DNA of 64,000 bases from Actinocatenispora thailandica. Its GTDB lineage: Bacteria > Actinomycetota > Actinomycetes > Mycobacteriales > Micromonosporaceae. The notes below the pieces were generated by a model. It made no database searches and was not told the DNA's origin. It saw only the letters and a list, made by a program, of their open reading frames with translations. Made by a program: the position numbers and the translations under genes. Below are positions 1-64,000 of the stretch, piece by piece; the stretch's first letter is position 1, and the number at the start of each line of letters is the position of its first letter. The stretch is from the NCBI RefSeq assembly GCF_016865425.1, contig NZ_AP023355.1, positions 4,276,198-4,340,197 on the forward strand. Direction: 5' to 3'.

Positions 1-1
1 C

Positions 2-445
2 GGGACAATCGACCCCACCCTTGCGCCGCTGGCCGCCGCTACCGCACTGCGCAACACCGCCACCCTCTGCCTGACCAGCGCACTGATACACCACGACCTG
101 ACCGACCAGATCCCGTTCGGCACCGACATCGCCCTGCCACGCGGCCAGCGCCACCCCGCCGGATTCGAACACGTCACCTGGCACAGCTTCGACCCCACCA
201 CATTCACCATCGGCCGCGAGACCTTCGACGCAGCGGACGGGCTGCATCTGGCCACGTATTCAGCCGAACGCACCATCATCGACAGCTTCCGCCTCGCCCA
301 CCACGAAGGCCCAGACCTCGCCTACACGGCCCTACGCCGCTGGCTACAGCGACGCGGAAGCTCCCCAGCATCGCTGCTACAGGTCGCGGCATCGTTCCCG
401 AAAACACTTTCCAGAATCCGGCAAGCGCTGGAGGCCCTGCTGTGA
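2..445 (+). CDS. AbiEi-type antitoxin / transcriptional regulator, C-terminal part
   Basis: The frame is open from the window edge to a TGA at 443-445, giving 147 visible residues; the start lies outside. The tail holds features usual for AbiEi-like type IV antitoxins: a strand-rich block with DIALPRGQ and a following FTIGRETFDAADGLHLATYSAERTI-type segment (about residues 60-95), then a helical end with ALRRWLQRRG. In that family the protein represses its own operon and neutralises the AbiEii nucleotidyltransferase. Its stop overlaps a GTG that begins the expected toxin gene, but that toxin is cut after 19 codons. The family call rests on recognition of the C-terminal pattern only. Confidence 0.7.
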   Translation, partial: GTIDPTLAPLAAATALRNTATLCLTSALIHHDLTDQIPFGTDIALPRGQRHPAGFEHVTWHSFDPTTFTIGRETFDAADGLHLATYSAERTIIDSFRLAHHEGPDLAYTALRRWLQRRGSSPASLLQVAASFPKTLSRIRQALEALL

Positions 446-501
446 CCCCACCGGCACCCACCCGCGGCACCGCTGCCGGCCGCGCCTACCTCGTGGCATG
501 A
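442..501 (+). pseudogene. AbiEii toxin gene remnant (first 19 codons)
   Basis: A GTG at 442 overlaps the antitoxin stop in the way typical of abiEi-abiEii pairs. It reads VTPPAPTRGTAAGRAYLVA and then stops. The TRGTAAGRAYL part looks like the N-terminus of AbiEii nucleotidyltransferase toxins, which normally continue for about 300 residues. The rest of the toxin is missing and unrelated genes follow. I infer a deletion or replacement with a breakpoint near 490. Confidence 0.55.
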
Positions 502-1202
502 GCCGGCGCGAGACCCGGCTCGATCGGGACATCGCCGCGATGCTGGCGGCCAAGGCGTTCACCGAGATTCGGTACCTGGCCGGCGACGCTCGACGCAGCC
601 CGCAGAACACTTCCGCCGAGGAAGACCTGGAGCGCATCAGGTTCCTGGCAGATCTGTGTCACAACCTGCCACCGATCGCCCGGCCGCGCCCGTGGCGGCC
701 GTCCCGCCGGGGAGCCCCCGGCGGCAGCCGTGAGCAGGCGATGGCCGAGCGGCCGATGGGCTGGACCTGGCACACCACCGGCCCGGAAGGACGCGCCTGG
801 ATGCTGCGCCACATCGAGCAAGACGGGCGCCGCTGGACACCACCACCGCCATTGCCGGCGCACCACACAGGCCCGTCACCGATGACGCTGCGGCAGCAGA
901 TCACCGTTCTGCTGGGGCGCTGGCCGGTTCGGGCCCCGGCCGGGCGCCTGCCGTTGCCCGCGGAAGCGCACGTCCTCAAAGCCCTCGACACCGACGCGGT
1001 CTGCGCCCTGTACGCAGAAGCCGGACGGCTGCGACTCGGCATCGGTCACGGCGGACCATGGCGAGCCCACCTGGACCCCGACGGGGTCCACTACCTCGTG
1101 ACGGACCCCGCCAACTACTACTGGCCAGGCAACACCGACGGCAAAGGCGGCACGATCCGCTGGTGGCAAGTGCACCGCACTGTTACGGATGTACGACGGT
1201 GA
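498..1202 (+). CDS. hypothetical protein (234 aa)
   Basis: I do not recognise this protein. It starts with ATG inside the toxin remnant's last codons. The N-terminal 70 residues are charged and helical. The centre has a tryptophan-rich GWTWHTTGPEGRAWMLRHIE segment. The C-terminal third has a glycine/tryptophan-rich HGGPWRAHLDPDGVHYL run followed by YYWPGNTDGKGG. No signal peptide or membrane segment is visible. It overlaps the next small gene by 14 bp, suggesting co-transcription. The low-complexity middle (about residues 60-80) is rich in Arg, Pro and Gly. Confidence 0.55.
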   Translation: MSRRETRLDRDIAAMLAAKAFTEIRYLAGDARRSPQNTSAEEDLERIRFLADLCHNLPPIARPRPWRPSRRGAPGGSREQAMAERPMGWTWHTTGPEGRAWMLRHIEQDGRRWTPPPPLPAHHTGPSPMTLRQQITVLLGRWPVRAPAGRLPLPAEAHVLKALDTDAVCALYAEAGRLRLGIGHGGPWRAHLDPDGVHYLVTDPANYYWPGNTDGKGGTIRWWQVHRTVTDVRR

Positions 1203-1413
1203 GCAAGTCAGCGCCATGATCGCCGTACTCCCGGCAACCTTCACAGCGTTGCGCTCGACCCTGCCGCGACGAGAACAGCTGCGACTCGCTCACCGCGCTC
1301 GCGCCACAGTACGCGACACATACCTCTGGAGCCGAGCCCACAAGACCAACTGCGGACCACAGCTCTGCGGCTACCTCCCCGAGGGCGCCGACGAACCTCC
1401 ACCAGACAACTGA
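1189..1413 (+). CDS. small hypothetical protein (74 aa)
   Basis: This small ORF overlaps the upstream gene by 14 bp in another frame. An alternative ATG at 1216 would remove nine residues. The product is mostly helical with a charged centre (LPRREQLRLAHRARATVRD) and two cysteines near the end (NCGPQLCGYLPEG). No family is recognised. The overlap and shared direction favour co-expression with the upstream gene. It could still be a chance ORF in GC-rich DNA. Confidence 0.4.
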   Translation: MYDGEQVSAMIAVLPATFTALRSTLPRREQLRLAHRARATVRDTYLWSRAHKTNCGPQLCGYLPEGADEPPPDN

Positions 1414-1620
1414 CGAGCAGGGCACCGGCCATCGCCGTATCCCCCGGCCACCGTGAGCTGGCGTCTGCGTCCAAGTCGCGTAGAGGACACAACCGCTGCT
1501 CGATGGCCGGCAGGGGGCCGGCATGCTGGGGCAGCCTGAACCGCATCACTGCCACCGGCAGCGCCTGCCTCAGCTTCCGTCAGCTCGGCAGAGCGCCTGG
1601 TAGGGCGGCAGGTCACTGGC

Positions 1621-2034
1621 TCATCGGGCGGACGCCAGAAGGACCCGGTCCGGCACGGCTGTCCAGTCGCGGAGCGCGCCCAGCGGCATCGGTTCGATCC
1701 TGTACGGGTGCGCCGGCAAGCCTGCGGCCAGTCGGTCCTGCTGGGTGGTGAGCCATGCAGCTGTCACCGCGGTGGACGTCGGGTAGACGGCGACGCAGGA
1801 GGGGTTGGTGGTTTCGTTGAGCCACCAGGACTGCAGGGCGGTGCAGAATCCGGCGGGGTCGGCGTCGCCGCACCAGAACCGGTCGGGTTGGGCGGTGTCG
1901 GCGGCGCGGGCGATGCCGATGTATCCGCTCCGGTCATCGAGCCGCAGCCGTTCCCACGGCTGTGACCAGACGACGGGTGCTCCGATCCGGCCGCACGCCG
2001 CTCCGGTGGTGGATGCTGGTGCCGTCGTGTGCAT
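1621..2034 (-). CDS. hypothetical protein (137 aa)
   Basis: A minus-strand ORF of unknown function. The N-terminal half has WSQPWERLRLDDRSGYIGIARA followed by a CGDADPAGFCTALQSWW segment. The C-terminal half ends in WTAVPDRVLLASAR. There is no signal peptide or membrane helix. It lies 75 bp downstream of the GNAT gene on the same strand and may be the last gene of that operon. Competing frames overlap it, so the call is moderate. Confidence 0.45.
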   Translation of the reverse strand: MHTTAPASTTGAACGRIGAPVVWSQPWERLRLDDRSGYIGIARAADTAQPDRFWCGDADPAGFCTALQSWWLNETTNPSCVAVYPTSTAVTAAWLTTQQDRLAAGLPAHPYRIEPMPLGALRDWTAVPDRVLLASAR

Positions 2035-2109
2035 GAACAGTCCAGCCCTTCCATAGGGGATGGTGCGGCGCAGCCGTGTGGCAACCGGTCGGAGGCGCCG
2101 CGCACGGGA

Positions 2110-2724
2110 TCAGTTGGTGGATGGCGGGGTGCGCCACATGCGGTACATCGACCCACCCGCCGGCAGCCGTAGCTCGTAGCGCGCGCCGGGCAGCGGCTGG
2201 TAGCCGTGTCGGGCGTAGAGGCGTGCGCTGTGCTGATTGGAGGCGACGAGGTAGGCGGGCCGTGCCTGGTGGTCGAGCCGGCGGTGGTGCTCGCGCAGGA
2301 GCCGGCCGCCGATTCCTCGTGCTTGGTATTCGGGGGCAACGGCCAGGAATCCGAGGTAGTCGTGGGCGGTGGCGGGTGTGTGGTGGTGCAGCAGTTCGTC
2401 GAATTCCAGGAACCGCTGCAGCCTCGGTTCGCCGACGACCGAGGCGACGCGGCGGTCGTAGTCGGCCGGTCCGGGATCGTCGCTGGCGTACCAGAGCGCG
2501 ACGCCGACGATCGCGCTGGATGTGTCATCGAGGGCGACCTGCGCGGAGGCGCCGTGGGACAGGGCGTGGGCGACGTGGATGGCGAAGTAGCCGCGCATGA
2601 TCGCCGAACGCTGCCCGACTTCCGGGACCAGCCAGCGGTTGGCGTCGAGGTGGAAGAAGCTGGTGTCGATGAGCTCGACGATCCGGTCGCGGTCCTGTTC
2701 GCGGGCGACGCGCACGATCGTCAT
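2110..2724 (-). CDS. GNAT family N-acetyltransferase
   Basis: A 204-residue protein with the GNAT fold. The acetyl-CoA binding motif A is clear at about residues 125-150 (LGFLAVAPEYQARGIGGRLL, with the Q-x-x-G-x-G loop). A C-terminal ARLYARHGYQPL follows, as in small-molecule acetyltransferases. The substrate is not apparent. The ATG overlaps the stop of the upstream permease gene as ATGA (2721-2724), so the two are probably translationally coupled. The enzyme may act on whatever that transporter imports or exports. Confidence 0.85.
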   Translation of the reverse strand: MTIVRVAREQDRDRIVELIDTSFFHLDANRWLVPEVGQRSAIMRGYFAIHVAHALSHGASAQVALDDTSSAIVGVALWYASDDPGPADYDRRVASVVGEPRLQRFLEFDELLHHHTPATAHDYLGFLAVAPEYQARGIGGRLLREHHRRLDHQARPAYLVASNQHSARLYARHGYQPLPGARYELRLPAGGSMYRMWRTPPSTN

Positions 2725-4217
2725 GCCAGGGCTCCTTCGGTCTGGGCGTCGTCGGCGAGGTCTGCGTCGGTTCCGAGTCCGATGCGCCGCCACTGCTGCG
2801 GCCGTACTCGCCGCAGCACCAAGCCCAGCGCTCCCAGCACGACGAGCAGGGCGAAGGGGATCGCGGGCAGGATCCAGCGCAACAGACTGCCGGGGGCCAC
2901 GCCGAGCAGGACGTCGTAGTTGATCACCGACAGCACGACCATCACGCTCAGCAGCACGAACGCGGTCAACGGCAGCACCGCACGAACCGCAGACCACTCG
3001 GCATCGCGCTCCCCGCCACGAATGCGGCGGCGGAAGTAGACGAACACCGACAGGCTCACCAGCGCGAACAGCACCATGACCATGAACCCGCCGAGGGTGC
3101 CGCCGTAGTAGAACAGGGTCACCAGCGGGTCCCAGCCGGCCACGTACCAGACGCCGATGGCCGCCAGCCCGATCCCTGCCTGCAGGAGGGCCGCGGTGGC
3201 CGGTACGCCCTGCCGGATGCTGGGGCGGCCGACCGCGGCGGGGAACCAGAACCCTTCTCGCGCCAGGGAGAACGCGTACCGGTTGCAGGTCATCGCGAAC
3301 GTGATCAGCGCGATCAGCACCGACGTGCCGAACAGTGCGTTCGCGACGTCGATGATCACTGGTCCGACGTAGGGGCGGGCCAGGTCGAACAGCAGGCTCT
3401 GCGCTTCGGCCTGCGCGCGGTGCACCAGGTTGTGGTCGCCGGCGACCCAGCCCATCAGCCAGGACGTCAGCGAATAGAGCGCGGTGATGAGAAGCATCGC
3501 GGTCACGGTGCCGCGCACGATGGCCCGCTTGCGGTTGCGGGTCTCGGACTGCATCACCACACCCAGCTCGACCCCGACGAACGCGAGGAACGCGATGCAC
3601 ACCGTGGTCGCGACCCCGCCGGCCGTGCCGCCGAGCAGGTGCGCCGGGTTGAGCGTGCCCCACTGCGGGGTGCCCTGGTACGGGTGCGGGGCGAGGAAGG
3701 CGTCCAGCACGACCACGAGGGCAACCTCGCAGAGCATCAGCGTCGAGACGAACCAGCCGGTGATCTTGATCCGGAACAGCCCGGAGATCAGCACCAGCGC
3801 CCAGGCGGCGAGTTGCACCTGCAGGGTCGTGATGTGCAGACCGGTCCAGCCCGACAGCACGCCAGACACGAACGGGCCGATCAGCCCGTACAGGCCGACT
3901 TGCAATGCGACGTAGGCGAGGTAGGCGATGGGGCCGGCGGCCAGCGCCACCGACCGGGACAGTCCATGGGCGATGATCGAGTAGAAGGCGCCGGGGTTGG
4001 CGGTGCGTTTGCTCATCGCCAGATAGCCGGGCAGGAACAGGCCGATCACGCCGGCCACCACGACGAACGCCCACGGGACCGCGGTGACCTGCGTCGCGGC
4101 GTACATGGTGGTGACCACGCCGCACAGCACCGTCAACGGCGCCTGCGAGCTCATGATGAACACGGTCGTATGCACGGTGGACAGCTGGTTGGGTCTCAGT
4201 ACAGCCGGATGCGCCAT
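2721..4217 (-). CDS. APC superfamily amino acid/polyamine-type permease
   Basis: A 498-residue multi-pass membrane protein. The start is set at the ATG at 4217 because AAGGAG lies about 5 bases upstream, although the frame is open to 4295. The first helix region has the APC pattern with TANPGAFYSIIAHGLSRSVA (about residues 60-80), like the Gly-rich helix 3 region of amino acid permeases. About twelve hydrophobic segments can be counted. The substrate is unknown. It is coupled by ATGA overlap to the GNAT gene. Confidence 0.85.
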   Translation of the reverse strand: MAHPAVLRPNQLSTVHTTVFIMSSQAPLTVLCGVVTTMYAATQVTAVPWAFVVVAGVIGLFLPGYLAMSKRTANPGAFYSIIAHGLSRSVALAAGPIAYLAYVALQVGLYGLIGPFVSGVLSGWTGLHITTLQVQLAAWALVLISGLFRIKITGWFVSTLMLCEVALVVVLDAFLAPHPYQGTPQWGTLNPAHLLGGTAGGVATTVCIAFLAFVGVELGVVMQSETRNRKRAIVRGTVTAMLLITALYSLTSWLMGWVAGDHNLVHRAQAEAQSLLFDLARPYVGPVIIDVANALFGTSVLIALITFAMTCNRYAFSLAREGFWFPAAVGRPSIRQGVPATAALLQAGIGLAAIGVWYVAGWDPLVTLFYYGGTLGGFMVMVLFALVSLSVFVYFRRRIRGGERDAEWSAVRAVLPLTAFVLLSVMVVLSVINYDVLLGVAPGSLLRWILPAIPFALLVVLGALGLVLRRVRPQQWRRIGLGTDADLADDAQTEGALA

Positions 4218-4266
4218 TGCCGCTCCTTCACAAAGAGACATTCGATAATAAGAATGGATGAAAGGG

Positions 4267-5115
4267 TTATATTGCGGTAGCGGCGTCGCGGGCAAACGCC
4301 GCGTACGCGTGCTGCACGAGCCGCCGCAGATCTGCCGGCAGCAGCGGCAGCGTCGATGCGAGGCTGACGTCCCTGTACGTAGTGTCGCGGCGGATCCGGC
4401 GCGAGAGCCCGACCCGGTCCATCAGCGCGGCGATCACGGCATCTTCGGTCGACAGCTTGGCGCCACGCGAAATCATCCGCGGGATCCGGACGGTTGCGTT
4501 GAGCGCTCCGGTCAGGTGCCCGTCGGCCGGCAACAGTCGGATCTGGCCGCGGGGACCGCGTGAGCGGCGCGCCACGCCGGCCCGGACGAGGCGGTCGGCA
4601 ACCAGGTCCTCGATCTCGAAGCCCAGCCGCGGCTCGCTGTATTCGCGGCGCGGGCTCTTGCGTTCGGCGAGATCCACGATCCAGTCTCGGGCCGTGCGCG
4701 GCTGGCGCTGGCGCAGCACGCTTTCTGCCACCCAGCGATGCGCGGCATCGGATCGACGCGTCACCGCCAACACCCCGTCGGTGTCGCGACGCGTGTCCAC
4801 GAACACCGCGCCCGGCACCCGCCGCTGCCGGCGGCGCCCAGACCGAACCAGATCGGCGACGCTGGCGTCCATACAGCTCGCCCGGCCGGCCAGCACCAGC
4901 TCGGCGAGGACACCCGCCACCAGCGCCCTCCGCAACGTCTGCGACCGCGCCTCGTGCCGGCCATCGAACGGGTTGGTCAAGATCCGCAGCAGCTCCCCGG
5001 CCACACCCCACTGCCCGTAGATCCGGCGCGAGCCACTCCGGTACGACGCGATGCTGGCCGCCAGCTCATCCAGCAGCCGCCGCTCCCGCTCGTACGCCTC
5101 CTCAAGCTCACTCAC
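4267..5115 (-). CDS. GPP34 (GOLPH3-like) family protein
   Basis: About 282 residues. The GTG at 5115 (VSELEEAYERE) is preferred to the upstream ATG because of a purine-rich GGCGGAAAG just upstream. Central features match actinobacterial GPP34 proteins: ALVAGVLAELVLAGR near residue 70 and the later DLVADRLVRAGVARRSRG with LSTEDAVIAALMDRVGLSRR. In eukaryotes the family binds phosphatidylinositol-4-phosphate; in actinomycetes the role is unknown. It is separated from the permease start by 49 bp, on the same strand. Confidence 0.75.
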   Translation of the reverse strand: MSELEEAYERERRLLDELAASIASYRSGSRRIYGQWGVAGELLRILTNPFDGRHEARSQTLRRALVAGVLAELVLAGRASCMDASVADLVRSGRRRQRRVPGAVFVDTRRDTDGVLAVTRRSDAAHRWVAESVLRQRQPRTARDWIVDLAERKSPRREYSEPRLGFEIEDLVADRLVRAGVARRSRGPRGQIRLLPADGHLTGALNATVRIPRMISRGAKLSTEDAVIAALMDRVGLSRRIRRDTTYRDVSLASTLPLLPADLRRLVQHAYAAFARDAATAI

Positions 5116-5664
5116 CGCTTTCCGCCGTCTGACTCGCCCGGACCACGAACGAGCGCCGGGGCCGCGCTCCAGCACCACGCCCGTGGGTTGCTCGAACGCT
5201 CGCGAGCCGCGCAGGCGGGCCAGCTGCGTTTCGGAGCCACTGACAGTTCCTTCCGATCGAGGACCCGCAATGCGGGTTGTCGTCGTGGATGGCGCCGGGG
5301 CGGGCGGGTTGTTCGATCACCCGTCGCGGGGAGCTACCGGGCTCGCCGCGCCCGCCCCGGGCCAGTTCGTGGGGTGCTGACCTTCACCGGACAGCACCGT
5401 GGGGAGCGTGGAAGCGTTGCCGGGCAACGCTCTCGGCGGCTCCTGTCTAGACGATCGCCCAGACGCACGCTGCGGTCGAGGGACTCGGCACGGACAACGG
5501 CGCTGTCCGCATCGCCCGGCCTATGTCCGCTTCGGAAAGATGTACGCAACCGGTAAGCTCGAAAGCTGTCTGTCCAGGTTCAACCAGCCGTCCCGAGCCC
5601 GAGGAGCAGAAGTCGTGTCAGACCGCGCCCGGCGTCGTGCCCGGGTGAGCTGAGGAGCGCGCCG
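5116..5664 (+). other. 549-bp non-coding interval between divergent genes
   Basis: No convincing gene is seen. The interval separates the minus-strand GPP34 gene from the plus-strand XRE regulator. A perfect 7-bp stem with a 3-base loop (GCGTTGC-CGG-GCAACGC) sits at 5414-5430. A GAGGAG ribosome site precedes the regulator ATG at 5665. A 36-codon ORF at 5270-5380 is not supported by a ribosome site or by any similarity I can see. Confidence 0.5.
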
Positions 5665-7071
5665 ATGGGTCAAGCGCCCCGCCACCTGGTTCCGTCGCGT
5701 TCGGCGGCGGACTACTTCGGCGCGCAGCTTCGGCACTGGCGACAACTGCGCGGGCTGTCCCAGCAGCAGCTCGGCCGCTTGACGTTGCACAGCGGCTCGC
5801 TGATCGGCAAGGTCGAGAAGGCCGAACGCACACCGCCGCCGGACCTGGCCCGCCGATGCGACGACGTCCTGCAGACCGGCGGTGCGCTGCAGCGCCTGGA
5901 CCCGCGGGCCAGCGTCGACGCCCAGCATGATCGCAACGCAGTCTCCGTCGTACTGTCCGAGGTTGGCCTTGCGTGGTCATCCGATCTGGCCGATACGGTG
6001 GAGGTCGCTGGTCAACTGTGGAGGGCGGACGTGGAACGGCGCAAAGTGGTGATCGGCGCGGCCTGGTCGGCCGCCGCGTTCGCCGCACCCGCCCGCGACT
6101 GGCTCGCCGCCTGGACCGAACCGAACCCGACGCGCGCCGACGGCCGGCGGGTGGGCGCGGCCGAGGTGGACGTCGTCTGGTCGATGTGCGGCACCTTCGC
6201 CAACCTCGATCACCAGCTCGGCGGCGGCCATGCCCGCACGACGCTCGCGCACTACCTGAACACCGCGGTACTGCCGATGCTCAAGGGCAGCTACAGCCAA
6301 CGCATCGGCACCCAGCTTCTGGCGGCTACCGCGCGGCTGTGCGACATCGGCGGGTTCATGGCCTTCGACTGCCGCCGACCCGGACTGGCGCAGCGCTACT
6401 ACATCCAGGCGCTGCGGCTGGCGAGAGACAGCGGCGACCGCAGCATCGGCGCGCACATCCTGGCCGACATGTCCATGCAGGCCCAGTACATGGGCGACGG
6501 ACGCGAAGCGCTGGCGCTGGCCCGAGCCGGCCAACGCACCGCACGCGACTGCGGATCGTCGCTGTCGATGGCCCGCTGCTGCGCCCTGGAAGCCCGCGCA
6601 CACGCGCTGCTCGGCGACGGCGGCTCGTGCGGCCAGGCCATGACCCGCGCGGAACGGGCCCTGACCGCGGCCACCGACGAGGAACCGTCCTGGGTCACGT
6701 TCTTCACCTCCGAACAACTCGCCGCGGAGTTCATGTACGCCGCGGGCGAGTTGGGACGACACGCTGACGTGCAGCGGTTCGCGCCCGCCGTCCTCGCGTC
6801 CTCGGCGGGCATGCAACGGCGCCTGGCCCTGGCGACCGCCACCCTCGCCTCCTCATACCTGCCGGGTGGCGGCGCCGGCAACCACACCGCGGACATCGAC
6901 CAAGCGTGCGAGGTCCTGCGCGCGGCCGTTCCGGTGGCTGCGACGCTCGCGAGCCCGCGGACGGTCAACATCCTGCACGCGGTCCGGGCTCAGCTTCGCG
7001 CCCACCGTTCCCGACCCGCCGTCGAGCAACTCGACAGCGAGATGGAGAGCGTGCTCGGTGCCGCATCCTGA
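5665..7071 (+). CDS. XRE-family helix-turn-helix regulator with TPR-like C-terminal region
   Basis: A 468-residue protein. Residues about 15-60 form an HTH_3 domain (FGAQLRHWRQLRGLSQQQLG, then LIGKVEKAERTPPPDLARRCD). The long C-terminal part is all helical, with TPR-like pairs such as AQRYYIQALRLARDSGD and DGREALALARAGQRTARDCG. This layout is common in actinomycete regulators that sense a ligand or peptide through the TPR part. The ATG is preceded by GAGGAG. The last 14 bases overlap the downstream phosphotransferase gene, so the two form an operon. Confidence 0.85.
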   Translation: MGQAPRHLVPSRSAADYFGAQLRHWRQLRGLSQQQLGRLTLHSGSLIGKVEKAERTPPPDLARRCDDVLQTGGALQRLDPRASVDAQHDRNAVSVVLSEVGLAWSSDLADTVEVAGQLWRADVERRKVVIGAAWSAAAFAAPARDWLAAWTEPNPTRADGRRVGAAEVDVVWSMCGTFANLDHQLGGGHARTTLAHYLNTAVLPMLKGSYSQRIGTQLLAATARLCDIGGFMAFDCRRPGLAQRYYIQALRLARDSGDRSIGAHILADMSMQAQYMGDGREALALARAGQRTARDCGSSLSMARCCALEARAHALLGDGGSCGQAMTRAERALTAATDEEPSWVTFFTSEQLAAEFMYAAGELGRHADVQRFAPAVLASSAGMQRRLALATATLASSYLPGGGAGNHTADIDQACEVLRAAVPVAATLASPRTVNILHAVRAQLRAHRSRPAVEQLDSEMESVLGAAS

Positions 7072-7993
7072 CCAGGCCATAGCGCCAGCCGCCGTCGACC
7101 TCGACACGACGCTCCGCAACGCTTGCGCCCTCCGTGGTGTCTCGGCCGACGGCGCGCGGCTGCTCCACCATTCCAGCAACGCGGTGTTCCACCTGCCGGC
7201 GGCCGACCTCGTCGCCCGGCTCACCCCCGGCGACGATGTCGGCGACCGGCTCCGCGCGACGCAGTGCATCACCCGCTGGCTGGCGACCGAGCAGGGTTTC
7301 CCCGCCACCAGGCCAGCAGACATCGGTCCCGTTGAAGACAAGGCCGCTACGGTCACCTTCTGGCGGTACTACCCGCAGCCCAGCCCGGCCCCGGATCCCA
7401 GCTCGGCAGACCTCGCCGGGCTGCTGCGCCGGCTGCATCACATCAACCAGGCGCCGCCGGCGACCCTGGATACCTGGGTACCGCTCGCGTCCCTGGACAC
7501 CGCACTTCACGACCGCACCATCAATGCCCCGCTGACCTCCGACGAACGACGCTGGCTCCTCGACGAGGTCAACCGCGTCCGCGACGACTGCTACAACCTG
7601 GACTATCCCCTCGATCAGGGGCTGATCCACGGCGACGCCTGGGCCGGCAACCTGCTGCGCGGCCACGACGGCTACCTGCTGGGCGACTGGGACTGGCTGG
7701 CCTGGGGCCCACGAGAGATCGACCTGATCCCCACCTGGCACGCCGCGACCCGCTACGGACGAGGCGCCGCCTGGTCCGCCGCCTTCGCTACGGAGTACGG
7801 CTACGACCTGTCGAACTGGCCCGGGTTCGCGTCCCTGCTCCACATGCGCGACCTGGTCCAGCTCACCGGCCCGCTTCGCCGCGCGGCGACCAGTGAACGC
7901 CATCGCCGCATGCTGCGTCAGCGTTTCGACGCGATCCGCGCCGGCGACCCCACGCCTTGGACCGCCTTCCAACCAGGCGCTGACACGACGTAG
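7058..7993 (+). CDS. aminoglycoside-phosphotransferase-family protein
   Basis: A 311-residue kinase-fold protein. The Brenner motif is intact (LIHGDAWAGNLL, about residue 188), followed by the metal-binding stretch LLGDWDWLAWGPREIDLIP in place of the usual DFG-like aspartate. The N-terminal lobe is reduced. The start is GTG at 7058, inside the last codons of the XRE gene. Such XRE-phosphotransferase pairs are frequent in actinomycetes; the substrate is unknown and need not be an antibiotic. The residues needed for phosphotransfer are present. Confidence 0.85.
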   Translation: MPHPDQAIAPAAVDLDTTLRNACALRGVSADGARLLHHSSNAVFHLPAADLVARLTPGDDVGDRLRATQCITRWLATEQGFPATRPADIGPVEDKAATVTFWRYYPQPSPAPDPSSADLAGLLRRLHHINQAPPATLDTWVPLASLDTALHDRTINAPLTSDERRWLLDEVNRVRDDCYNLDYPLDQGLIHGDAWAGNLLRGHDGYLLGDWDWLAWGPREIDLIPTWHAATRYGRGAAWSAAFATEYGYDLSNWPGFASLLHMRDLVQLTGPLRRAATSERHRRMLRQRFDAIRAGDPTPWTAFQPGADTT

Positions 7994-8120
7994 CCGACAA
8001 GCTGGCGGTTCATTCCGCGCGAGGCGCTGACCTACATCCTCACCGTCAGTGTCCACGGTGGCCCCTGGATGGCACGCAGTCCCGGCGAACGCGGCCCACA
8101 AGCACGAGGAGGAGTGCTGG

Positions 8121-8825
8121 ATGAATCTGATGACCACGGCCACCACCGATGAGGCCGCGCGGGTGGCGACCGTGACCGTGTACTGCCGGTGGGGAGTTTC
8201 GAACAGCACGGGTCGCGGCTGCCGCTGATCACCGACACCGTGGCGGCCTGTGCCATCAGCCCAAGCGGTGGCCGAGACATACGACGTCCTACTCCTGCCG
8301 CCGGTCACCATCGCGTGCTCCAATGAGCATGTCGGCTGGCCCGGGACGGTCAGCATCCGGGCCCGTACCGCTGAGCCTGGTCATCGACGACATCTTCGAC
8401 TCTCTCCCGATCGGCCATTCAGAAGCTCGTGATCGTCAACGGGCACGGCGGCAACCACGTACTCGACAACATCGTGCTGAAACAACGTCGAGAGCCCGAA
8501 GATGTCGCTGTTCCCCGCCCGGCATGACTGGGAGCAGGCACGTGCGGCGGCCCACCTGGAGAGCAGCATGCATGAAGACATGCACGCCCGCGAGATCGAA
8601 CCCCCGCTGCTGCTACACGCCTTCCCTGAGCTCATCCGCAGCGGCCCCGACGACGTCGATCACATCGCCAACGATCGCCCATACCTGACAACCCTCGGCA
8701 TGCGTAGCTACACCACGAGCGGCGTCATTGGACGCCCATCACTGGGAACCGTCGAGAAGGGCGGGGCCGTACTCGACAACCTCGTCGACAGCTTCTCGAC
8801 ACATCTGGAGATGCTCGGGCCGTAG
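8121..8825 (+). pseudogene. creatininase-family hydrolase pseudogene (several frameshifts)
   Basis: An ATG at 8121 follows a GAGGAGGAG ribosome site. Family segments then appear in order but in different frames: PVGSFEQHGSRLPLITDT, LLLPPVTIACSNEH, LVIVNGHGGNHVL, and a final block from MSLFPARHDW to LEMLGP with a TAG at 8825. The EQHG and NGHGGN motifs hold metal ligands of creatininase-type amidohydrolases (for example mycofactocin or riboflavin pathway relatives). At least four frame changes are needed to join them, so the gene is dead. Confidence 0.8.
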
Positions 8826-8955
8826 CTTGTGCGCAAGCGCGGCCCGGACAACTCCTCCAGAAGAACGGTTACCTGCCGCTACAACGGGGCACTTGCACGG
8901 GTCTGCACCCCACACCAACGCGATGAGCAGCGGCGCTGAATGATCGGCACCTGGA

Positions 8956-9240
8956 TCAGTCGGCAAGATCGGCCAGTCCTTGCTCCCAGCGGCGAGGGCC
9001 GGCTCCTGTTGCGGTCGCGGCACAGTGGACGAACTGGGTCCGACAGTCGCAACGGCGTACGCCACCGATCAACCGCGGTACCTGCGAGAAGGGCATGTCG
9101 AGCCGTTCGGGCCGCCAGACGGCGGCGACTCCGGTACCACCGTCGCTGGGTGCTTCCAGCCCGACGGTGGGGATGCCCATCGCCATCACAGCGCCCAGGC
9201 ACACCCAGCAGGGTTTCAGATTGATGGCGAGGGCCGGCGG
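8956..9240 (-). pseudogene. nucleoside (cytidine/adenosine) deaminase C-terminal remnant
   Basis: On the minus strand, KPCWVCLGAVMAMGIPTV resembles the zinc-binding PCxxC helix and following strand of nucleoside/tRNA deaminases. The read then runs through APSDGGTGVAAVW and ends RRWEQGLADLAD. The upstream half with the HAE motif and proton-shuttle glutamate is missing or unrecognisable, so the enzyme cannot be active. It sits beside another decayed gene, the creatininase remnant, which suggests a degrading boundary of an accessory segment. Confidence 0.6.
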
Positions 9241-9447
9241 CGCTGATCCCGGAGCCCAGCCCCAGATGACGGTCGACCTGCCGCACGGCCGGCGGACGCG
9301 AGATGTGAGCGTAGGGATGCAGCCAGCTGGACCATGGGCGTCGCCGGGCTGGTGCAGGCAGAGATCCAGCCAATAGCGGTCCCCATCTCGGAGGGACCTT
9401 GTCAGAAAGGAAGAAGTCGAGAGTTGGAGGGCGCGGCGGACTTCAGC

Positions 9448-9840
9448 TTAGTTGGGTCTGGGGTTCTCCACCGTGAACCACCGGTTCCCGTACGTTGACG
9501 AGTCGTGGCCGTAGTGGCGGTCCTTGTACTGCTTAAGCGCTGCCTGCCATTGACTGAGGATGAGGACGGCGTCGCTGTTCTGCGGAAGGGTCTCCTCGTC
9601 GAGGATATCGACGAAGGCATAGCTGGGGTCCTTCTCAATGACCTTGCTGAGTTCCCCGAGGAGACGGTTGAGCATCTTGATCTTGAGAGCGTTGACGACG
9701 CCATCCTGCTTCTTTTTGGACAGCTCGGTCATCTCGCGGTGAGCGGCCTCCAGCATCGGAACAAGCCGGTCATAGGTCGCTGCCTGCTCGTCAGTTGGCG
9801 ACGGCGAGGAGCCGTCATTCGCCTTGTTGCGGCGGGGCAT
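9448..9840 (-). CDS. small helical partner of the nuclease-like gene (130 aa)
   Basis: Function not recognised. The protein is charged and helical: a polar N-terminus, then EAAHREMTELSKKKQDGVV and MLNRLLGELSKVIEKD as likely amphipathic helices, and an aromatic tail (WQAALKQYKDRHYG). It starts 9 bp after the stop of the larger upstream gene on the same strand, so the two are almost certainly one operon. Codon use is less GC-biased than in the flanking genes. It could be an adaptor, inhibitor or immunity partner of the nuclease. Confidence 0.7.
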   Translation of the reverse strand: MPRRNKANDGSSPSPTDEQAATYDRLVPMLEAAHREMTELSKKKQDGVVNALKIKMLNRLLGELSKVIEKDPSYAFVDILDEETLPQNSDAVLILSQWQAALKQYKDRHYGHDSSTYGNRWFTVENPRPN

Positions 9841-9849
9841 GGTTTTCTC

Positions 9850-11277
9850 CTACTTCGGGAGCCGGCGGGTGAACTCGACGTGCTTCTTGCGCAGAACCTC
9901 GATGGGGCGCCGTCCGGATTCGAGCAGAGCGACCATGAGATCGAGGTCAGAGTCGTCCAGGCACAGGACCGCGCAGCGCTTGGACGAGTGCAGATCGACG
10001 ATGTTGCGCTGGACGCTGGTCTTCGGCGGGTTGCGCGCGACAAGGGCCCCGAGGCGGCCCATGTCCTCATCATCTAGGTAGCGGTAGAGCTGGTTGACGT
10101 GCTCCGTATCGATCGCTGCAACGTTCTTGAGCTCAAAGACGAGCTGGCGCGCGCCGTACTGGTCCCGGAGATCAGTCAAGAACGGTGTCTTGCCGTCATT
10201 ATGGAAGATGATGTCTCGAATGTGAGCACCACTGATCGTTCGTTCCTGCTGGCCCGCGAGGTCGAGCTCGGGGTAGAGCACAGAGGACAGGACATCGAAC
10301 GCGAGCTCCTCGAACTTCTTGTCGGCTCCGTTCTCACGGCCAGTCGGCAGCGCCTTGATGTCCGAAACCTTCTTCTTGACGGTCGCGAGTTTGAGCGGCG
10401 TGAAGAGCGGGTCGGGGCCGCACACACCCGCTGCGGCCTCCCGCTCCGCGACGTAGCTGCGGACCGTGTCGAAGTGCGCGCGGTTGTAGGCGAGCACGTC
10501 TGGCTTGGCGATGATCTTGCCTGCGCGGGCCGGCGGAAGCACGAGCGGCGCATAGGCGGTGCGATAGTAGTCGCCGTAGTTGATCCAAGGCAGCCTGCGG
10601 AGCAGGTTCAGTGGCGCGAGCAGGACCGGCGAACCGTCGGAGGGGTTGTACGGAAGACGCGCGTCGAACGGTCGCCAGTCGAGCACTGCGGCGTCCCAGG
10701 TCAGAAGCGTGTGGCGGGCCATTGGGATGCCCCAGTCCTCGCAGCGGCGCTCCGTGAACTTGGAGAGCCAGCGCTTGATGACCGAGGCGGTCAGGTCGCT
10801 GATGCGGTCCTCGGCGATGCCGGGCACGAGCAGAGCGAGGACCTCTAGGTGATCTAGACCAGCGGCTTGGAGCTGCGGAACCTGCTGGAACGTACGGACA
10901 ATGCCTTCGATAGTGCCGGAGCCGAGCGCTGAACCCCGCTTGGTCCCGGAGGCATAGCCCAGCCCGAGCTCGACCGGCTCACTGACCTCTGACAAGAGCA
11001 TGCTCGCTCGCGTTCCCCGTCCTTCGACGGCGTGCTTGCGGACCTCGTCTACAAAGCTGAGCAGGGCGGCGTGAAGCCGTCGGTACTCCTGGTCATCAGA
11101 CTTCCAGAGCAGGAACGGGTCTAGGTAGAGCGGGAGGTCCTCGCGAAGATGGGGGACGACGAAGTCCACTTCGTCTTGCCTGATTACGAGGCCAAAGACA
11201 TCGCTCAGACGCGGATTGAAAATGCCGATGGAGCCGAACTTATTGCCATCCGCTGCCACGCCCCCACCTTTCGTCAC
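9850..11277 (-). CDS. probable PD-(D/E)XK nuclease-like protein (475 aa)
   Basis: The N-terminal 300 residues are unrecognised and contain LPLYLDPFLLWKSDDQEYRRL and a conserved-looking LTWDAAVLDWRPFDARLPYNP. The C-terminal 150 residues look like a restriction-endonuclease fold: FEELAFDVLSSVLYPELDL, then RDIIFHN with Asp near residue 354, then the strand QLVFELKNVA with Glu and Lys near 382-384 (D...ExK). A helical DTEHVNQLYRYLDDEDMGRLG follows. This spacing suits a PD-(D/E)XK active site. With its 130-residue partner it may form a defence module. The fold call is inferred by eye. Confidence 0.6.
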   Translation of the reverse strand: MTKGGGVAADGNKFGSIGIFNPRLSDVFGLVIRQDEVDFVVPHLREDLPLYLDPFLLWKSDDQEYRRLHAALLSFVDEVRKHAVEGRGTRASMLLSEVSEPVELGLGYASGTKRGSALGSGTIEGIVRTFQQVPQLQAAGLDHLEVLALLVPGIAEDRISDLTASVIKRWLSKFTERRCEDWGIPMARHTLLTWDAAVLDWRPFDARLPYNPSDGSPVLLAPLNLLRRLPWINYGDYYRTAYAPLVLPPARAGKIIAKPDVLAYNRAHFDTVRSYVAEREAAAGVCGPDPLFTPLKLATVKKKVSDIKALPTGRENGADKKFEELAFDVLSSVLYPELDLAGQQERTISGAHIRDIIFHNDGKTPFLTDLRDQYGARQLVFELKNVAAIDTEHVNQLYRYLDDEDMGRLGALVARNPPKTSVQRNIVDLHSSKRCAVLCLDDSDLDLMVALLESGRRPIEVLRKKHVEFTRRLPK

Positions 11278-11608
11278 TTCCCTGCGAGGCTACGCTAGGA
11301 GAGAGCTCCCGACATACCGGTGCGACCACCCACGCTCCCCGAGCCCGGCCCCGATTTCGGAGCTACGTACGTGTCCACTCACTTGCCACCAGGTAGTCGT
11401 GCCACCGCGCCGCCGGCTTCACTCCCGAGCGCGGCACATAGTCAGGACGCGTCGAGCGGAGGCGAGGGCGGCCGCAGGGCCGACCCTCCTTATCCTCCTG
11501 CCGCAGACGGCGCTCGCCAGCTGCCAGCTGCTGCCCGACAGATAAGAGGAGGCTCATCCGGTTTGAGGGTGTAGTTGTAGACATCGAAGCCTGGGAGGGT
11601 TCATCAGC
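11278..11608. other. 331-bp interval between nuclease gene and IS remnants
   Basis: No gene is supported. The left part is the upstream region of the minus-strand nuclease-like gene. The right part, from about 11530, is likely the left end of the IS3-type fragment whose orfA begins at 11609; its exact terminus cannot be fixed by eye. Confidence 0.4.
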
Positions 11609-11706
11609 ATGGCTGCACCGAAGAAGTATCCGGACGAGTTGCGTGAGCGGGCGACGCGGATGGCGGTGAAGGCGCGTCGGGATCCAGCGACCTCGACCGG
11701 CGCGAT
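11609..11706 (+). pseudogene. IS3-family orfA 5' fragment
   Basis: The read MAAPKKYPDELRERATRMAV followed by KARRDPATSTGA is the start of an IS3-family OrfA (helix-turn-helix protein) with a KKYP-type N-terminus. It is different from the MFAVPKPYPREF copies elsewhere in the window. After about 33 codons the reading becomes the antisense of an ISL3 transposase, so the fragment is joined directly to that element near 11695-11706. Confidence 0.6.
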
Positions 11707-12585
11707 GCGGGTCGCCTGTGCGGCCGCGGTGGCCGTGGATGCTCTGCTGGACGCGGCGGCGGCACTGGTCCATGGCGTCTCCGGCCAGGCGCACGACGTG
11801 GAACGGGTCCATGACCGCAGCGGCGTCGGGAAGCTGTTCTGTGGTCGCGGTCTTGAAAAAAGCCGGGTGAAGCCGTCCATCGCGACAACCTCCACGGCGT
11901 CGCGCCAGGTCTGTTCACGCTCGGCGAGCCAGGAGGCGAACACCTGTTTGGAGCGGCCGGCGACCATGTCCAGCAGCCTCGCCGTGCCGGTGCCGTCACG
12001 GATCGGGGTGAGATCGATGATCACGGTCACGTACTTGTCGCCGCGCCTGGTGTGGTGTCGCCACACGTGTTCATCGACGCCAATGACCTTCACGCCCTCG
12101 AAGCGGGCCGGGTCGTCGATCAGCACGCGCTTGCCCTCGGCCAGGACGGCGTCGTTGGCAGTGTCCCAGGCAACGTCCAACGCTTCAGCGATGCGGGCGA
12201 CGGTCAGGTGCTGCACCACGATGCCCTCCAGCGCCCACCGCAGCCCACGCCGTGACAGCTTCGCCCGCGGCTTCGCGGCCCGGGTGGTGTCTTGTCGCCA
12301 CACGTGCCCGCAGCCGGCGCAGCGGTAGCGGCGCACGGCGACCTCAAGGACCGTGGGGCGCCAGCCGAGCGGTTCGTGCGCGAGACGGCGGATCACGGTG
12401 TCACGCCCAATCCCTTCACCGCCACAGCGGCGGCACCCCTGATCGGCAGCCACGACTCGGCACGCAAGCACCGCACGATCAGGTTCCAGGCGTTGCCCGG
12501 TCACGACAAGGCCGAGTTCGTCGAGTCGGCAGAACGTGGTCAGGTCGGGACAGGCAAAGCCCACCCCGCGAGTAGCGTCAGACAC
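11695..12585 (-). pseudogene. ISL3-family transposase, N-terminal half with a frameshift
   Basis: The ORF begins MSDATRGVGFACPDL and carries the ISL3 zinc-finger-like region (CRRCGGEGIGRDT, then YRCAGCGHVWRQDT). The first DDE-type block follows (VIGVDEHVWRHHTRRGDKYVTV). At AMDGFT the frame breaks next to a run of six A on the plus strand (11856-11861). The correct reading resumes in another frame as MDPFHVVRLAGDAMDQCRRR and stops matching after GHRGRTGDP. Frameshift plus truncation make it inactive. Confidence 0.8.
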
Positions 12586-12696
12586 GTCGAGGTCTTCCAG
12601 ATGGCGAGCGTGAGAACTTCCATCCTCGGGAGACCTCGACGCCTATCCGAGGACCGCCACGCCGTGATCCCTACACCCCCATCTGGGAAGAGCCAG
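11695..12696 (-). mobile_element. ISL3-family element, 5' half only
   Basis: The transposase start and its upstream end are kept; the 3' half is absent. The probable terminal repeat reads GGCTCTTCCCAGATGGGGG on the minus strand, ending near 12696, as in actinomycete ISL3 elements. The other end is lost at the junction with an IS3 fragment near 11700. A separate ISL3 3' half lies at 22610-23028 in the opposite orientation. Confidence 0.65.
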
Positions 12697-12950
12697 ATAA
12701 GAGGGAAACCTACGCCCAGTGATCGTCAAGCAGTGACGAGCCGGCTCTCAGGGTCAAATATGGCCGTCATGGTGGCCCGGCTTGCTCCGCCCAACCACTG
12801 TCTCTGCTGCTGACTTCCATTGCAGGCCAAGCCGTATCTGATGCGTGCCGGGATGCGGACAACCGGGTCGTCCGCATCGGTCGTCTGGTGTGGGTGGCAT
12901 TGCCGATGGGTCAATGGTTTCAGTTTCAGCCGACGAGATGAGGCGGGACC

Positions 12951-14204
12951 ATGATCCGTTCGCAGGACGACGTGGGTGGCAGTTGTGTGGTCGTCGAGTC
13001 CGGTATCCCGGAGCCGACCGATCTCACGATCGTGGAACGTAAGGGCTGGGGACATCCGGACACGCTGGCCGATCATCTGGCCGAGCGCCTGTCGCGGGAG
13101 TACAGCACCTACACGATGGAGCACTTCGGTGGGGTGCTGCACCACAACTTCGACAAGCTTGCCCTGCTCGGCGGCCGTTCCGAGGTTCGGTACGGGTCGG
13201 GGCGGATGCTCCAGCCGGTCCGCGTGCTGGTGAACGGCCGCGCCACCGGAATCTGCGGCGGCGAGCTGATCCCGGTGGACGAGATGGTCGTCGCGGCGAC
13301 GAAGGCATTCTTCCACGAGCGGCTGCCAATGCTGGACGCCAACCTGCGCATCGAACTGAACATCACGAACAATCCCAGCCCGGGCGCCGTGGTCACCGAC
13401 GGCGGAGTCGCGCCGGAGCGCTCGTCCTGGTTCGCGCCCCGATCCCTGGAGGACCTGCGGGAGCGGCGGGTGCTGCTGGCCAACGACACGTCGCTGGGCA
13501 CCGGCTGGGCGCCGGAGAGCCCGTACGAGACGTTCATCCGTGACCTGGTCGACCACCTGTCCGGGCCGAACGGGTTCCGGCAGGACCACCCGTGGTGTGG
13601 CTCGGACGTCAAGTTGATGGGGTACGCGGCGCGCGATGTGCTCGACATCGTGCTGTGCGTGCCGCAGCTGTCCGCGCACGTTGCTGATCTCGGCCAGTAC
13701 CTGGCCAACAAGCAGAGGATCCTGGCCGAGTGCCGGCGCTGGGCCTCGTCCCGGTGGCCGCAGCTGGAGGCGCGGTTCCGGCTCAACGTGCGCGACGTGC
13801 CGGACCGAGACGAGCTGTATCTGACGCATACCGGCAGCTCGATCGAGTCCGGCGACGAGGGTGTGGTTGGGCGCGGTAACCGGGTCAACGGTTTGATCAC
13901 GCCGCTGCGGCCGATGAACGTGGAGGGCGCCAACGGCAAGAACCCCGTCTACCACGTCGGGAAACTGTACAACCTGGCCGCGCGGCAGATCGCGCAACGA
14001 CTGCACGAGGCCACCGGCGGGTACGCCGAGGTGCATCTGGTCAGCGCGACCGGGCTGCGGCTGGCCCGGCCGTGGCGGATCCTGGTACGGCTGACCGCCG
14101 CCGAGGTGCTGGCGGAGAAGGTGCACGCCGAGGTGTTCGACGTGCTGGACGACTTCCCGGCGCTGACCCGCCGCATCCTCACCACCGATCTGGTGCTGAG
14201 CTGA
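12951..14204 (+). CDS. archaeal-type S-adenosylmethionine synthetase (methionine adenosyltransferase)
   Basis: A 417-residue protein of the archaeal MAT family (AdoMet_Synthase), not the usual bacterial MetK. Key stretches are ERKGWGHPDTLADHLAERLS (about residues 29-48), HHNFDKLALLGGRS, a GNRVNGLITPLRPMNVEGANGKNP block and VHLVSATGLRLARPW. These match the ATP/methionine site regions of that family. It should make SAM from ATP and methionine. AGGCGGGACC precedes the ATG. It heads a six-gene operon and its stop overlaps the next ATG by one base. A host would normally carry another MetK, so this copy is probably pathway-specific. Confidence 0.88.
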   Translation: MIRSQDDVGGSCVVVESGIPEPTDLTIVERKGWGHPDTLADHLAERLSREYSTYTMEHFGGVLHHNFDKLALLGGRSEVRYGSGRMLQPVRVLVNGRATGICGGELIPVDEMVVAATKAFFHERLPMLDANLRIELNITNNPSPGAVVTDGGVAPERSSWFAPRSLEDLRERRVLLANDTSLGTGWAPESPYETFIRDLVDHLSGPNGFRQDHPWCGSDVKLMGYAARDVLDIVLCVPQLSAHVADLGQYLANKQRILAECRRWASSRWPQLEARFRLNVRDVPDRDELYLTHTGSSIESGDEGVVGRGNRVNGLITPLRPMNVEGANGKNPVYHVGKLYNLAARQIAQRLHEATGGYAEVHLVSATGLRLARPWRILVRLTAAEVLAEKVHAEVFDVLDDFPALTRRILTTDLVLS

Positions 14205-15103
14205 TGGACGCCGCCACCCTGGGGTCGGTGCCGGCCGGGTGCCGCCGCCGGCTCCTGGACCACTACGGCATGGCGGTGCGGCCGTGGCTGGGAGCCGTGC
14301 CCGGCATGCTGGCCGAGGCGGTGCGGCGCTGGGGTGTGCAGTTGTCTCGCTATCACGATGCCGGCTGCGCGTCGGTGCTGGCGGTCGGTTCGCTGCGCGG
14401 CCAGCCCGTGATCGTCAAGGCGTGGTACAGCCCGCAACGCTACGTCCGTGAGCTCGCCGCGTTACGCGCTTGGGCGCCGGCCGCGCCACGCTTGTTCGCT
14501 ACCGCGCCGGACCTGCACATAGCGGCGATGGCACTGGTTGGTGGCCGGCCGGGCGGCGCACTCCGCCCAGCACAGGAGGAGCAGGCGGTGGCCGCGTCAC
14601 TGGCCGCCCTGCATCACGATAGCCCGGTCCCAGAGCATCTGCCGCGACTGCGCCAATACATCGACGACACGGTACGGCCCCGCATCCATCGGCGCCGCAG
14701 CCTCGGCGCCGACATCCCGCCGCAGTACCTGACCACGATTGATCGCACCGCCTCCACTGGTTCGTCGCCGGTGCTGCTGCATGGCGACCTGTACCAGGAC
14801 AACGTGCCGTTCTCCGCATCCGGGCAGCCGGTGTTCCTCGATCCGCTGCCGATGGTCGGCACGCCGGCGTTCGACTGGGCGTTCTGGACCGTCTACTACC
14901 GGCTGGGCCGGCACACCGTCTCCCGACTGCATCTGGCGGCGGACGCAAGCCGGCTCCCGCTTGCCGAACTCGTTCCGTGGTGTCTGCTGCTGTGCGTCGA
15001 CGGGCTGCTCTACTACCGCGACAGCGGCGATCGTCGCGCGCCGGTGATGGCCGCGGTCATGCACGAGGTGGCCGACTACGACCGGCAGGGCGCGTCATGG
15101 TGA
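14204..15103 (+). CDS. phosphotransferase (APH-like kinase) of the SAM/SerRS operon
   Basis: A 299-residue APH/choline-kinase-like protein. The catalytic loop is VLLHGDLYQDNVPF (about residues 188-201) and the metal-binding block is VFLDPLPMVGTPAFDWAFW. An N-lobe lysine is likely in PVIVKAWYSPQRYVREL. The substrate is unknown; the neighbouring histidine phosphatase may act on the same phosphate. The ATG overlaps the metK-like stop by one base, and its own stop overlaps the phosphatase gene by 7 bp. Confidence 0.85.
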   Translation: MDAATLGSVPAGCRRRLLDHYGMAVRPWLGAVPGMLAEAVRRWGVQLSRYHDAGCASVLAVGSLRGQPVIVKAWYSPQRYVRELAALRAWAPAAPRLFATAPDLHIAAMALVGGRPGGALRPAQEEQAVAASLAALHHDSPVPEHLPRLRQYIDDTVRPRIHRRRSLGADIPPQYLTTIDRTASTGSSPVLLHGDLYQDNVPFSASGQPVFLDPLPMVGTPAFDWAFWTVYYRLGRHTVSRLHLAADASRLPLAELVPWCLLLCVDGLLYYRDSGDRRAPVMAAVMHEVADYDRQGASW

Positions 15104-15768
15104 CCTACGTGCTGCGCCACGGCCGCACCGCCTACAGCGCCAGCTACCGCGTCAACGGCGATCCGCAGATCCCGGTTTATCTCGACCGTACGGGCCGTGT
15201 CCAGTGCCGCGAGGCGCGCGACACGCTGCCGCCCCAGACCCTCGCCTCGTGCGTAAGCAGCCCCTTCCCCCGCGCCATCCAAACGGCACGGCTGCTGACT
15301 GCGGACCGGCCGCCCGACATCCAGGTCGACCCCAGCCTCGGCGAGATCGACTACGGCGAGTTCGAAGGCGGACCGTTCACCGCCTACGCCCGCTGGCTGA
15401 CCAGCCATGGCCCACACGCCAGGCCGGCCGGCGCCGGAGAGTCGCAACACGAAGCGCTCACCCGGATGCTGCGGGGGCTACGGCGTTGCCTCCAGCTACC
15501 CGGCCCCCGGCTGGTGGTTACCCATGGCCTGCTGTTGTCCGTGCTCGCCGCCAGGCGCCTGGACGGCCACGTGTGCTTCCCCGAAGCGCTCTATGCGACC
15601 CCGCGCCTCTATTCCGACCATGACCTGACCCAGGTACTCGACCGCCTCCTCGGCGAACTCGCAGCCTGCCCGGCCGACTCCTCGTTACTGCCGGTGAGAG
15701 AGCCGGGCCAGCTTGATACCTTCGGCCCGACATCCGCGCATCCGGAGGAAGAGGACGCTCATGCATGA
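15097..15768 (+). CDS. histidine phosphatase (phosphoglycerate-mutase-like) superfamily protein
   Basis: A 223-residue protein. The catalytic RHG motif is at the very N-terminus (VTYVLRHGRTAYSA). The second conserved region is SSPFPRAIQTARLL, the acid/base block is EIDYGEFEGG, and the C-terminal histidine is in LVVTHGLLLSVLAARR. This is a complete phosphatase-type active site. In this operon it could remove a phosphate put on by the preceding kinase or release an intermediate. Both ends overlap neighbouring genes. Confidence 0.85.
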   Translation: MVTYVLRHGRTAYSASYRVNGDPQIPVYLDRTGRVQCREARDTLPPQTLASCVSSPFPRAIQTARLLTADRPPDIQVDPSLGEIDYGEFEGGPFTAYARWLTSHGPHARPAGAGESQHEALTRMLRGLRRCLQLPGPRLVVTHGLLLSVLAARRLDGHVCFPEALYATPRLYSDHDLTQVLDRLLGELAACPADSSLLPVREPGQLDTFGPTSAHPEEEDAHA

Positions 15769-17053
15769 TCCACGCGCGCTGCTGGACGCCGAGACCGACG
15801 CCGTGCGCCGGCTCGCCCGCCGCGGCTACACCCTCGACGTGTCCGCGCTGGAGGATCTGCTGTCTCGGCGCAACAAGACCATCCAGTCGGTCGACGAGAT
15901 GCGCGCGGAATCCAACCAGGTCGCCAAACAGGTCCCCCAGGTCGCCCGCGCCGGCGGCGACGCCACCGAGCTCAAGGACCGGGCGCGGCAGCTGAAGGAA
16001 GAGATCCGCGACCGGGAAGAGGAACAGGAGCGCCTCAACGCCGAGCTGCGCGAGCTGCTGCTGTCGGTACCGAACCTGCCGCTGGACAAGGCGCCCGACG
16101 GCGACTCCGACGAGTTCGCCGTCGAGGTCCGCCGGCACGGCACTCCCCCGGCGTTCCCGTTCGAGCCCAAGGACCACGTCTCGCTTGGTGAGGCGATGGG
16201 CATCCTGGACTTCGGCCGCGCCACCAAGCTGTCTGGCCCCCGGTTCAGCGTCGCCCGCGGCGCCGGCGCCGCGTTGGAACGCGCGCTGGCGACCCTGTTC
16301 CTCGACCTGCACACCCGCCAGCACGGCTACACCGAGTACTCGGTGCCCACCCTGGTCACCCGCGAGACGATGACCGGCACCGGGCAGCTACCGAAGTTCG
16401 AAGAGGACCTGTTCAAGACCCGTACCGGCGACCGCGACCTCTACCTCGTACCCACCGCCGAGGTACCGCTGACCAACCTGCACGCCGGCGAGATCATCGA
16501 CCCCGCGAAGCTCCCGCTCGCCTTCACCGCGCAGACCCCCTGCTACCGCTCCGAAGCCGGCTCGTACGGCCGCGACACCCGCGGCCTGATCCGGCTGCAC
16601 CAGTTCGCCAAGGTCGAGATGGTGCGGCTGTGCCAGCCCGAGGACTCCCAGGTGCAGCTGGCGGCGATGGTCGAACACGCCGAAGCCTGCCTGGCCGCCC
16701 TCGACCTCGCCTACCGGGTGGTGCTGCTGCCGGCCGGGGACATGGGCTTCTCCGCGCAGCTCACCTACGACCTGGAGGTCTGGCTGCCCGGCCAGAGCCG
16801 CTACCGGGAGATCTCCTCGGTCTCCGACTGCGGCACCTTCCAGGGCCGCCGCGCGAACATCCGCACCCGCGACGCCGACGGCAAGCGCCGCTTCGTCGCC
16901 ACCCTCAACGGCTCCGGCCTGCCGATCGGCCGCACCCTGGCCGCCGTACTCGAACAGCACCAGCGCCAGGACGGCTCGGTCGTGCTGCCCGAAACACTCG
17001 CCCACCACACCGGTTTCCGGGTCATCCAACCCGATGGGACACCCCAGGAGTAG
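15761..17053 (+). CDS. serS: seryl-tRNA synthetase, complete, inside a biosynthesis-like operon
   Basis: A 430-residue class II synthetase. The N-terminal tRNA-binding coiled coil covers about residues 30-105 (two antiparallel charged helices). The serine site TAEVPLTNLH is present. Motif 2 is CYRSEAGSYGRDTRGLIRLH, and motif 3 is NGSGLPIGRTLAAVLEQ. It should charge tRNA-Ser. All catalytic elements are intact, so it is not a decayed paralogue. Location between a phosphatase and a glycosyltransferase, with a 8-bp overlap upstream, argues for a dedicated or second SerRS supplying seryl-tRNA or seryl-adenylate to a pathway, as known for VlmL in valanimycin synthesis. Start chosen at ATG after GGAGGAAGAGG. 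Confidence 0.92.
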   Translation: MHDPRALLDAETDAVRRLARRGYTLDVSALEDLLSRRNKTIQSVDEMRAESNQVAKQVPQVARAGGDATELKDRARQLKEEIRDREEEQERLNAELRELLLSVPNLPLDKAPDGDSDEFAVEVRRHGTPPAFPFEPKDHVSLGEAMGILDFGRATKLSGPRFSVARGAGAALERALATLFLDLHTRQHGYTEYSVPTLVTRETMTGTGQLPKFEEDLFKTRTGDRDLYLVPTAEVPLTNLHAGEIIDPAKLPLAFTAQTPCYRSEAGSYGRDTRGLIRLHQFAKVEMVRLCQPEDSQVQLAAMVEHAEACLAALDLAYRVVLLPAGDMGFSAQLTYDLEVWLPGQSRYREISSVSDCGTFQGRRANIRTRDADGKRRFVATLNGSGLPIGRTLAAVLEQHQRQDGSVVLPETLAHHTGFRVIQPDGTPQE

Positions 17054-17056
17054 CTC

Positions 17057-18073
17057 ATGCTCGTCGGCGTCTGCGACTTCCCCTCCGCCTACGACTTCCC
17101 GCCCGCCGGATACGGCGGCATCGAACGATGGCTGTGGGCGGTCGCGATCGGAGCCCGACGCTCCGGCGCCGACGTGCACCTGCTCGGCCCCCAGTGGCGC
17201 ACCGACCTCCACGGCTGGACCGTCCGCCCGTACCGGCTGGAAGACCTCGACCCGCACGGCGCCACAGTGGCCGGGCTGCGCGCCGACCGCTACGACCTAC
17301 TGATCGTCGGACACGAGTACCCGTCGCTGCCGCGCTGGCGCGAGGTCGCCGACCGGCTCGGCTGCGACGTGGCCACCTTCCAACACGACCCGCGATTCCA
17401 GCACGCCGCCGACGCCTTCAACGGGCGCCAGCGGCGGCTGTACTGCTACAGCCCGGAGATGTCCGCCCGCTACGTCGCGCATCACCCCGCGCCCGAGCTC
17501 GCGGTGCACCTGGGCCACGGCGAGCAGGAACCCGCCGCCGTCACCGGCACCGACCTGGTGTGGCTGGGCCGCATCGACCGGCAGAAGGCGCCGCACCTCG
17601 CCGCCCAGGCAGCCGGGCTGTTGGGCCGCCGGATCCGCATCGTCGGACCGATCTTCGACCCCGGGTACGTCGACGAGCATCGCGACGTGTTCGCGGCCGA
17701 CCATGTCGAGATGGTCGGGGAACTCGGCGGGGCAGCGAAGACCGCCGCGTTCGCGCACGGTTCCGTGTTCGTGTACACGTGTGCCCGCGACTACGTCGAA
17801 GCCGGCGCCGCGGTCTTCGGCGAAGCGCTGCGCGCCGGGACCCCGGTCGCCGCGCTGACCTGGCGACCCGGTACCTGCGCCGACGCCGCCCTGTGCCCCA
17901 AAACCGGCCGCATCGCCACCGTCACCCCGGAAACCACCGACGCCGAAGCAGCACACGCCCTCGCCGACGCGATCGAGGACGCCATCCCCTTGGATCCTCG
18001 CACCGTCCAGGACACCGGTCAGGCACGCTTCGACCCGGACCGACACTTCCAGGCGCTCGCCTCGCGGCCATGA
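17057..18073 (+). CDS. GT-B glycosyltransferase (GT4-like)
   Basis: A 338-residue protein. The N-terminal Rossmann-like half opens with VCDFPSAYDF and the acceptor-side loop GYGGIERWLWAVA. The C-terminal half has TDLVWLGRIDRQKAPHLAAQAA, typical of the GT4 donor domain, and GEALRAGTPVAALTWRPG containing the EX7E-like region. No signal peptide is present. It starts 3 bp after serS and its stop overlaps the next ATG as ATGA. It probably transfers a sugar from a nucleotide donor to the operon's product; the acceptor is unknown. Confidence 0.82.
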   Translation: MLVGVCDFPSAYDFPPAGYGGIERWLWAVAIGARRSGADVHLLGPQWRTDLHGWTVRPYRLEDLDPHGATVAGLRADRYDLLIVGHEYPSLPRWREVADRLGCDVATFQHDPRFQHAADAFNGRQRRLYCYSPEMSARYVAHHPAPELAVHLGHGEQEPAAVTGTDLVWLGRIDRQKAPHLAAQAAGLLGRRIRIVGPIFDPGYVDEHRDVFAADHVEMVGELGGAAKTAAFAHGSVFVYTCARDYVEAGAAVFGEALRAGTPVAALTWRPGTCADAALCPKTGRIATVTPETTDAEAAHALADAIEDAIPLDPRTVQDTGQARFDPDRHFQALASRP

Positions 18074-19122
18074 CCCCCGACTTCGCCGGCGAGCTGCTAC
18101 CCGCCCTCCGCAAGACCTTCGGGCCGCGCTGGAACATCGACACCGACGGCGATCGCTTCCACATCCACCACCAGGATGCGGGCTCGCCCTACCGGCCGCC
18201 CCGCCGCCCACCGGACTGGCCCGAGCTGCTGGAACGCCTCGAAGCGGGGTTCGCGCGTCAAGGTGTACCCCGGGTTCCGCCGTTGCCGCTGCGCTGGGGC
18301 CGCGACACCGACTTCACCATCTCCGCCGTCCAGGCCCTCGACCCCTACCTCAAGCACGCCAAGCCCTACACCTACGGGCAGGGCTACCTCCCGCAGCCGG
18401 TCATCCGCTTCACCGGCAAACGTGACCAGCAGGGCCAGCTGTTCGACGGGTTCGCCACCTCGTTCGTCAACGTCTCCCGCGTCCAACCCATCCACGACGT
18501 CACCGAACACGCCGAGATCATCGACGGCTGGCTCAGCATCCTGTCCAGTCTCGGCATCCACGCCCGCCACATCGACATCACCGGCCGCACCAGCACCTGG
18601 ACCCGCGGACCCGTCAGCGGCATCACCCTGCACATCAGCCACGCCACCATCCCGATCGGCGACACCGTACTGCTTTGGAACACCGCCAACCCCGACCACC
18701 TCGCCACCGACCTGGGCTCCGGCCTTGAACGCCTCCGCTGGACCATCACCCGACAACCCTGGACCGACCTGCTCCACGGCCCCTTCGCCCACCACCACGA
18801 CCCGGCCACGCTCGACGCCCTCCGCACCGCCACCCTCGCCCTCGCGAACGGCATCCACCCCGCCTCCCACGGCCCCGGCAACGCCATCCGCCGCCTCCTC
18901 CGCACCGTCCCAAGCGGCGTCGCCGATCTCGGCCTCAGCCGGGTCGTCCGCCACTGGCACAGCTACTGGTCCCTCACCGGCGGCGCCCAACACACCTGGG
19001 CAACTGTGACCACCGCGCTCGAGGATGAACTGGCTTCTGTGCTCCGCGAAACCGCGCCTCGACCCCGTTCTGCCGCACATGAACCAATTGCTCACAGTGC
19101 AGCAAAATCGATCAAACAGTAG
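18070..19122 (+). CDS. uncharacterised protein with possible class II aaRS-like (AlaRS-like) core
   Basis: A 350-residue protein of unproven function, last in the operon and coupled by ATGA overlap. Its middle reads like parts of an alanyl-tRNA synthetase catalytic core: PYTYGQGYLPQPVIRFTGK, FDGFATSFVNVSRVQPI, a helix EHAEIIDGWLSILSSLGI, and a motif-3-like DLGSGLERLRW near residue 220. The editing and C-Ala regions are absent. It could be a tRNA-synthetase-derived ligase or sensor. The resemblance is faint and seen only by eye. Confidence 0.6.
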   Translation: MTPDFAGELLPALRKTFGPRWNIDTDGDRFHIHHQDAGSPYRPPRRPPDWPELLERLEAGFARQGVPRVPPLPLRWGRDTDFTISAVQALDPYLKHAKPYTYGQGYLPQPVIRFTGKRDQQGQLFDGFATSFVNVSRVQPIHDVTEHAEIIDGWLSILSSLGIHARHIDITGRTSTWTRGPVSGITLHISHATIPIGDTVLLWNTANPDHLATDLGSGLERLRWTITRQPWTDLLHGPFAHHHDPATLDALRTATLALANGIHPASHGPGNAIRRLLRTVPSGVADLGLSRVVRHWHSYWSLTGGAQHTWATVTTALEDELASVLRETAPRPRSAAHEPIAHSAAKSIKQ

Positions 19123-19282
19123 ATCTCGTCGATCACCGAGCTCCACAATTGATTGCATTCGAAGTCGCGCGCCTATCATAATGTCGTGGCGATGTCAGAT
19201 TTCCGACATCCTCCCATTTCAACGATCAAGCATCTTGCTCGTTGTCTTTTCTGTAAGTACGGATCACTTCAGGAGGGACAGA

Positions 19283-19699
19283 ATGAGCGATCAGCAGACC
19301 GACCGTTGGACAGAGGGATGGTTGGCGGGGATCCAGCGTGGTAGTCGTGAACGCCGTACAGGGGAAGCTGACCGGGCCTTTTGGCAGGCCGGACCCTGTC
19401 GTGCGTGGTGCACGACCATCCACCAGGACGGCGATCGCCCCGAAGATCGTTACCACTACAGCAACAACTTGTCAGTAACACTTCGGACTGAAGACATGAG
19501 AGAAAGCGATCCGACCGAGATCAGGATCCATCTCATGCAGCACGAGCGAGAGCGTGATGCACGGTTGCATCTTGGCGAGGGCGAGATGAGAGGTTTCCAT
19601 CTCACCTTAAACGAGGCGGAATCGCTGATGGAGAACATCGCGCAAGTCATCAAGATGGCAGCAAACGACACCAGTGACAACCAACTCCATGCAGCGTAA
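19283..19699 (+). CDS. DUF6907-like protein (138 aa)
   Basis: The ATG at 19283 is chosen because AGGAGGGACAGA stands right before it; an in-frame ATG far upstream has no ribosome site. The product has PCRAWCTTIHQDGDRPEDR, a strand-rich centre (NLSVTLRTEDMRESDP) and a helical end ESLMENIAQVIKMAAND. This is the pattern of small actinomycete DUF6907 proteins, whose role is unknown. It follows the SerRS operon by 160 bp in an AT-richer stretch, so it probably has its own promoter. Confidence 0.65.
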   Translation: MSDQQTDRWTEGWLAGIQRGSRERRTGEADRAFWQAGPCRAWCTTIHQDGDRPEDRYHYSNNLSVTLRTEDMRESDPTEIRIHLMQHERERDARLHLGEGEMRGFHLTLNEAESLMENIAQVIKMAANDTSDNQLHAA

Positions 19700-19720
19700 T
19701 TTGCTTGCAGCAGCAGGTTT

Positions 19721-19752
19721 CCGGCGCCCTTTTCTTGACCTCTGGGCGCCGG
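19721..19752 (+). terminator. stem-loop, likely terminator of the small DUF6907-like gene
   Basis: CCGGCGCCC at 19721-19729 pairs perfectly with GGGCGCCGG at 19744-19752 across a 14-base loop, about 22 bp after the stop codon. There is no clear T-run downstream, as is common for actinomycete terminators. Confidence 0.5.
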
Positions 19753-20013
19753 GCCGTCCTCGCAGCCATTCTGAACTCTCACCAGGGAGAGACCGCGACG
19801 CTCGCGACCTTGGATTACCCGGCGAAGCCTGCAGCTGACCCGGCGACGAAGCCACAGCACGCTCGGGCCGCCTGAGGTGCATCTTGCACGTCCCGCAACC
19901 TGCCGGACATCATGCACAGCGGTGATCTGATCCTTACCAGGCAAGTGGCCGGACGATCGGCTTGCCTGCGGCAGGCCACCCCGCCGGCGCCGGCGCTTCG
20001 GCCACGAACAGGC

Positions 20014-20120
20014 CGCGTTGAGGGTGCTGTATCTGGTTCATCCGCGACTGGAAATCCGACCGGGTCAACGTGACTGGTAGAGCCAGCGGCTGGAAGACCG
20101 CACTCAACCAACTACGGCGA
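20014..20120 (+). pseudogene. IS256-family transposase C-terminal remnant
   Basis: ALRVLYLV is followed after a frame change by VNVTGRASGWKTALNQL. These match the end of mutator-type (IS256) transposases, where an LYLV strand is followed by a TGRT.GWK.ALN motif. Only about 35 codons survive. The stretch 19753-20013 before it shows no gene. Confidence 0.4.
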
Positions 20121-20178
20121 CCGCATAATTGAAATAGAAGGCGTCACCCGCCCAACCCACAAAGTTCCGGGCACTCCC

Positions 20179-21210
20179 TTACAGCGTCGTCTGCTGGCCG
20201 CCTTGGCGGGACATCTCCGGTAGGTGCGGGGCGCGGTCTGGGGTGATGGCCCGGCGCCTCAGGAACGACTCCATGGCTGGCGAGTAGGGTGGTTCGATCC
20301 GGAACTGCCCGTAGCGTACTTCCAGTTCATCCCATGCTCGGTCGATCAGCTCGTCACCGCGTTCGTAGGGATGCACCCATATCCAGTTCATGCACCACTC
20401 GCCGTCGTCATCCACCGTGAACCCGGCCGCCCCGGCGGCGATAGGGAAGGTAGCGCGGAAGCGTCGAGCCAGGAGCAACACGCCATGCGCGTCCTCATCG
20501 GTGGCGTTGAAGGGCGCAAAGTCATAGCGGGTTTCTCGTCGGAACTGGTGGGCGAACTGTTCAACCGCGTAGCGGTTCTGGACGGAGGTGGCCTCCAGCA
20601 CCACGCGAGAGTCTCCTTCATCCTCATCCAGCAGTGGGATCATGATCATGTCGAACCGGCGCGGCCAGCCGAACTGGGTGAGCTCCTGCTGACGCTGCAG
20701 CAGGCGCATGTCGTTGCCCGCGTCGCGGTGACCCGCCTCCGGGTCGTGTACCGAGCGACTCTCAGCGCCGAACTGTGAGAATACGACATCGGCGATGATC
20801 CCGAAGGTCAGCAAGTCGGTGTCAGCGCCGCCGGCCAGGATGTCGAACCGCCGGACCGCGACCGCGGTCATTGGTCCCGCGGCATCGTCATGATGCAACA
20901 GGTACAACATCTCCTGATCGGTCATCTCCACCCCGTAGAGATGAGTTGGCCCCGTCCCCCCGGGCCGTAGACGACACGCATGTAGCCGCTCTGACACCAC
21001 CCGCAACCCGGTCTGATCGCACAGAAGCCCGGCCGCGTCGCCGGGCGTCACGTCGTCCGTGGTCACAGCCCCACCAGGCAGCCCGTAGCGCAGAGCCAAG
21101 GACGATGTGGACGGGTCAGCCACCAGGACAACGTGTACCGCAGCCAACTCCGGGGCGGGGCAGTGGTAGGCGACCACCGTGCAGGATGAGTGACTCGTCA
21201 TGACCGCCAT
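20179..21210 (-). CDS. hypothetical protein with degenerate Nudix-like N-terminal domain (343 aa)
   Basis: The start is ATG at 21210 or 21201 (MTSHSS); neither has a clear ribosome site. Residues about 10-130 look Nudix-like: VVAYHCP, a strand VHVVLVAD, then GLPGGAVTTDD followed by a helix at the Nudix-box place, but the REUxEExGU residues are replaced by GLLCDQTGL. The C-terminal part has RRFDMIMIPLLDEDEGDSRVV and a WIWVHPYERGDELIDRAWDELE block with an acetyltransferase-like look. Catalysis by the Nudix part is unlikely. The promoter side abuts an IS end near 21329. Confidence 0.6.
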   Translation of the reverse strand: MAVMTSHSSCTVVAYHCPAPELAAVHVVLVADPSTSSLALRYGLPGGAVTTDDVTPGDAAGLLCDQTGLRVVSERLHACRLRPGGTGPTHLYGVEMTDQEMLYLLHHDDAAGPMTAVAVRRFDILAGGADTDLLTFGIIADVVFSQFGAESRSVHDPEAGHRDAGNDMRLLQRQQELTQFGWPRRFDMIMIPLLDEDEGDSRVVLEATSVQNRYAVEQFAHQFRRETRYDFAPFNATDEDAHGVLLLARRFRATFPIAAGAAGFTVDDDGEWCMNWIWVHPYERGDELIDRAWDELEVRYGQFRIEPPYSPAMESFLRRRAITPDRAPHLPEMSRQGGQQTTL

Positions 21211-21370
21211 TGTTGCGGCCCAGTACCACACGGCCGCGAGCCGAAACCACTCTCGCCGCCCTCGGGCAGAATTACTGAACGTGGCAGGCACGCAGATTGT
21301 CCCTTCACCGAAGGGCACAGCTGCGCAGGGGACTGCCCCGAGTTTGGTTGACACTCGGGGTTGATGGGTG

Positions 21371-22260
21371 TCAGGCCGCGTGTGCGGTGGTGTAGATGGT
21401 CTCAAACTCGATCGGGGTCAGCCGGCCGAGGCGGGCTTGACGACGCCGGCGGTGGTAGGTGGCTTCGATCCAGGTCACGATCGCCAGCCTCAGCTGGTGA
21501 CGGGTGGCCCAGCGGCGGCGGTTGAGCACGTTCTTCTGCAGCAGCGCGAAGAACGACTCCATCGCGGCGTTGTCGCCGCAGGCACCGACCCGTCCCATCG
21601 ACCCGGTCAGCCCGGCCTGGTGCAGCGTGGTGACGTATTTCCGGGACCGGAACTGGCTGCCGCGATCGGAATGCACAATCGTGTGGTCCGGGCAACGCAG
21701 CCCGATGGCGTGCCGCAGCGCGGCGACCGCCAGCTCAGAGGTCATCCGAGAGTCGATGGAGTAGCCACGATCCGGTTGGACCACAGGTCCTTGATCGCGC
21801 ACAGATACAGCTTGCCCTCGGCGGTGGGATGCTCGGTGATATCGGTCAGCCACACCCTGTTGGGTGCCGCAGCGGTGAAGTCCCTGCCGCCGCCTGGCCG
21901 TTTGATCAGGTCGTCATGCACCGGCGGACCGGGCCTGCGGCCCAGACCGCGTTTGACCGAGTGGGCGCAGATGATCCGCTGGTCGCGGCACAGCCGCCAT
22001 ACCCGGTTGTCGCTGGCGTGGTGGCCGGCGGCGCGGAGCTGGTCGGCGACCAGCCGGTAGCCGAACTCCGGGTCATCGGCGTGCGCATCGAGTGCGGCGT
22101 TGGTCAGCCACGCATCCTGGTAGTCACGCTGCGAGACCGGCTCACGCACCCACTGGTAGTAGCCCTGCCGGGAGAAGCCCAGCACCCGACACGTCACCGC
22201 GACCGGCACCCGAACAGGGGCGCCGGCCGCGGCCAACTCTCGGACGAGCGGGTAGATCAT
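21371..22260 (-). pseudogene. IS3-family orfB transposase, broken by a 1-nt deletion
   Basis: The product begins MIYPLVREL and keeps the DDE integrase blocks: WLTDITEH (first Asp), IVHSDRGSQF (second Asp) and NAAMESFFALLQKN (Glu). The frame is lost at SNRIV, near 21765, where copy 2 has ATCGTCGGC and this copy has one C fewer. The last third continues in another frame to the normal end ETIYTTAHAA. The ATG overlaps orfA's stop as ATGA. Confidence 0.88.
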
Positions 22261-22550
22261 TTTGGGTTGATGTCCCGGGCCAGATAGGCAGCCGCACGCC
22301 GCAGGACCTCGTTCTCCTGCTCCAGCAGCCGGTTGCGGCGCTTGAGCTCCCGCAGCTCCTGCGACTCCTCGCGGGTCACGCCGGGCCGGTTGCCGTCGGC
22401 AACATCGGCCGCTTTCAGCCAGTTGGACAGACACGACTCCGAGATCCCGAAGTCCTTCGCGATCTGCGTCAGCGGCGCGCCGCCGGCACGGGCGACCGCG
22501 ACCACGTTGTCCCGAAACTCGCGGGGATAGGGCTTGGGCACAGCAAACAT
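22257..22550 (-). CDS. IS3-family OrfA (copy 1)
   Basis: A 97-residue DNA-binding protein. It has the helix-turn-helix PLTQIAKDFGISESCLSNWL at about residues 27-46 and a C-terminal leucine-zipper-like helix (LRELKRRNRLLEQENEVLRR) that mediates OrfA/OrfAB dimers. It appears intact. The run CCCAAAA at its end is the same as in copy 2 and could permit a -1 frameshift into orfB. Confidence 0.9.
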   Translation of the reverse strand: MFAVPKPYPREFRDNVVAVARAGGAPLTQIAKDFGISESCLSNWLKAADVADGNRPGVTREESQELRELKRRNRLLEQENEVLRRAAAYLARDINPK

Positions 22551-22609
22551 CCTTCCAGCAAGGCCAACAGCCTCACAGGTCAGGCGTCAACCAAACCCTG
22601 GGCAGTCCC

Positions 22610-23028
22610 CCGGACTGCTCACCGACAAGCAGGTCACCAGGCTGAGCGACCTGTTCGCCGACGACCACCATGTCCAGGTCGAGGCGACCTGGGGCATCTA
22701 CCAGCGCATGATCGCCGCCTACCGGCACGAAGACCGCCGCCGTGGCCACGAGCTGATGGCCACGCTGATCACCGACCTGTCCACCGGCGTCCCGAAGGCA
22801 CTGACCGAGCTGATCACGCTCGGCCGAACCCTCAAGAAGCGCGCCGACGACGTGCTGGCCTACTTCAACCATCCCCGAACCAGCAACGGACCGACCGAAG
22901 CGCTCAACGGCAGACTCGAACACCTCCGCGGCTCCGCCCTCGGCTTCCGCAACCTGACCAACTACATCGCACGATCACTACTCGAGACCGGCGGGTTCAG
23001 ACCCCAACTACACCCCCGATTGGGATGA
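22610..23028 (+). pseudogene. ISL3-family transposase, C-terminal half
   Basis: An open frame starts right at the IS3 copy 1 end. It reads GLLTDKQVTRLSDLFADDHH, then VEATWGIYQRMIAAYRHED, TLGRTLKKRADDVLAYFNHP, SNGPTEALNGRLEHLRGSA with the final DDE Glu, and ends GGFRPQLHPRLG. These are the last 140 residues of an ISL3 transposase. The first two thirds are absent here; a matching N-terminal half lies at 11.7-12.6 kb on the other strand. Confidence 0.85.
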
Positions 23029-23410
23029 GCCCCCAAACCGTCCCCGACCAGCACCGACGCCGTGTGTGCCGGTCGCCGGTTCCAGCCGGCCGGCTCGGTG
23101 CCCCTAGCGATCGCTGGAGTCACTTGGCGGCGGTTGATGCATGGTGGAGTCACGCGGTCGGAGCATCAACGGAGCACCACGCCGGCCCAACCGCCAATGA
23201 AGTCGACTGCCCGGCCCCGTCGCCGTGACCGGCCGCAACACCGCCCCCGACGTCCCATGGACCCGGCGCTCAGCCAGCCGCGTGCTCCGGTGTGCTCCGC
23301 GCCTGGCGCGCTTCAGGACCGTTGCTACGTCTCCCGCCGCCGGGCGTTCCTCCTGCGGCTTGAGCAACATCGCAGTCCCCTTCTCGAGGGGCCGCTGGCA
23401 ATAGAAGGCA
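23029..23410. other. 382-bp interval without a supported gene
   Basis: This lies between the ISL3 remnant and a TetR-type gene. No ORF with a ribosome site or recognisable product is seen. It may include the ISL3 right end just after 23028 and the TetR promoter. An AGAAGG site sits before the ATG at 23411. Confidence 0.4.
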
Positions 23411-24014
23411 TGGCCCCCGACAACACTCCCCGTAGCGCCGCCGTCGACCGACGCCGCCGCGGGAGCGGCTGCTCGCCGCGGCGAACGAGCTGTTCTACGC
23501 CGAGGGCGTGCACACCGTCGGTATCGACCGGATCATCGAGCGGGCCGGCGTCGCCAAGGCCTCGCTGTACAGCACGTTCGGCAGCAAGGACGAGCTGGTC
23601 CGGTCGTACCTGGCCGGCCGGCACGCGCGCATCGTCGACCGCGTCGGCGCCGCGGTCGCCCGGCACGACACACCGCGCGACCAGATCCTGGCGATCTTCG
23701 ACTCGCAGGCCGAGACCTACGCCGCACCCGGCTTCAACGGCTGCCCGTTCGTGGCGGCCAGCGCCGAGTCGCCGCGCGGCGGCGTGGTCGAGCGGGAGAC
23801 CGACCGGTACCGGGCGTGGCTGCGCGGCGTGTTCGCCGAGCTGGCGGCGAAGGCCGGTGTGGCCGACCCGGAGGCGGTCGCGCACCAGCTGCACGTCATC
23901 TACGACGGTACGAGCGTGTCGGCCCGGATGGACCACGACGCCGCCGGCGCGTCCCGGGCCGCCCGGGCCGCCGCCGTCGCCCTCCTCGAGACCGCCACCG
24001 GGCCTGTCATATAA
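23411..24014 (+). pseudogene. TetR-family regulator with an N-terminal frame break
   Basis: ATG at 23411 after AGAAGG gives MAPDNTPRSAAVDRRRR, but the TetR homology is in the next frame from ERLLAAANELFYAEGVHT, so one base is lost or gained near 23460. The HTH is typical (GIDRIIERAGVAKASLYSTFGSKDEL). The ligand domain runs to LLETATGPVI at 24014. Starting at the in-frame GTG 23508 would remove helix 1 of the HTH. It is called a pseudogene unless a sequencing error is shown. Confidence 0.65.
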
Positions 24015-24195
24015 ACGCGCGGAGATCGACGCCGGAGACCGTGCGGGCACCACGAGCGTTGATGCGGATCGGAACGCGCAACTGGAGCGGGAGAACCTGG
24101 AGCCGCCTCGGCGATCTACATAATCGCACACGAGGCCGATCTTGTTCAATTACCAACAGACTCCGGAACGGCTCGGAACGATCCCGCGAGAAAAT

Positions 24196-24597
24196 TCAAG
24201 GGAGATCCTCAAAATACCGCGCGACATCATAGTTGGCTATAAGTCTGGCCAGCCCCACGGGCGTCTGACCTGATCTGTTAACAAGGAATGGATCTGCACC
24301 ACGTGATCGAAGAAGTGAAATAAGCTCACCTCGGCCTTTCGAATTGAATACTGCCACAAATAGAGGGCCGTTGCCGTACTTGTTCGTCAAATTTACGTCC
24401 GCGCCAGCATCGAGGAGCAGTCGCGCCGCCTCCACTTGATGCTCTTGTGCGGCAAGATGCAGCGGTGTAAATCCGTCTCGATCTGGGCTGTCAGGGTCGA
24501 CGTGCGATGCGAGGAGGGACCGCAGTTCGCTGGTCGCTCCCTCGAGACTTGCGTAATGCAGCGCCCCTCGGCCCAGCTTGTCGCTATGGCTGCTCAT
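24196..24597 (-). CDS. ankyrin-repeat immunity protein for the RHS toxin
   Basis: A 133-residue protein made almost wholly of ankyrin repeats: LHYASLEGATSELRSLL, then FTPLHLAAQEHQVEAARLLLDAGADVN, PLFVAVFNSKGRGELISLLRSRGADP and a final QTPVGLARLIANYDVARYF. It begins 14 bp inside the end of the toxin tip gene, the usual place for the cognate immunity gene of a polymorphic toxin. Ankyrin proteins are a known immunity class for HNH/EndoVII-like toxins. It should bind and block the GH-E nuclease in the producing cell. Base composition is less GC-rich than its surroundings, consistent with a horizontally acquired tip/immunity cassette. Confidence 0.85.
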   Translation of the reverse strand: MSSHSDKLGRGALHYASLEGATSELRSLLASHVDPDSPDRDGFTPLHLAAQEHQVEAARLLLDAGADVNLTNKYGNGPLFVAVFNSKGRGELISLLRSRGADPFLVNRSGQTPVGLARLIANYDVARYFEDLP

Positions 24598-26250
24598 ATT
24601 TGTGGCTCATATTATTCGCGGGATCCTCAATCTGATAATGTTCGGGATCGTTCTCATACTCAATGAATTCATCCCGAGTCCAATTGTCACTCTCGGCCAT
24701 TTCCCTGTTTCGCCAGAACTCATATCCCGGCTTGTGTCCGTAATGAAATGGACCCGTCTTAGGGACAGATTGCCCAGTGTTGGGATCGATGTAGTTTCCG
24801 GAGCTATCTTTGGGAGCTTTCGCCTGAATTTTACCCTTCGTGTCTGCCCTGAGTTTAACACGCCCATACCGATTAGCTCCATTGACCTTTTCGGGATTGG
24901 TCTTGAATCGGCCATTGCTATCCCGCGCTTGTCTGGGATTGCTCGCTGGAGGGCTGTCCGCTTCAGTTCCGGGCTGCTGCCCGTCCTCAGCGCTCGCCTC
25001 GTTGGCGTCGTTTGCATCGAGATCACTGAGGTGTTCATTTAGTTCTTGGGCTTCTCGGACTTCTTGGGCGTGCTCGGCGGCCCTGGCGTCGTACGTGTCG
25101 GTGGACTCGCTTCCGGTGTCGGCGTGCGCGCCGTCGTCGCTAGTGGGGTACCTGGGTTTTCTGGTGTCGCCGCCGCCGTGCTCGCTGGTCTGGTTGCTTG
25201 GATCGTTTTCCCAGAGTTGTCGTTCCTTGAAATCTTCGGTCGCACTGTCGTAGTAACGGCCTTGTTCTGCTTCCCAGCTTTCGGGCGGATCTTCGCCGGC
25301 GCGTTCACCAGCGTCGTCGCGGCTGCGTTCGTCGGAGTCGTCTCTGCCGAAGTCGTCGCCGCTCTTGTCGATGTAGTCGCCACCACCTCCGCCGCCTTCG
25401 TTGAGTATTTCGAGGCCGCTGGGGTCGCTGTGGGTGGTGGGGTTGTTGCCGGCGTAGTCGTAGCCGCCGAGCTGGGTGGGGTCGCCGGCTTCTAGGAGCG
25501 GGTCTGGGGAGAGGAATCGGCCGGTGGTGGGGTCGTATTGGCGGGCGCCGAGGTTGTCCAGGCCGGTGGTGGCGTCGGGAGTGCCGGCGACGTAGCCATT
25601 GTCGCCGGGCCAGGCGCCGGGCGTGACACCGCGAGCCTCGCCGAACGGCTTGTATTGGCGGCGGGTGACGGCTTGGCCGTTGTCGTTGATGGCGAGTTGG
25701 TCGGTGCCTTGCCGATCGGGGATCAGTTCGTACCAGGTGCTGGCCGAGGTGCGGACGGCGACGGTGGTGTCGTTGATGCTGTAGTAGCGGCTGCCGGTCA
25801 CAGCGCCGGTGGTGGTGTTGAGGGTGAGTTGTTCGTCCCCGATGAACAGGGTGGTGGTGCCGGGGTCCCGTCGTACGGCAAGGTTGCCGTCGGCGTCGTA
25901 GACGTAGCTGGTTTGCCCGGCGCCGGTGGTGTCGGTGGCGAGTTGGTCAAGGCTGTTCCAGGTCAGTGTCTGGTCGCCGTGGGCGCCACCGATGACCGAG
26001 GTGGTGTTGCCGGCCGCATCGTAGGCGTAGGAGCCGGTCTGGGTGCTCGCGTCGGGGCCGGTGGCCGAGGTGGATGCCAGTGTGTCGGGCTGATCGGCGG
26101 CCGAGCCCTGGGTGGGGTAGGTGTAACTGGTGGTCGTGTCGCCGGTCGTCTGGCCGGTGGTGTCGTGGTCGGTCTGTGTAGCGCGGTTCCCGGCGGCGTT
26201 GAAACTCCAGGACTGCCAGTAGGGCTCCGGACCGCCCACCATCGTCGAGT
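24584..26250 (-). pseudogene. RHS polymorphic toxin, C-terminal part with GH-E nuclease tip (severed by IS)
   Basis: This is the 3' piece of the RHS gene. After the IS junction it reads STMVGGPEPYWQSW, then YD repeats and the RHS-core end (YDYAGNNPTTHSDPSGLEIL). Next comes a polar linker of about 170 residues and the toxin tip. The tip has YGHKPGYEFWRNREMAES, then WTRDEFIEYENDPEHYQIED and NNMSHKYEQP at the end. The Gly-His and Glu pattern fits the GH-E family of HNH/EndoVII-fold nucleases. It now lacks the secretion signal. Joined to 27536-32363 it restores a continuous 2,164-residue protein. Confidence 0.88.
26248..26250. repeat. 3-bp target-site duplication AGT (left copy)
   Basis: AGT flanks the IS3 copy 2 at 26248-26250 and again at 27533-27535. 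Three bases is the usual IS3-family duplication size and shows that the insertion was a simple transposition. Confidence 0.85.
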
Positions 26251-26309
26251 GGGACTGCCCAGGGTTTGGTTGACACCTGATCTGTGAGGCTGCTGGCCTT
26301 GCTGGAAGG

Positions 26310-26603
26310 ATGTTTGCTGTGCCCAAGCCCTATCCCCGTGAGTTTCGGGACAATGTGGTCGCCGTCGCCCGTGCCGGCGGCGCGCCGTTGACGCAGATCG
26401 CGAAAGACTTCGGGATCTCCGAGTCGTGCTTGTCCAACTGGCTGCGTGCCGCGGACGTGGAAGACGGCCAACGTCCGGGAGTGACCCGCGAGGAGTCCGA
26501 ACAGCTGCGTGAGGCGAAGAAGCGGATCCGGCTGTTGGAGCAGGAAAACGAGGTCCTGCGCCGGGCCGCTGCCTATCTGGCCCGGGACATCAACCCAAAA
26601 TGA
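26310..26603 (+). CDS. IS3-family OrfA (copy 2)
   Basis: A 97-residue protein with MFAVPKPYPREFRDNVV, a helix-turn-helix (PLTQIAKDFGISESCLSNWL) and a C-terminal zipper helix. It differs from copy 1 at several residues (for example RAADVEDGQRPGV), so the two copies are diverged relatives rather than a recent duplication. It ends with a TGA overlapping the orfB ATG, at the CCCAAAA slip site. Confidence 0.92.
   Translation: MFAVPKPYPREFRDNVVAVARAGGAPLTQIAKDFGISESCLSNWLRAADVEDGQRPGVTREESEQLREAKKRIRLLEQENEVLRRAAAYLARDINPK
26594..26600 (+). promoter_or_regulatory. likely -1 ribosomal frameshift site between IS3 orfA and orfB
   Basis: C CCA AAA, in the orfA frame, has the X XXY YYZ slip form and lies right before the orfA stop. 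Slipping by -1 leads into the orfB frame and would give a fused OrfAB transposase, as is usual in the IS3 family. Plain ATGA coupling is the alternative. Confidence 0.5.
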
Positions 26604-27490
26604 CCTACCCGCTCGTCCGTGACCTGGCCGCGGCCGACGCCCCTGTCCGGGTGCCGGTCGCGGTGACGTGTCGGGTGCTGGGCTTCTCCCGGCAGGCCTA
26701 CTACCAGTGGCTGGCCGAGCCGGTGTCCCAGCGCGACGTGCAGGATGCGTATCTGACCAACGCCGCGATCGATGCCCATGCCGACGATCCGGAGTTCGGA
26801 TACCGGCTGGTTGCCGACGAACTACGTGCCGCCGGCCACCACGCCTCCGACAACCGGGTCTGGCGGCTGTGCCGCGACCAGCGGATCTTCTCGACTCACT
26901 CCCGCAAGCGGGAGCTGGGCCGTAGGCCGGGGCCACCGGTGCATGACGATCTGCTCAAGCGTCCTGGAGGTGGCCGGAACTTCACCGCCTCGGCACCGAA
27001 CAGGGTGTGGTTGACCGACATCACCGAACACCCCACCGCCGAAGGCAAGCTGTATCTGTGCGCGATCAAGGACCTGTGGTCCAACCGGATCGTCGGCTAC
27101 TCCATCGACTCCCGGATGACCTCTGACCTGGCCGTCGCCGCGCTGCAGCACGCCGTCGCGGTGCGCGAACCAGGTGGCACGATCGTACATTCCGACCGGG
27201 GCAGCCAATTCCGGTCCCGGAAATACGTCACCACACTGCACCAGGCCGGGCTGACCGGATCGATGGGACGGGTCGGTGCCTGCGGCGACAACGCCGCCAT
27301 GGAATCGTTCTTCGCCCTGCTGCAAAAGAACGTCCTCAACCGCCGCCGCTGGACCACCCGCCACCAGCTGAAGCTCGCGATCGTCACCTGGATCGAAGCC
27401 ACCTATCACCGGCGTCGCCGTCAAACCCGCCTCGGACGACTGACCCCGATCGAGTTTGAGACCATCTACACCACCACACACGCGGCCTGA
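26600..27490 (+). CDS. IS3-family OrfB transposase (copy 2, intact)
   Basis: A 296-residue DDE integrase-fold protein. It starts MTYPLVRDLAAADAP and has an HTH_21-like N-terminal region with GYRLVADELRAAGH. The catalytic triad lies in WLTDITEH, IVHSDRGSQF and NAAMESFFALLQKN with the expected spacing. It ends ETIYTTTHAA. All motifs and the frame are intact, so the element may still be mobile and could mobilise copy 1 in trans. Confidence 0.93.
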   Translation: MTYPLVRDLAAADAPVRVPVAVTCRVLGFSRQAYYQWLAEPVSQRDVQDAYLTNAAIDAHADDPEFGYRLVADELRAAGHHASDNRVWRLCRDQRIFSTHSRKRELGRRPGPPVHDDLLKRPGGGRNFTASAPNRVWLTDITEHPTAEGKLYLCAIKDLWSNRIVGYSIDSRMTSDLAVAALQHAVAVREPGGTIVHSDRGSQFRSRKYVTTLHQAGLTGSMGRVGACGDNAAMESFFALLQKNVLNRRRWTTRHQLKLAIVTWIEATYHRRRRQTRLGRLTPIEFETIYTTTHAA

Positions 27491-27535
27491 CACCCGCCAA
27501 CCCCGAGTGTCAAACAAACTCGGGGCAGTCCCAGT

Positions 27536-30500
27536 CGCTTGCGCTGGGGGCTGCGGCACAATCGTCGGTGGCGGTCCAAGCCGCCGAGAGCCGCTGAGCG
27601 TAGTCGTAGGTGAAGCATTGGGTGTCGACGCTGGTGGCGGCGTCCTGCTTGTCGACGATCTTGGTGACCAGCCCGGCGCCCTTCGACACGGTGCTGTTGC
27701 CGTACGTGTAGGTGAGGTTGTCGACGTCGCCGGAGAAGGTGGAGTCGGTGGTGCGCACTCCGGTCAGGGCGTGGGTCTGGTTGTCGTAGGCCAGGGTGGC
27801 CCACACGGTGCTGTTGGTGCCGCCGTCCATGGTGTATTGCAGGGGCTGACCGAGCTCGTTATAGCCCACGGCCATGACGTAGTGGGTGGCGATGTTGCCG
27901 ATGGTGCCGGTGAGCGCGTCGGGCTGGTCGAGATTGTCGTAGCCGATGGTGATGTTCTCAGCCGGGAGCCCGCCGCCGGCGGGGTCGTAGTGGCCGGTGG
28001 GTAGCCCGGTGGTGGAGTAGCCGTAGGAAAAGGTCAGCCCGCCCGACGGTATGAGGCTGGTGCCCTCGCCGGTAACGGAGATGGTTTGCGCGCCGATCTT
28101 TCCGAACTGGTTGTAGGTGCGCACCGTGCTGGTCAGGGTGTCGCCGCCGGAGTAGGAGGTGACCGAGGTGGGCAGGCCCTTCTTGACCGTGTCGTAGGTC
28201 CAGCCGGCCAGCTGGTTGGACGTCGACAGCGTCTGGGTGCTGGTCGTGTCGTACTCGCCGGTCTTGCGGCCGTCCAGGTCGTAGGTGAAGGTGGTCTGCT
28301 TGCCGCGGGCATCTGTGGTGGACAGCAGCTGCCCGGCGGTGTCGTAGGCACGGACGCTGTGGCCGGTGTCCGGGTCGGTGGCGTCGGTCTGCTGCCCGAG
28401 CAGGTTGTACTTCCAGGTCCAGCTGTTACCGGCCGGGTTGGTCAGCGAGGCGAGCTGCCCGGCCGGGGTGTAGGTGTAGCGGGTGTCGTCATAGTCGGCC
28501 GGCGTGTCGTTGAGGTAGTCGGCGGCGGCACCGGCGTGGTACTCGATCAGGTTGGTGGTGTTACCGCGGGCGTCAGTGACCGTGGTGGTGGCGGTCGCGC
28601 CGGGAGGCGGCACGGTGGTGATGAAGTTGCCGCCGTAGGTGTAGGTGGTGCGCCAGGTTTCGGTGGCGTGGCTGTAGGCGATCGCGGCGGTTGTGCGACC
28701 GGCGCCGTCGTAGGTGTAGCCGGTTTCGGAGGCGATGTCGCCGGGCTGGGCCTGCACCATCGTCGGGCTCACGGCGTCCGGGCTGTAGTACGGCCCGGCG
28801 GTCTCGGACACCCACCCGTCGGTGTTGTAGATGGTGTCGGTGATGTCGGCGCCGTTGTCCGGGGTCTGCGTCTGGGTCTCCCGGGCGCGCAACAGGCTGT
28901 CGTAGAGGGTTTCCGACCGCCGGTAGGTGCCGTCCTGGTTGATGGTGTAGGTGTCCACGGCCGACGGGCCCGTGTTGGTCACCGTGTAGCTGTACTTGGT
29001 GTTTGGAGTGGTCGTGCGGCCAGGCAGCCACACCCCGGTCAGCCGACCCAAAGCGTCGTATTGCTTCTTCGTCAGATAGCCGGCGGGGTCGGTACGTGAC
29101 AGCGGCAGCCCACGAAGCGGGTCGTAGCTGGTGGTGGTGGCAAACCCCTTCGGGTCGGTGACGGTCGTCGATGTTGGCGCCGCACCGGTGGCCGGCGTGT
29201 AGGTGCTCTTGGTGGTGCGGTTGTCGGCGTCGCTGGCGGTCAGCGCTCGCCCGTACTCGTCGACGGTGGTGCTGGCGATGGTGGTCCAGGTCGGTGCGGT
29301 GTCGGCGTAGCCAGTGACCTGTTGGGTCTGGGTCACATCACCGATGGTGGGGGCGGTGCCGTAAGTGGTGGCCCCGTCGTAGAAGCTGCGCACGTCGGAG
29401 ACGGCGTCGTCTGGCAGGGTCGGTGTCGTCCCGCAGGCGACCGAGACGGTGGAGACTTCCTTGGCCGCGTCCAAAATCCAGGCGGTGGTGTTGTCGGCGT
29501 AGCTGGTGGTGGTGCACAGGTCGTCGGCGGTGGTGGAGGTGTCGCCGTGGTCGTCGACGGTGGTGATACGGCCGTAGGAATCGTGGCCGTCGACGGTCTT
29601 GGTCTCCCGGGTGGAGCCGGAGGCCAGCGGCGTGTAGACGCGCTTGCCTGCGGATCCGACGTGGTAGGCGTGCAGGTCCGGCAGCCCGGACAGCACGTGG
29701 GTGGCGGTCGCGGCCGAGGTCCAGGGGTTGGTGATGGTGTCGGTGACCAGGTCCGAACCGTTGAACACGCGGGTTTCCAGGCTCGACCCGGCGTACTGGT
29801 TGTGGTCGGTGTAGGTATCACCGCGGCTGTCCGTCACCGTGACGGAGCGGGTGCCACTGTTGGGGAGGGTGTCGCCGTCCATCCCGCGCAGGTAGGTGGT
29901 GGTGGTTTTCGTGATCGGGTCGGGGGCGGTGCCGGTCGACACGGTCATTCCGCCGTATCCGCGCCACTGGTCCCAGGTGCGCCGCGACGACGGGGTGATC
30001 GGGTTGTCGTTGTAGTGCCAGGCGCCGCCGCCCACGGGGGTGTAGGTGGTGACGATGTCGTCGTTGGCTGATCCGCCGTAGGGGTCGTGTTCGGTGACGT
30101 GGGTGACGATGTACTTGTTGAACCAGTCGATGGTCGGGCTGGTCTGTCCGGGCCGGGTCCAGTAGTCGGGGTAGGCCAGGGTGGTGTTGTGGGCCGGGTC
30201 GCTGGGCTCGTCGGCGGGGGTCAGGGCGGTGGAGTAGTTGACCGAGATCTTCTCGCCGGTTTCGGTGACGATCGAGGCCATCCGGTGCCGGGTGATGGGC
30301 GGGTACCCGTCGGTCACGTCGACCCGGTTGGACAGTGCCGTACCGGCGAAGGTCACCGTCGGCAGGCTGATCGACGAGCTCGACCCGCCGGCCGAGGTGT
30401 CATGACCGGTGTGGGTGATCGAGTCCAACCACACCGATGGTGTGGTCTTGTCGCCGGTAGTCGGGAAACTGTGCTTGAGACTCCAGGAGTCGACGGTGGT

Positions 30501-32363
30501 CTCCGTACTTCCGACGAGCACCTTGGTTGTGATGCCGGTGAGCATCCGCTCGGACCAGAACGACGGCGCCTGCGACGAGCAGGAACTGCCGTTGGTGCAG
30601 TGCAGGTCGTAGGGAACATCCGGCCAGTCCGACGCGGTCGAGCTGGTCAGGGTTGACGGGTCGCAGCCGTCGGCGGAGGTGTTGCACCGTCCGTTGGTCG
30701 AAAACAGCACCTCGGCGGCCGGCGAGGTGGAGTAGACGGCGCCGTCGCGCTGCCCGTACCAGATTTTCGTCAGCTGCCCGGAGCGGATGTAGCTGGTGTT
30801 GGCGGTCGAGCCCAAGTCGCGGGCGTAGTAGTTGGTGTGCGTGTTGTAGAAGTAGGCGATCGTGTCGTGGTGGGTGTCCACGACGTAGTCGAGGTTCCAC
30901 CGGTAGGCCTGCTGGCACCACGAGGAGGAGAACGTCGCGTTGTAACACGGCTGCCCGGACTTGGTGGCGTAGACGGGTTCGGTGAACACCGAGTCGGTGG
31001 CGGTGTCGCCGGAGGCGTAGCCGGGCAGCTGGTTTTTGCCGAAGTAGTACTGGGTGCCGTCGTCGGTGGTGATCCGCCAGTACTCCCCGCCGTGCGCGCC
31101 GTTGGTGGCGCCGGTCAAGTGCTCGATCTTCTCGTTGCCATCCGAGGCCGCATGCCAGTCGCCGGTGGCGTCATCCCGCACCAGCTGCGTGCTGGATCCG
31201 TTCAACGACAGAGTGATCCTCTTGTCGTCAGGCCAGCACTTGTCGAACGTCTTCGTCGCACCGGCTGGGTTGTCGTGGCAGGAGGCGTAGGAGCGTTCGA
31301 CGAAACCGGGGCTGTAGGTCCAGCCGTCACCGATCCAGGATGCCTGGTTGTTGGTCGAGGAGGTCAGCCCGTCCTGCGACTGCGAATCGTAGGTGAGGCT
31401 CACGCTCGGCGACAGCCCGCCCGGCACGTCGGGTACGTCGATGGGATACGACCAGGAGAACGCGTCGGTGGATCCGCCGGCCTGCCACGATCCGGACGGT
31501 TTGAGCGAGGTGGCGCTGTAGTCCCCTCCGCCACCGCTGGTCGTCGAGGTCGCCGCCACCACCGCCATCGGCGCCGCCGCAACCCCCTCGACCGAGCTAG
31601 ACCCCGCCGGCCCTGTGTGGGAGGAGTCGCCGCCCGTAGACAGGGTGACGGTCGCGGTCAGCCGCTTGGTCTTTGTGTCGACGGTGAACGGAACCGGGGT
31701 CTGGTGCTGGCACGACGCGGTGTTCGGGGTTGTGGCGGCACATCCGGGCAGGGCCACCAGCCGCAGGCGTGATGCCCAGTCGGCGCCGTAGGCGTCTTGG
31801 AAGCCGGCGTAGCCGATCGACACCTGCACCTGGCCCGCGGACGACTTCCCGTCGTCGCGGGAGACGGTGGCCAGCGCACCGGTTACGCCGGCGGCGGTCG
31901 CGGTGTGCCGTGGCGCGACGTGCACCCGCACCTTCGACGGCGCCTGCTGATGCGAAGCGGTCTTCGCCCGGCGACTGGCCGGTGGGCCGACCCATACCGG
32001 CAGGTGACCGGCGCGGCGGGCGGCAGCGCCGGCGTGCAGCGAGACCGGGACCACGGCGGTACCCGACGGCCACTTCGTCGTGGTGGCATGCCAGGCCGGG
32101 AGGTGTTTCTGCTTGACCGGGTGGAAGGTGACCGGCTTGGTGTGCACCGAGGGGACGTCGTGCGCCTGCGGCGCGGACGGGGCGGTCAGGGCGTGGTCGG
32201 CGGCGGGCGCGACCAGGGTGGCCGCGGTCATCACCACCACCGCCAGCCACACCATCGGCCGCGAGCCGATCCCTGCTCGGGCAGCGGCCAGCCGCGCCGA
32301 GACGGGCCGGGACAGGCGTTGCCATACGATGCGGGAACCGTTTTTGGGCAGCCGAAACGTCAT
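27536..32363 (-). pseudogene. RHS/YD-repeat polymorphic toxin, N-terminal secreted part (interrupted by IS)
   Basis: The ATG at 32363 follows GGGAG. The first 60 residues hold a basic N-terminus and a hydrophobic segment (VWLAVVVMTAATLVAPA) that would direct secretion. Then come a beta-rich head with FSWSYPIDVPDVPGGLSPSVSLTYDSQSQDG and many YD repeats such as TTYTYGGN and YDLDGRKTGEYD. The frame enters the IS after APSASD and stops at 27510. It would form the shell that encloses and delivers the tip toxin. The tip is now in a separate ORF (24584-26250), so the gene cannot make a toxin in one piece. Confidence 0.92.
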
Positions 32364-32499
32364 GCGATCTCCCGGAGGGGGCAGGAGCGGTCACAAACCG
32401 CGCGAACGCTAGCAGCAGGCCAGAGTCTTAAGGAAGGCCAAAGAATCTCACAGTGCGGACGCGCCGTCGACTCCGGACCAGCCGGATGGCCTGAACCCG
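32364..32499. promoter_or_regulatory. divergent promoter region between RHS toxin and LamG gene
   Basis: A 136-bp region separates the two divergently read ORFs. GGGAG serves the RHS gene at its left edge. No ribosome site is visible before the ATG at 32500, and the plus frame is open back to 32413, so the real N-terminus of the right gene may be lost or start non-canonically. Confidence 0.4.
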
Positions 32500-35400
32500 A
32501 TGTCCAACGGCTACGACGACACCCAGGCGCAGGCTGCCGCCGAGCAGTCGGCGGCCACAACGGCCAGCGCCACCGGCCAGCCGGCCGTGGTGTCGACTAT
32601 GACGACCCCGACGCAGCAGGTCGTGGCGATGCCGGATGGTGGGATGCGGCTGACGCAGAACACCAAGCCGGTGCGTACCAGGCGGCGCGGGCACTGGATC
32701 CCGGTCGACACCACCCTGCACCGCAATACTGACGGGAGCCTGTCGCCGGCCGCGACCGCCTACGGCACGGTACGGATCTCCGGCGGCAAGACAACATGGT
32801 TGGCGACCTCGACCGCCGGCGGCACCCGCTACACGCTCTCGTGGCCGCACACGCTGCCGACACCCAGCATCAAGGCAGGCAGCGCCACCTACCGCGGGGT
32901 GTTTGCCGGGGTGGACCTGGTCGTGTCCGCCACGGTCAGTGGCGGATTCTCCGAGGTGCTGGTCGTGCACTCGGCGAAGGCCGCCCGCAACCCGGCGCTG
33001 CGTCGGCTGCGGCTGCACGCCACCACCAGCCACGGCCAGCACGCCAAGGCATCCGGCGGCACGCTTGAACTCCGCAGCGCCCGCGGCGGGTTGACGTTGG
33101 CCTCCAGCGTGCCGTTGATGTGGGACTCCAACACCGCCCCGACCCATGCCGTCAAGCATCACGGCAAGGGCGGGCCGGATGCCTCCGACGCCGCGCACGC
33201 GGGAGCCGCTGCCCACGTCGCTGCGATCCGGTCGTCGGTGACCACCTCGATGGTCACCTTGACGCCGTCGACAAACATGTTGGGCGGCAAGCACACCGTC
33301 TGGCCGGTCTACATCGACCCCACCTTCAACTGGCATCCCACCTCGGCCAACAAGCCTGCGTTCGACGAGTTGAAGCAGGGCTCACCGTGCAACGGGGTGT
33401 CGCTGTACGACAGCACGTCGGCCACCGGCGACTACGGGCATCTCGGGGTCGGGGTCAATGCGTGGGACGGCTGTCTGGGCATCATGCGCGCCTACTACCA
33501 GTGGACGATCCCCAAGGTCATCTGGGGCGCGCACATCAACACCGCCACCGTCGAGGCCACCGAGATCTACTCCGCCTACTGCGACGCCACCGCCACCGTC
33601 ACCCTGCACGCCACCGGCGCGATCGGGTCGAAAACCGACTGGAACAACCGCCCCGGCTACTGGAAGTTCAAGACCGGCGTCTCGTTCGGCCCGACCTACA
33701 ACCCCAACTACTGCCCGAACAACGGCTCCGTCTCACACGGCTTCAACGTGCACGACGCGATCGTCAAGGCCGCCGCCGGGCACTGGGCCCACTTCACCGC
33801 TGCCCTCGCCGAGGACTCCGCCGAGTCCTCGCGCTCCTCGACCGGGTTCAAACGCTTCTCCGACAATCCGACCCTGCAGATCTTCTACAACCGCACCCCA
33901 CACACCGTGGCCGCCAGCACGTCGCTGGCCACGGTCGGCGCCGACAAGGCCGCCTGCGACTCCTCGGCACCGTTCCCGTACATCGGTAAAACGATCGCGA
34001 CGAACACCCCGGTGCTGTCGGCGAAGATCTCCGACCCCGACGGCGACCCGCTGCAGGCCACGTTCCACTACTGGCTCAAGGTATCCGGCACCACCGTGCA
34101 CTCCGGCACCTCCGGCGACAACCTCGCCTCCGGGTCGACGGCCAAGTTCAGCATCCCGTCCAGCTTCATCGACACCCTCAGCAACGGCGACACCGTCGGC
34201 TGGCACGTGCAGGTCACCGACGGGCAAGCCACCTCCAGCTGGTCACCCAGCTGCTACTTCACCGTCGAACCCGACGCACCCGGAGCACCCAGCATCACGG
34301 CAGAAACCGGCAGCGACGGCACCGTCCCGTACCCGGACACCGACAACGGCGGCGGCACCGGCGCCGCGGCCGGCACCCCAGCCACCTTCGATGTGGCGAA
34401 CACGCAGGCGGGCACCACCGCCACCGCGTTCATCTACCACCTCGACACCCCACCCGCCACGGTTAACACCCCGTCGTACGAGAAGGTGACCGCCAACAAC
34501 AACGCCGCGAGCCTCACCATCAAGCCCTACGCGCCCGGGCCACACACCCTGTGGGTCGGCGCCCTGGACGCCGCCGGGGATGCGTCCGGGATGACCGCCT
34601 ACCGCCTCCTGGCCGACCACGACCCGGCCGCCAGCTGCGCGAGCCTGTCCTCCTGCTACAACAACACCGCGATCAGCCCCGACTCCGACCCCACCAAGGC
34701 CGCCGCCGACGGGTCCTCCTCGTACTCGGCCACGGACCTGGCCAATGCGGGCTGGACCTCCGGGAGCACCGTCACCATCGACGGCGCCCCCTTCCACCTG
34801 CCCAGCTTCGGGTCCGGGCAGGCCGACAACGTGCTGGCGGCCAACCAGACCATCACCTACAACTACCCGGTACCCACCGGCGGGCCTACCGCGCTGGTGA
34901 TGCTCGCCTCCTCCACCCACGCCACCGTCGCCGACCCCGGCGCCATCGAAGGCGACACCACCGCTCCCTACGTGCCGGCCGGGATCGCCGTGTCGGGCAC
35001 CTACTGCTTCGACGCCACCGACCCGTCCGCCTACTGCCCCGCCGCCGGCACCATCTCCTACACCGACGGCACCACCCAGCCCTACTACCTGACCGTCCCG
35101 GACTGGGCCACCGGCCCCGCCTCCCTCGCCGCGGTCGTGCTCCCCCACCAGAACAAGCCGACCGGGCAGACCAACACCAGCCTCAAGATGTACCCATTCT
35201 CCATCCCCCTGACCGCCGGGAAAACCGTCGCCTCGGTGACGCTGCCCGATGTCGGCAACAACGCCGGCAACTCCACCCAGGCCCTGCACATCTTCGGCAT
35301 GGCCCCCGCAACACCACCACCGCCACCGTCACCCCCACCGGCACCACCACCGCCGCCCCCGCCGGCAAGTCCTGGACCGGAACCTGGGGAAGCCCCACCG

Positions 35401-37268
35401 AAGGCAACTACAACTACCAGGGCGGCAACTTCTCAAACCAAACCTTCCGCATCGACCTGCGGCCCTCCACCGGCGGCGACACGGTGCGGATCAAGCTCGA
35501 CAACGCCCTCGGCACCAGCAAGCTGTCCATTGGGCACGCCACCATCGCTACCTCCCCCGGCCCCAGCTGGGCCGTACCCGACGGCACGCCTACGGCGTTG
35601 ACGTTCGGCGGCAGCGCATCGGTCACCATCCCCGAAGGGGCAATGGTCTACAGCGATCCACTGCCGTTCACCGTCGACCCCTCCAAATACCTGCTGGTCT
35701 CCTACCAACTGGCCAACTCGGTGCCGTATCTGGTGCAGCACTCCTGGACCATCACCCAAGACGCCCACCAGTTCGTCACCGCCACCGGATCCGGCGACCA
35801 CACCACCGACACCACCGACACCGCCTTTACCGCCACCGGCAGCTTCAACGGCGACTTCACCGACCTGCTCACCGACGTCGACGTCGCCACGACCGGCACC
35901 GGAACCCAAGCCGTCCTCGGCGACGGACTCATCGACGCCTGGCAACCCAACAGCGTCGTCGACGGCTCCACCGGCCTGGCCGACGACCTCGCCGCCGCAG
36001 CCCCCACCACACCGGCCGGCTACGGCACCATCTCCGAGGGCATCGAAGCCAACCAGATCGCCACCGACTACCCCGAATCCTCCGCCAGCGGCCTGGATGT
36101 CGGCGGCCCCTCGGCGTTGGCCCGCATCGACCGCGATGTTCTCGACCAACCCGGCCTCACCACCGTCGTGCTCGACGAAGGACTCGAAGACATCCTCAAC
36201 GGCCACAGCGCCGATGACCTCACCAAAAACAGCTACATGCAACTGCTGCAATATCTGCAAGCCAACAACATCAACGTCATCGCCGTCGGTCTGACCCCGT
36301 GCACCGGCTACGCCGGTGACGGCGCCACCGGCAACAGCACCAACGACCCCTGCACCACGGCGGTGGACACCGCCCGCATCGCGGTCAACAACTGGCTGGC
36401 CAACAACCCGCTCAACCTCAGCCCCTGGACCAGCCCCGCCCTCTACTACATCGACTCCGACGCAGCCGTCGGCGTCACCGACCCCACCAGCGGCGCCGTG
36501 TCGCTCGACGCCCACGCCGACAACAGCGACCACGTCAACCTCACCAACCCCGGCTACGGCGCCCTCACCACCGCCTACCTCGCCGCCCACGACACCTGGC
36601 CACTCAACGACGGCGCCGGCACCAACGCCAGCGACACCGCCAGCAGCTTCACCAACCCCTATCTCTCCAACGACCCCACCGCCGGTACCAATCCCGCCAC
36701 CCTGGCCGGCAGCGCCACCTGGACCAGCGACACCACCCGCGGCACTGCGCTGACCCTCGACGGCGCCACTGGCTATGCCGCCACCACCGGCCCCGTCATC
36801 GACACCACCGGCAGCTTCTCGATCTCCACCTGGGTCAACCTGGCTAACACACCGGCCGCCAACGCCACCATCGCCGCCCAAGACGGCACCACCGTCTCCG
36901 GCTTCTACCTCCAGTACAACCACACCCACACCGGCAACCCCGGCTGGGCCTTCAACATCCCCGACACCGACACCGCCAGCCCCACCTGGCACACCGCCTA
37001 CACCGACGGCGCCACCACCGGCTGGACCCACCTCGTCGGCGTCTACAACGCCACCGCCCACACCGCCAGCCTCTACGTCAACGGCACTCTTGCCGACACT
37101 GCCACCGGGGTGACCACCATCAACGCCACCGGCCCGTTCACCCTCGGCCGCGGCCAGTACAACGCAGCCCCCAGCGACTACCTCCCCGGCGCCATCAGCA
37201 CCACCGAAACGTTCAACTACGCGCTCACCCCCTACCAAATCACCGCCCTGTACCAACAAATCTCCTGA
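32500..37268 (+). pseudogene. secreted-type DNRLRE/LamG/SGNH surface protein, split by a -1 frame change
   Basis: Frame one (32500 to 35601) starts MSNGYDDTQAQ, with no signal peptide, and has the LamG-protein N-terminal domain (RGHWIPVDTTLHRNTDGSLSP), then CNGVSLYDSTSATGDY and Fn3-like blocks. At a C5 run (35303-35307) the meaningful reading moves to the -1 frame, giving RNTTTATVTPTG and a carbohydrate-binding and SGNH-hydrolase-like part (VVLDEGLEDILNGH; YIDSDAAVG; HVNLTNPGYGALT). A LamG/concanavalin-like domain ends the protein (FSISTWVNLANTPAANATI to ITALYQQIS). Joined, it would be about 1,590 residues. Such proteins usually accompany RHS toxins. Confidence 0.8.
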
Positions 37269-37317
37269 CCAGCCTGCGCTGCGACGTTGTGCTCGGATTC
37301 TTCGAACGGAGACAGAA

Positions 37318-38547
37318 GTGGGCTTGCCGATACGCCCAGCACAACGATGGGTCGCGCTCGCGGCAGCCGGTGCCGCGGTGCTCGCGGCGGTGGGAGTAGC
37401 GGTGCTGGTGTGGCCGCGCGGAGGTTCGACCCCGCCCCCGGCGGCCGCAGCGGTGCCCAGCTTCCGGCTGCCGGCCGTGCGTTTCACCACCACGCCGCCG
37501 TCACCGGCACGCGCTCGCGGTCATGCCACGACAATGGCGGGGACCAGAGTCTGCCGCCCGAAGCACGACTGTTACGACGGCTACGTCGTGCTGGTCGGCA
37601 CCCGCTGGTACTGGGCCGGATACAACTACAACGAACAGTCGAGCCTGTCCCCCGACGGCCGGTACCTGCTGACCGGCGACGCCCCGGACGACGGCGGCGA
37701 CATCACCCGCCAGTACCTGTGGGACCTGACCACCGGGCACCGGCGCAACGTCACGGTCGGCCTGGTGTTCGCCTGGTCGGCCGACTCCCGCTGGGTGGTC
37801 GGCCGCGGCATCGACAACACCGCCGGCGACTTCACCCGGGTCGACACCCACACCGGTGCCGTCGCCACGTTCGACCCAGACCGGCTTCCTGCGCCGCACC
37901 AGGGCGGGCACACGTTCGTCAACGACTTCCCGTCCGTCGCCGGGATCGACGCGCACGGAGATCTGATCCTGGTACGTGCCGGCGACCAGCCGGCGCACGT
38001 GAGCGCACACGGCCTGACACCCGGCCCGGCCGACGTGTTCGTGGTCGACCCGGCCACGAACACGATCCGCCACCAGATCGCGCTTCCCGGCGTCATCCAA
38101 TGGTCCAGCGCCCCAGCCGACCCCGCGGACAGCTTCGGCAGCGACGCACCCCGAAACGCCGCCCGGCCGCTGAGCGAATGGGACGGCTGGCTGCTCGGCT
38201 CCGAGCTGCTGCTGGAGACCTACACCGACAAGCCGAACAGCCAATCAGGGAAGAGCATCACCCGATACGCCGCCTTCACCTTCCCCGGCGGCACACCCAT
38301 CGCCACGATCCCGGCCCACCTCCGGCACGGCCGGGTCGTCGGGCCGGGCATCGTGTCCGGGCACCACGTCGCGCTGGTCGTGACCAGCAGCCACCACAAC
38401 CACGAACTCGACGCCGTGACACCCGCAAACGGGCACGCCACACCGCTGCAACGCTGGCACGACAAGGGCCTCCGAGAAGGCCCCGGCAACAACCTCGTCG
38501 GACCACCCGGCAACACCGAACTGATCAACTTCCCGAACACCGACTAA
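37318..38547 (+). CDS. membrane-anchored propeller-like protein (409 aa)
   Basis: Starts at GTG 37318 after GGAGACAGAA. A single transmembrane/signal segment is at residues 10-32 (VALAAAGAAVLAAVGVAVLV), followed by a Pro-rich linker. The rest is strand-rich with WD/TolB-like repeats (LSPDGRYLLTGDAP, FAWSADSRWVVGRG, RVDTHTGAVATFD). No enzyme motif is seen. It lies 49 bp after the LamG gene on the same strand, so it may be in its operon and act at the cell surface. Function not assigned. Confidence 0.75.
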   Translation: MGLPIRPAQRWVALAAAGAAVLAAVGVAVLVWPRGGSTPPPAAAAVPSFRLPAVRFTTTPPSPARARGHATTMAGTRVCRPKHDCYDGYVVLVGTRWYWAGYNYNEQSSLSPDGRYLLTGDAPDDGGDITRQYLWDLTTGHRRNVTVGLVFAWSADSRWVVGRGIDNTAGDFTRVDTHTGAVATFDPDRLPAPHQGGHTFVNDFPSVAGIDAHGDLILVRAGDQPAHVSAHGLTPGPADVFVVDPATNTIRHQIALPGVIQWSSAPADPADSFGSDAPRNAARPLSEWDGWLLGSELLLETYTDKPNSQSGKSITRYAAFTFPGGTPIATIPAHLRHGRVVGPGIVSGHHVALVVTSSHHNHELDAVTPANGHATPLQRWHDKGLREGPGNNLVGPPGNTELINFPNTD

Positions 38548-38817
38548 CCGACCCGGCACGTCCGGGAGGCGAACCAAGACACCGTCACACCCATTGGGAC
38601 GCGTGCCCAGCTGGTCACCGGCACCGCGGCACTGGCCCGGATCGTGCCACTGACCGGCCCGCACACCCGAGCGTCACCAGACCATCGCCCGGAGGGCCGG
38701 ACGGCGTATAGCGAACCATCCGTGCCGCACCCACCAGGTGCGCCGCCGTGGCCGGCAGGTACCTAAAGATCCGAACGCGGAATGCGGCACACCAGATCCG
38801 CGCTAATCCGAGCTGGC

Positions 38818-38854
38818 CTCGGCCGTTCTTGCCACCCAGGCAAGAGCGGCCGAG
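38818..38854. repeat. 16-bp inverted repeat (15 of 16 paired), 5-base loop
   Basis: CTCGGCCGTTCTTGCC at 38818-38833 pairs with GGCAAGAGCGGCCGAG at 38839-38854, with one mismatch (T/G) in the stem. It could be a rho-independent type terminator without T-run or a protein-binding site. Confidence 0.7.
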
Positions 38855-38915
38855 CTGCGCCTATCGACCTGTACACCGCGCAATGCGGGTTCCGGACCGT
38901 GCGCTTTGCATCCCG

Positions 38916-38966
38916 TGGCGCACGGCGGTACGCGCCGAATGGCGTGGCGCGTACCGCCGTGCGCCA
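38916..38966. repeat. perfect 21-bp inverted repeat with 9-base spacer
   Basis: The arms 38916-38936 and 38946-38966 are exact reverse complements. Each arm has the core GCACGGCGGTACGCGCC or its complement. Such a long perfect palindrome in non-coding DNA is not expected by chance. It could be a terminator, recombination site or protein operator. Confidence 0.85.
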
Positions 38967-39184
38967 ACAGTTCTTTCATCCCCTTCGAGGACCGCCTGGC
39001 GGGCCCTTGACGGGTATCCAGGCCGTCGCAAGTAGGGCAGTTACAACAGCATCGGGCCAACACCTCGACACAGGCCCGCTTCACCCGGCGCGCCGCCCAC
39101 AGTCGCCATCCCGCCCCACTGGACATCGCTGGCTCGACCGAGCCCGCCCGTCGGTTCCGGAACTGTTCCGGAGCAACCGTCGCG

Positions 39185-39622
39185 GTGACCCAGCCAAGCG
39201 GATCTGCTCCGGAACGAGGCAACGACCGTCTGCTACAGATCCTCAACCGTGTCGGCAATCGCGACCGGTTCATCGCCTCCATGGTCGACACCCACCGCGT
39301 ACTGACCAGCCGACAGATCACCCACCTGTGCTTCGGCTCCGAAACCACCGCCCGCACCCGACTGAGCGCGCTGACCAGCATGCGGGTCCTTGCGCGGTTC
39401 CGCCCACGCCGCGATCTCGGCTCTCATCCGTGGCACCACGTCCTCGACAGCGGTGACGCGTTCCTGCTCGAACACGACATCGACGACCGTGACCACCGAC
39501 GCCACCGCACCGACCAACGCCTTGCCTGGGCCACCAGCCAACGACTCGGCCACCTGCTCGGCATCAACAGCTTCTTCACCACCCTGGCCGCCGTTGTCGT
39601 CCGGCGTCGGGCGAGTCGGTGA
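39185..39622 (+). pseudogene. replication-relaxation family protein, truncated
   Basis: GTG at 39185. The N-terminal winged-helix region is clear: NRDRFIASMVDTHRVLTSRQ, then ITHLCFGSETTARTRLSALTSMRVLARFRP and WHHVLDSGDAFLLEHD. GHLLGINSFFTTLAAVV follows before the match ends at about residue 135. Family members are about 200-300 residues, so the C-terminal half is missing. These proteins are common on actinomycete plasmids and integrative elements. A remnant here suggests a lost mobile element. Confidence 0.65.
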
Positions 39623-40400
39623 TGCCCGTGGTAGTGGCAGGCTGCCACCAGCGTGCACCGCGCAGCGCTCGCGATGGGCGGCACAGGCCGCCGTCGCCGT
39701 GACCAACTCGGCGAACACTTGGGCCTGCTCGCGCCCCGGGTGAGCGGTCATCGTGACGGGCCGCCATGACCGTGGCCCACCGGTTCGCGCACGGCAACGC
39801 CACGCTGGTGTCGGGCGGGTCGGTCGTGCCACCGAAGCGAGTGTCGACGGCTGCGACCTACGACGAGCTTGCTCCGGCAGCTACAGGGCCTCTCACGCCT
39901 CATGCTTGGACCCGTCGGGGCAACTGTGCTCAGTGCCGACCCGTGGCGGGTTGACCCAGCGTCGATGATGGAAGCGGGGCCGAATCGATCTGCTCGTTGG
40001 ACGTGCGTCCCCGGGTGGCGTTCGCGATGACGCGAGGTGTTTGTGTTGCGGTCGGCCGCAACCACGCCGCCGCTGACGGCAGCAGGTCAGCACCTCACGC
40101 CCGCGGTCCCGATCCCCTCCACGTTGCCGCACGGAGGCTGCGGCGACAGCGCGTGACGAATACCTCCATGTCTCCTGCACCGATGCATGGAGTGGTTCGA
40201 AAATCGAACTAAGATGCTCACATGCCAGGTAGCGGGTTGCCGCGGCGACGGCATCGCTCCCCCACCAGCCCGGCGCTCGGACGTCGGATGGCGCCAGGCA
40301 TGCCGTACGAGTCGTGCACCTCGCCCGACGTTCCCCGCCGAGCCCCGGGCCCGGCCGGAGTGACGGCTCGACTCGACCAAGGGCACACACCGTGCAGCCG
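39623..40400. other. 778-bp interval without a supported gene
   Basis: Only short, low-confidence ORFs exist. One minus ORF starts MTAHPGREQAQVFAELVTAT and has an AHRERC segment reminiscent of small phage/plasmid-type proteins, but no ribosome site or length supports it. One plus ORF (39766-39954) starts MTVAHRFAHGNATLVSGGSV. Neither is annotated. The right end carries the PhzF promoter. Confidence 0.4.
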
Positions 40401-41291
40401 ATGACGGGGAGTGCCCGGCGGGTGGCGATCGTCGACGCGTGCCTGCGCGACGGCCACGGCGGTAGTCCCACCGCGGTGTTGCTGGACGCGCCGATGACCG
40501 ATGCCGAACGCCGACGGGTACCACAGCTGATGGGTTCCTCCCACGCGGTCTTCGTCTCGCCGCACGAGATGACCGGCGCAGCGGCCCACGCTTTGCGGTT
40601 CTTCACCGCGGAGGAGGAACTGCCGGCGTGCGGTCACGGCACGATCGCGGCGCTGGCCTTCCTCGCCCACCATGCTGCCAGCGGGGACTATCGAACGACG
40701 CTCCGTACGCCGGGGCACGTCCTCAGCGGCCGGGCCGTACGGACGGATGGATGGGTCACGGCGTCGTTCGATGCCGGTCCGGTCGAGCTGCGCGAGCCGA
40801 CGAGGGCCGAGCGCGATCTCGTCCTCGCCGCCGTCGGCATCACGGCGGACGTGCTCGCGCCTGGCATCCGCGTGGCCGCCGTCGGACGACCACGGTTGCT
40901 GGTCCCCGTCACGACCCGGTCTGCCCTGGCCGCTCTGACCCCGGACCTGAACCGGCTCCACGCGGCCTGCGACAGGCTGGGTTTGCTGGGCTGCTACGTG
41001 TACTCCGCTCCGGGGCCCTCAGGTCGGGTGGCGGCGCGCATGTTCGCTCCGTCGATCGGTGTTCCCGAGGACATCGCCAACGCCAACAGCACTGCCTGCC
41101 TCGCGGTCCACCTGGCCGACCGGGGGTGCACGGAGATCGCCGTGGACATGGGCGACTCCCTGGGCAGTCGCGCCACGATCACGGCCGCCGCCGTGCAGGG
41201 TCCCTCGGGCCGTGGCGCTCACCTGGCGGGCGCTGCTCGCATCAGCCGAGTACTCCCGCTCCCCGGTGCCTTCCAACAGCTGGGCACCTGA
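40401..41291 (+). CDS. PhzF-family isomerase/epimerase-like protein
   Basis: About 296 residues; a GTG at 40392 is an alternative start. PhzF features are the LPACGHGTIAALAFL motif (about residue 75) and the C-terminal RMFAPSIGVPEDIANANSTACLAVHL, which matches the EDP.TGSA signature loosely. The region that usually bears the catalytic Glu (SETVFV) reads SSHAVFV, so the general base is replaced by His. It may have lost isomerase activity or use other chemistry. Substrate unknown. Confidence 0.75.
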   Translation: MTGSARRVAIVDACLRDGHGGSPTAVLLDAPMTDAERRRVPQLMGSSHAVFVSPHEMTGAAAHALRFFTAEEELPACGHGTIAALAFLAHHAASGDYRTTLRTPGHVLSGRAVRTDGWVTASFDAGPVELREPTRAERDLVLAAVGITADVLAPGIRVAAVGRPRLLVPVTTRSALAALTPDLNRLHAACDRLGLLGCYVYSAPGPSGRVAARMFAPSIGVPEDIANANSTACLAVHLADRGCTEIAVDMGDSLGSRATITAAAVQGPSGRGAHLAGAARISRVLPLPGAFQQLGT

Positions 41292-41643
41292 GGGTCGTCG
41301 CGCGGAAAGACCACGAACGCGGGCGGCGAGCCGGATACCGGCCGGTTGGCCGGCCGGGACCGGGGTGTCGCACGTGCGGCGCCGCGGCTCCGCCGTGGCT
41401 GCTGCTGGACGGCGCCCGGGCACGATCCGGCCGTCCCCTCGGGCGGCGAACGGCGCCGCCGGCTCGGCGTCGTTGGAGCCGCCGGCTCGGCGTCGTTGGA
41501 GCCGCCGCGCGCGGGCGCATCGGCTGAGCAACATCTCCGGCTCGGTCGTCGGCGAGGGGGGGAGGTGCGGGTGTTCCGGCCGCGACACTCCGACACAGCA
41601 TGTGGTGCATGACGTCGATAGGGCGGCCATATATAGTGGGTCG
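41292..41643. other. 352-bp leader region, no gene supported
   Basis: The region contains a direct tandem repeat (41458-41503). An AT-rich ATATATAGTG stretch near 41630 may hold the -10 element of the ribonucleotide reductase operon, just before the B12 riboswitch. No protein gene is supported on either strand. Confidence 0.4.
41458..41503. repeat. two tandem 23-bp direct repeats
   Basis: GCCGGCTCGGCGTCGTTGG followed by AGCC is repeated without change at 41458-41480 and 41481-41503. This may be a recent slippage event. It lies upstream of the riboswitch. Confidence 0.8.
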
Positions 41644-41826
41644 TGCAGCTGGTTCGGCTGTCGCATCCGCGGCGGCCGAGGCAAGAGGGAACCCGGTGTG
41701 AGTCCGGGACTGCCCCGCAGCGGTGAGTGGGAACGACCGCCGTCACACGGCACTGGACCGGATCGGTCTGGGAAGCGACGGCCAGTAGGACAGCACGACG
41801 CCCACGAGTCCGAAGACCTGCCAGCA
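41644..41826 (+). ncRNA. cobalamin (B12) riboswitch upstream of nrdAB
   Basis: The conserved B12-aptamer core is present: GCAAGAGGGAACCCGGTG then GAGTCCGGGACTGCCCCGC (41681-41719). The 3' signature GAGTCCGAAGACCTGCC is at 41806-41822. These are the two hallmark blocks of the AdoCbl riboswitch. In Streptomyces coelicolor such a riboswitch represses the class Ia nrdAB operon when B12 is abundant, so that the B12-dependent class II enzyme takes over. The arrangement here is the same. Confidence 0.93.
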
Positions 41827-41827
41827 G

Positions 41828-41850
41828 CGCCGCACGCGTCGCGTGCGGCG
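41828..41850 (+). terminator. expression-platform hairpin after the riboswitch
   Basis: CGCCGCACGC at 41828-41837 pairs perfectly with GCGTGCGGCG at 41841-41850 around a 3-base loop, directly after the aptamer. It is a candidate terminator arm of the switch, since the nrdA ribosome site is more than 100 bases further on. No T-run follows, so folding and control are inferred. Confidence 0.5.
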
Positions 41851-41967
41851 GTCGAAGGCCGCGCGGGACGGCCGACGCCCTCAGCCGGAACGGCGGCTCC
41901 GCCGCGGCCGACCGGCGGCGTCCTTCACCTGCGCACCGACGACCTTCGGGCGTGGGACGAGGGGGAT

Positions 41968-44343
41968 GTGCCGGTGCTGCAAGAGCAGCAGACGTCGGAT
42001 CGCGCGGCGTCGGAACAGCGACGACCCGTGATGCGGGTGCGCAAGCGGGACGGCGTCACCGAGCAGGTGGACGTCAACAAGATCGTCCGGGCGGTGGAAC
42101 GCTGGGTGTCCGACCTCGACGAGGTCGATCCGCTGCGGGTGGCGACCAAGACCATCAGCGGGCTGTACGACGGGGCCACCACCGCCGAGTTGGACCGGTT
42201 GTCGATCCAGACCGCGGCCGAACTGATCGGTGCGGAGCCGCAGTACTCGCGGCTCGCGGCACGGCTGCTGGCGGCCTTCGTGGACAAGGAGGTCCGCGGG
42301 CAGGGGGTGGCGAGCTTCAGCCAGTCCATCCGGTACGCGCACGGGCTGGGTCTGATCGGCGACGGCACGGCCGGGTTCGTGGCGCGCAACGCGCGCAAGC
42401 TCGACGACGCGGTGGACCCGGACGGCGACCGGCGGTTCGAGTACTTCGGCCTGCGCACCGTCGCGGACCGGTACCTGTTGCGGCATCCGGACTCCCGGCT
42501 GGTGGTGGAGACGCCGCAGTACTGGCTGCTTCGGGTCGCGTGCGGGCTGTCGCAGAGCCCCGGCGAGGCGGTGGACTTCTACCGGCTGATGTCGAGCCTG
42601 GCGTACCTGCCGAGTTCACCGACGCTGTTCAACTCCGGGACCCGGCACACGCAGCTGTCGTCGTGTTTCCTGGTGGACTCGCCGCGCGACGAGCTGGACT
42701 CGATCTACGAGCGGTACCACCAGGTGGCCCGGCTGTCGAAGTTCTCCGGCGGCATCGGCATCTCGTGGTCGCGGGTGCGGGGCCGCGGTGCGCTGATCCG
42801 CGGTACGAACGGCAGGTCGAACGGGATCGTGCCGTTCCTGAAGACACTCGACGCCGGCGTCGCGGCGGTGAACCAGGGCGGCCGGCGCAAGGGTGCGGCG
42901 TGCGTCTACCTGGAGCCGTGGCACCCGGACGTCGAGGAGTTCCTCGAACTGCGGGACAACACCGGTGAGGACTCCCGCCGCACGCACAACCTGAACCTCG
43001 CCAACTGGATCCCCGACGAGTTCATGCGCCGGGTCGAGGCGGACGGCGACTGGTCGCTGGTCGACCCGTCGGACGCGCCCGAACTCCCCGACCTGTACGG
43101 CGAGGCGTTCGACGCGGCGTACCGGGCGGCGGAGAAGAAGGCGGTCCGCACGGTGCGGGCCCGGGACCTGTACGGCCGGATGATGCGCACCCTGGCGCAG
43201 ACCGGCAACGGGTGGATGACGTTCAAGGACACCGCGAACCGGCTGGGCAACCAGACGGGCCTGCCCGGCAACACGATCCACCTGTCCAACCTGTGCACCG
43301 AGATCCTGGAGGTCAACAGCGACTCCGAGACCGCGGTGTGCAACCTCGGTTCGATCAACCTGGGTGCGCACGTCGGCGCCGACGGCGTGGACTGGCAGAA
43401 GTTGCGGGCGACGGTGCGGACCGCGGTGGTCTTCCTGGACCGGGTCATCGACCTCAACTACTACCCCGCCGAGCAGGCCGGGGCGTCGAACCCCCGGTGG
43501 CGTCCGGTCGGGCTCGGGTTGATGGGCCTGCAGGACGCGTTCTTCCTCCTGCGGCTGCCGTTCGACTCGCCGGAGGCGCGGGCCCTGTCGACCCGGGTAC
43601 AGGAGGAGATCCTGCTGACGGCGCTGGAAACGTCGGCCGGGCTGGCCGAGCGTTTCGGCCCGCACCCCGCGTACGAGCAGACCCGGGCGGCGGGCGGCAC
43701 CCTGCACCCCGATCTCTGGGACTGCGAACCCGCGCAGGCCGAACGGTGGTCCGCGGTGCGGGCGGCGATCGCCGCGCACGGCCTGCGCAACTCGCTGCTC
43801 GTGGCGATCGCGCCGACCGCCACGATCGCCTCCATCGCCGGCTGCTACGAGTGCATCGAACCGCAGGTCTCCAACCTGTTCAAGCGCGAGACGATGTCCG
43901 GGGAGTTCCTGCAGATCAACACCTACCTGGTGCGCGAGCTGAAGAGGCTGGGGCTGTGGACGGCGCCGATCCGGGAGCGGATCAGGCGCGCCGAGGGCTC
44001 GGTACAGTCGATCACCGAGCTGCCGGCGGAGCTGCGCGCGCTGTTTCGTACCGCGTGGGAGCTGCCGCAGCGGGCGCTGATCGACCTGGCGGCCGCCCGC
44101 GCCCCGTACGTGGACCAGTCGCAGTCGCTGAACCTGTTCCTGAGCGCCCCGACCATCGGCAAGCTGTCCTCGATGTACCTGCACGCCTGGAAGTCCGGGC
44201 TCAAGACCACCTACTACCTGCGTTCCCGACCCGCGACGCGGATCCAGCAGGCGACCGTCCCCGTCGCCCCCGCCGCGGCGCGCGACGCCGAGGCGTTGGC
44301 GTGTTCCCTGGAGAACCCCGAGAGCTGCGAGGCGTGCCAGTGA
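41968..44343 (+). CDS. nrdA: ribonucleoside-diphosphate reductase, class Ia alpha subunit
   Basis: About 791 residues. The GTG at 41968 or 41974 is preferred because GAGGGGGA lies just upstream; ATG 42031 is possible but has a weak site. An N-terminal ATP-cone is present (MRVRKRDGVTEQVDVNKIVRAVE). Active-site cysteines are seen in SSCFLVD, NLCTEILEVN and AVCNLGSINLGA. The C-terminal redox pair is ESCEAC. It reduces NDPs to dNDPs with NrdB. Translation of nrdB starts within its stop codon. Confidence 0.95.
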   Translation: MPVLQEQQTSDRAASEQRRPVMRVRKRDGVTEQVDVNKIVRAVERWVSDLDEVDPLRVATKTISGLYDGATTAELDRLSIQTAAELIGAEPQYSRLAARLLAAFVDKEVRGQGVASFSQSIRYAHGLGLIGDGTAGFVARNARKLDDAVDPDGDRRFEYFGLRTVADRYLLRHPDSRLVVETPQYWLLRVACGLSQSPGEAVDFYRLMSSLAYLPSSPTLFNSGTRHTQLSSCFLVDSPRDELDSIYERYHQVARLSKFSGGIGISWSRVRGRGALIRGTNGRSNGIVPFLKTLDAGVAAVNQGGRRKGAACVYLEPWHPDVEEFLELRDNTGEDSRRTHNLNLANWIPDEFMRRVEADGDWSLVDPSDAPELPDLYGEAFDAAYRAAEKKAVRTVRARDLYGRMMRTLAQTGNGWMTFKDTANRLGNQTGLPGNTIHLSNLCTEILEVNSDSETAVCNLGSINLGAHVGADGVDWQKLRATVRTAVVFLDRVIDLNYYPAEQAGASNPRWRPVGLGLMGLQDAFFLLRLPFDSPEARALSTRVQEEILLTALETSAGLAERFGPHPAYEQTRAAGGTLHPDLWDCEPAQAERWSAVRAAIAAHGLRNSLLVAIAPTATIASIAGCYECIEPQVSNLFKRETMSGEFLQINTYLVRELKRLGLWTAPIRERIRRAEGSVQSITELPAELRALFRTAWELPQRALIDLAAARAPYVDQSQSLNLFLSAPTIGKLSSMYLHAWKSGLKTTYYLRSRPATRIQQATVPVAPAAARDAEALACSLENPESCEACQ

Positions 44344-45392
44344 CGACCAGCCCCGAGTCCCCCGCCGGCATCCGGACCGGCGCCGGTGAGCGGCACCTGC
44401 TGCTCGACCCCGGCATGGACCTGACCCTGCGGCCGATGCGCTACCCGCGGTTCTTCGACCGGTTCAAGGACGCGATCAAGAACACCTGGAGCGTCGAGGA
44501 GGTCGACCTGCACTCCGACCTCGCCGACCTGGCCAAGCTCTCGCCGGCCGAGCAGCACCTGGTGTCGCGGCTGGTGGCGTTCTTCGCCACCGGCGACACG
44601 ATCGTGGCGAACAACCTGGTGCTCAACCTGTACCAGCACGTGAACTCGCCGGAGGGACGGCTGTACCTGTCCCGGCAGCTGTTCGAGGAGGCCGTGCACG
44701 TCCAGTTCTACCTGAACCTGCTGGACACCTACGTACCCGACGAGAAGGAGCGGTTCGAGGCGTTCGCCGCGGTGGAGAACATCCCGTCGATCGCCCGCAA
44801 GGCCGAGTTCTGCTTCCGGTGGATCGACTCGGTCTTCGAGCTGCGGGAGCTGCGGACCCGCGACGACCGGCGCGCGTTCCTGCTCAACCTGATCTGCTTC
44901 GCCGCCTGCATCGAGGGCCTGTTCTTCTACGGCGCCTTCGCCTACGTGTACTTCCTGCGCTCCCGCGGCCTGCTGCACGGCCTGGCGTCGGGCACCAACT
45001 GGGTGTTCCGCGACGAGTCGATGCACATGGCGTTCGCCTTCGACGTGGTCGACACGGTACGGGCCGAGGAGCCCGACCTGTTCGACGCGGAGATGGAACA
45101 GCAGGTCAAGGACATGCTCGCGGAAGCCGTGGAGTGCGAGGTCCAGTTCGCCGCCGATCTGCTCGACCAGGGCGTGTCGGGGATGTCGCTGGCCCAGATG
45201 CGCGAGTACCTCCAGCACGTCGCGGACCGGCGGCTGGCCATGCTCGGCATCGAGCCGATGTACGGCAGCGGCAACCCGTTCGCGTTCATGGAACTGCAGG
45301 ACGTTCAGGAACTGTCGAACTTCTTCGAGCGGCGGGTGTCGGCCTACCAGGTCGGCGTCACCGGGTCGGTCAGCTTCGACGACGACTTCTGA
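44340..45392 (+). CDS. nrdB: ribonucleoside-diphosphate reductase, class Ia beta subunit
   Basis: A 350-residue ferritin-fold protein starting at GTG 44340, overlapping nrdA by 4 bp. The metal ligands are in ATGDTIVAN (Asp), FEEAVHVQFY (Glu and His, with the radical Tyr four residues after the His), CIEGLFFYG (Glu) and RDESMHMAFA (Glu, His). The radical tyrosine and both ExxH pairs are intact. It ends in the usual VGSVSFDDDF-like tail (TGSVSFDDDF), which docks on NrdA. The usual actinomycete nrdS regulator does not follow it. Confidence 0.95.
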   Translation: MTTSPESPAGIRTGAGERHLLLDPGMDLTLRPMRYPRFFDRFKDAIKNTWSVEEVDLHSDLADLAKLSPAEQHLVSRLVAFFATGDTIVANNLVLNLYQHVNSPEGRLYLSRQLFEEAVHVQFYLNLLDTYVPDEKERFEAFAAVENIPSIARKAEFCFRWIDSVFELRELRTRDDRRAFLLNLICFAACIEGLFFYGAFAYVYFLRSRGLLHGLASGTNWVFRDESMHMAFAFDVVDTVRAEEPDLFDAEMEQQVKDMLAEAVECEVQFAADLLDQGVSGMSLAQMREYLQHVADRRLAMLGIEPMYGSGNPFAFMELQDVQELSNFFERRVSAYQVGVTGSVSFDDDF

Positions 45393-45492
45393 CAACCCAC
45401 GTCGCCGCTGTCCTGGGCTGTTGCTCGGGGCAGCGGCGGCGGTAGGACGTTGCGGGTCGCCTCGGCGGCCGGTCGGCTCGTATCGTTTCTGC

Positions 45493-46395
45493 GTGGTGGA
45501 CAACCGGGACGCGCCCTCCGCCGAGAAGCGGGGATCCGATCGCCAGTCGACGCCGCGCCGAGAGGTCTCCGGTCCGCTTCGGGCCCTGCTCTTCGTCATC
45601 GTGTGGCAGCGGAACGGCCTCACCCGGCCGCCCTATCTGCTGATGTTCCTGTTCGCGTTGCCCATGTGGCCCGAACCCGACTACCTGCGCGACATCGGGG
45701 TGTCCGACACCCACCTTCGCCGGATCTGGTCCGCTGCCGGGCGCCAGGCGCTGGCGGTGGGAATGCTGGCCGGCACCGCCCTCTGCATCTACCTCACGGT
45801 CGCGATCGCCGTCGGTCCACCGGTCGGGACCAACAGGGGGTCGTTGGCGGGCGCCTTCGTGGTGACCGTCGCTGTCGCGATCACGACGGGTTGGCTGGCC
45901 TGGCCGAGCGGCACGCCACGCATCCGGTTGCTGGTCGCGGCCGCTCGGTGCGCACGGCTGCTGCTCATGCTCGACGACCGGGAGCCGGCAACCTCGTACT
46001 ACCCGCGGTCGTTCCTGGCCCGGTTGGATGACCCGGCATACCGACGCCGACGGGTCGCTGGCGTCGCCTGGGCGTTGACGCGCGACACCGCGAAGCTGAC
46101 CGGGCAACCGGTGAGCGCCGGCTCCAGCCTCGGCGAATTGCTGTTGTGGTTCGCAGACAACCCGCGTGACCCGCGTCGCCGGCCCACGGTCAGCGCCTAC
46201 CTCGTCGAGCTGATCGCGGCGCTGTGCGCGGGGGCGGCGCTGCCGGAGTTCCACTTCGCTCCGGCCGCCCGGTTCCGTACCCGATCGCCGCGCGAGCCGC
46301 TGCTGCGTCAGCTTCGCAGCATCGTCAGCGGGACCCTGATCACCGGCGTGATCCTCGCGTTCGTCACGGCCGTGCTCACGTTCCTGCTGAACTAG
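45493..46395 (+). CDS. hypothetical membrane protein (about 300 aa)
   Basis: Starts at GTG 45493 or 45496. It has a hydrophobic stretch YLLMFLFALPM, then VGMLAGTALCIYLTVAIAV and GAFVVTVAVAITTGWLAW, a soluble charged centre and a last segment LITGVILAFVTAVLTFLLN at the very C-terminus. No motif is recognised. The gap to nrdB is about 100 bp and it may or may not be co-transcribed. Confidence 0.65.
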   Translation: MVDNRDAPSAEKRGSDRQSTPRREVSGPLRALLFVIVWQRNGLTRPPYLLMFLFALPMWPEPDYLRDIGVSDTHLRRIWSAAGRQALAVGMLAGTALCIYLTVAIAVGPPVGTNRGSLAGAFVVTVAVAITTGWLAWPSGTPRIRLLVAAARCARLLLMLDDREPATSYYPRSFLARLDDPAYRRRRVAGVAWALTRDTAKLTGQPVSAGSSLGELLLWFADNPRDPRRRPTVSAYLVELIAALCAGAALPEFHFAPAARFRTRSPREPLLRQLRSIVSGTLITGVILAFVTAVLTFLLN

Positions 46396-46534
46396 ACCCG
46401 GTCGTCACGCCCAGGCCGGCGTCACCGCGACGGCGAGGGATCCCCCGTGGGTGCCTGGCCGCCAGGGCTCGCCACGGCCGGTACCGGAGGGCGGGGCCGA
46501 TGCAGTCATCGCCATATCGGCATGCGTCCATTTG

Positions 46535-46558
46535 TTATTGAAAATCATTGTCATTAGC
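46535..46558 (+). promoter_or_regulatory. Zur/Fur-type operator before the metal ABC operon
   Basis: TATTGAAAATCATTGTCATT is an AT-rich imperfect palindrome around TGAAAAT...TCATTA, resembling actinomycete Zur boxes. It lies about 35 bp upstream of the binding-protein GTG in otherwise GC-rich DNA. Zur would repress the importer when zinc is sufficient. Confidence 0.65.
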
Positions 46559-46591
46559 ATCCGGAGCACCCCTCGTCACGAAGGAGCTTCG

Positions 46592-47557
46592 GTGAACCAC
46601 CAGTCACGATCCCGCCGCAGTCGTCGACCGAACCGCGCCCGGACGCTGCTGCTGGCGCTGGCCGGCGTCGCCGCCGCGGCCCTCGCCGCCGGCTGCACCA
46701 CCAGCGCCACCCCCGCCGGGTCGGCCGCGGCCAGCGGCACCCGCGTCCGGGTCGTCGCGGCGGAGAACTTCTGGGGCAGCCTCGCCGGCCAGCTCGGCGG
46801 CGACCGCGTCACGGTCCGGAACATCATCGACAGCCCCAGCGCCGACCCGCACGACTACGAGCCCACGGCGGCCGACGCCCGGGCGATGGCCGGCGCCCAG
46901 CTGGCCATCGTCAACGGCATCGGGTACGACGCGTGGGCCGGCAAGCTGGTGTCCGCCAACCCGAGCGAGCGCCGCACCGTCCTGACCGTCGGGGACGTGG
47001 TGGGCGTCCAGCCGGGCGGCAACCCGCACCGGTGGTACTCGCCGGGCGACGTGCGAGCCGTCGTCGACCGCATCACCGCCGACTACCAGCAGATCGACCC
47101 GACGCACGCGGGCTTCTACACCCGCCAGCACGACAAGGTCGTCGACACCAACCTCAAGCAGTACTTCGCTCTGGTGGGCCAGATCAAGGCGGCCTACGGC
47201 GGTACGCCGGTCGGTGCGTCGGAGTCGATCTTCACGCCGCTGGCCGAAGCGACCGGGCTGGATCTCCGGACACCCGCGTCGTTCCTCAACGCGATCAGCG
47301 AGGGCAGCGATCCGACGGCCGCGGACAAGCAGACCATCGACCGGCAGATCAGCGGCAGGCAGATCAAGGTGTACGTGTACAACGCGCAGAACGCCACCCC
47401 GGACGTGCGGGCGCAGGTGCGGGCGGCGAAGGCGAACGGCATCCCGGTCGCCACCGTGACCGAGACGCTCACCCCGGCGGGCGCCTCGTTCCAGCAGTGG
47501 CAGGTGGCGCAGCTCAGGTCGCTGCTCTCGGCGCTGCACCAGGGGACCGGCAAGTGA
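46592..47557 (+). CDS. zinc-type ABC transporter substrate-binding lipoprotein
   Basis: A 321-residue cluster A-I metal-binding protein. GTG at 46592 follows AAGGAG. The lipobox LAAGC gives Cys35 after a basic N-terminus. Metal-site candidates are PHDYEPTAAD and GGNPHRWYSPGD; the later position has Glu (ASESIFTP) rather than the third His of classical ZnuA, and a His-rich loop is absent. It captures Zn or possibly Mn outside the membrane. The stop overlaps the ATPase GTG. Confidence 0.9.
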   Translation: MNHQSRSRRSRRPNRARTLLLALAGVAAAALAAGCTTSATPAGSAAASGTRVRVVAAENFWGSLAGQLGGDRVTVRNIIDSPSADPHDYEPTAADARAMAGAQLAIVNGIGYDAWAGKLVSANPSERRTVLTVGDVVGVQPGGNPHRWYSPGDVRAVVDRITADYQQIDPTHAGFYTRQHDKVVDTNLKQYFALVGQIKAAYGGTPVGASESIFTPLAEATGLDLRTPASFLNAISEGSDPTAADKQTIDRQISGRQIKVYVYNAQNATPDVRAQVRAAKANGIPVATVTETLTPAGASFQQWQVAQLRSLLSALHQGTGK

Positions 47558-48423
47558 CCGCCGGCCCGCTGGCCGGCCCCGGCGAGGCGCCCGGGCAGTT
47601 GGCCGCGCCGTCCGGAACGGTGATCGAGGTGCGTGCCGGCGCCGTCGAGGTGGGCGGGCGCCGGGTCTGGCAGGACGTCGACGTCGAGGTGGCGGCCGGC
47701 GAGTTCGTCGCCGTCCTGGGCCCGAACGGGGTCGGCAAGTCCACCCTGTTGAAGGCGATACTCGGCCTGCAACCGCTGGCGGCCGGCCGGATAGCGGTCC
47801 TGGGCGCGGCGCCGGCCCGAGCCCGCCGCTCGATCGGATACCTGCCGCAGCGGCGCAGCTTCGACGCGAGTACCCGGATCCGCGGCGTGGACCTGATCCG
47901 GCTCGGTATCGACGGGCCGCGTTGGGGCCTGCCCCTGCCGGGCCGCCGCGGCCGGCAACGACGCCAGCGCGTCGACGAGCTGGTCGAGCTGGTCGGCGCC
48001 GGCCGGTACGCGCACCGGCCGCTCGGTTCGCTGTCCGGCGGCGAGCAGCAGCGGATCCTCATCGCGCAGGCGCTGGCGCACCGGCCGCCGGTACTACTGC
48101 TCGACGAGCCGCTGGACAGCCTGGATCTGCCCAACCAGGCGGCCGTCGCGGCGCTGCTCGACCGGATCTGCCGCGATCGGGGAGTCGCGGTGGTGATGGT
48201 GGCGCACGACGTCAACCCGATCCTGCGCCACCTGGACCGGGTGGTGTACCTGGGTCCCGGCGGATCGGTGACCGGCGCACCGGAGCAGGTCCTGAGCAGT
48301 GCCTCGCTCACCGCGCTGTACGGCACGCCGGTCGAGGTGCTGCGCACCTCCGACGGCCGGATGGTGGTGGTCGGCCAGCCCGACTCCCGCACCGCGCACC
48401 AGCACCGGCTGGTGGGAGGCTGA
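47554..48423 (+). CDS. metal ABC transporter ATP-binding protein
   Basis: A 289-residue ATPase starting at GTG 47554, overlapping the upstream stop by 4 bp. Walker A is GPNGVGKST, the signature is LSGGEQQR, Walker B is VLLLDEP and the switch His is in VMVAHD. It energises the two permeases that follow. Domain order and spacing are normal. Confidence 0.95.
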   Translation: MTAGPLAGPGEAPGQLAAPSGTVIEVRAGAVEVGGRRVWQDVDVEVAAGEFVAVLGPNGVGKSTLLKAILGLQPLAAGRIAVLGAAPARARRSIGYLPQRRSFDASTRIRGVDLIRLGIDGPRWGLPLPGRRGRQRRQRVDELVELVGAGRYAHRPLGSLSGGEQQRILIAQALAHRPPVLLLDEPLDSLDLPNQAAVAALLDRICRDRGVAVVMVAHDVNPILRHLDRVVYLGPGGSVTGAPEQVLSSASLTALYGTPVEVLRTSDGRMVVVGQPDSRTAHQHRLVGG

Positions 48424-48424
48424 C

Positions 48425-49309
48425 ATGGACGACGTGCACTTCTCGATCAACCTGGTCGCCGACGTGCTGCAGATGTGGTCCCAGCCGTTCATGGTCAACG
48501 CGTTCCGGGCCGGCACGATCGTGGCCGTGCTCAGCGCACTGATCGGCTGGTTCGTCGTGCTGCGCCGGCAGACGTTCGTCGGGCACACCCTGTCCGCCGT
48601 CGGGTTCCCCGGTGCCGCCGGCGCCACCTGGCTCGGCCTCGGCGCGCTGACCGGGTACTTCGCGTTCTGCCTGGTCGCCGCCGCGGTCATCGCCGCGCTC
48701 GGTGGCCGCGGTGCCGGCCGGCACGGCCACGAGTCGGCGCTGGTCGGTACGCTCCAGGGCTTCCTGCTGGCGTGCGGGTTCGTGTTCGTCGCGCTCTACC
48801 GGGGATTCCTCACCGGGACCAACGCGCTGCTGTTCGGCAGCTTCCTGGGTGTCACCGGCGGCCAGGTCGCCGTGCTCGCCGCGCTCGCGGTACCGGTGCT
48901 GGCGTCGCTCGCCGCGGCCGGCCGGCCGTTGCTGTTCGCCTCCACCGACGCCGAGACCGCCCGGGTCGCCGGCGTCCCGGTCCGCGCGCTCGATCTCGGC
49001 TTCCTGCTGCTGTTGGGTGCCACCGTCGCCGCGATCAGCTCCATCACCGGCGCCCTGCTGGTGTTCGCGCTGCTGGTACTGCCGGCCGCCACCGCACACC
49101 GCATCACCGCCCGCCCCGCCCGCAGCCTCGCACTGTCGGTGCTGTTCGGGCTCGTCGCGGTCTGGACCTCGCTGACCGCCGCGTACTTCTCGCCATATCC
49201 GCTGGGTTTCTGGCTGACCAGCATCGCGTTCGCCGGCTTCGTCGCGGCCGGCGGCATCCGCGCCGGGCACGACCGCCGGCACCGCGCCGTTCGGCGGTTC
49301 GCCTGGTGA
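48425..49309 (+). CDS. metal ABC transporter permease (first)
   Basis: A 294-residue ABC-3 family permease. It begins MDDVHFSINLVADVL and has about eight membrane segments. The family loop QTFVGHTLSAVGFPGAAGA is near residue 50, and LLFASTDAETARVAGVPVRALD is the cytoplasmic coupling region. It probably pairs with the second permease. The ATG follows the ATPase stop by one base. Confidence 0.92.
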   Translation: MDDVHFSINLVADVLQMWSQPFMVNAFRAGTIVAVLSALIGWFVVLRRQTFVGHTLSAVGFPGAAGATWLGLGALTGYFAFCLVAAAVIAALGGRGAGRHGHESALVGTLQGFLLACGFVFVALYRGFLTGTNALLFGSFLGVTGGQVAVLAALAVPVLASLAAAGRPLLFASTDAETARVAGVPVRALDLGFLLLLGATVAAISSITGALLVFALLVLPAATAHRITARPARSLALSVLFGLVAVWTSLTAAYFSPYPLGFWLTSIAFAGFVAAGGIRAGHDRRHRAVRRFAW

Positions 49310-50187
49310 CCGCGATCGTGACCATGTTCTCGCACGGCTACCTGCGGGAGGCGTTCCTCGCCGGTACGTTCGTCGCTCTCGCCGCCGGCCTCGTCGGCTA
49401 CCTGCTGGTACTGCGGGCGCAGGTGTTCACCGCCGACGCGCTCAGCCACGTCTCGTTCACCGGCGCGTTCGCCGCCCTCGTGCTCGGCCTGGATCTGCGG
49501 GTCGGGCTGTTCGCCACGACGATCCTGGTCGCGCTGAGCATGGCCGCCGCGGGCCGGCGCGCGAAGCCGGACGACGTGGTGATCGGCGGCGCGTTCGCCT
49601 GGCTGCTCGGGCTGGGCGTGCTGCTGCTCTCGCTCTACACCACCAGCCGCAGCGCGGCCGGCGGCGCGGCGTCGGTGACCGTACTGTTCGGTTCGGTGTT
49701 CGGTCTCAGCCACAGCCGGGCGCTCCTGGCCGCCGCGATCGGTCTCGGCGTCTGCCTGGCCATGGCGGCCATCGCCCGACCGCTGATCTTCGCCAGCCTG
49801 GACGAGACGGTGGCCGCCGTTCGCGGGGTACCGGTACGGCTCCTCGGGTTCGGCTTCCTCGCGCTGACCGGCGTCGCCGCCGCCGAAGCCACCCAGGTCG
49901 TCGGATCGCTGCTGATCCTGGGGTTGGTCGCCGCACCGGCCGGGGCGGCGGCCCAGCTGGTCGGCAACCCGTACCGGGCGATGCCGCTGTCCGGTGCGCT
50001 CGCCGTGCTGTCGGTGTGGGCCGGGTTGACCGTCGCCTACCTGGTGCCGGTGCTGCCGCCCAGCTTCGCCGTGCTCGCCGTCGCCAGCGCGCTGCTGCTC
50101 GCCGCCACGGCGCACCGGCGGCTGCGTCGGCGCCGGTCACCGCGGGTGCCGGGCGGGCTCCGGCAGCCTGCCCCGGCGCGTTCCTGA
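49306..50187 (+). CDS. metal ABC transporter permease (second)
   Basis: A 293-residue ABC-3 permease starting at GTG 49306 inside the end of the first permease. It has VFTADALSHVSFTGAFAALVL and PLIFASLDETVAAVRGVPVRLLG, matching the same two loops as in its neighbour. Two non-identical permeases suggest a heterodimeric channel. Confidence 0.92.
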   Translation: MTAIVTMFSHGYLREAFLAGTFVALAAGLVGYLLVLRAQVFTADALSHVSFTGAFAALVLGLDLRVGLFATTILVALSMAAAGRRAKPDDVVIGGAFAWLLGLGVLLLSLYTTSRSAAGGAASVTVLFGSVFGLSHSRALLAAAIGLGVCLAMAAIARPLIFASLDETVAAVRGVPVRLLGFGFLALTGVAAAEATQVVGSLLILGLVAAPAGAAAQLVGNPYRAMPLSGALAVLSVWAGLTVAYLVPVLPPSFAVLAVASALLLAATAHRRLRRRRSPRVPGGLRQPAPARS

Positions 50188-50224
50188 ACGCCGCCGTAAC
50201 CCGCCGGGCGGCTGGTCAGGCGGC

Positions 50225-50243
50225 TTGATCATAGTACGATCAA
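50225..50243. promoter_or_regulatory. palindromic operator/promoter of the PadR gene
   Basis: TTGATCATAGTACGATCAA is a 6-7-6 perfect palindrome in AT-rich DNA, followed by TGTATAT, a likely -10 element. It lies about 17 bp before the PadR start and suits autorepression. Confidence 0.6.
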
Positions 50244-50259
50244 CTGTATATTGGCCGGC

Positions 50260-50601
50260 ATGGCAAGCATGCGCCGACCGAGCTTTCTGATCCTGTCCGC
50301 GCTCGCCCCACGCCCGCTGCACGGGTACGCGGTGATCCAGGAGGTGTCCCGGCTGTCCGAGGACCGGGTGCGCCTCGCCGCCGGCACCCTCTACGCGGCG
50401 CTGGACCGGCTCGGCGGCGAGGGCCTGGTCGAGGTCGACCGGGAGGAGACGGTCGACGGCCGGCTCCGCCGCTACTACCGGCTCACCGAACACGGCGCCG
50501 CAGCACTCGCCGCCGAGGCGACCCGGATGCGCCGGGACGCCGCGCGGGCCACCCGCCGGCTGCGCGAGGCCGGTCCCGCCGGAATCGCCCACCCGGCCTG
50601 A
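50260..50601 (+). CDS. PadR-family transcriptional regulator
   Basis: About 113 residues; ATG 50260 is used, though TTG 50251 and ATG 50269 are possible. The winged helix is typical: FLILSALAPRPLHGYAVIQEV, then LAAGTLYAALDRLGGEGLVEVD and a wing DGRLRRYYRLTEHG. A palindrome in its promoter suggests autorepression. It precedes a membrane-protein gene on the same strand, an arrangement common for PadR regulators and their target. Confidence 0.9.
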   Translation: MASMRRPSFLILSALAPRPLHGYAVIQEVSRLSEDRVRLAAGTLYAALDRLGGEGLVEVDREETVDGRLRRYYRLTEHGAAALAAEATRMRRDAARATRRLREAGPAGIAHPA

Positions 50602-50709
50602 CGCACGCCGCCGCACCGACCGTCCGCGCCGCCGGGTCCACCGGCCGCACGCCGGGACCCACCGTCCGCGCCGCGCGGCCACCGGCCACCCATCGCCGAA
50701 GGGATCCCG

Positions 50710-51780
50710 ATGACCGACGAGAACCCCGCCGACACCCTCGCCCGCCGGTACCGCCGCTGGCTGCTCGCCTATCCCCGGGTGTACCGGCGCGAGCGCGGCG
50801 CGGAGATCCTCGGCACGCTGCTGGACGCCGCCGAACCCGGTCGCACCCGACCGTCCGGCCGGGAGGCGATGCGGCTGCTCCGGTACGGGCTCGGCCGGCG
50901 GATGGCCGACGCCGGGATACGGGGGTCCGTCGTCGCCACCGTGGCCGCGGTGCTCGGCGGGCTGTGCGGCATCGCGCTGGGTTCCTGGATCTCCTGGCAG
51001 CAGGTCGACCCGATGGCGCCGGACAAGGCGACCGCGACCCGGCTGGCGCGTACCGTGCTTCCGGTTCCATCGCACGACGACGGGTATTTCGGGCGGCACA
51101 CCTTCTGGAACCCGTACAGCGAGCACACCCTGCACGGTGGCACCGGCGTACGGGTCGGCAGCGCCGACTTCACCGGCGCCGTACCCCCGCACGCCGACTA
51201 CCGTGCTCTCGCCCACGCCGTCGCCCAGCGGATGCGCTCGCACGGCTGGCGAAACGTGCGGGTGCAGGTCGACCGGCCCGAACCGAACGCATCGCCGCCC
51301 GGTACGGCCACGGTGTCCGGCACCCGGGACGGGTACCTCGCCGCGGTGTCGGTCTGGGCCAGCGACGAGGCCGACCCCACCCAGTTGCGGGTCGGGATCC
51401 GCTGGGACGAACCGGCCAGCCAGATCCCGGCCACGATCGCCGGTGGGGTGGTCGGCGCGTTGTTCGGCGCCCTGTTCGGCCTGTTCACCGCGACGCGGAT
51501 CCGGCGGTGCAGCCGCGCGCGGCGCCGCAGCTACGTGGCACTGTGCGTGGCCACCTTGCTGCTGCTCGCCCCGGCATGTCTGGCGAACCTCCCGACCGCG
51601 ACCGGCTCGCTGGCGGCCGACACCCAGCACGACGGGCCGGGGCCGGCGGTCTTCTGGGGCGGGTTCGTCGTCTTCGGCGCCGAACCACTCGCCATCCTGT
51701 CCGTCGTACCGGCCCTCGCGATCCTCATCACCTGCGGCTGGCCCCGCGTCGCCGCCACCCGGACCCGCAGCAGGGTCTGA
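50710..51780 (+). CDS. hypothetical membrane protein (356 aa), PadR-associated
   Basis: The N-terminus LARRYRRWLLAYPRVYRRERGAEIL resembles the soluble helical head seen in many PadR-linked actinomycete membrane proteins. One membrane segment follows near residue 80 (VVATVAAVLGGLCGIALGSW). The centre is soluble, then there are two or three more segments towards the end. No enzyme motif is visible. It is probably controlled by the PadR protein; its function is unknown. Confidence 0.7.
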   Translation: MTDENPADTLARRYRRWLLAYPRVYRRERGAEILGTLLDAAEPGRTRPSGREAMRLLRYGLGRRMADAGIRGSVVATVAAVLGGLCGIALGSWISWQQVDPMAPDKATATRLARTVLPVPSHDDGYFGRHTFWNPYSEHTLHGGTGVRVGSADFTGAVPPHADYRALAHAVAQRMRSHGWRNVRVQVDRPEPNASPPGTATVSGTRDGYLAAVSVWASDEADPTQLRVGIRWDEPASQIPATIAGGVVGALFGALFGLFTATRIRRCSRARRRSYVALCVATLLLLAPACLANLPTATGSLAADTQHDGPGPAVFWGGFVVFGAEPLAILSVVPALAILITCGWPRVAATRTRSRV

Positions 51781-51939
51781 GCCGGGCAGGCAGCAATGCG
51801 CCCCGCAGGTCGCGGAGCGGCGGTGCCGCCGGGATGGGCACGCGGCCGGGTGAGCAGGGCCGCGCCAGGCGATCGGCCGGTACCCACCTCGCCACGGCCG
51901 CGTTCCGAACCGGCGCGTGCCGTGAGGTCCCTGCGACCG

Positions 51940-54309
51940 TCACCCGTTCCGTCCAGCTACCGGCGCCGGGACGGCGCTGGCCCGGGCCACCGCGGTGGTG
52001 CGGGCGGACGGATCGAGGTACACGGCAACCTCGACGGCTCCGATCGACGCACCGCGCAGGTTCCAGGTCAACTCGTGCTCGTCGCCGGGTGAGAGGACTT
52101 GGCCGAGGTCGAGCAGCGGGTCGGCGCGCGGCCGGATCAACCGGGCGCGGTCCAGCCGGACGGCGGCGTTTCCCTCGTTGGTCAGCACTGCACGGATCAC
52201 CGTAGCGTCGGGCGTGGACTCGACGGTCAGGACTACGGTGACCGGCGGCGGGTCCGCCGGTGGCAGCGAACGCTCGATCGACTCCGCGACCGCGATCGTG
52301 TCGCCGCGAGGAGTGGCGGGCGCCTGCGCCAGTTCCCGCGCCCAGCTGCGTTCCTGCTCGAACCAGTCGGTCGTCTCGTGGCCCGCACGCAGGTCGGCGA
52401 AGAACCGGCGCCAGCGTTTGGCGTAGTAGCCGGACATCAGACCGGCCGCGTGCCGGGCGGCGTAGTCGTGCAACTCGTCGCGTACCAGGGTGTCGCCCCA
52501 GGTCGTCACGAGCGTGATGATGTCGTCGACGCCAGCAGGACCGGCGATCGCGCGGGCCCGGGCCAGCCAGCTACCGAGCAGGAACTCGGCTCGGGTGCCG
52601 AGGATCTCCTCGCACTGCCCGATCATCCGGAGAAACCACGACGAGAGCTGGTCGACGGCGGCGGCGTCACCGGCGTCGACGGCCACGCGGAGTTGCGGCA
52701 GCAGCCAGCGACTGCGATTCGACAGGACCTGGACGGTCGCGTCGACGAGGTCGTGTCGGTACGGGTCGGCCCCGCCGGCCTGCGGCGCGGCCCGGACCAG
52801 TGCTCGCCACCCAGCCTCGAACTGCGCGACGTCGTACGGCACGATCCGGGGACGCCATTCGATCGCGCGTTCCGCTTCGAGCGCGGGGCGGGCGACGAAC
52901 AGCGAGTCGGGGCCGGCGTTGGTACCGTCGATGTCGTCGCCGATGTACTGGCCGTACGCGGTGCGTGCGAAGGCGTGCCAGGCGGCCAGCGCCGGACCGC
53001 CGTCGGTGCCGTAGCGACGTCGCACGTAGCCGGCGATCCACTCGTCCAGGTCGATCTCGGCGTCGTGCCAGATCACGTCGGCGAGCAGGTCGTCGACCAC
53101 CGGGTTGCTCTCCAGGCTCTCCGCCGCCTGGACGGTGCCGCACAACCGCCCGGTGCCCGGCAGGGCCGGCAGCTGGCAGATCTCCGGCAACTTGCCGAAC
53201 ATGTACTGGCGGCCGCCCCAGGTCGAGATCGTGCCGAACACCCAGGGAGCGCCGTCGAAGGCCCGCCGGGATCGCCATCGTGGGGTGTCGTCCGCGTTGA
53301 TGTCCAGCACCAGAAGGTGCGACGGCTCGACCCCGGCGAGCAGTTCCCGGGTGGGGTTGCTCCCCCAGGCCTGCACCACCCAGGTCGCATCCGGATGCGC
53401 GTCGAGCAGCGCGCCCTGCAGGTTCGCGGCGGCGGCGGAGACGTCCATCTCCCCCGCGGTACCGCCCTCGTGCAGCAGGTCCATCGAGTACGCGGTCGTG
53501 GCGCCGAACCGCTCGGCCTGCAACCGGTACCACCGCGCCGCGATGTCGCGGAAGCCGGGCGACGTCGGGTCGATCCAGGTGGGCCGGTCGAACCCGAGCC
53601 AGGTCCCCTGCGGTACCGCGGTCACGTCGTCGCGGGTGTCCACCAGCTGCTGTGGCACGAAACCCGCGAACCCTGGCAGTACCGGCGTGATCCCGAGCTG
53701 CCGCAACCGGTCCAGGATGCGGCCGCCCAGCGCGGCACGGCGATCGAGCAGCTCGGCGGGTTGCCCGCCGGCGTAGCCGTACATGTTGCCCATCCACTGC
53801 CAGGGCAGGTGGGCGGGCATGCTCAACCACCCGCGGGCGGCCTCGTCGGACAGGCCGAGTTCGACCAGCAGGTCCCGGTAGACGATCTCCTGCCCGGTGA
53901 GCACCAGCAGATGCGTGGTGCCCGACCAGGCGAGGAAGTCGATCTCGCGTTCCCACTCCGGCCAGTCCCAGTACGACGCGGAGTACCCGGAGACGGTGTG
54001 GTTGTGCGCGAAGCGATGCGTGTGCCGGGTGCGCCGGTGCACCGGCGCACCCGGCGCGGGCAGCACCACCGGTAGCCGGTCACCGTGCCGGCTCAGGTGC
54101 CCGTGCGCGTGATGCGAGACGTACCAGCGGACACCGGCCAGCAGGTCCGGCACCCGGGACGCGGTGACCCGGATCGCGCCACCGGCGTCCTCGATCCGGA
54201 ACTCGCTGCCGGGTGCGGGGTCGACGAGCAGCTCGAACCGGCTGGCGTGGTCCGGCCCGAGGAGTCGCTGGAGTGCCGCTCGGGCGGCCTCGGAGGTCGT
54301 GGTGGTCAC
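51940..54309 (-). CDS. alpha-N-acetylglucosaminidase (GH89)
   Basis: A 789-residue glycoside hydrolase similar to human NAGLU. Typical segments are SGYSASYWDWPEWEREIDFLAWSG, HLPWQWMGNMYGYAGG, then MDLLHEGGTAGEMD and WVVQAWGSNP. GH89 uses Glu residues for retaining hydrolysis; candidates lie in LHEGGTAGEM. It releases terminal alpha-linked GlcNAc. No signal peptide is visible, so it probably acts on imported oligosaccharides in the cytoplasm. It is the last gene of the minus-strand sugar operon. Confidence 0.88.
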   Translation of the reverse strand: MTTTTSEAARAALQRLLGPDHASRFELLVDPAPGSEFRIEDAGGAIRVTASRVPDLLAGVRWYVSHHAHGHLSRHGDRLPVVLPAPGAPVHRRTRHTHRFAHNHTVSGYSASYWDWPEWEREIDFLAWSGTTHLLVLTGQEIVYRDLLVELGLSDEAARGWLSMPAHLPWQWMGNMYGYAGGQPAELLDRRAALGGRILDRLRQLGITPVLPGFAGFVPQQLVDTRDDVTAVPQGTWLGFDRPTWIDPTSPGFRDIAARWYRLQAERFGATTAYSMDLLHEGGTAGEMDVSAAAANLQGALLDAHPDATWVVQAWGSNPTRELLAGVEPSHLLVLDINADDTPRWRSRRAFDGAPWVFGTISTWGGRQYMFGKLPEICQLPALPGTGRLCGTVQAAESLESNPVVDDLLADVIWHDAEIDLDEWIAGYVRRRYGTDGGPALAAWHAFARTAYGQYIGDDIDGTNAGPDSLFVARPALEAERAIEWRPRIVPYDVAQFEAGWRALVRAAPQAGGADPYRHDLVDATVQVLSNRSRWLLPQLRVAVDAGDAAAVDQLSSWFLRMIGQCEEILGTRAEFLLGSWLARARAIAGPAGVDDIITLVTTWGDTLVRDELHDYAARHAAGLMSGYYAKRWRRFFADLRAGHETTDWFEQERSWARELAQAPATPRGDTIAVAESIERSLPPADPPPVTVVLTVESTPDATVIRAVLTNEGNAAVRLDRARLIRPRADPLLDLGQVLSPGDEHELTWNLRGASIGAVEVAVYLDPSARTTAVARASAVPAPVAGRNG

Positions 54310-54337
54310 GGCTGAGCCCTTCGGTGCGAGACGGTGG

Positions 54338-55657
54338 CTACCTGAGCGCGGCGGTGGCGCCCGCCTCGGCCCTCTGCAGCGCTTCGGCCGGTGACTCCTT
54401 CTGCAGCAACGCCTTCTCCAGTTCGACGGACAGCGCGTCGGAGATCCCGGCGTACGCCTCGATCGACGGCCGGCTCTTGGCGTAGCTCAGCTCGTCGGCG
54501 AACACCTTCATGCGCGGGTTCCGGTCGAGGTACTTCTTCCAGGTCGGGTCGTCGGCTGTCCTGGTGTTGGTGGGCAGGAAGCCGTTCGCGCTCCCCCACT
54601 TCGCCTGCGTCTTCGGCGTCAGCCAGTACTCCAGGAACGCCCAGGCGCCAGCCTCCTGCGCCGCCGTGCCCTTCATGATGTACGAGTTGTTCGTGCCCAG
54701 GTTCATGGCCGGCTTGTCCAGCGGCGGCAGCGGCGCGACCCCGACGTTGTCCTTGCCGAGCGCTTCGTCGAGTACGCCGAGGTTGTAGGCGCCGTTGATG
54801 GCCATCGCGACCCGCTTCGAGGTCATCGCGGCGGTGTTCCCGTTGTCGCTCGGTGTCTGCAGGCTCGTCGGGTACGCGGTGCCGTTCTTGACCATCTCGG
54901 TCCACGCGGTCAGCGCCCGTACCCCGGCCGGGCTGTTGAACTCGACCTTGGTGTTGTCGGCGTTCATGAACTCGCCGCCGGCGCTCCACAGCATGGACTG
55001 CCAGTAGAACGGCGCGGTCCCGCCGGTGCCGATGGGCAGGTACATCCCGTACTGCCTGGTGCCGTGGGTCAGTTTGGCGGCGTCGCGCTCCAGCTCGGCC
55101 CAGGTGGCCGGCGGCTTGGTGATCCCGGCAGCCTTGAACATCTTCTTGTTGTAGATCAGGGCGTAGTCGCCGCCCTGCGTCGGCAGCGAGTAGACCTTCC
55201 CGTCGAAGGTACCGGTGTCTGCCATGCCCTTCGTGAAGTCGCTCTTCTTGAGCGTGGCGGCTGCGCTGTCCAGGTAGCGGTCGAGCGGCACGACCGAGCC
55301 GGTGGCGATGACCTGGCCGAGCTCCTGCGGTGCGCCGTCGTCGAGTACCAGGTTGGGGCCCTGCTTGTTCTTGACCGCGTTGATCAGCTTCGCGTGCGCC
55401 TCGGTACTGGCCGGCTGCACCTCCAGCTCGACCTTGTACTTGTGCTGCGAGGAGTTGAACTGGTCGATCAGCTGCCGCTTGAGCGGCTCGGTGCTGCCGG
55501 TACTGCCGGCCCACACGGTGATGGTGGTCCGGCCGGCGGAGTCGCCGTCGTTGCCGGTCACCGAGCCGCCGCAGGCGGTCATCGCGAGGATGGCGACGAT
55601 CGCGGTGGCACCGGCGATCCCGGTGCGGGCGCGCCGGGTACGGAGGGGTCGGGTCAT
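54338..55657 (-). CDS. sugar ABC transporter substrate-binding lipoprotein
   Basis: A 439-residue cluster B/D-type binding protein. It begins with a basic N-terminus and hydrophobic stretch ending in the lipobox LAMTAC (Cys29). The middle has LVLDDGAPQELGQVIA, TFDGKVYSLPTQGGDYALIYNKKMF and AFLEYWLTPKTQAKWG, all usual for oligosaccharide receptors. Substrate is inferred from the GH89 neighbour to be a GlcNAc-containing saccharide. Confidence 0.92.
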   Translation of the reverse strand: MTRPLRTRRARTGIAGATAIVAILAMTACGGSVTGNDGDSAGRTTITVWAGSTGSTEPLKRQLIDQFNSSQHKYKVELEVQPASTEAHAKLINAVKNKQGPNLVLDDGAPQELGQVIATGSVVPLDRYLDSAAATLKKSDFTKGMADTGTFDGKVYSLPTQGGDYALIYNKKMFKAAGITKPPATWAELERDAAKLTHGTRQYGMYLPIGTGGTAPFYWQSMLWSAGGEFMNADNTKVEFNSPAGVRALTAWTEMVKNGTAYPTSLQTPSDNGNTAAMTSKRVAMAINGAYNLGVLDEALGKDNVGVAPLPPLDKPAMNLGTNNSYIMKGTAAQEAGAWAFLEYWLTPKTQAKWGSANGFLPTNTRTADDPTWKKYLDRNPRMKVFADELSYAKSRPSIEAYAGISDALSVELEKALLQKESPAEALQRAEAGATAALR

Positions 55658-55703
55658 GTCTGCTCCTGGAAGGTCGACGGGGATCTGTCGCGGGAGGGCA
55701 GCG

Positions 55704-56540
55704 TCACCGGAGTCCGCCGGACATGGCGGAGACGAGCTGCCGTTGGAAGACGAGGAAGACGATCATGACCGGGATGATCGCGAGGGTGGAGCCGGCCATC
55801 AGCAGGCCGAAGTCGGTGGTGTTGTTCTCGCCCTGCAACTGAGCGAGACCGACCTGCACGGTGTAGTACCTCGACTTGGTGGTGACGAGGAACTGGAAGA
55901 AGAAGTTGTTCCAGTTGTAGACGAACGACAGGATGGCGAACGATCCGATCATCGGCCGGGCCATCGGTGCCATCACCGACCACAGCCGGCGCCAGACACC
56001 GGCACCGTCGATCCGGCTGGCGTCCTCGATCTCGGTCGGGAACGACAGGAAGAACTGCCGGAACAGGAAAGCGCCGAGGATCGACGGAACGTTGGGGATG
56101 ATCAGACCCTGGTAGCTGTTCAACCAGCCGAGTTGGGACAGCAGGGTGACCAGCGGCGTGAAGACCACCTCGAACGGCACCATCAGGGCGGCGAGCAGCA
56201 CGACGAAGATCACCGTACGGCCGCGGAACCGCATCCTGGCGAACGCGTAGCCGGCGGCCAGGCTGGTCACGATCTGACCGAACGTCGCGAGCACGGTGAC
56301 GATCGTGCTGTTGAGGTAGTAGAGGCCGAACGGCGCCACCGTGAAGATGCGCCGGTAGCTGTCGAACCGCCACGCGTGCGGCAGGAACGTCGGCGGGAAG
56401 GACAGCGCCTCGCTGGACGACTTGAAGCTGGTCAGCAGCATCCAGAGGAACGGCCCGAAGAAGATCACGACGCCGACGAGCAGGATGGCGTGCCGCGCCG
56501 CGTGCGGCGCGAGGCGGCGGAGCCGCAGCGGTCGACTCAT
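55704..56540 (-). CDS. sugar ABC transporter permease (MalG-like)
   Basis: A 278-residue permease. The ATG at 56540 (MSRPLRLRR) is chosen since GAGGCGG stands upstream. Six membrane segments are visible. The EAA loop is EIEDASRIDGAGVWRRLWSV, which contacts the ATPase. The start is 10 bp after the other permease's stop. No ATPase gene is in the operon, so a shared MsiK-type ATPase is likely, as in many actinomycetes. Confidence 0.92.
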   Translation of the reverse strand: MSRPLRLRRLAPHAARHAILLVGVVIFFGPFLWMLLTSFKSSSEALSFPPTFLPHAWRFDSYRRIFTVAPFGLYYLNSTIVTVLATFGQIVTSLAAGYAFARMRFRGRTVIFVVLLAALMVPFEVVFTPLVTLLSQLGWLNSYQGLIIPNVPSILGAFLFRQFFLSFPTEIEDASRIDGAGVWRRLWSVMAPMARPMIGSFAILSFVYNWNNFFFQFLVTTKSRYYTVQVGLAQLQGENNTTDFGLLMAGSTLAIIPVMIVFLVFQRQLVSAMSGGLR

Positions 56541-56550
56541 CTGCGCCGCC

Positions 56551-57501
56551 TCAGCCCAGCTCGGCGGTGTTGCGCCGGGCGAGGACACGCAGTTGCAGGA
56601 CCGAGACCACGATCCCGCACAGCAGCAGGAGGACCGCGGCGGCGCTGGCCGAACCGCCGCGGAAGTACACGAAGCCCTGCTCGTACACGTAGTACAGCAG
56701 GGTCTGTGTGGAGTGCAGCGGGCCGCCGCCGGTCAGCACGTACACCTGGGTGAACACCTGCAGGGAGGAGATGACCCCGGTGATCGCGAGGAAGCCGGTG
56801 GTCGGGGCCACGAGCGGGAACGAGATCGAGAAGAACCGCCGGACCGGGCCGGCGCCGTCGAGACGTGCCGCCTCGTGGTAGCTCGGCGGGATGTTCGCCA
56901 GCGCCGCGGAGTAGATGATCATCGAGTACCCGACGCCCTGCCAGATGGAGAAGACGATGACCGAGACCAGCGCCCACGGCTGGGTGGTGAGAAAGCCGAT
57001 CGGGGCCACTCCGACGGCGCTCAACGCGTAGTTGACGACTCCGCCGAGCGGTGACAGCAGGTAGCTGAAGACCAGCGCGGTGCCGACCGTGGGTGCGATG
57101 TGCGGGACGAAGATCAGCGCCCGGTAGACCGCCCGGCCGCGGAACGGGGTGGCCAGCAGCGCGGCGAAGAACAGCCCCACGGCCAGGGTGCACGGCACCA
57201 CCACGGCGACGTAGATCGCGGTGTTGGCCGAGGCTCGCAGGAACTCCGGGTCGCGCACGAGATGCGTGTAGTTCGACAGCCCGACGAGCGCGTCGGAGCG
57301 GCCGGTGGCCGGGTTCCAGTTGGTGAAGCTGTAGTACACGGTCTGCGCGAGCGGGTACAGGTAAAACAGCACGAGCAGGACCGTGGTCGGTGCGATGAGC
57401 AGGTAGCCCGCGCTACCTTCGCGCCGCTGCGAGACCGTCATCGGTGCGGCGGCCCGCCGTCCCATCCGCCGGCTGGCGGGGAGAACTGCTTCCTCGGACA
57501 T
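56551..57501 (-). CDS. sugar ABC transporter permease (MalF-like)
   Basis: A 316-residue permease with six membrane segments. The EAA loop is NIPPSYHEAARLDGAGPVRRFFSI. The first segment is YLLIAPTTVLLVLFYLYPLAQT. It is the first gene of the minus operon, and a motif with TTTCAAT lies 30 bp upstream of the start. Confidence 0.92.
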   Translation of the reverse strand: MSEEAVLPASRRMGRRAAAPMTVSQRREGSAGYLLIAPTTVLLVLFYLYPLAQTVYYSFTNWNPATGRSDALVGLSNYTHLVRDPEFLRASANTAIYVAVVVPCTLAVGLFFAALLATPFRGRAVYRALIFVPHIAPTVGTALVFSYLLSPLGGVVNYALSAVGVAPIGFLTTQPWALVSVIVFSIWQGVGYSMIIYSAALANIPPSYHEAARLDGAGPVRRFFSISFPLVAPTTGFLAITGVISSLQVFTQVYVLTGGGPLHSTQTLLYYVYEQGFVYFRGGSASAAAVLLLLCGIVVSVLQLRVLARRNTAELG

Positions 57502-57523
57502 GGCACCTTCCTACCGCTGGTCC

Positions 57524-57542
57524 GAAATTATTTCAATGTGGA
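57524..57542. promoter_or_regulatory. candidate operator GAAATTATTTC with TTTCAAT motif before the permease operon
   Basis: GAAATTATTTC is an 11-bp palindrome at 57524-57534. It overlaps TTTCAATGTGG (57531-57541), which resembles two TTTCAAT motifs in the regulator's promoter region. The composition is AT-rich against the surroundings. It is likely the binding site of the adjacent RpiR-type regulator. Confidence 0.55.
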
Positions 57543-57607
57543 GCATGATCGCGTGCAATGTTTCCCTCGGCGTTGTCCGGCCGTTCAGCGAACGGCCCCG
57601 CCACCGG

Positions 57608-59413
57608 TCAGTTGCTGTCGGTGGCGAACCAGCGAGCGCGGTAGATCCGCGCGCCGGGCAGCGTCTTCGACACCCGACGCTCACCGCCGACGAACAGGTC
57701 GACCTGGTCGGTACACCAGTCGCACTCGTCGTCGGGCTTCGGCGTGGTCTGCAGCACGGCACCCGACCTCCGGTCGGTGCCGATGCTCTTGACGTCGGTT
57801 CGGTCCAGCACCGGTCCCCGGGGCGCCCCGGGGACGAACTCACCCGCGAGGGCGTCGAACTGGTACACCCCGTGGATGGTGGTCACCCACATGCGCCGCG
57901 GATCGTCGGCGACCGGCTGCAGGTCGTGCCCACCCTCGGTCGGCAGCTCGTACCCGTCCCGGCGGCGCAGCGCCGGAGCGTCGGCCGAACCGCTTACCTC
58001 GTACCGCACGAGCAGGTCATCGCCCAGCGCCCACAACCCACCGGCGCCGGGATGCCACAACACCTCGTGTGCACCGGGCAGCAGGTCCTCGACGTGGTCG
58101 TCCGAGCCGGGCCGGGTGGTGTACACCCGGACCCAGCCGCCGGTGCTCGCGGCAGCCGCCACGTTGCCGGCCGGCAGCAGCTCCACCCCGTGCGGGTTCG
58201 CCGCCGCGCCAGCGTGCACCGACCAGAGCGGGGCGCCACCCTGCGGGTAGCGCACCTTGGCCAGCAGCCCGTACGAGTCCGCGACGAGCAGGTACCGCTG
58301 GCCCGACGCGTCGCGGCGCAGCCGGGCGTCGGTCGGCCACCGCCACGAGCCGGCGGCGGCATCCGCGTCCGGCCGCCACGACCACCGGACGGCCGAGTCC
58401 GCCGCCCAGTCCGCCTCCGGGTCCAGCACCAGGATCCGTCCGCTCGCCTGCTCGGTGACCACCACCGGGGTCGCCGTCACGGCGCGACGCGCCCCACCGG
58501 GTCGCGGCGCGCGGTGCTCGGCCGTCCTGGTCTGGTACGGCGCGGTAGCCGCACCGGCGAGGTCCAGCAGCCGGGTCGCCTGACTCGCGCGGCGCTGCGA
58601 CACCCGCACGTAGAGAGCGTCGGTGACGAACAGCTGAGCGTGCCGCCCCGCCGTGCCGCGGTATCGCGCGGTCGCGCTCCGTGCCGTGGTCACCAGGGTC
58701 AGGTCGGCCTCGGCGACCAACGGCGCCTGCGCACTGCTGGTGATCCCGGCGGTGAACGCGCCACGCTCGCGAGCCACCGACAGCAGGTCGAGAGCATGCT
58801 GCGCGGTTCCCGAGTGGCTGATCGCGATGGCCACGTCGCCAGCGCCGAGCGTCACCGCGTGGGCGGTCGCGGTCGTCACGTCGGGCGAGGTGAGAGTCAC
58901 CACGCCGATGCCGACCAGCTGGTCGGCCAGGTACCGGGCGATCTGCGCACTGCCGCCGAAGGCGAAGATCTGCACCTGGCGGGCCTCGTCGACGGCGACG
59001 GCGAGCCTGCTCAACGCCTCGGTGTCCAGCAGCGTGGCGGTGCGTCGGATCGCGTTGACGCTGGACGCGGCGATCAGCTTGACGGTGTCCCGGGCGCTCG
59101 CGGACGGTTCGATCTCACCGGTCGGGTCGGCGTCCAGATCGGCCGCCGCTTGCCCCAGCTCGGTGGCGAGCGCCAGCCGCAGCGAGGTGTACCCGTCGAG
59201 GCCGATCACGCGGCAGAACCGGGTCACGGTACCGACCGAGGTACCCGCCGTCTGCGCGAGTTCGACGATCCCGATGTTCGCGGTCAGTTCAGGATTGCGC
59301 GAGATCGCGTCGGCGACCCGGACGAGGCCGGCCGAGAACGTCGGTCGTGCCGCCGCGATCCGCTCCAGCACGGTCGGTGTCTCGGCTCCCGGCGTCGAGC
59401 CATCCTGCGTCAT
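57608..59413 (-). CDS. RpiR-family regulator with SIS domain fused to a DUF6528-like propeller domain
   Basis: A continuous 601-residue frame. Residues about 12-85 are the RpiR helix-turn-helix (VADAISRNPELTANIGIVEL, then GTSVGTVTRFCRVIGLDGY). Residues about 125-255 are a sugar isomerase (SIS) domain (IFAFGGSAQIARYLADQL; IAISHSGTAQHALDLL). Residues about 310-601 are strand-rich (VVVTEQASGRILVLDP, LLVADSYGLLAKVRYPQGG, MWVTTIHGVYQFDALAGEFV), resembling DUF6528 proteins, which are normally separate. It probably senses an amino sugar phosphate and controls the adjacent importer. It is 106 bp from the permease start. Confidence 0.82.
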   Translation of the reverse strand: MTQDGSTPGAETPTVLERIAAARPTFSAGLVRVADAISRNPELTANIGIVELAQTAGTSVGTVTRFCRVIGLDGYTSLRLALATELGQAAADLDADPTGEIEPSASARDTVKLIAASSVNAIRRTATLLDTEALSRLAVAVDEARQVQIFAFGGSAQIARYLADQLVGIGVVTLTSPDVTTATAHAVTLGAGDVAIAISHSGTAQHALDLLSVARERGAFTAGITSSAQAPLVAEADLTLVTTARSATARYRGTAGRHAQLFVTDALYVRVSQRRASQATRLLDLAGAATAPYQTRTAEHRAPRPGGARRAVTATPVVVTEQASGRILVLDPEADWAADSAVRWSWRPDADAAAGSWRWPTDARLRRDASGQRYLLVADSYGLLAKVRYPQGGAPLWSVHAGAAANPHGVELLPAGNVAAAASTGGWVRVYTTRPGSDDHVEDLLPGAHEVLWHPGAGGLWALGDDLLVRYEVSGSADAPALRRRDGYELPTEGGHDLQPVADDPRRMWVTTIHGVYQFDALAGEFVPGAPRGPVLDRTDVKSIGTDRRSGAVLQTTPKPDDECDWCTDQVDLFVGGERRVSKTLPGARIYRARWFATDSN

Positions 59414-59453
59414 GCGGCTGATCGTTGCATGGCCCGGCGACCGTCGTCAATAG

Positions 59454-59494
59454 TTTCAATCTGAGCTAGTCTACTGGCACATTTTTCAATCAGA
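59454..59494. promoter_or_regulatory. two TTTCAAT motifs 30 bp apart in the regulator/HAD divergent promoter
   Basis: TTTCAATCTGA at 59454-59464 and TTTCAATCAGA at 59484-59494 are the same in nine of eleven positions. They are spaced by 30 bp, about three helical turns, between the divergent regulator and HAD genes. With the 57531 site they could be operators for the RpiR regulator. Confidence 0.55.
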
Positions 59495-59508
59495 TCGGAA
59501 CCCAACCC

Positions 59509-60221
59509 ATGAATCGCCACCACCCCCAGCGCCGGCCCGCCACCGCACGGCCCTGCTCGTGGACGTCGGCGGGGTGCTGCTGCTCCCGAACGCCGCGCTG
59601 TTGACGCCGGTCGTCGCCCGCCACGGCGGCGTCGACACCCCCGAGGGGTTCATCCGAGCGCACTTCGCGGCGCACAACGCGGCGTTCCCCAGCCGTGGCC
59701 AGCCGCGCGGCGACTACTACGACCTGCTCCCCCGGTACGCCGGGGTGCCGGAGGGCCGGTGGCTCGCGTGCGCCGCCGACTACCTGGAGATCTCCCGCAG
59801 CCGCAACATGTGGCACGCCCCGGATCCGGCGTCGAAGCAGGCCCTCGCCGAGATCACCGGCGCCGGCGTGCCCGTCGCCGTCGTGTCGCAGGCCGACGGC
59901 CGGATCGCGCAGATGCTCCGCGACGCGCGGATGTGCCAGGAGGGCGACGGCCCCGGGGTGCCCGTCGACGCCGTGCTCGACAGCGCCATCGTCGGCTTCG
60001 ACAAGCCGGACCCGAGGCTGTTTCGTGCCGCGCTGGATCGGGTCCGCGTGGACGCCGCCCACGCCGTACACGTCGGGGACACGGTGCCGGCCGACGTGCG
60101 GGGCGCGCAGGCGGCCGGCATCAGGGCGGTCCACTACGATCCGTACGACGACTGCGACGCCCCGGGCGACCACGAGCACCTGCGCCGGCTGCACGAGGCG
60201 CGCGCACTCGTCGCGCCGTAG
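59509..60221 (+). CDS. HAD-family hydrolase, N-terminus uncertain
   Basis: The HAD reading starts at LVDVGGVLLLPN (motif I Asp in VDVGG), continues AVVSQADGR (motif II-like Ser), then FDKPDPRLFRAAL (motif III Lys) and VHVGDTVPADVRGAQAAG (motif IV). A GTG at 59559 would leave only one residue before the nucleophile. The ATG at 59509 with GGAA upstream is in another frame, so a one-base frame change in the C-rich stretch 59520-59545 or a sequence error is likely. The frame has no stop upstream for some distance. Substrate unknown. Confidence 0.7.
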
Positions 60222-60284
60222 CGCGCCCCGGCCGCGGCGAGATCCAGGCAGCCTGCACAACCGAACCCGCGAGGTCGTCGATCG

Positions 60285-60905
60285 ATGAGCCCTACCAGGC
60301 GTGGCGTGGATCTGGTCGTCCCGATCAAGCGGCTGGGCGCGGCGAAGACCCGGCTGCGTGGCGTGGTGGCCGATGACGACCACGCCCGGCTGGTACTCGC
60401 GCTGCTGCTGGACACGGTGACCGCCGCCGCGCGGGCCGACGGGGTCGGTCGGATCCTGGTCGTCTGTGAGGACAAGCGGGTCCCCGACGCGCTTTCCGGT
60501 ACCGGGGTGGAGTGCGTCGACGAGCGCGGCCTGCCCGGGCTCAACGCGGCGCTGGCGTTCGGCGCCGACCGGCTGCGCACCCCGAACGGTACGGTCGGCG
60601 CGCTGCAGGCGGACCTGCCGGCACTGCGCCCCGCCGAGCTGGCCGCCGCGATCGCCGAGGCGGCCGGGCGCCGGGCGTTCTGCGCCGACCGGCCGGGCAC
60701 CGGTACCACGCTGCTGCTGGCCGCGCCCGGGCAGCCGCTGGAACCCCGGTTCGGGGTCGGTTCGGCCGCGGCGCACGCGGCCACCGGCGCGGTACCCGTC
60801 GGCGCCGGCCTGCCGTCACTGCGCTGCGACGTGGACACCAGCGAGGATCTCGCCGTGGCGGCCGGGCTCGGACTAGGCCCGGCCACCCGCCGGTTCGGGG
60901 CCTGA
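60285..60905 (+). CDS. cofC: 2-phospho-L-lactate/phosphoenolpyruvate guanylyltransferase
   Basis: A 206-residue nucleotidyltransferase of F420 synthesis (also named FbiD). The N-terminal GTP-binding signature is LVVPIKRLGAAKTRLRG. It is followed by ILVVCEDKRVPDAL, the NDP-binding TVGALQADLPALRPAEL and PRFGVGSAAAHAATGA. It makes the guanylylated phospho-compound used by FbiA. It ends two bases before the convergent GH3 gene. The family call is firm. Confidence 0.92.
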   Translation: MSPTRRGVDLVVPIKRLGAAKTRLRGVVADDDHARLVLALLLDTVTAAARADGVGRILVVCEDKRVPDALSGTGVECVDERGLPGLNAALAFGADRLRTPNGTVGALQADLPALRPAELAAAIAEAAGRRAFCADRPGTGTTLLLAAPGQPLEPRFGVGSAAAHAATGAVPVGAGLPSLRCDVDTSEDLAVAAGLGLGPATRRFGA

Positions 60906-60907
60906 GA

Positions 60908-62134
60908 TCAGTGCAGGCGCCGGCGTAGCCCGATGACGCGCCGCAGCGCCTGGTCGGCGTGCCCGCGGTCGAGCCGCCGGTCGGCGATCGCGGCATGCAG
61001 CGCGTCCACCGCGTCCTGGCCCTGGCTGACGTCCCGGGCGGAACAGAGCACGATGTCCATGCCGGCCGCGGCGGCGCGCACCGCGCGCTCCCCGGTACCG
61101 CCGAACTCGTCCAGCGCGCCCGCCTCGATCGCGTCGGTGATGGTCACGCCGCGGAACTTCAGCCGGTGCCGGAGCTCGCCCTGCACGATCCGCGCGGACA
61201 GGCCGGCAGGCAGCTGCGGATCCAGCGCCGGGTAGGTGGCCCAGGAGGTCATGACCATGTCCACCCGGGCACCGATGGCGTACCGGAAGGGCAGCTCGTC
61301 GATGCCGCGCAGGTCCGACCGGGACACGTCGAGCGTGACCGGGCCGAGGTCGGTGTTCTCGTCCCGGGTCGCGGCGCCGAGGCCGGGGAAGTGCTTGGCG
61401 GTGGTGACGACGCCGAGCCGCTGCTGGGCGACGACCGACGCGGCACCGCAGGCACCGCAGACGGCCGGATCCATGCTGTACGAGCGGCCGAACCGGTCGT
61501 CGAAGTTCCCGGCCTCGCGGTAGACGTCCAGCACCGGGGCGAGGTTGCAGTTGATCCCGGCGTCGAGCAGGTTCTGCGCCGCGCCGGTGCCCGCGGACGT
61601 CGCGGTGGCCACCGGATCCGCCGAGGCGCCGATCTGCTTCTCCGAGATCCCCGGCGCACCGGGCAGCCGCTGCACGATGCCGCCCTCCTGGTCGGTCATG
61701 ATCAGCATCGGGTACCGGATGCCGCTGTCCGCCTGCGCCTGGGCCAGCGCGCTGGTCACGCCCTGGATCTGGCTGCGGTCGTTGCGGTCGATGTTCTCGC
61801 CGAAGAAGATGACGCCGCCGACCAGCCCGGCCCGGATCGCGTCGAACAGCGCCTGCGGCGGGGTCAGCCCCGGGTACGACCAGATGACCCGCTGGCCGGC
61901 CTGCTGCCGGGGTGACAGGTGGTGCGGGCCGGAGCGCGAGGCGCCGGCCTGGTCGGCGGCGGATGCGCGGGTCGCGCCGAGCAACCCGGCGCCGGCGACC
62001 AGGGCGGCGCCGCCGGCCAGCGCGCCGCGCCGGCTCACCGCCCGGCTGCCGATGCCGCTGCTCCCCCGCCGGTCGCTACCGGGCAGCGCGCCCTGGTCGG
62101 GCGCCGTGTCGCCCGAGCCGCCACCGATCGCCAT
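60908..62134 (-). CDS. GH3 beta-N-acetylhexosaminidase (NagZ-like), exported
   Basis: A 408-residue protein. ATG at 62134 follows GAGGAGG. A twin-arginine-like signal is at residues 31-60 (SRRGALAGGAALVAGAGLLG). The GH3 catalytic region has KHFPGLGAATRDENTD with the general-acid His/Asp dyad and TDAIEAGAL with the nucleophile Asp. LIMTDQEGGIVQRL is also typical. It removes beta-linked GlcNAc from peptidoglycan or chitin fragments outside the membrane. It could prepare substrates for the neighbouring importer. Confidence 0.9.
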   Translation of the reverse strand: MAIGGGSGDTAPDQGALPGSDRRGSSGIGSRAVSRRGALAGGAALVAGAGLLGATRASAADQAGASRSGPHHLSPRQQAGQRVIWSYPGLTPPQALFDAIRAGLVGGVIFFGENIDRNDRSQIQGVTSALAQAQADSGIRYPMLIMTDQEGGIVQRLPGAPGISEKQIGASADPVATATSAGTGAAQNLLDAGINCNLAPVLDVYREAGNFDDRFGRSYSMDPAVCGACGAASVVAQQRLGVVTTAKHFPGLGAATRDENTDLGPVTLDVSRSDLRGIDELPFRYAIGARVDMVMTSWATYPALDPQLPAGLSARIVQGELRHRLKFRGVTITDAIEAGALDEFGGTGERAVRAAAAGMDIVLCSARDVSQGQDAVDALHAAIADRRLDRGHADQALRRVIGLRRRLH

Positions 62135-62349
62135 GCCGTCCTCCTCGCGTCGTGCCGGATCACTCGGAGCGGGCCGCGGCCGCGGCGTGCTGCCGGCCGG
62201 ATCTGCGCTGGCCCGGTTCGGTTCGTGCTCACCCTGGCATCGGCCGATCCGGCCGTCAATACTCCGAACAGACCGCGATTCCCGGACATCGGGCGGCATG
62301 CCCGGCTTGCCCGCGCCGGGCAGCGGTACCAGGAATCCGGGTGCGGCGC

Positions 62350-62784
62350 TCAGCCGCGACCGGGCGGCGTGCGGCCGGCCCCGGCGCGGGCTCGGACGTC
62401 GTCGTCCGAGCAGAAGCCGCTGCGATCGCGCTTGAGGCACAGCAACCCGAGCAGCCGGCCCGCGCCGTCCACGACCGCGAGCCGGCGGCGCCGTTGCCGC
62501 GCGAGAACGGCGGCCGCCCGCTGCACCGTGTCGTCGGGGCCGACGGTGCGGCCGGCGAGCGTACCGAGCGCGCGGGCCGGCGTGGCATCGGGCACCGCGG
62601 TCAGATCGGCGCGTTCGATCGCGGTGACCAGTCGTCCATCCGCCCCGACGATCAGGGCGAGGTGCACGTGGTCGTCGGTGAAGTACCGGCGAAGCTGCGC
62701 CACGCTGGTGGTGCTGCCGTGTGTGGTGGGCGCGGTGAGCATCGCCTGCGCCACCCGCTGCGTGGTAGCCACGTCGGCGGCCAT
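62350..62784 (-). CDS. CBS-domain pair protein
   Basis: A 144-residue protein starting at 62784 after GGGAGGTG. Two CBS repeats are seen: VAQAMLTAPTTHGSTTSVAQL with ALIVGADGRLVTAIER, and AGRTVGPDDTVQRAAAVLARQ with LAVVDGAGRLLGLLCLK. Such small proteins bind adenosyl nucleotides and regulate partners. No partner is apparent. The tail is Arg/Gly/Pro-rich. Confidence 0.85.
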   Translation of the reverse strand: MAADVATTQRVAQAMLTAPTTHGSTTSVAQLRRYFTDDHVHLALIVGADGRLVTAIERADLTAVPDATPARALGTLAGRTVGPDDTVQRAAAVLARQRRRRLAVVDGAGRLLGLLCLKRDRSGFCSDDDVRARAGAGRTPPGRG

Positions 62785-62826
62785 CCGGGCACCTCCCTGT
62801 CGCCGCATCGCCGGCCGTCGCCGCGG

Positions 62827-63300
62827 TCAACCGGCCGCCGAGTCGCCGCCCACCGACAGCACCACCGCGGTCTGCGCCCCGGCCGGCGCGTCGTAGCGGA
62901 CCGTGTCACCGGCGCGGTGGCCGGCGAGGGCACGGCCCAGCGGGCTGTCCGCGGTGACGAGGCCGGGATCGGACTGGTCGTCGATCAGGGCGACCTCCAC
63001 CGTGGCGACCGAGCCGTCGGCGAACCGCACGGTGGCGGTGCTCCCCACCCCGATCACCTCCACCGACGGCCCGCCGGTGTCCGCGGTACGCAGCCGGTCG
63101 GTGAGCAGCGCGATGCGTTCCTCGATCGGTCCGAGGTTCATCGCCCGGCGTTCCCGGTCGGCGTGGTCGACGGCATCGCCGTCGCCCTCCGGATCCTGCA
63201 GGGTGGCGGCCAGCTCCGCCCGCTGGGTGTGCAGGTCGGCCAGCTCGCGCTGGACGGCCTGGCGTTCGCGGTCGCCGATCGGTTCGGACTGGTCACTCAT
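62827..63300 (-). CDS. GreA/GreB-type transcript-cleavage-factor-like protein
   Basis: A 157-residue protein. The N-terminal half is a charged coiled coil (QAVQRELADLHTQRAELAAT). The C-terminal half is FKBP-like with VEVIGVGSTATVRFADGS and TADSPLGRALAGHRAGDTVRY. This is the Gre domain order, but the coiled-coil tip acidic pair is not clear. It may bind the RNA polymerase secondary channel. It precedes the CBS gene by 42 bp. Confidence 0.85.
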   Translation of the reverse strand: MSDQSEPIGDRERQAVQRELADLHTQRAELAATLQDPEGDGDAVDHADRERRAMNLGPIEERIALLTDRLRTADTGGPSVEVIGVGSTATVRFADGSVATVEVALIDDQSDPGLVTADSPLGRALAGHRAGDTVRYDAPAGAQTAVVLSVGGDSAAG

Positions 63301-63511
63301 CGCTCTCCCCGCACAGCTCGATCGCCGCGCCGGCCGGCGGCACCGCGGCGCGGCCGGCGGCGCCGTCTGCGTCGAGCCTAGTGCGCGTTCGGCCCCGAAC
63401 GTCCAACTCCGGTACCAGGGACCAATCCAGCCCGACGAGCCGGCGGGCGGACCGGTACCGGTCGGCCCGGAGCTGCCCGGCACGCCGTCACCGGGCCGCC
63501 GGCCGGGCGGT

Positions 63512-64000
63512 TCAGCCGGACCGCAGGTCGAGCAGATCGAACTGCCGCAGCCAACCGTCGGACGTCGCGGCGCAGGTCAGTGGCCGGCCGGCCGGGAGGT
63601 GCCGCTCGCGCAGCGACACCGTGCAGTCCGGATCGGCGAGCGCCACCCGCCAGCCCGCCGCACCGACCCGGTGGACCGCGACCACCCGCAGCGCGGCCAC
63701 ACCGGTGGCGCCGGTCGCGATCCGGGCGTGGTACTGGGCGGCCTGCGCCGCGGGCGGCAGCGAGCTGCGGCCGCGCAGCCAGCGCGGATCGATCGTGCCG
63801 GCCCGGTAGGCCCGGACGATCCGCACCGCCTCGGTGGTGGGCACGCCGCCGAGGGTGAAGCCGTGCGGCAGCAGCACCAGTACCGGGGCGAAGCGGCAGC
63901 CGCCGACGTGGCTGCACTCCCAGGTACCGGCGGGATCGTCGGCGGCGAGCGTCGCCGCCAGGGCCCGGCCGCGTACCGCGCAGCACGGGTCGTGCCGGCC
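63512..64000 (-). CDS. sucrase/ferredoxin-like family protein, partial
   Basis: The frame is open to the window edge, so the N-terminus is outside. The visible part starts GRHDPCCAVRGRALAATL and has WECSHVGGCRFAPVLVLLPHG, the Cys/His pattern of thioredoxin-like [2Fe-2S] proteins of the Suc_Fer-like family. A GTG at 63877 is internal. The C-terminal half has RWLRGRSSLPPAAQAAQYHAR and ends QFDLLDLRSG. Function unknown, possibly electron transfer. Confidence 0.8.
   Translation of the reverse strand, partial: GRHDPCCAVRGRALAATLAADDPAGTWECSHVGGCRFAPVLVLLPHGFTLGGVPTTEAVRIVRAYRAGTIDPRWLRGRSSLPPAAQAAQYHARIATGATGVAALRVVAVHRVGAAGWRVALADPDCTVSLRERHLPAGRPLTCAATSDGWLRQFDLLDLRSG

Follow-up and report, generated by a model that had tools for sequence, protein, structure and literature searches.

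In the biosynthesis of albomycin, AbmK (SerRS2, a seryl-tRNA synthetase) and AbmF (an aminoacyl-tRNA synthetase) join a seryl group to a nucleoside, and SerRS2 also gives immunity, that is, the same SerRS does both jobs according to the accessible part of the published account (PMC9032320). For ascamycin, AcmF is described as a truncated alanyl-tRNA synthetase (AlaRS)-like protein which takes Ala, Ser or Gly from tRNA and attaches it to a nucleoside sulfamate; most of its ATP-binding residues are said to be lost, with Q and E replacing the N and D of AlaRS (PMC12945691). Judged by gene content, albomycin and ascamycin appear to be closer precedents for the operon studied here than valanimycin, whose transferase family (DUF2156) is missing from its six genes, and literature searches aimed at this six-gene set found no description of it. 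Mycothiol is made with the help of MshA (a GT4 glycosyltransferase), the phosphatase MshA2 and MshC, an aminoacyl-tRNA synthetase-derived ligase that descends from class I CysRS. Finally, in adenomycin the C5′ of adenosine is linked to a cyclitol bearing an amino sugar (PMC6540904).

Organization and distribution of the six-gene operon

The window, i.e., the whole 64,000-nucleotide stretch of Actinocatenispora thailandica DNA that was analysed, contains six ORFs in tandem on the + strand at 12951–19122, all of which were present in the ORF check, and an upstream regulator:

12951–14204, + strand: MAT, archaeal-type methionine adenosyltransferase (417 aa; PF01941, 7.1e-93)
14204–15103, + strand: APH/fructosamine-kinase-like small-molecule kinase (PF03881, 1.5e-7; PF01636, 2.5e-6)
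15097–15768, + strand: histidine phosphatase, branch 1 (PF00300, His_Phos_1, 7e-26; LRHG motif)
15761–17053, + strand: SerRS, complete (TIGR00414, 4.1e-137; PF02403; PF00587)
17057–18073, + strand: GT4-like glycosyltransferase, GT (Glycos_transf_1, PF00534, 8.7e-5, below the Pfam cut-off)
18070–19122, + strand: P6, truncated AlaRS-like protein (350 aa; PF01411, 3.1e-3)
5665–7071, + strand: HTH_31 (XRE-type) regulator (PF13560, 5e-11)

The junctions of the six genes consist of overlaps of 1, 7, 8 and 4 bp and a single gap of 3 bp, which confirms the coupled operon of the original prediction. Pfam annotation of the six genes revealed neither a transporter nor a methyltransferase, a scan for promoter and terminator consensus sequences found nothing, and no tRNA gene lies in the window or in four of the other loci (L017–L020).

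MAT, SerRS, GT and P6 stand together at 29 examined loci including the window, and the exact six-gene order of the window is found at 23 of them, so that the co-occurrence in other genomes on which the original prediction depended is present. Among loci chosen by P6 alone, 20 of 21 carry all six genes in this order, and the loci chosen by MAT all contain GT, P6 and SerRS (4/4). The gene trees give the same main groups, with pairwise distance correlations of 0.66–0.93. Gene content, tight coupling and conservation as a unit are thus the established properties of the operon. Its distribution is sporadic: besides the own genome, 4 of 393 genomes of the class have it, and a sample of 295 genomes from a single actinomycete genus contains 22 with P6. 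Neither the PLSDB plasmids nor the pattern scans of IMG/VR gave a (confirmed) relative of P6 or GT. Relatives of MAT on four plasmids (Megaera and three Streptomyces) were considered as further operons and rejected, since the 19–25 kb fetched held no P6, SerRS or homologous GT. A reading as a defence system was also discarded, because PADLOC gave weak matches to SerRS only and none for the other five genes.

The HTH_31 regulator lies about 6 kb upstream of the operon with other genes between them. Across 194 aa it shows 29% similarity with the regulator adjoining the operon at locus L020, and it does not match the regulator family common to 9 of 22 other loci; its membership in the operon is only suggested. 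The annotated conserved neighbour families, i.e., those common to more than four loci, include APH, XRE regulator, relaxase and NUDIX, and no methyltransferase is among them.

A related eight-gene run (locus L140, genome G1300) has a BTAD (SARP-type) regulator as its neighbour, as is typical of secondary-metabolite clusters. It consists of MAT, an ORF of no family and genes for UDP-GlcNAc 2-epimerase, histidine phosphatase, GMC oxidoreductase, GT4, a SerRS of divergent sequence and a protein resembling P6. Its GT4 has no detectable similarity to the GT of the window, and upstream of the run there seems to be a different cluster, of NRPS type. The ORF at 2843–3721 of this locus, which has no family, is probably a shadow; a 389-aa ORF at 2502–3668 has no family either.

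Predicted enzymes of the operon

MAT keeps its catalytic motifs, and its profile matches the MAT structure 4hpv at 3.9e-84. In a motif comparison of 29 MATs, that of the window shows TGSSIESGDEG and EG..GKNPVYH, a motif subfamily common to MATs from other biosynthetic-looking clusters. Since the genome holds one bacterial-type MetK elsewhere, the operon MAT is not the sole copy but an extra, non-housekeeping one. With its catalytic motifs kept, it may simply supply SAM to enzymes located elsewhere.

SerRS has the N-terminal tRNA-binding arm and the class II core, and its profile matches the SerRS structure 2dq3 at 1.5e-166. It is likewise not the housekeeping enzyme: the other SerRS of the genome is only 42% identical to it, so that the private MAT and SerRS of the original prediction both hold, other copies of MetK and SerRS having been found in the host. 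Four other operon genomes (G878, G933, G954 and G1043) also have two SerRS each above the TIGR00414 cut-off. In the tree, operon SerRS groups with VlmL-type SerRS, a label based on VlmB-like and DUF2156 neighbours, and apart from the housekeeping SerRS of the host; DUF2156 is annotated near SerRS on two Streptomyces plasmids (L055 and L056). The parallel with valanimycin drawn originally therefore survives in part: both systems have a dedicated SerRS, in the same broad clade as VlmL of the VlmL/VlmA pair in the accessible part of the source (PMC9379638), whereas the VlmA (DUF2156) transferase and VlmH are absent among the six genes. The likeness to albomycin lies in a private second SerRS and another aminoacyl-tRNA synthetase-type gene in one cluster, P6 being the putative counterpart of AbmF by gene type. 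However, the albomycin pathway depends on PLP enzymes, a radical SAM enzyme, NRPS and carbamoyl and methyl transferases, none of which is among the six genes, and the thionucleoside genes (PLP transaldolase, epimerase and radical SAM) are also absent from the six, the flanks being partly annotated.

The kinase and GT are assigned to families by weaker matches than MAT, the phosphatase and SerRS. In an alignment of four homologues, the kinase conserves the motifs HxDLYxxN and F[LI]DP. The closest NCBIfam model of the phosphatase is alpha-ribazole phosphatase, under the cut-off of that model. No kinase gene was found near three loci (L019, L082 and L098), and in L018 the phosphatase was not found, which suggests that neither is indispensable or that each is supplied elsewhere. 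GT carries the signature GYGGIERWLW / GHEYPS / YCYS, and the profile of six homologues matches the glycosyltransferase structure 2iuy (3.8e-15) and tetrahydrobiopterin glucosyltransferase (1e-11).

P6, originally regarded as an orphan, is a truncated AlaRS-like protein as judged by profile match (hhalign probability 96% against AlaRS), by the AlphaFold (AF2) model (pLDDT 83, pTM 0.80) and by a Foldseek search with that model, whose top match is the AlaRS-tRNA(Ala) structure 3wqy (2.8e-10). It comprises the AlaRS catalytic core and the beginning of the tRNA-recognition domain, and the editing and C-terminal domains are absent. With residue roles that we take to carry over from AlaRS by alignment, the motif-2 Arg, pocket Trp, pocket Asp and motif-3 Arg are kept in all nine aligned homologues and the pocket Asn in 7/9, and the Asn presumed to read G3:U70 of tRNA-Ala is found in none (0/9). 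Four other matches were rejected: L006 arose by chance, L007 sits in a reading frame of 994 aa that is regarded as a normal AlaRS, and L036 and L039, two short AlaRS in which the AlaRS pocket is complete, are not P6.

AcmF, as far as the accessible part of its account goes, is similarly truncated and AlaRS-like without the G3:U70 reading pair, and it also takes seryl-tRNA(Ala). In contrast to its Q/E pocket, P6 has D in 9/9 and N in 7/9; the ATP-site comparison, in which the motif-2 and motif-3 Arg contacts alone were mapped, finds both in 9/9 P6 sequences. The described partner of AcmF is an AlaRS (AcmD), whereas that of P6 at the operon loci examined is SerRS, and no sulfamate genes are among the six. 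We propose that P6 is a seryl transferase or ligase, which places the enzyme that probably uses the seryl group inside the operon. Since the class II Arg residues are kept, P6 may instead activate an amino acid by itself and do without the output of SerRS.

Proposed pathway and alternative explanations

We consider it somewhat probable that the six genes form a self-contained operon for a small molecule with a seryl unit, a sugar and probably an adenosyl unit (SAM- or ATP-derived). We infer the reactions, acceptor, step order and self-protection, with Ser-AMP or Ser-tRNA as the donor form. MAT would provide SAM or a 5′-adenosyl derivative as a building block rather than a methyl donor, GT would add the sugar, and a phosphate that protects or activates would be put on by the kinase and taken off by the histidine phosphatase. 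Serine would be activated by the private SerRS as Ser-AMP or Ser-tRNA, and P6, with a former ATP/alanine pocket that could accommodate a nucleoside together with a small amino acid, would move the seryl group to the acceptor. If the product is a mimic of seryl-adenylate, SerRS may in addition shield the producer. Against this scheme stand the lack of a transporter among the six genes, the intact catalytic motifs of MAT, the loci at which the kinase or phosphatase was not found, the class II Arg residues of P6 and the dissimilar GT4 of L140. The seryl-dependent, glycosylated product of the original prediction is supported as the likely one; its methylated or aminocarboxypropylated form has no support, there being no methyltransferase among the six genes or the annotated conserved neighbours.

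A quite unlikely special form of this scheme makes MAT an adenosyl transferase which, using ATP directly or by way of SAM, would link the C5′ of adenosine to a cyclitol or a sugar in an adenomycin-like minimal pathway with GT, mycothiol-style kinase and phosphatase steps and a serine cap set by SerRS and P6. Adenomycin presumably contains serine. The link is a chemical guess, no adenomycin gene cluster having been found in literature searches; beside L140, no sulfotransferase or cyclitol gene, as this guess would lead one to expect, was found among the ORFs run against Pfam, several of which have no family.

Among the rivals, it is fairly unlikely that SerRS is a resistance copy only, with a product that inhibits the housekeeping SerRS and with P6 itself adenylating and attaching alanine, glycine or serine independently of tRNA and SerRS, for which the relation of MshC to CysRS is a model of a tRNA-independent ligase. 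The motif-2 and motif-3 Arg and amino-acid pocket of P6 agree with this, as does the immunity given by albomycin SerRS2 in the accessible part of the account (PMC9032320), although there one SerRS does both jobs. SerRS is also left nearly whole in the decayed loci G338 (a MAT scrap and 394 aa of SerRS) and G971 (SerRS and P6 pieces), and perhaps in G917, where SerRS stands alone. However, G971 and G917 were found by the SerRS search, so the survival of SerRS is partly search bias, with only G338 reached via MAT; moreover, the operon may never have been present in G917, and in G1357 it is P6 alone that was kept.

Distinctly unlikely is a cofactor for protection or redox chemistry inside the cell, assembled in the fashion of mycothiol, with GT4 acting on a phosphorylated acceptor, then a phosphatase and an aminoacyl-tRNA synthetase-derived ligase. 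The GT4-like enzyme, phosphatase and aminoacyl-tRNA synthetase-like protein mirror the logic of MshA, MshA2 and MshC, and the lack of a transporter among the six genes fits as well. MshC comes from class I CysRS and P6 is class II AlaRS-like, and MAT and SerRS have no mycothiol counterpart. The sporadic spread, the decayed copies and the SARP-type regulator at L140, more typical of secondary metabolism, speak against it. Last, a stress or back-up translation operon, in which SerRS and the SAM synthetase would be reserve copies accompanied by accessory enzymes rather than parts of a pathway, is highly improbable, for although SerRS looks fully active and operon-type SerRS is the sole one above the cut-off in all five genomes given for family f99, the truncated AlaRS-like protein, GT, kinase and phosphatase in one order at 23/29 loci would be left unexplained.

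Read as a small-molecule pathway, the odd list of six genes becomes testable and portable, and P6 serves as a marker for related clusters. If the adenosyl transfer by MAT is true, it would be a new route to 5′-ether nucleosides. If the proposed role of P6 is true, the small known set of aminoacyl-tRNA synthetase-derived acyl transferases would grow by an AlaRS-derived member dedicated to serine, and the predicted serine-bearing metabolite may act on seryl-tRNA synthetase.

Operon layout and gene copies in the host genome

The six reading frames, their order and their coupling, as described in the original prediction, are all borne out. The junctions consist of overlaps of 1, 7, 8 and 4 bp and one 3 bp gap. 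The operon and its surroundings are as follows:

12951–19122, forward strand: operon of MAT, APH-like kinase, histidine phosphatase, SerRS, GT4-like glycosyltransferase (GT) and P6
18070–19122, forward strand: P6, the sixth protein, 350 aa
6866–7993: second APH-family kinase gene, adjoining an XRE regulator
11554–12585: ISL3-type transposase gene, just upstream of the operon
21742–22434 and 26600–27490: integrase-core/HTH_21 insertion-sequence genes, downstream
24587–32363: RHS-repeat protein (1617 aa) and GH-E (HNH/Endo VII) nuclease-domain protein; resembles a polymorphic-toxin region

With a GC content of 70.1%, close to the 69.4% of the window, the operon does not stand out as foreign, and a simple scan revealed no promoter- or terminator-like sites. 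The A. thailandica genome (7.43 Mb, single contig) contains one archaeal-type MAT, which is the operon copy, one bacterial-type MetK outside the operon, and two SerRS with a mutual identity of 42%. Therefore, the MAT and SerRS of the operon are extra copies.

P6 as a relative of AlaRS

P6 had been regarded as an orphan, a status that is not upheld, since the profile, the AlphaFold2 model and the fold search all point to AlaRS. In direct searches, P6 gave a weak match to the Pfam family PF01411 (AlaRS; residues 249–291, E 0.0031, under the cut-off), two AlaRS chains among PDB sequences (E 0.55) and no match in NCBIfam. A profile of six homologues, in a single comparison with a small AlaRS N-terminal alignment, reached a probability of 96% (E 3e-9), and the alignment spans motif 1 to motif 3 and enters the start of tRNA recognition. 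The AlphaFold2 model, with five sequences as input, has a pLDDT of 83 (53 to 83 among five models) and a pTM of 0.80; in the fold search of the PDB, ranks 1–12 were all AlaRS, headed by 3wqy (AlaRS with tRNA(Ala), E 2.8e-10). With TM scores of 0.63–0.68 over the query and an rmsd of 6–7 Å, the modelled likeness is clear, not close. P6 ends without the remaining tRNA-recognition, editing and C-terminal parts of AlaRS. When positions were paired via the profile alignment, all nine homologues kept the motif-2 Arg, the [TS]SFVN strand, the pocket Trp and the motif-3 Asp and Arg, seven kept the pocket Asn, and none had the Asn by which AlaRS reads G3:U70.

Short stand-alone AlaRS of 388–394 aa with a complete AlaRS pocket occur in two loci of the actinomycete genus g88 (L036, 847–2031; L039, 856–2022), whose genomes also encode full-length AlaRS.

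Recurrence and evolution of the gene set

The co-occurrence of the six genes, left by the original prediction to be looked for elsewhere, does recur. The core of MAT, SerRS, GT and P6 is present in 29 loci (the window, L017–L020, L080, L081, L082, L098 and 20 loci of g88); in 23 of these (the window, L080, L081 and the 20 of g88) the six genes follow the order of the window exactly. The MAT scan of species genomes gave four loci at 65–68% identity, namely L017 (Saccharomonospora; P6 split over two frames), L018 (Pseudonocardiaceae MAG), L019 (Nocardia camponoti) and L020 (Micromonosporaceae MAG; SerRS truncated to 39 aa at the contig end); all four have GT, P6 and SerRS, three the phosphatase and three the kinase, in partly shuffled order. 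In L017 (11242–13242), histidine phosphatase and SerRS share one open frame with no stop between, possibly a fusion. The SerRS search of 394 class genomes gave 15 with E ≤1e-115, own genome included: G954 and G1043 have the six genes in exact window order, G878 and G933 lack the kinase, and in the remaining ten the set is absent near the matched SerRS (within the 1.5 kb viewed on each side in G849 and G836).

Full-length P6 was found in 22 of 295 g88 genomes, six of these matches crossing one stop codon near the model end, which is probably the natural stop; the other 45 g88 genomes with a P6 match hold AlaRS pieces, as judged by frame length, except G1300. Besides G954, 20 of the 21 g88 loci have all six genes in window order (the best GT pieces in L136 and L151 and the best MAT piece in L149 being short), and G1357 (L139) has P6 alone.

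The gene set is rare in order-wide samples. P6 occurs in 1 of 200 genomes (two further matches proved to be a chance match and an AlaRS), and MAT is matched in 9 of 397, where only the window's own and a 39-aa scrap reach ≥60% identity. In the phylum sample of 396, 147 genomes have a P6 match, mostly AlaRS pieces, and only the window's own is full-length. These absences are soft, because the searches scored the first few candidates per genome.

In trees of the six genes, L080, L081, L082 and L098 group together where present (support 92–100), L017 goes with L018 wherever both occur, and L019 joins these two in the SerRS and phosphatase trees only. Pairwise distances correlate at 0.66–0.93, a descriptive correlation among related sequences. 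Identity to the window protein in the tree loci is 64–68% for MAT, 60–73% for SerRS, 60–67% for GT, 48–52% for P6, 42–53% for the phosphatase and 37–46% for the kinase. The operon SerRS groups with VlmL-type (valanimycin) SerRS and the single-copy SerRS of family f99, and the split of this type from the host housekeeping SerRS and two gammaproteobacterial SerRS has a support of 94, in a tree of small sampling whose branches within the operon-type group are often weak. In five f99 genomes (G807, G788, G836, G822 and G849; e.g., L083, L088, L099), an operon-like SerRS is the only one to pass the TIGR00414 cut-off, so that it seems to have taken the place of the housekeeping enzyme in these genomes. 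Decayed copies were also seen: in G338, a MAT scrap fused to SerRS adjoins a tRNA-Ala gene, G971 keeps SerRS together with P6 pieces, and G917, with SerRS alone, is perhaps another. The survival of SerRS in G971 and G917 is partly a search effect, because both were found via SerRS.

Among neighbour families in more than four of the 22 same-order loci, an APH-family gene immediately precedes MAT in the same orientation in ten (three run against Pfam, all APH), one regulator family is common to nine (two run, both HTH_31), and a NUDIX gene is found in six (one run). The window's APH gene at 6866–7993 has no similarity to the upstream APH genes compared. Five earlier loci and the window have no common neighbour family other than regulators.

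Far relatives and the possible product

On a 3.2-kb contig (30% GC) from the fragmentary genome G766, which belongs to the same phylum, a P6-like gene (E 7e-15) is accompanied by a homologous GT (E 4e-51), so the P6–GT pair extends beyond the operon; the one gene between them looks peptidase-like by eye, and the contig may be a contaminant. In G1300 (L140), a run of eight genes is followed by a BTAD (SARP-type) regulator, and encodes a MAT (46% identity), an ORF without family, a UDP-GlcNAc 2-epimerase, a histidine phosphatase (46%), a GMC oxidoreductase, a GT4 without detectable similarity to the window's GT, a divergent SerRS (37%) and a P6-like protein (30%) that keeps SSFVN and the pocket Asp, not the Asn and Trp. 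Of all the findings, this run with its regulator points most strongly to secondary metabolism. Its P6-like protein (9585–10775) begins with a zinc-ribbon-like Cys stretch absent from the window's P6.

MATs with the TGSSIESGDEG motif are also found on two Streptomyces plasmids and one Megaera plasmid, beside sugar isomerase, oxidoreductase and NUDIX genes, and in Streptomyces also a carbamoyltransferase gene. L021, on the plasmid of Candidatus Megaera (Rickettsiales), has a MAT of the same subfamily (48% identity) with a xylose-isomerase-like gene, several oxidoreductases, a bisphosphate nucleotidase and a histidine phosphatase nearby, possibly another MAT-based pathway.

Literature searches aimed at the gene set found no description, with subscription journals thinly covered and an earlier description possible. 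In albomycin synthesis (PMC9032320), the SerRS AbmK appears to supply seryl-adenylate, which AbmF, an aminoacyl-tRNA synthetase, condenses with an aminonucleoside, and AbmK also confers immunity. For ascamycin, PMC12945691 describes AcmF, a truncated AlaRS-like protein that takes Ala, Gly or Ser from tRNA(Ala) and passes it to a nucleoside sulfamate, which was modelled in the site once used for the adenylate; AcmF appears not to select its tRNA. By analogy, P6 and SerRS fit this scheme: P6 has a pocket for a small amino acid and lacks the Asn with which AlaRS reads tRNA(Ala), and a putative supplier of seryl groups lies next to it. SAM or its adenosyl part would most simply be a building block, because there is no methyltransferase among the six genes, and GT, kinase and phosphatase would then act on this scaffold.

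In a speculative and rather unlikely reading, the product would resemble adenomycin, which contains serine and sulfate among its parts. Sulfotransferase or cyclitol genes, expected for an adenomycin-type product, were found neither among the six operon genes nor beside L140 among the ORFs tested. In adenomycin (PMC6540904), adenosine is linked through the oxygen at C5′ to an L-chiro-inositol that carries L-gulosamine. For such a product, each of the six genes would have a role: a MAT-like enzyme would attack C5′ of ATP, the GT would work with the kinase and the phosphatase, and SerRS would be paired with P6.
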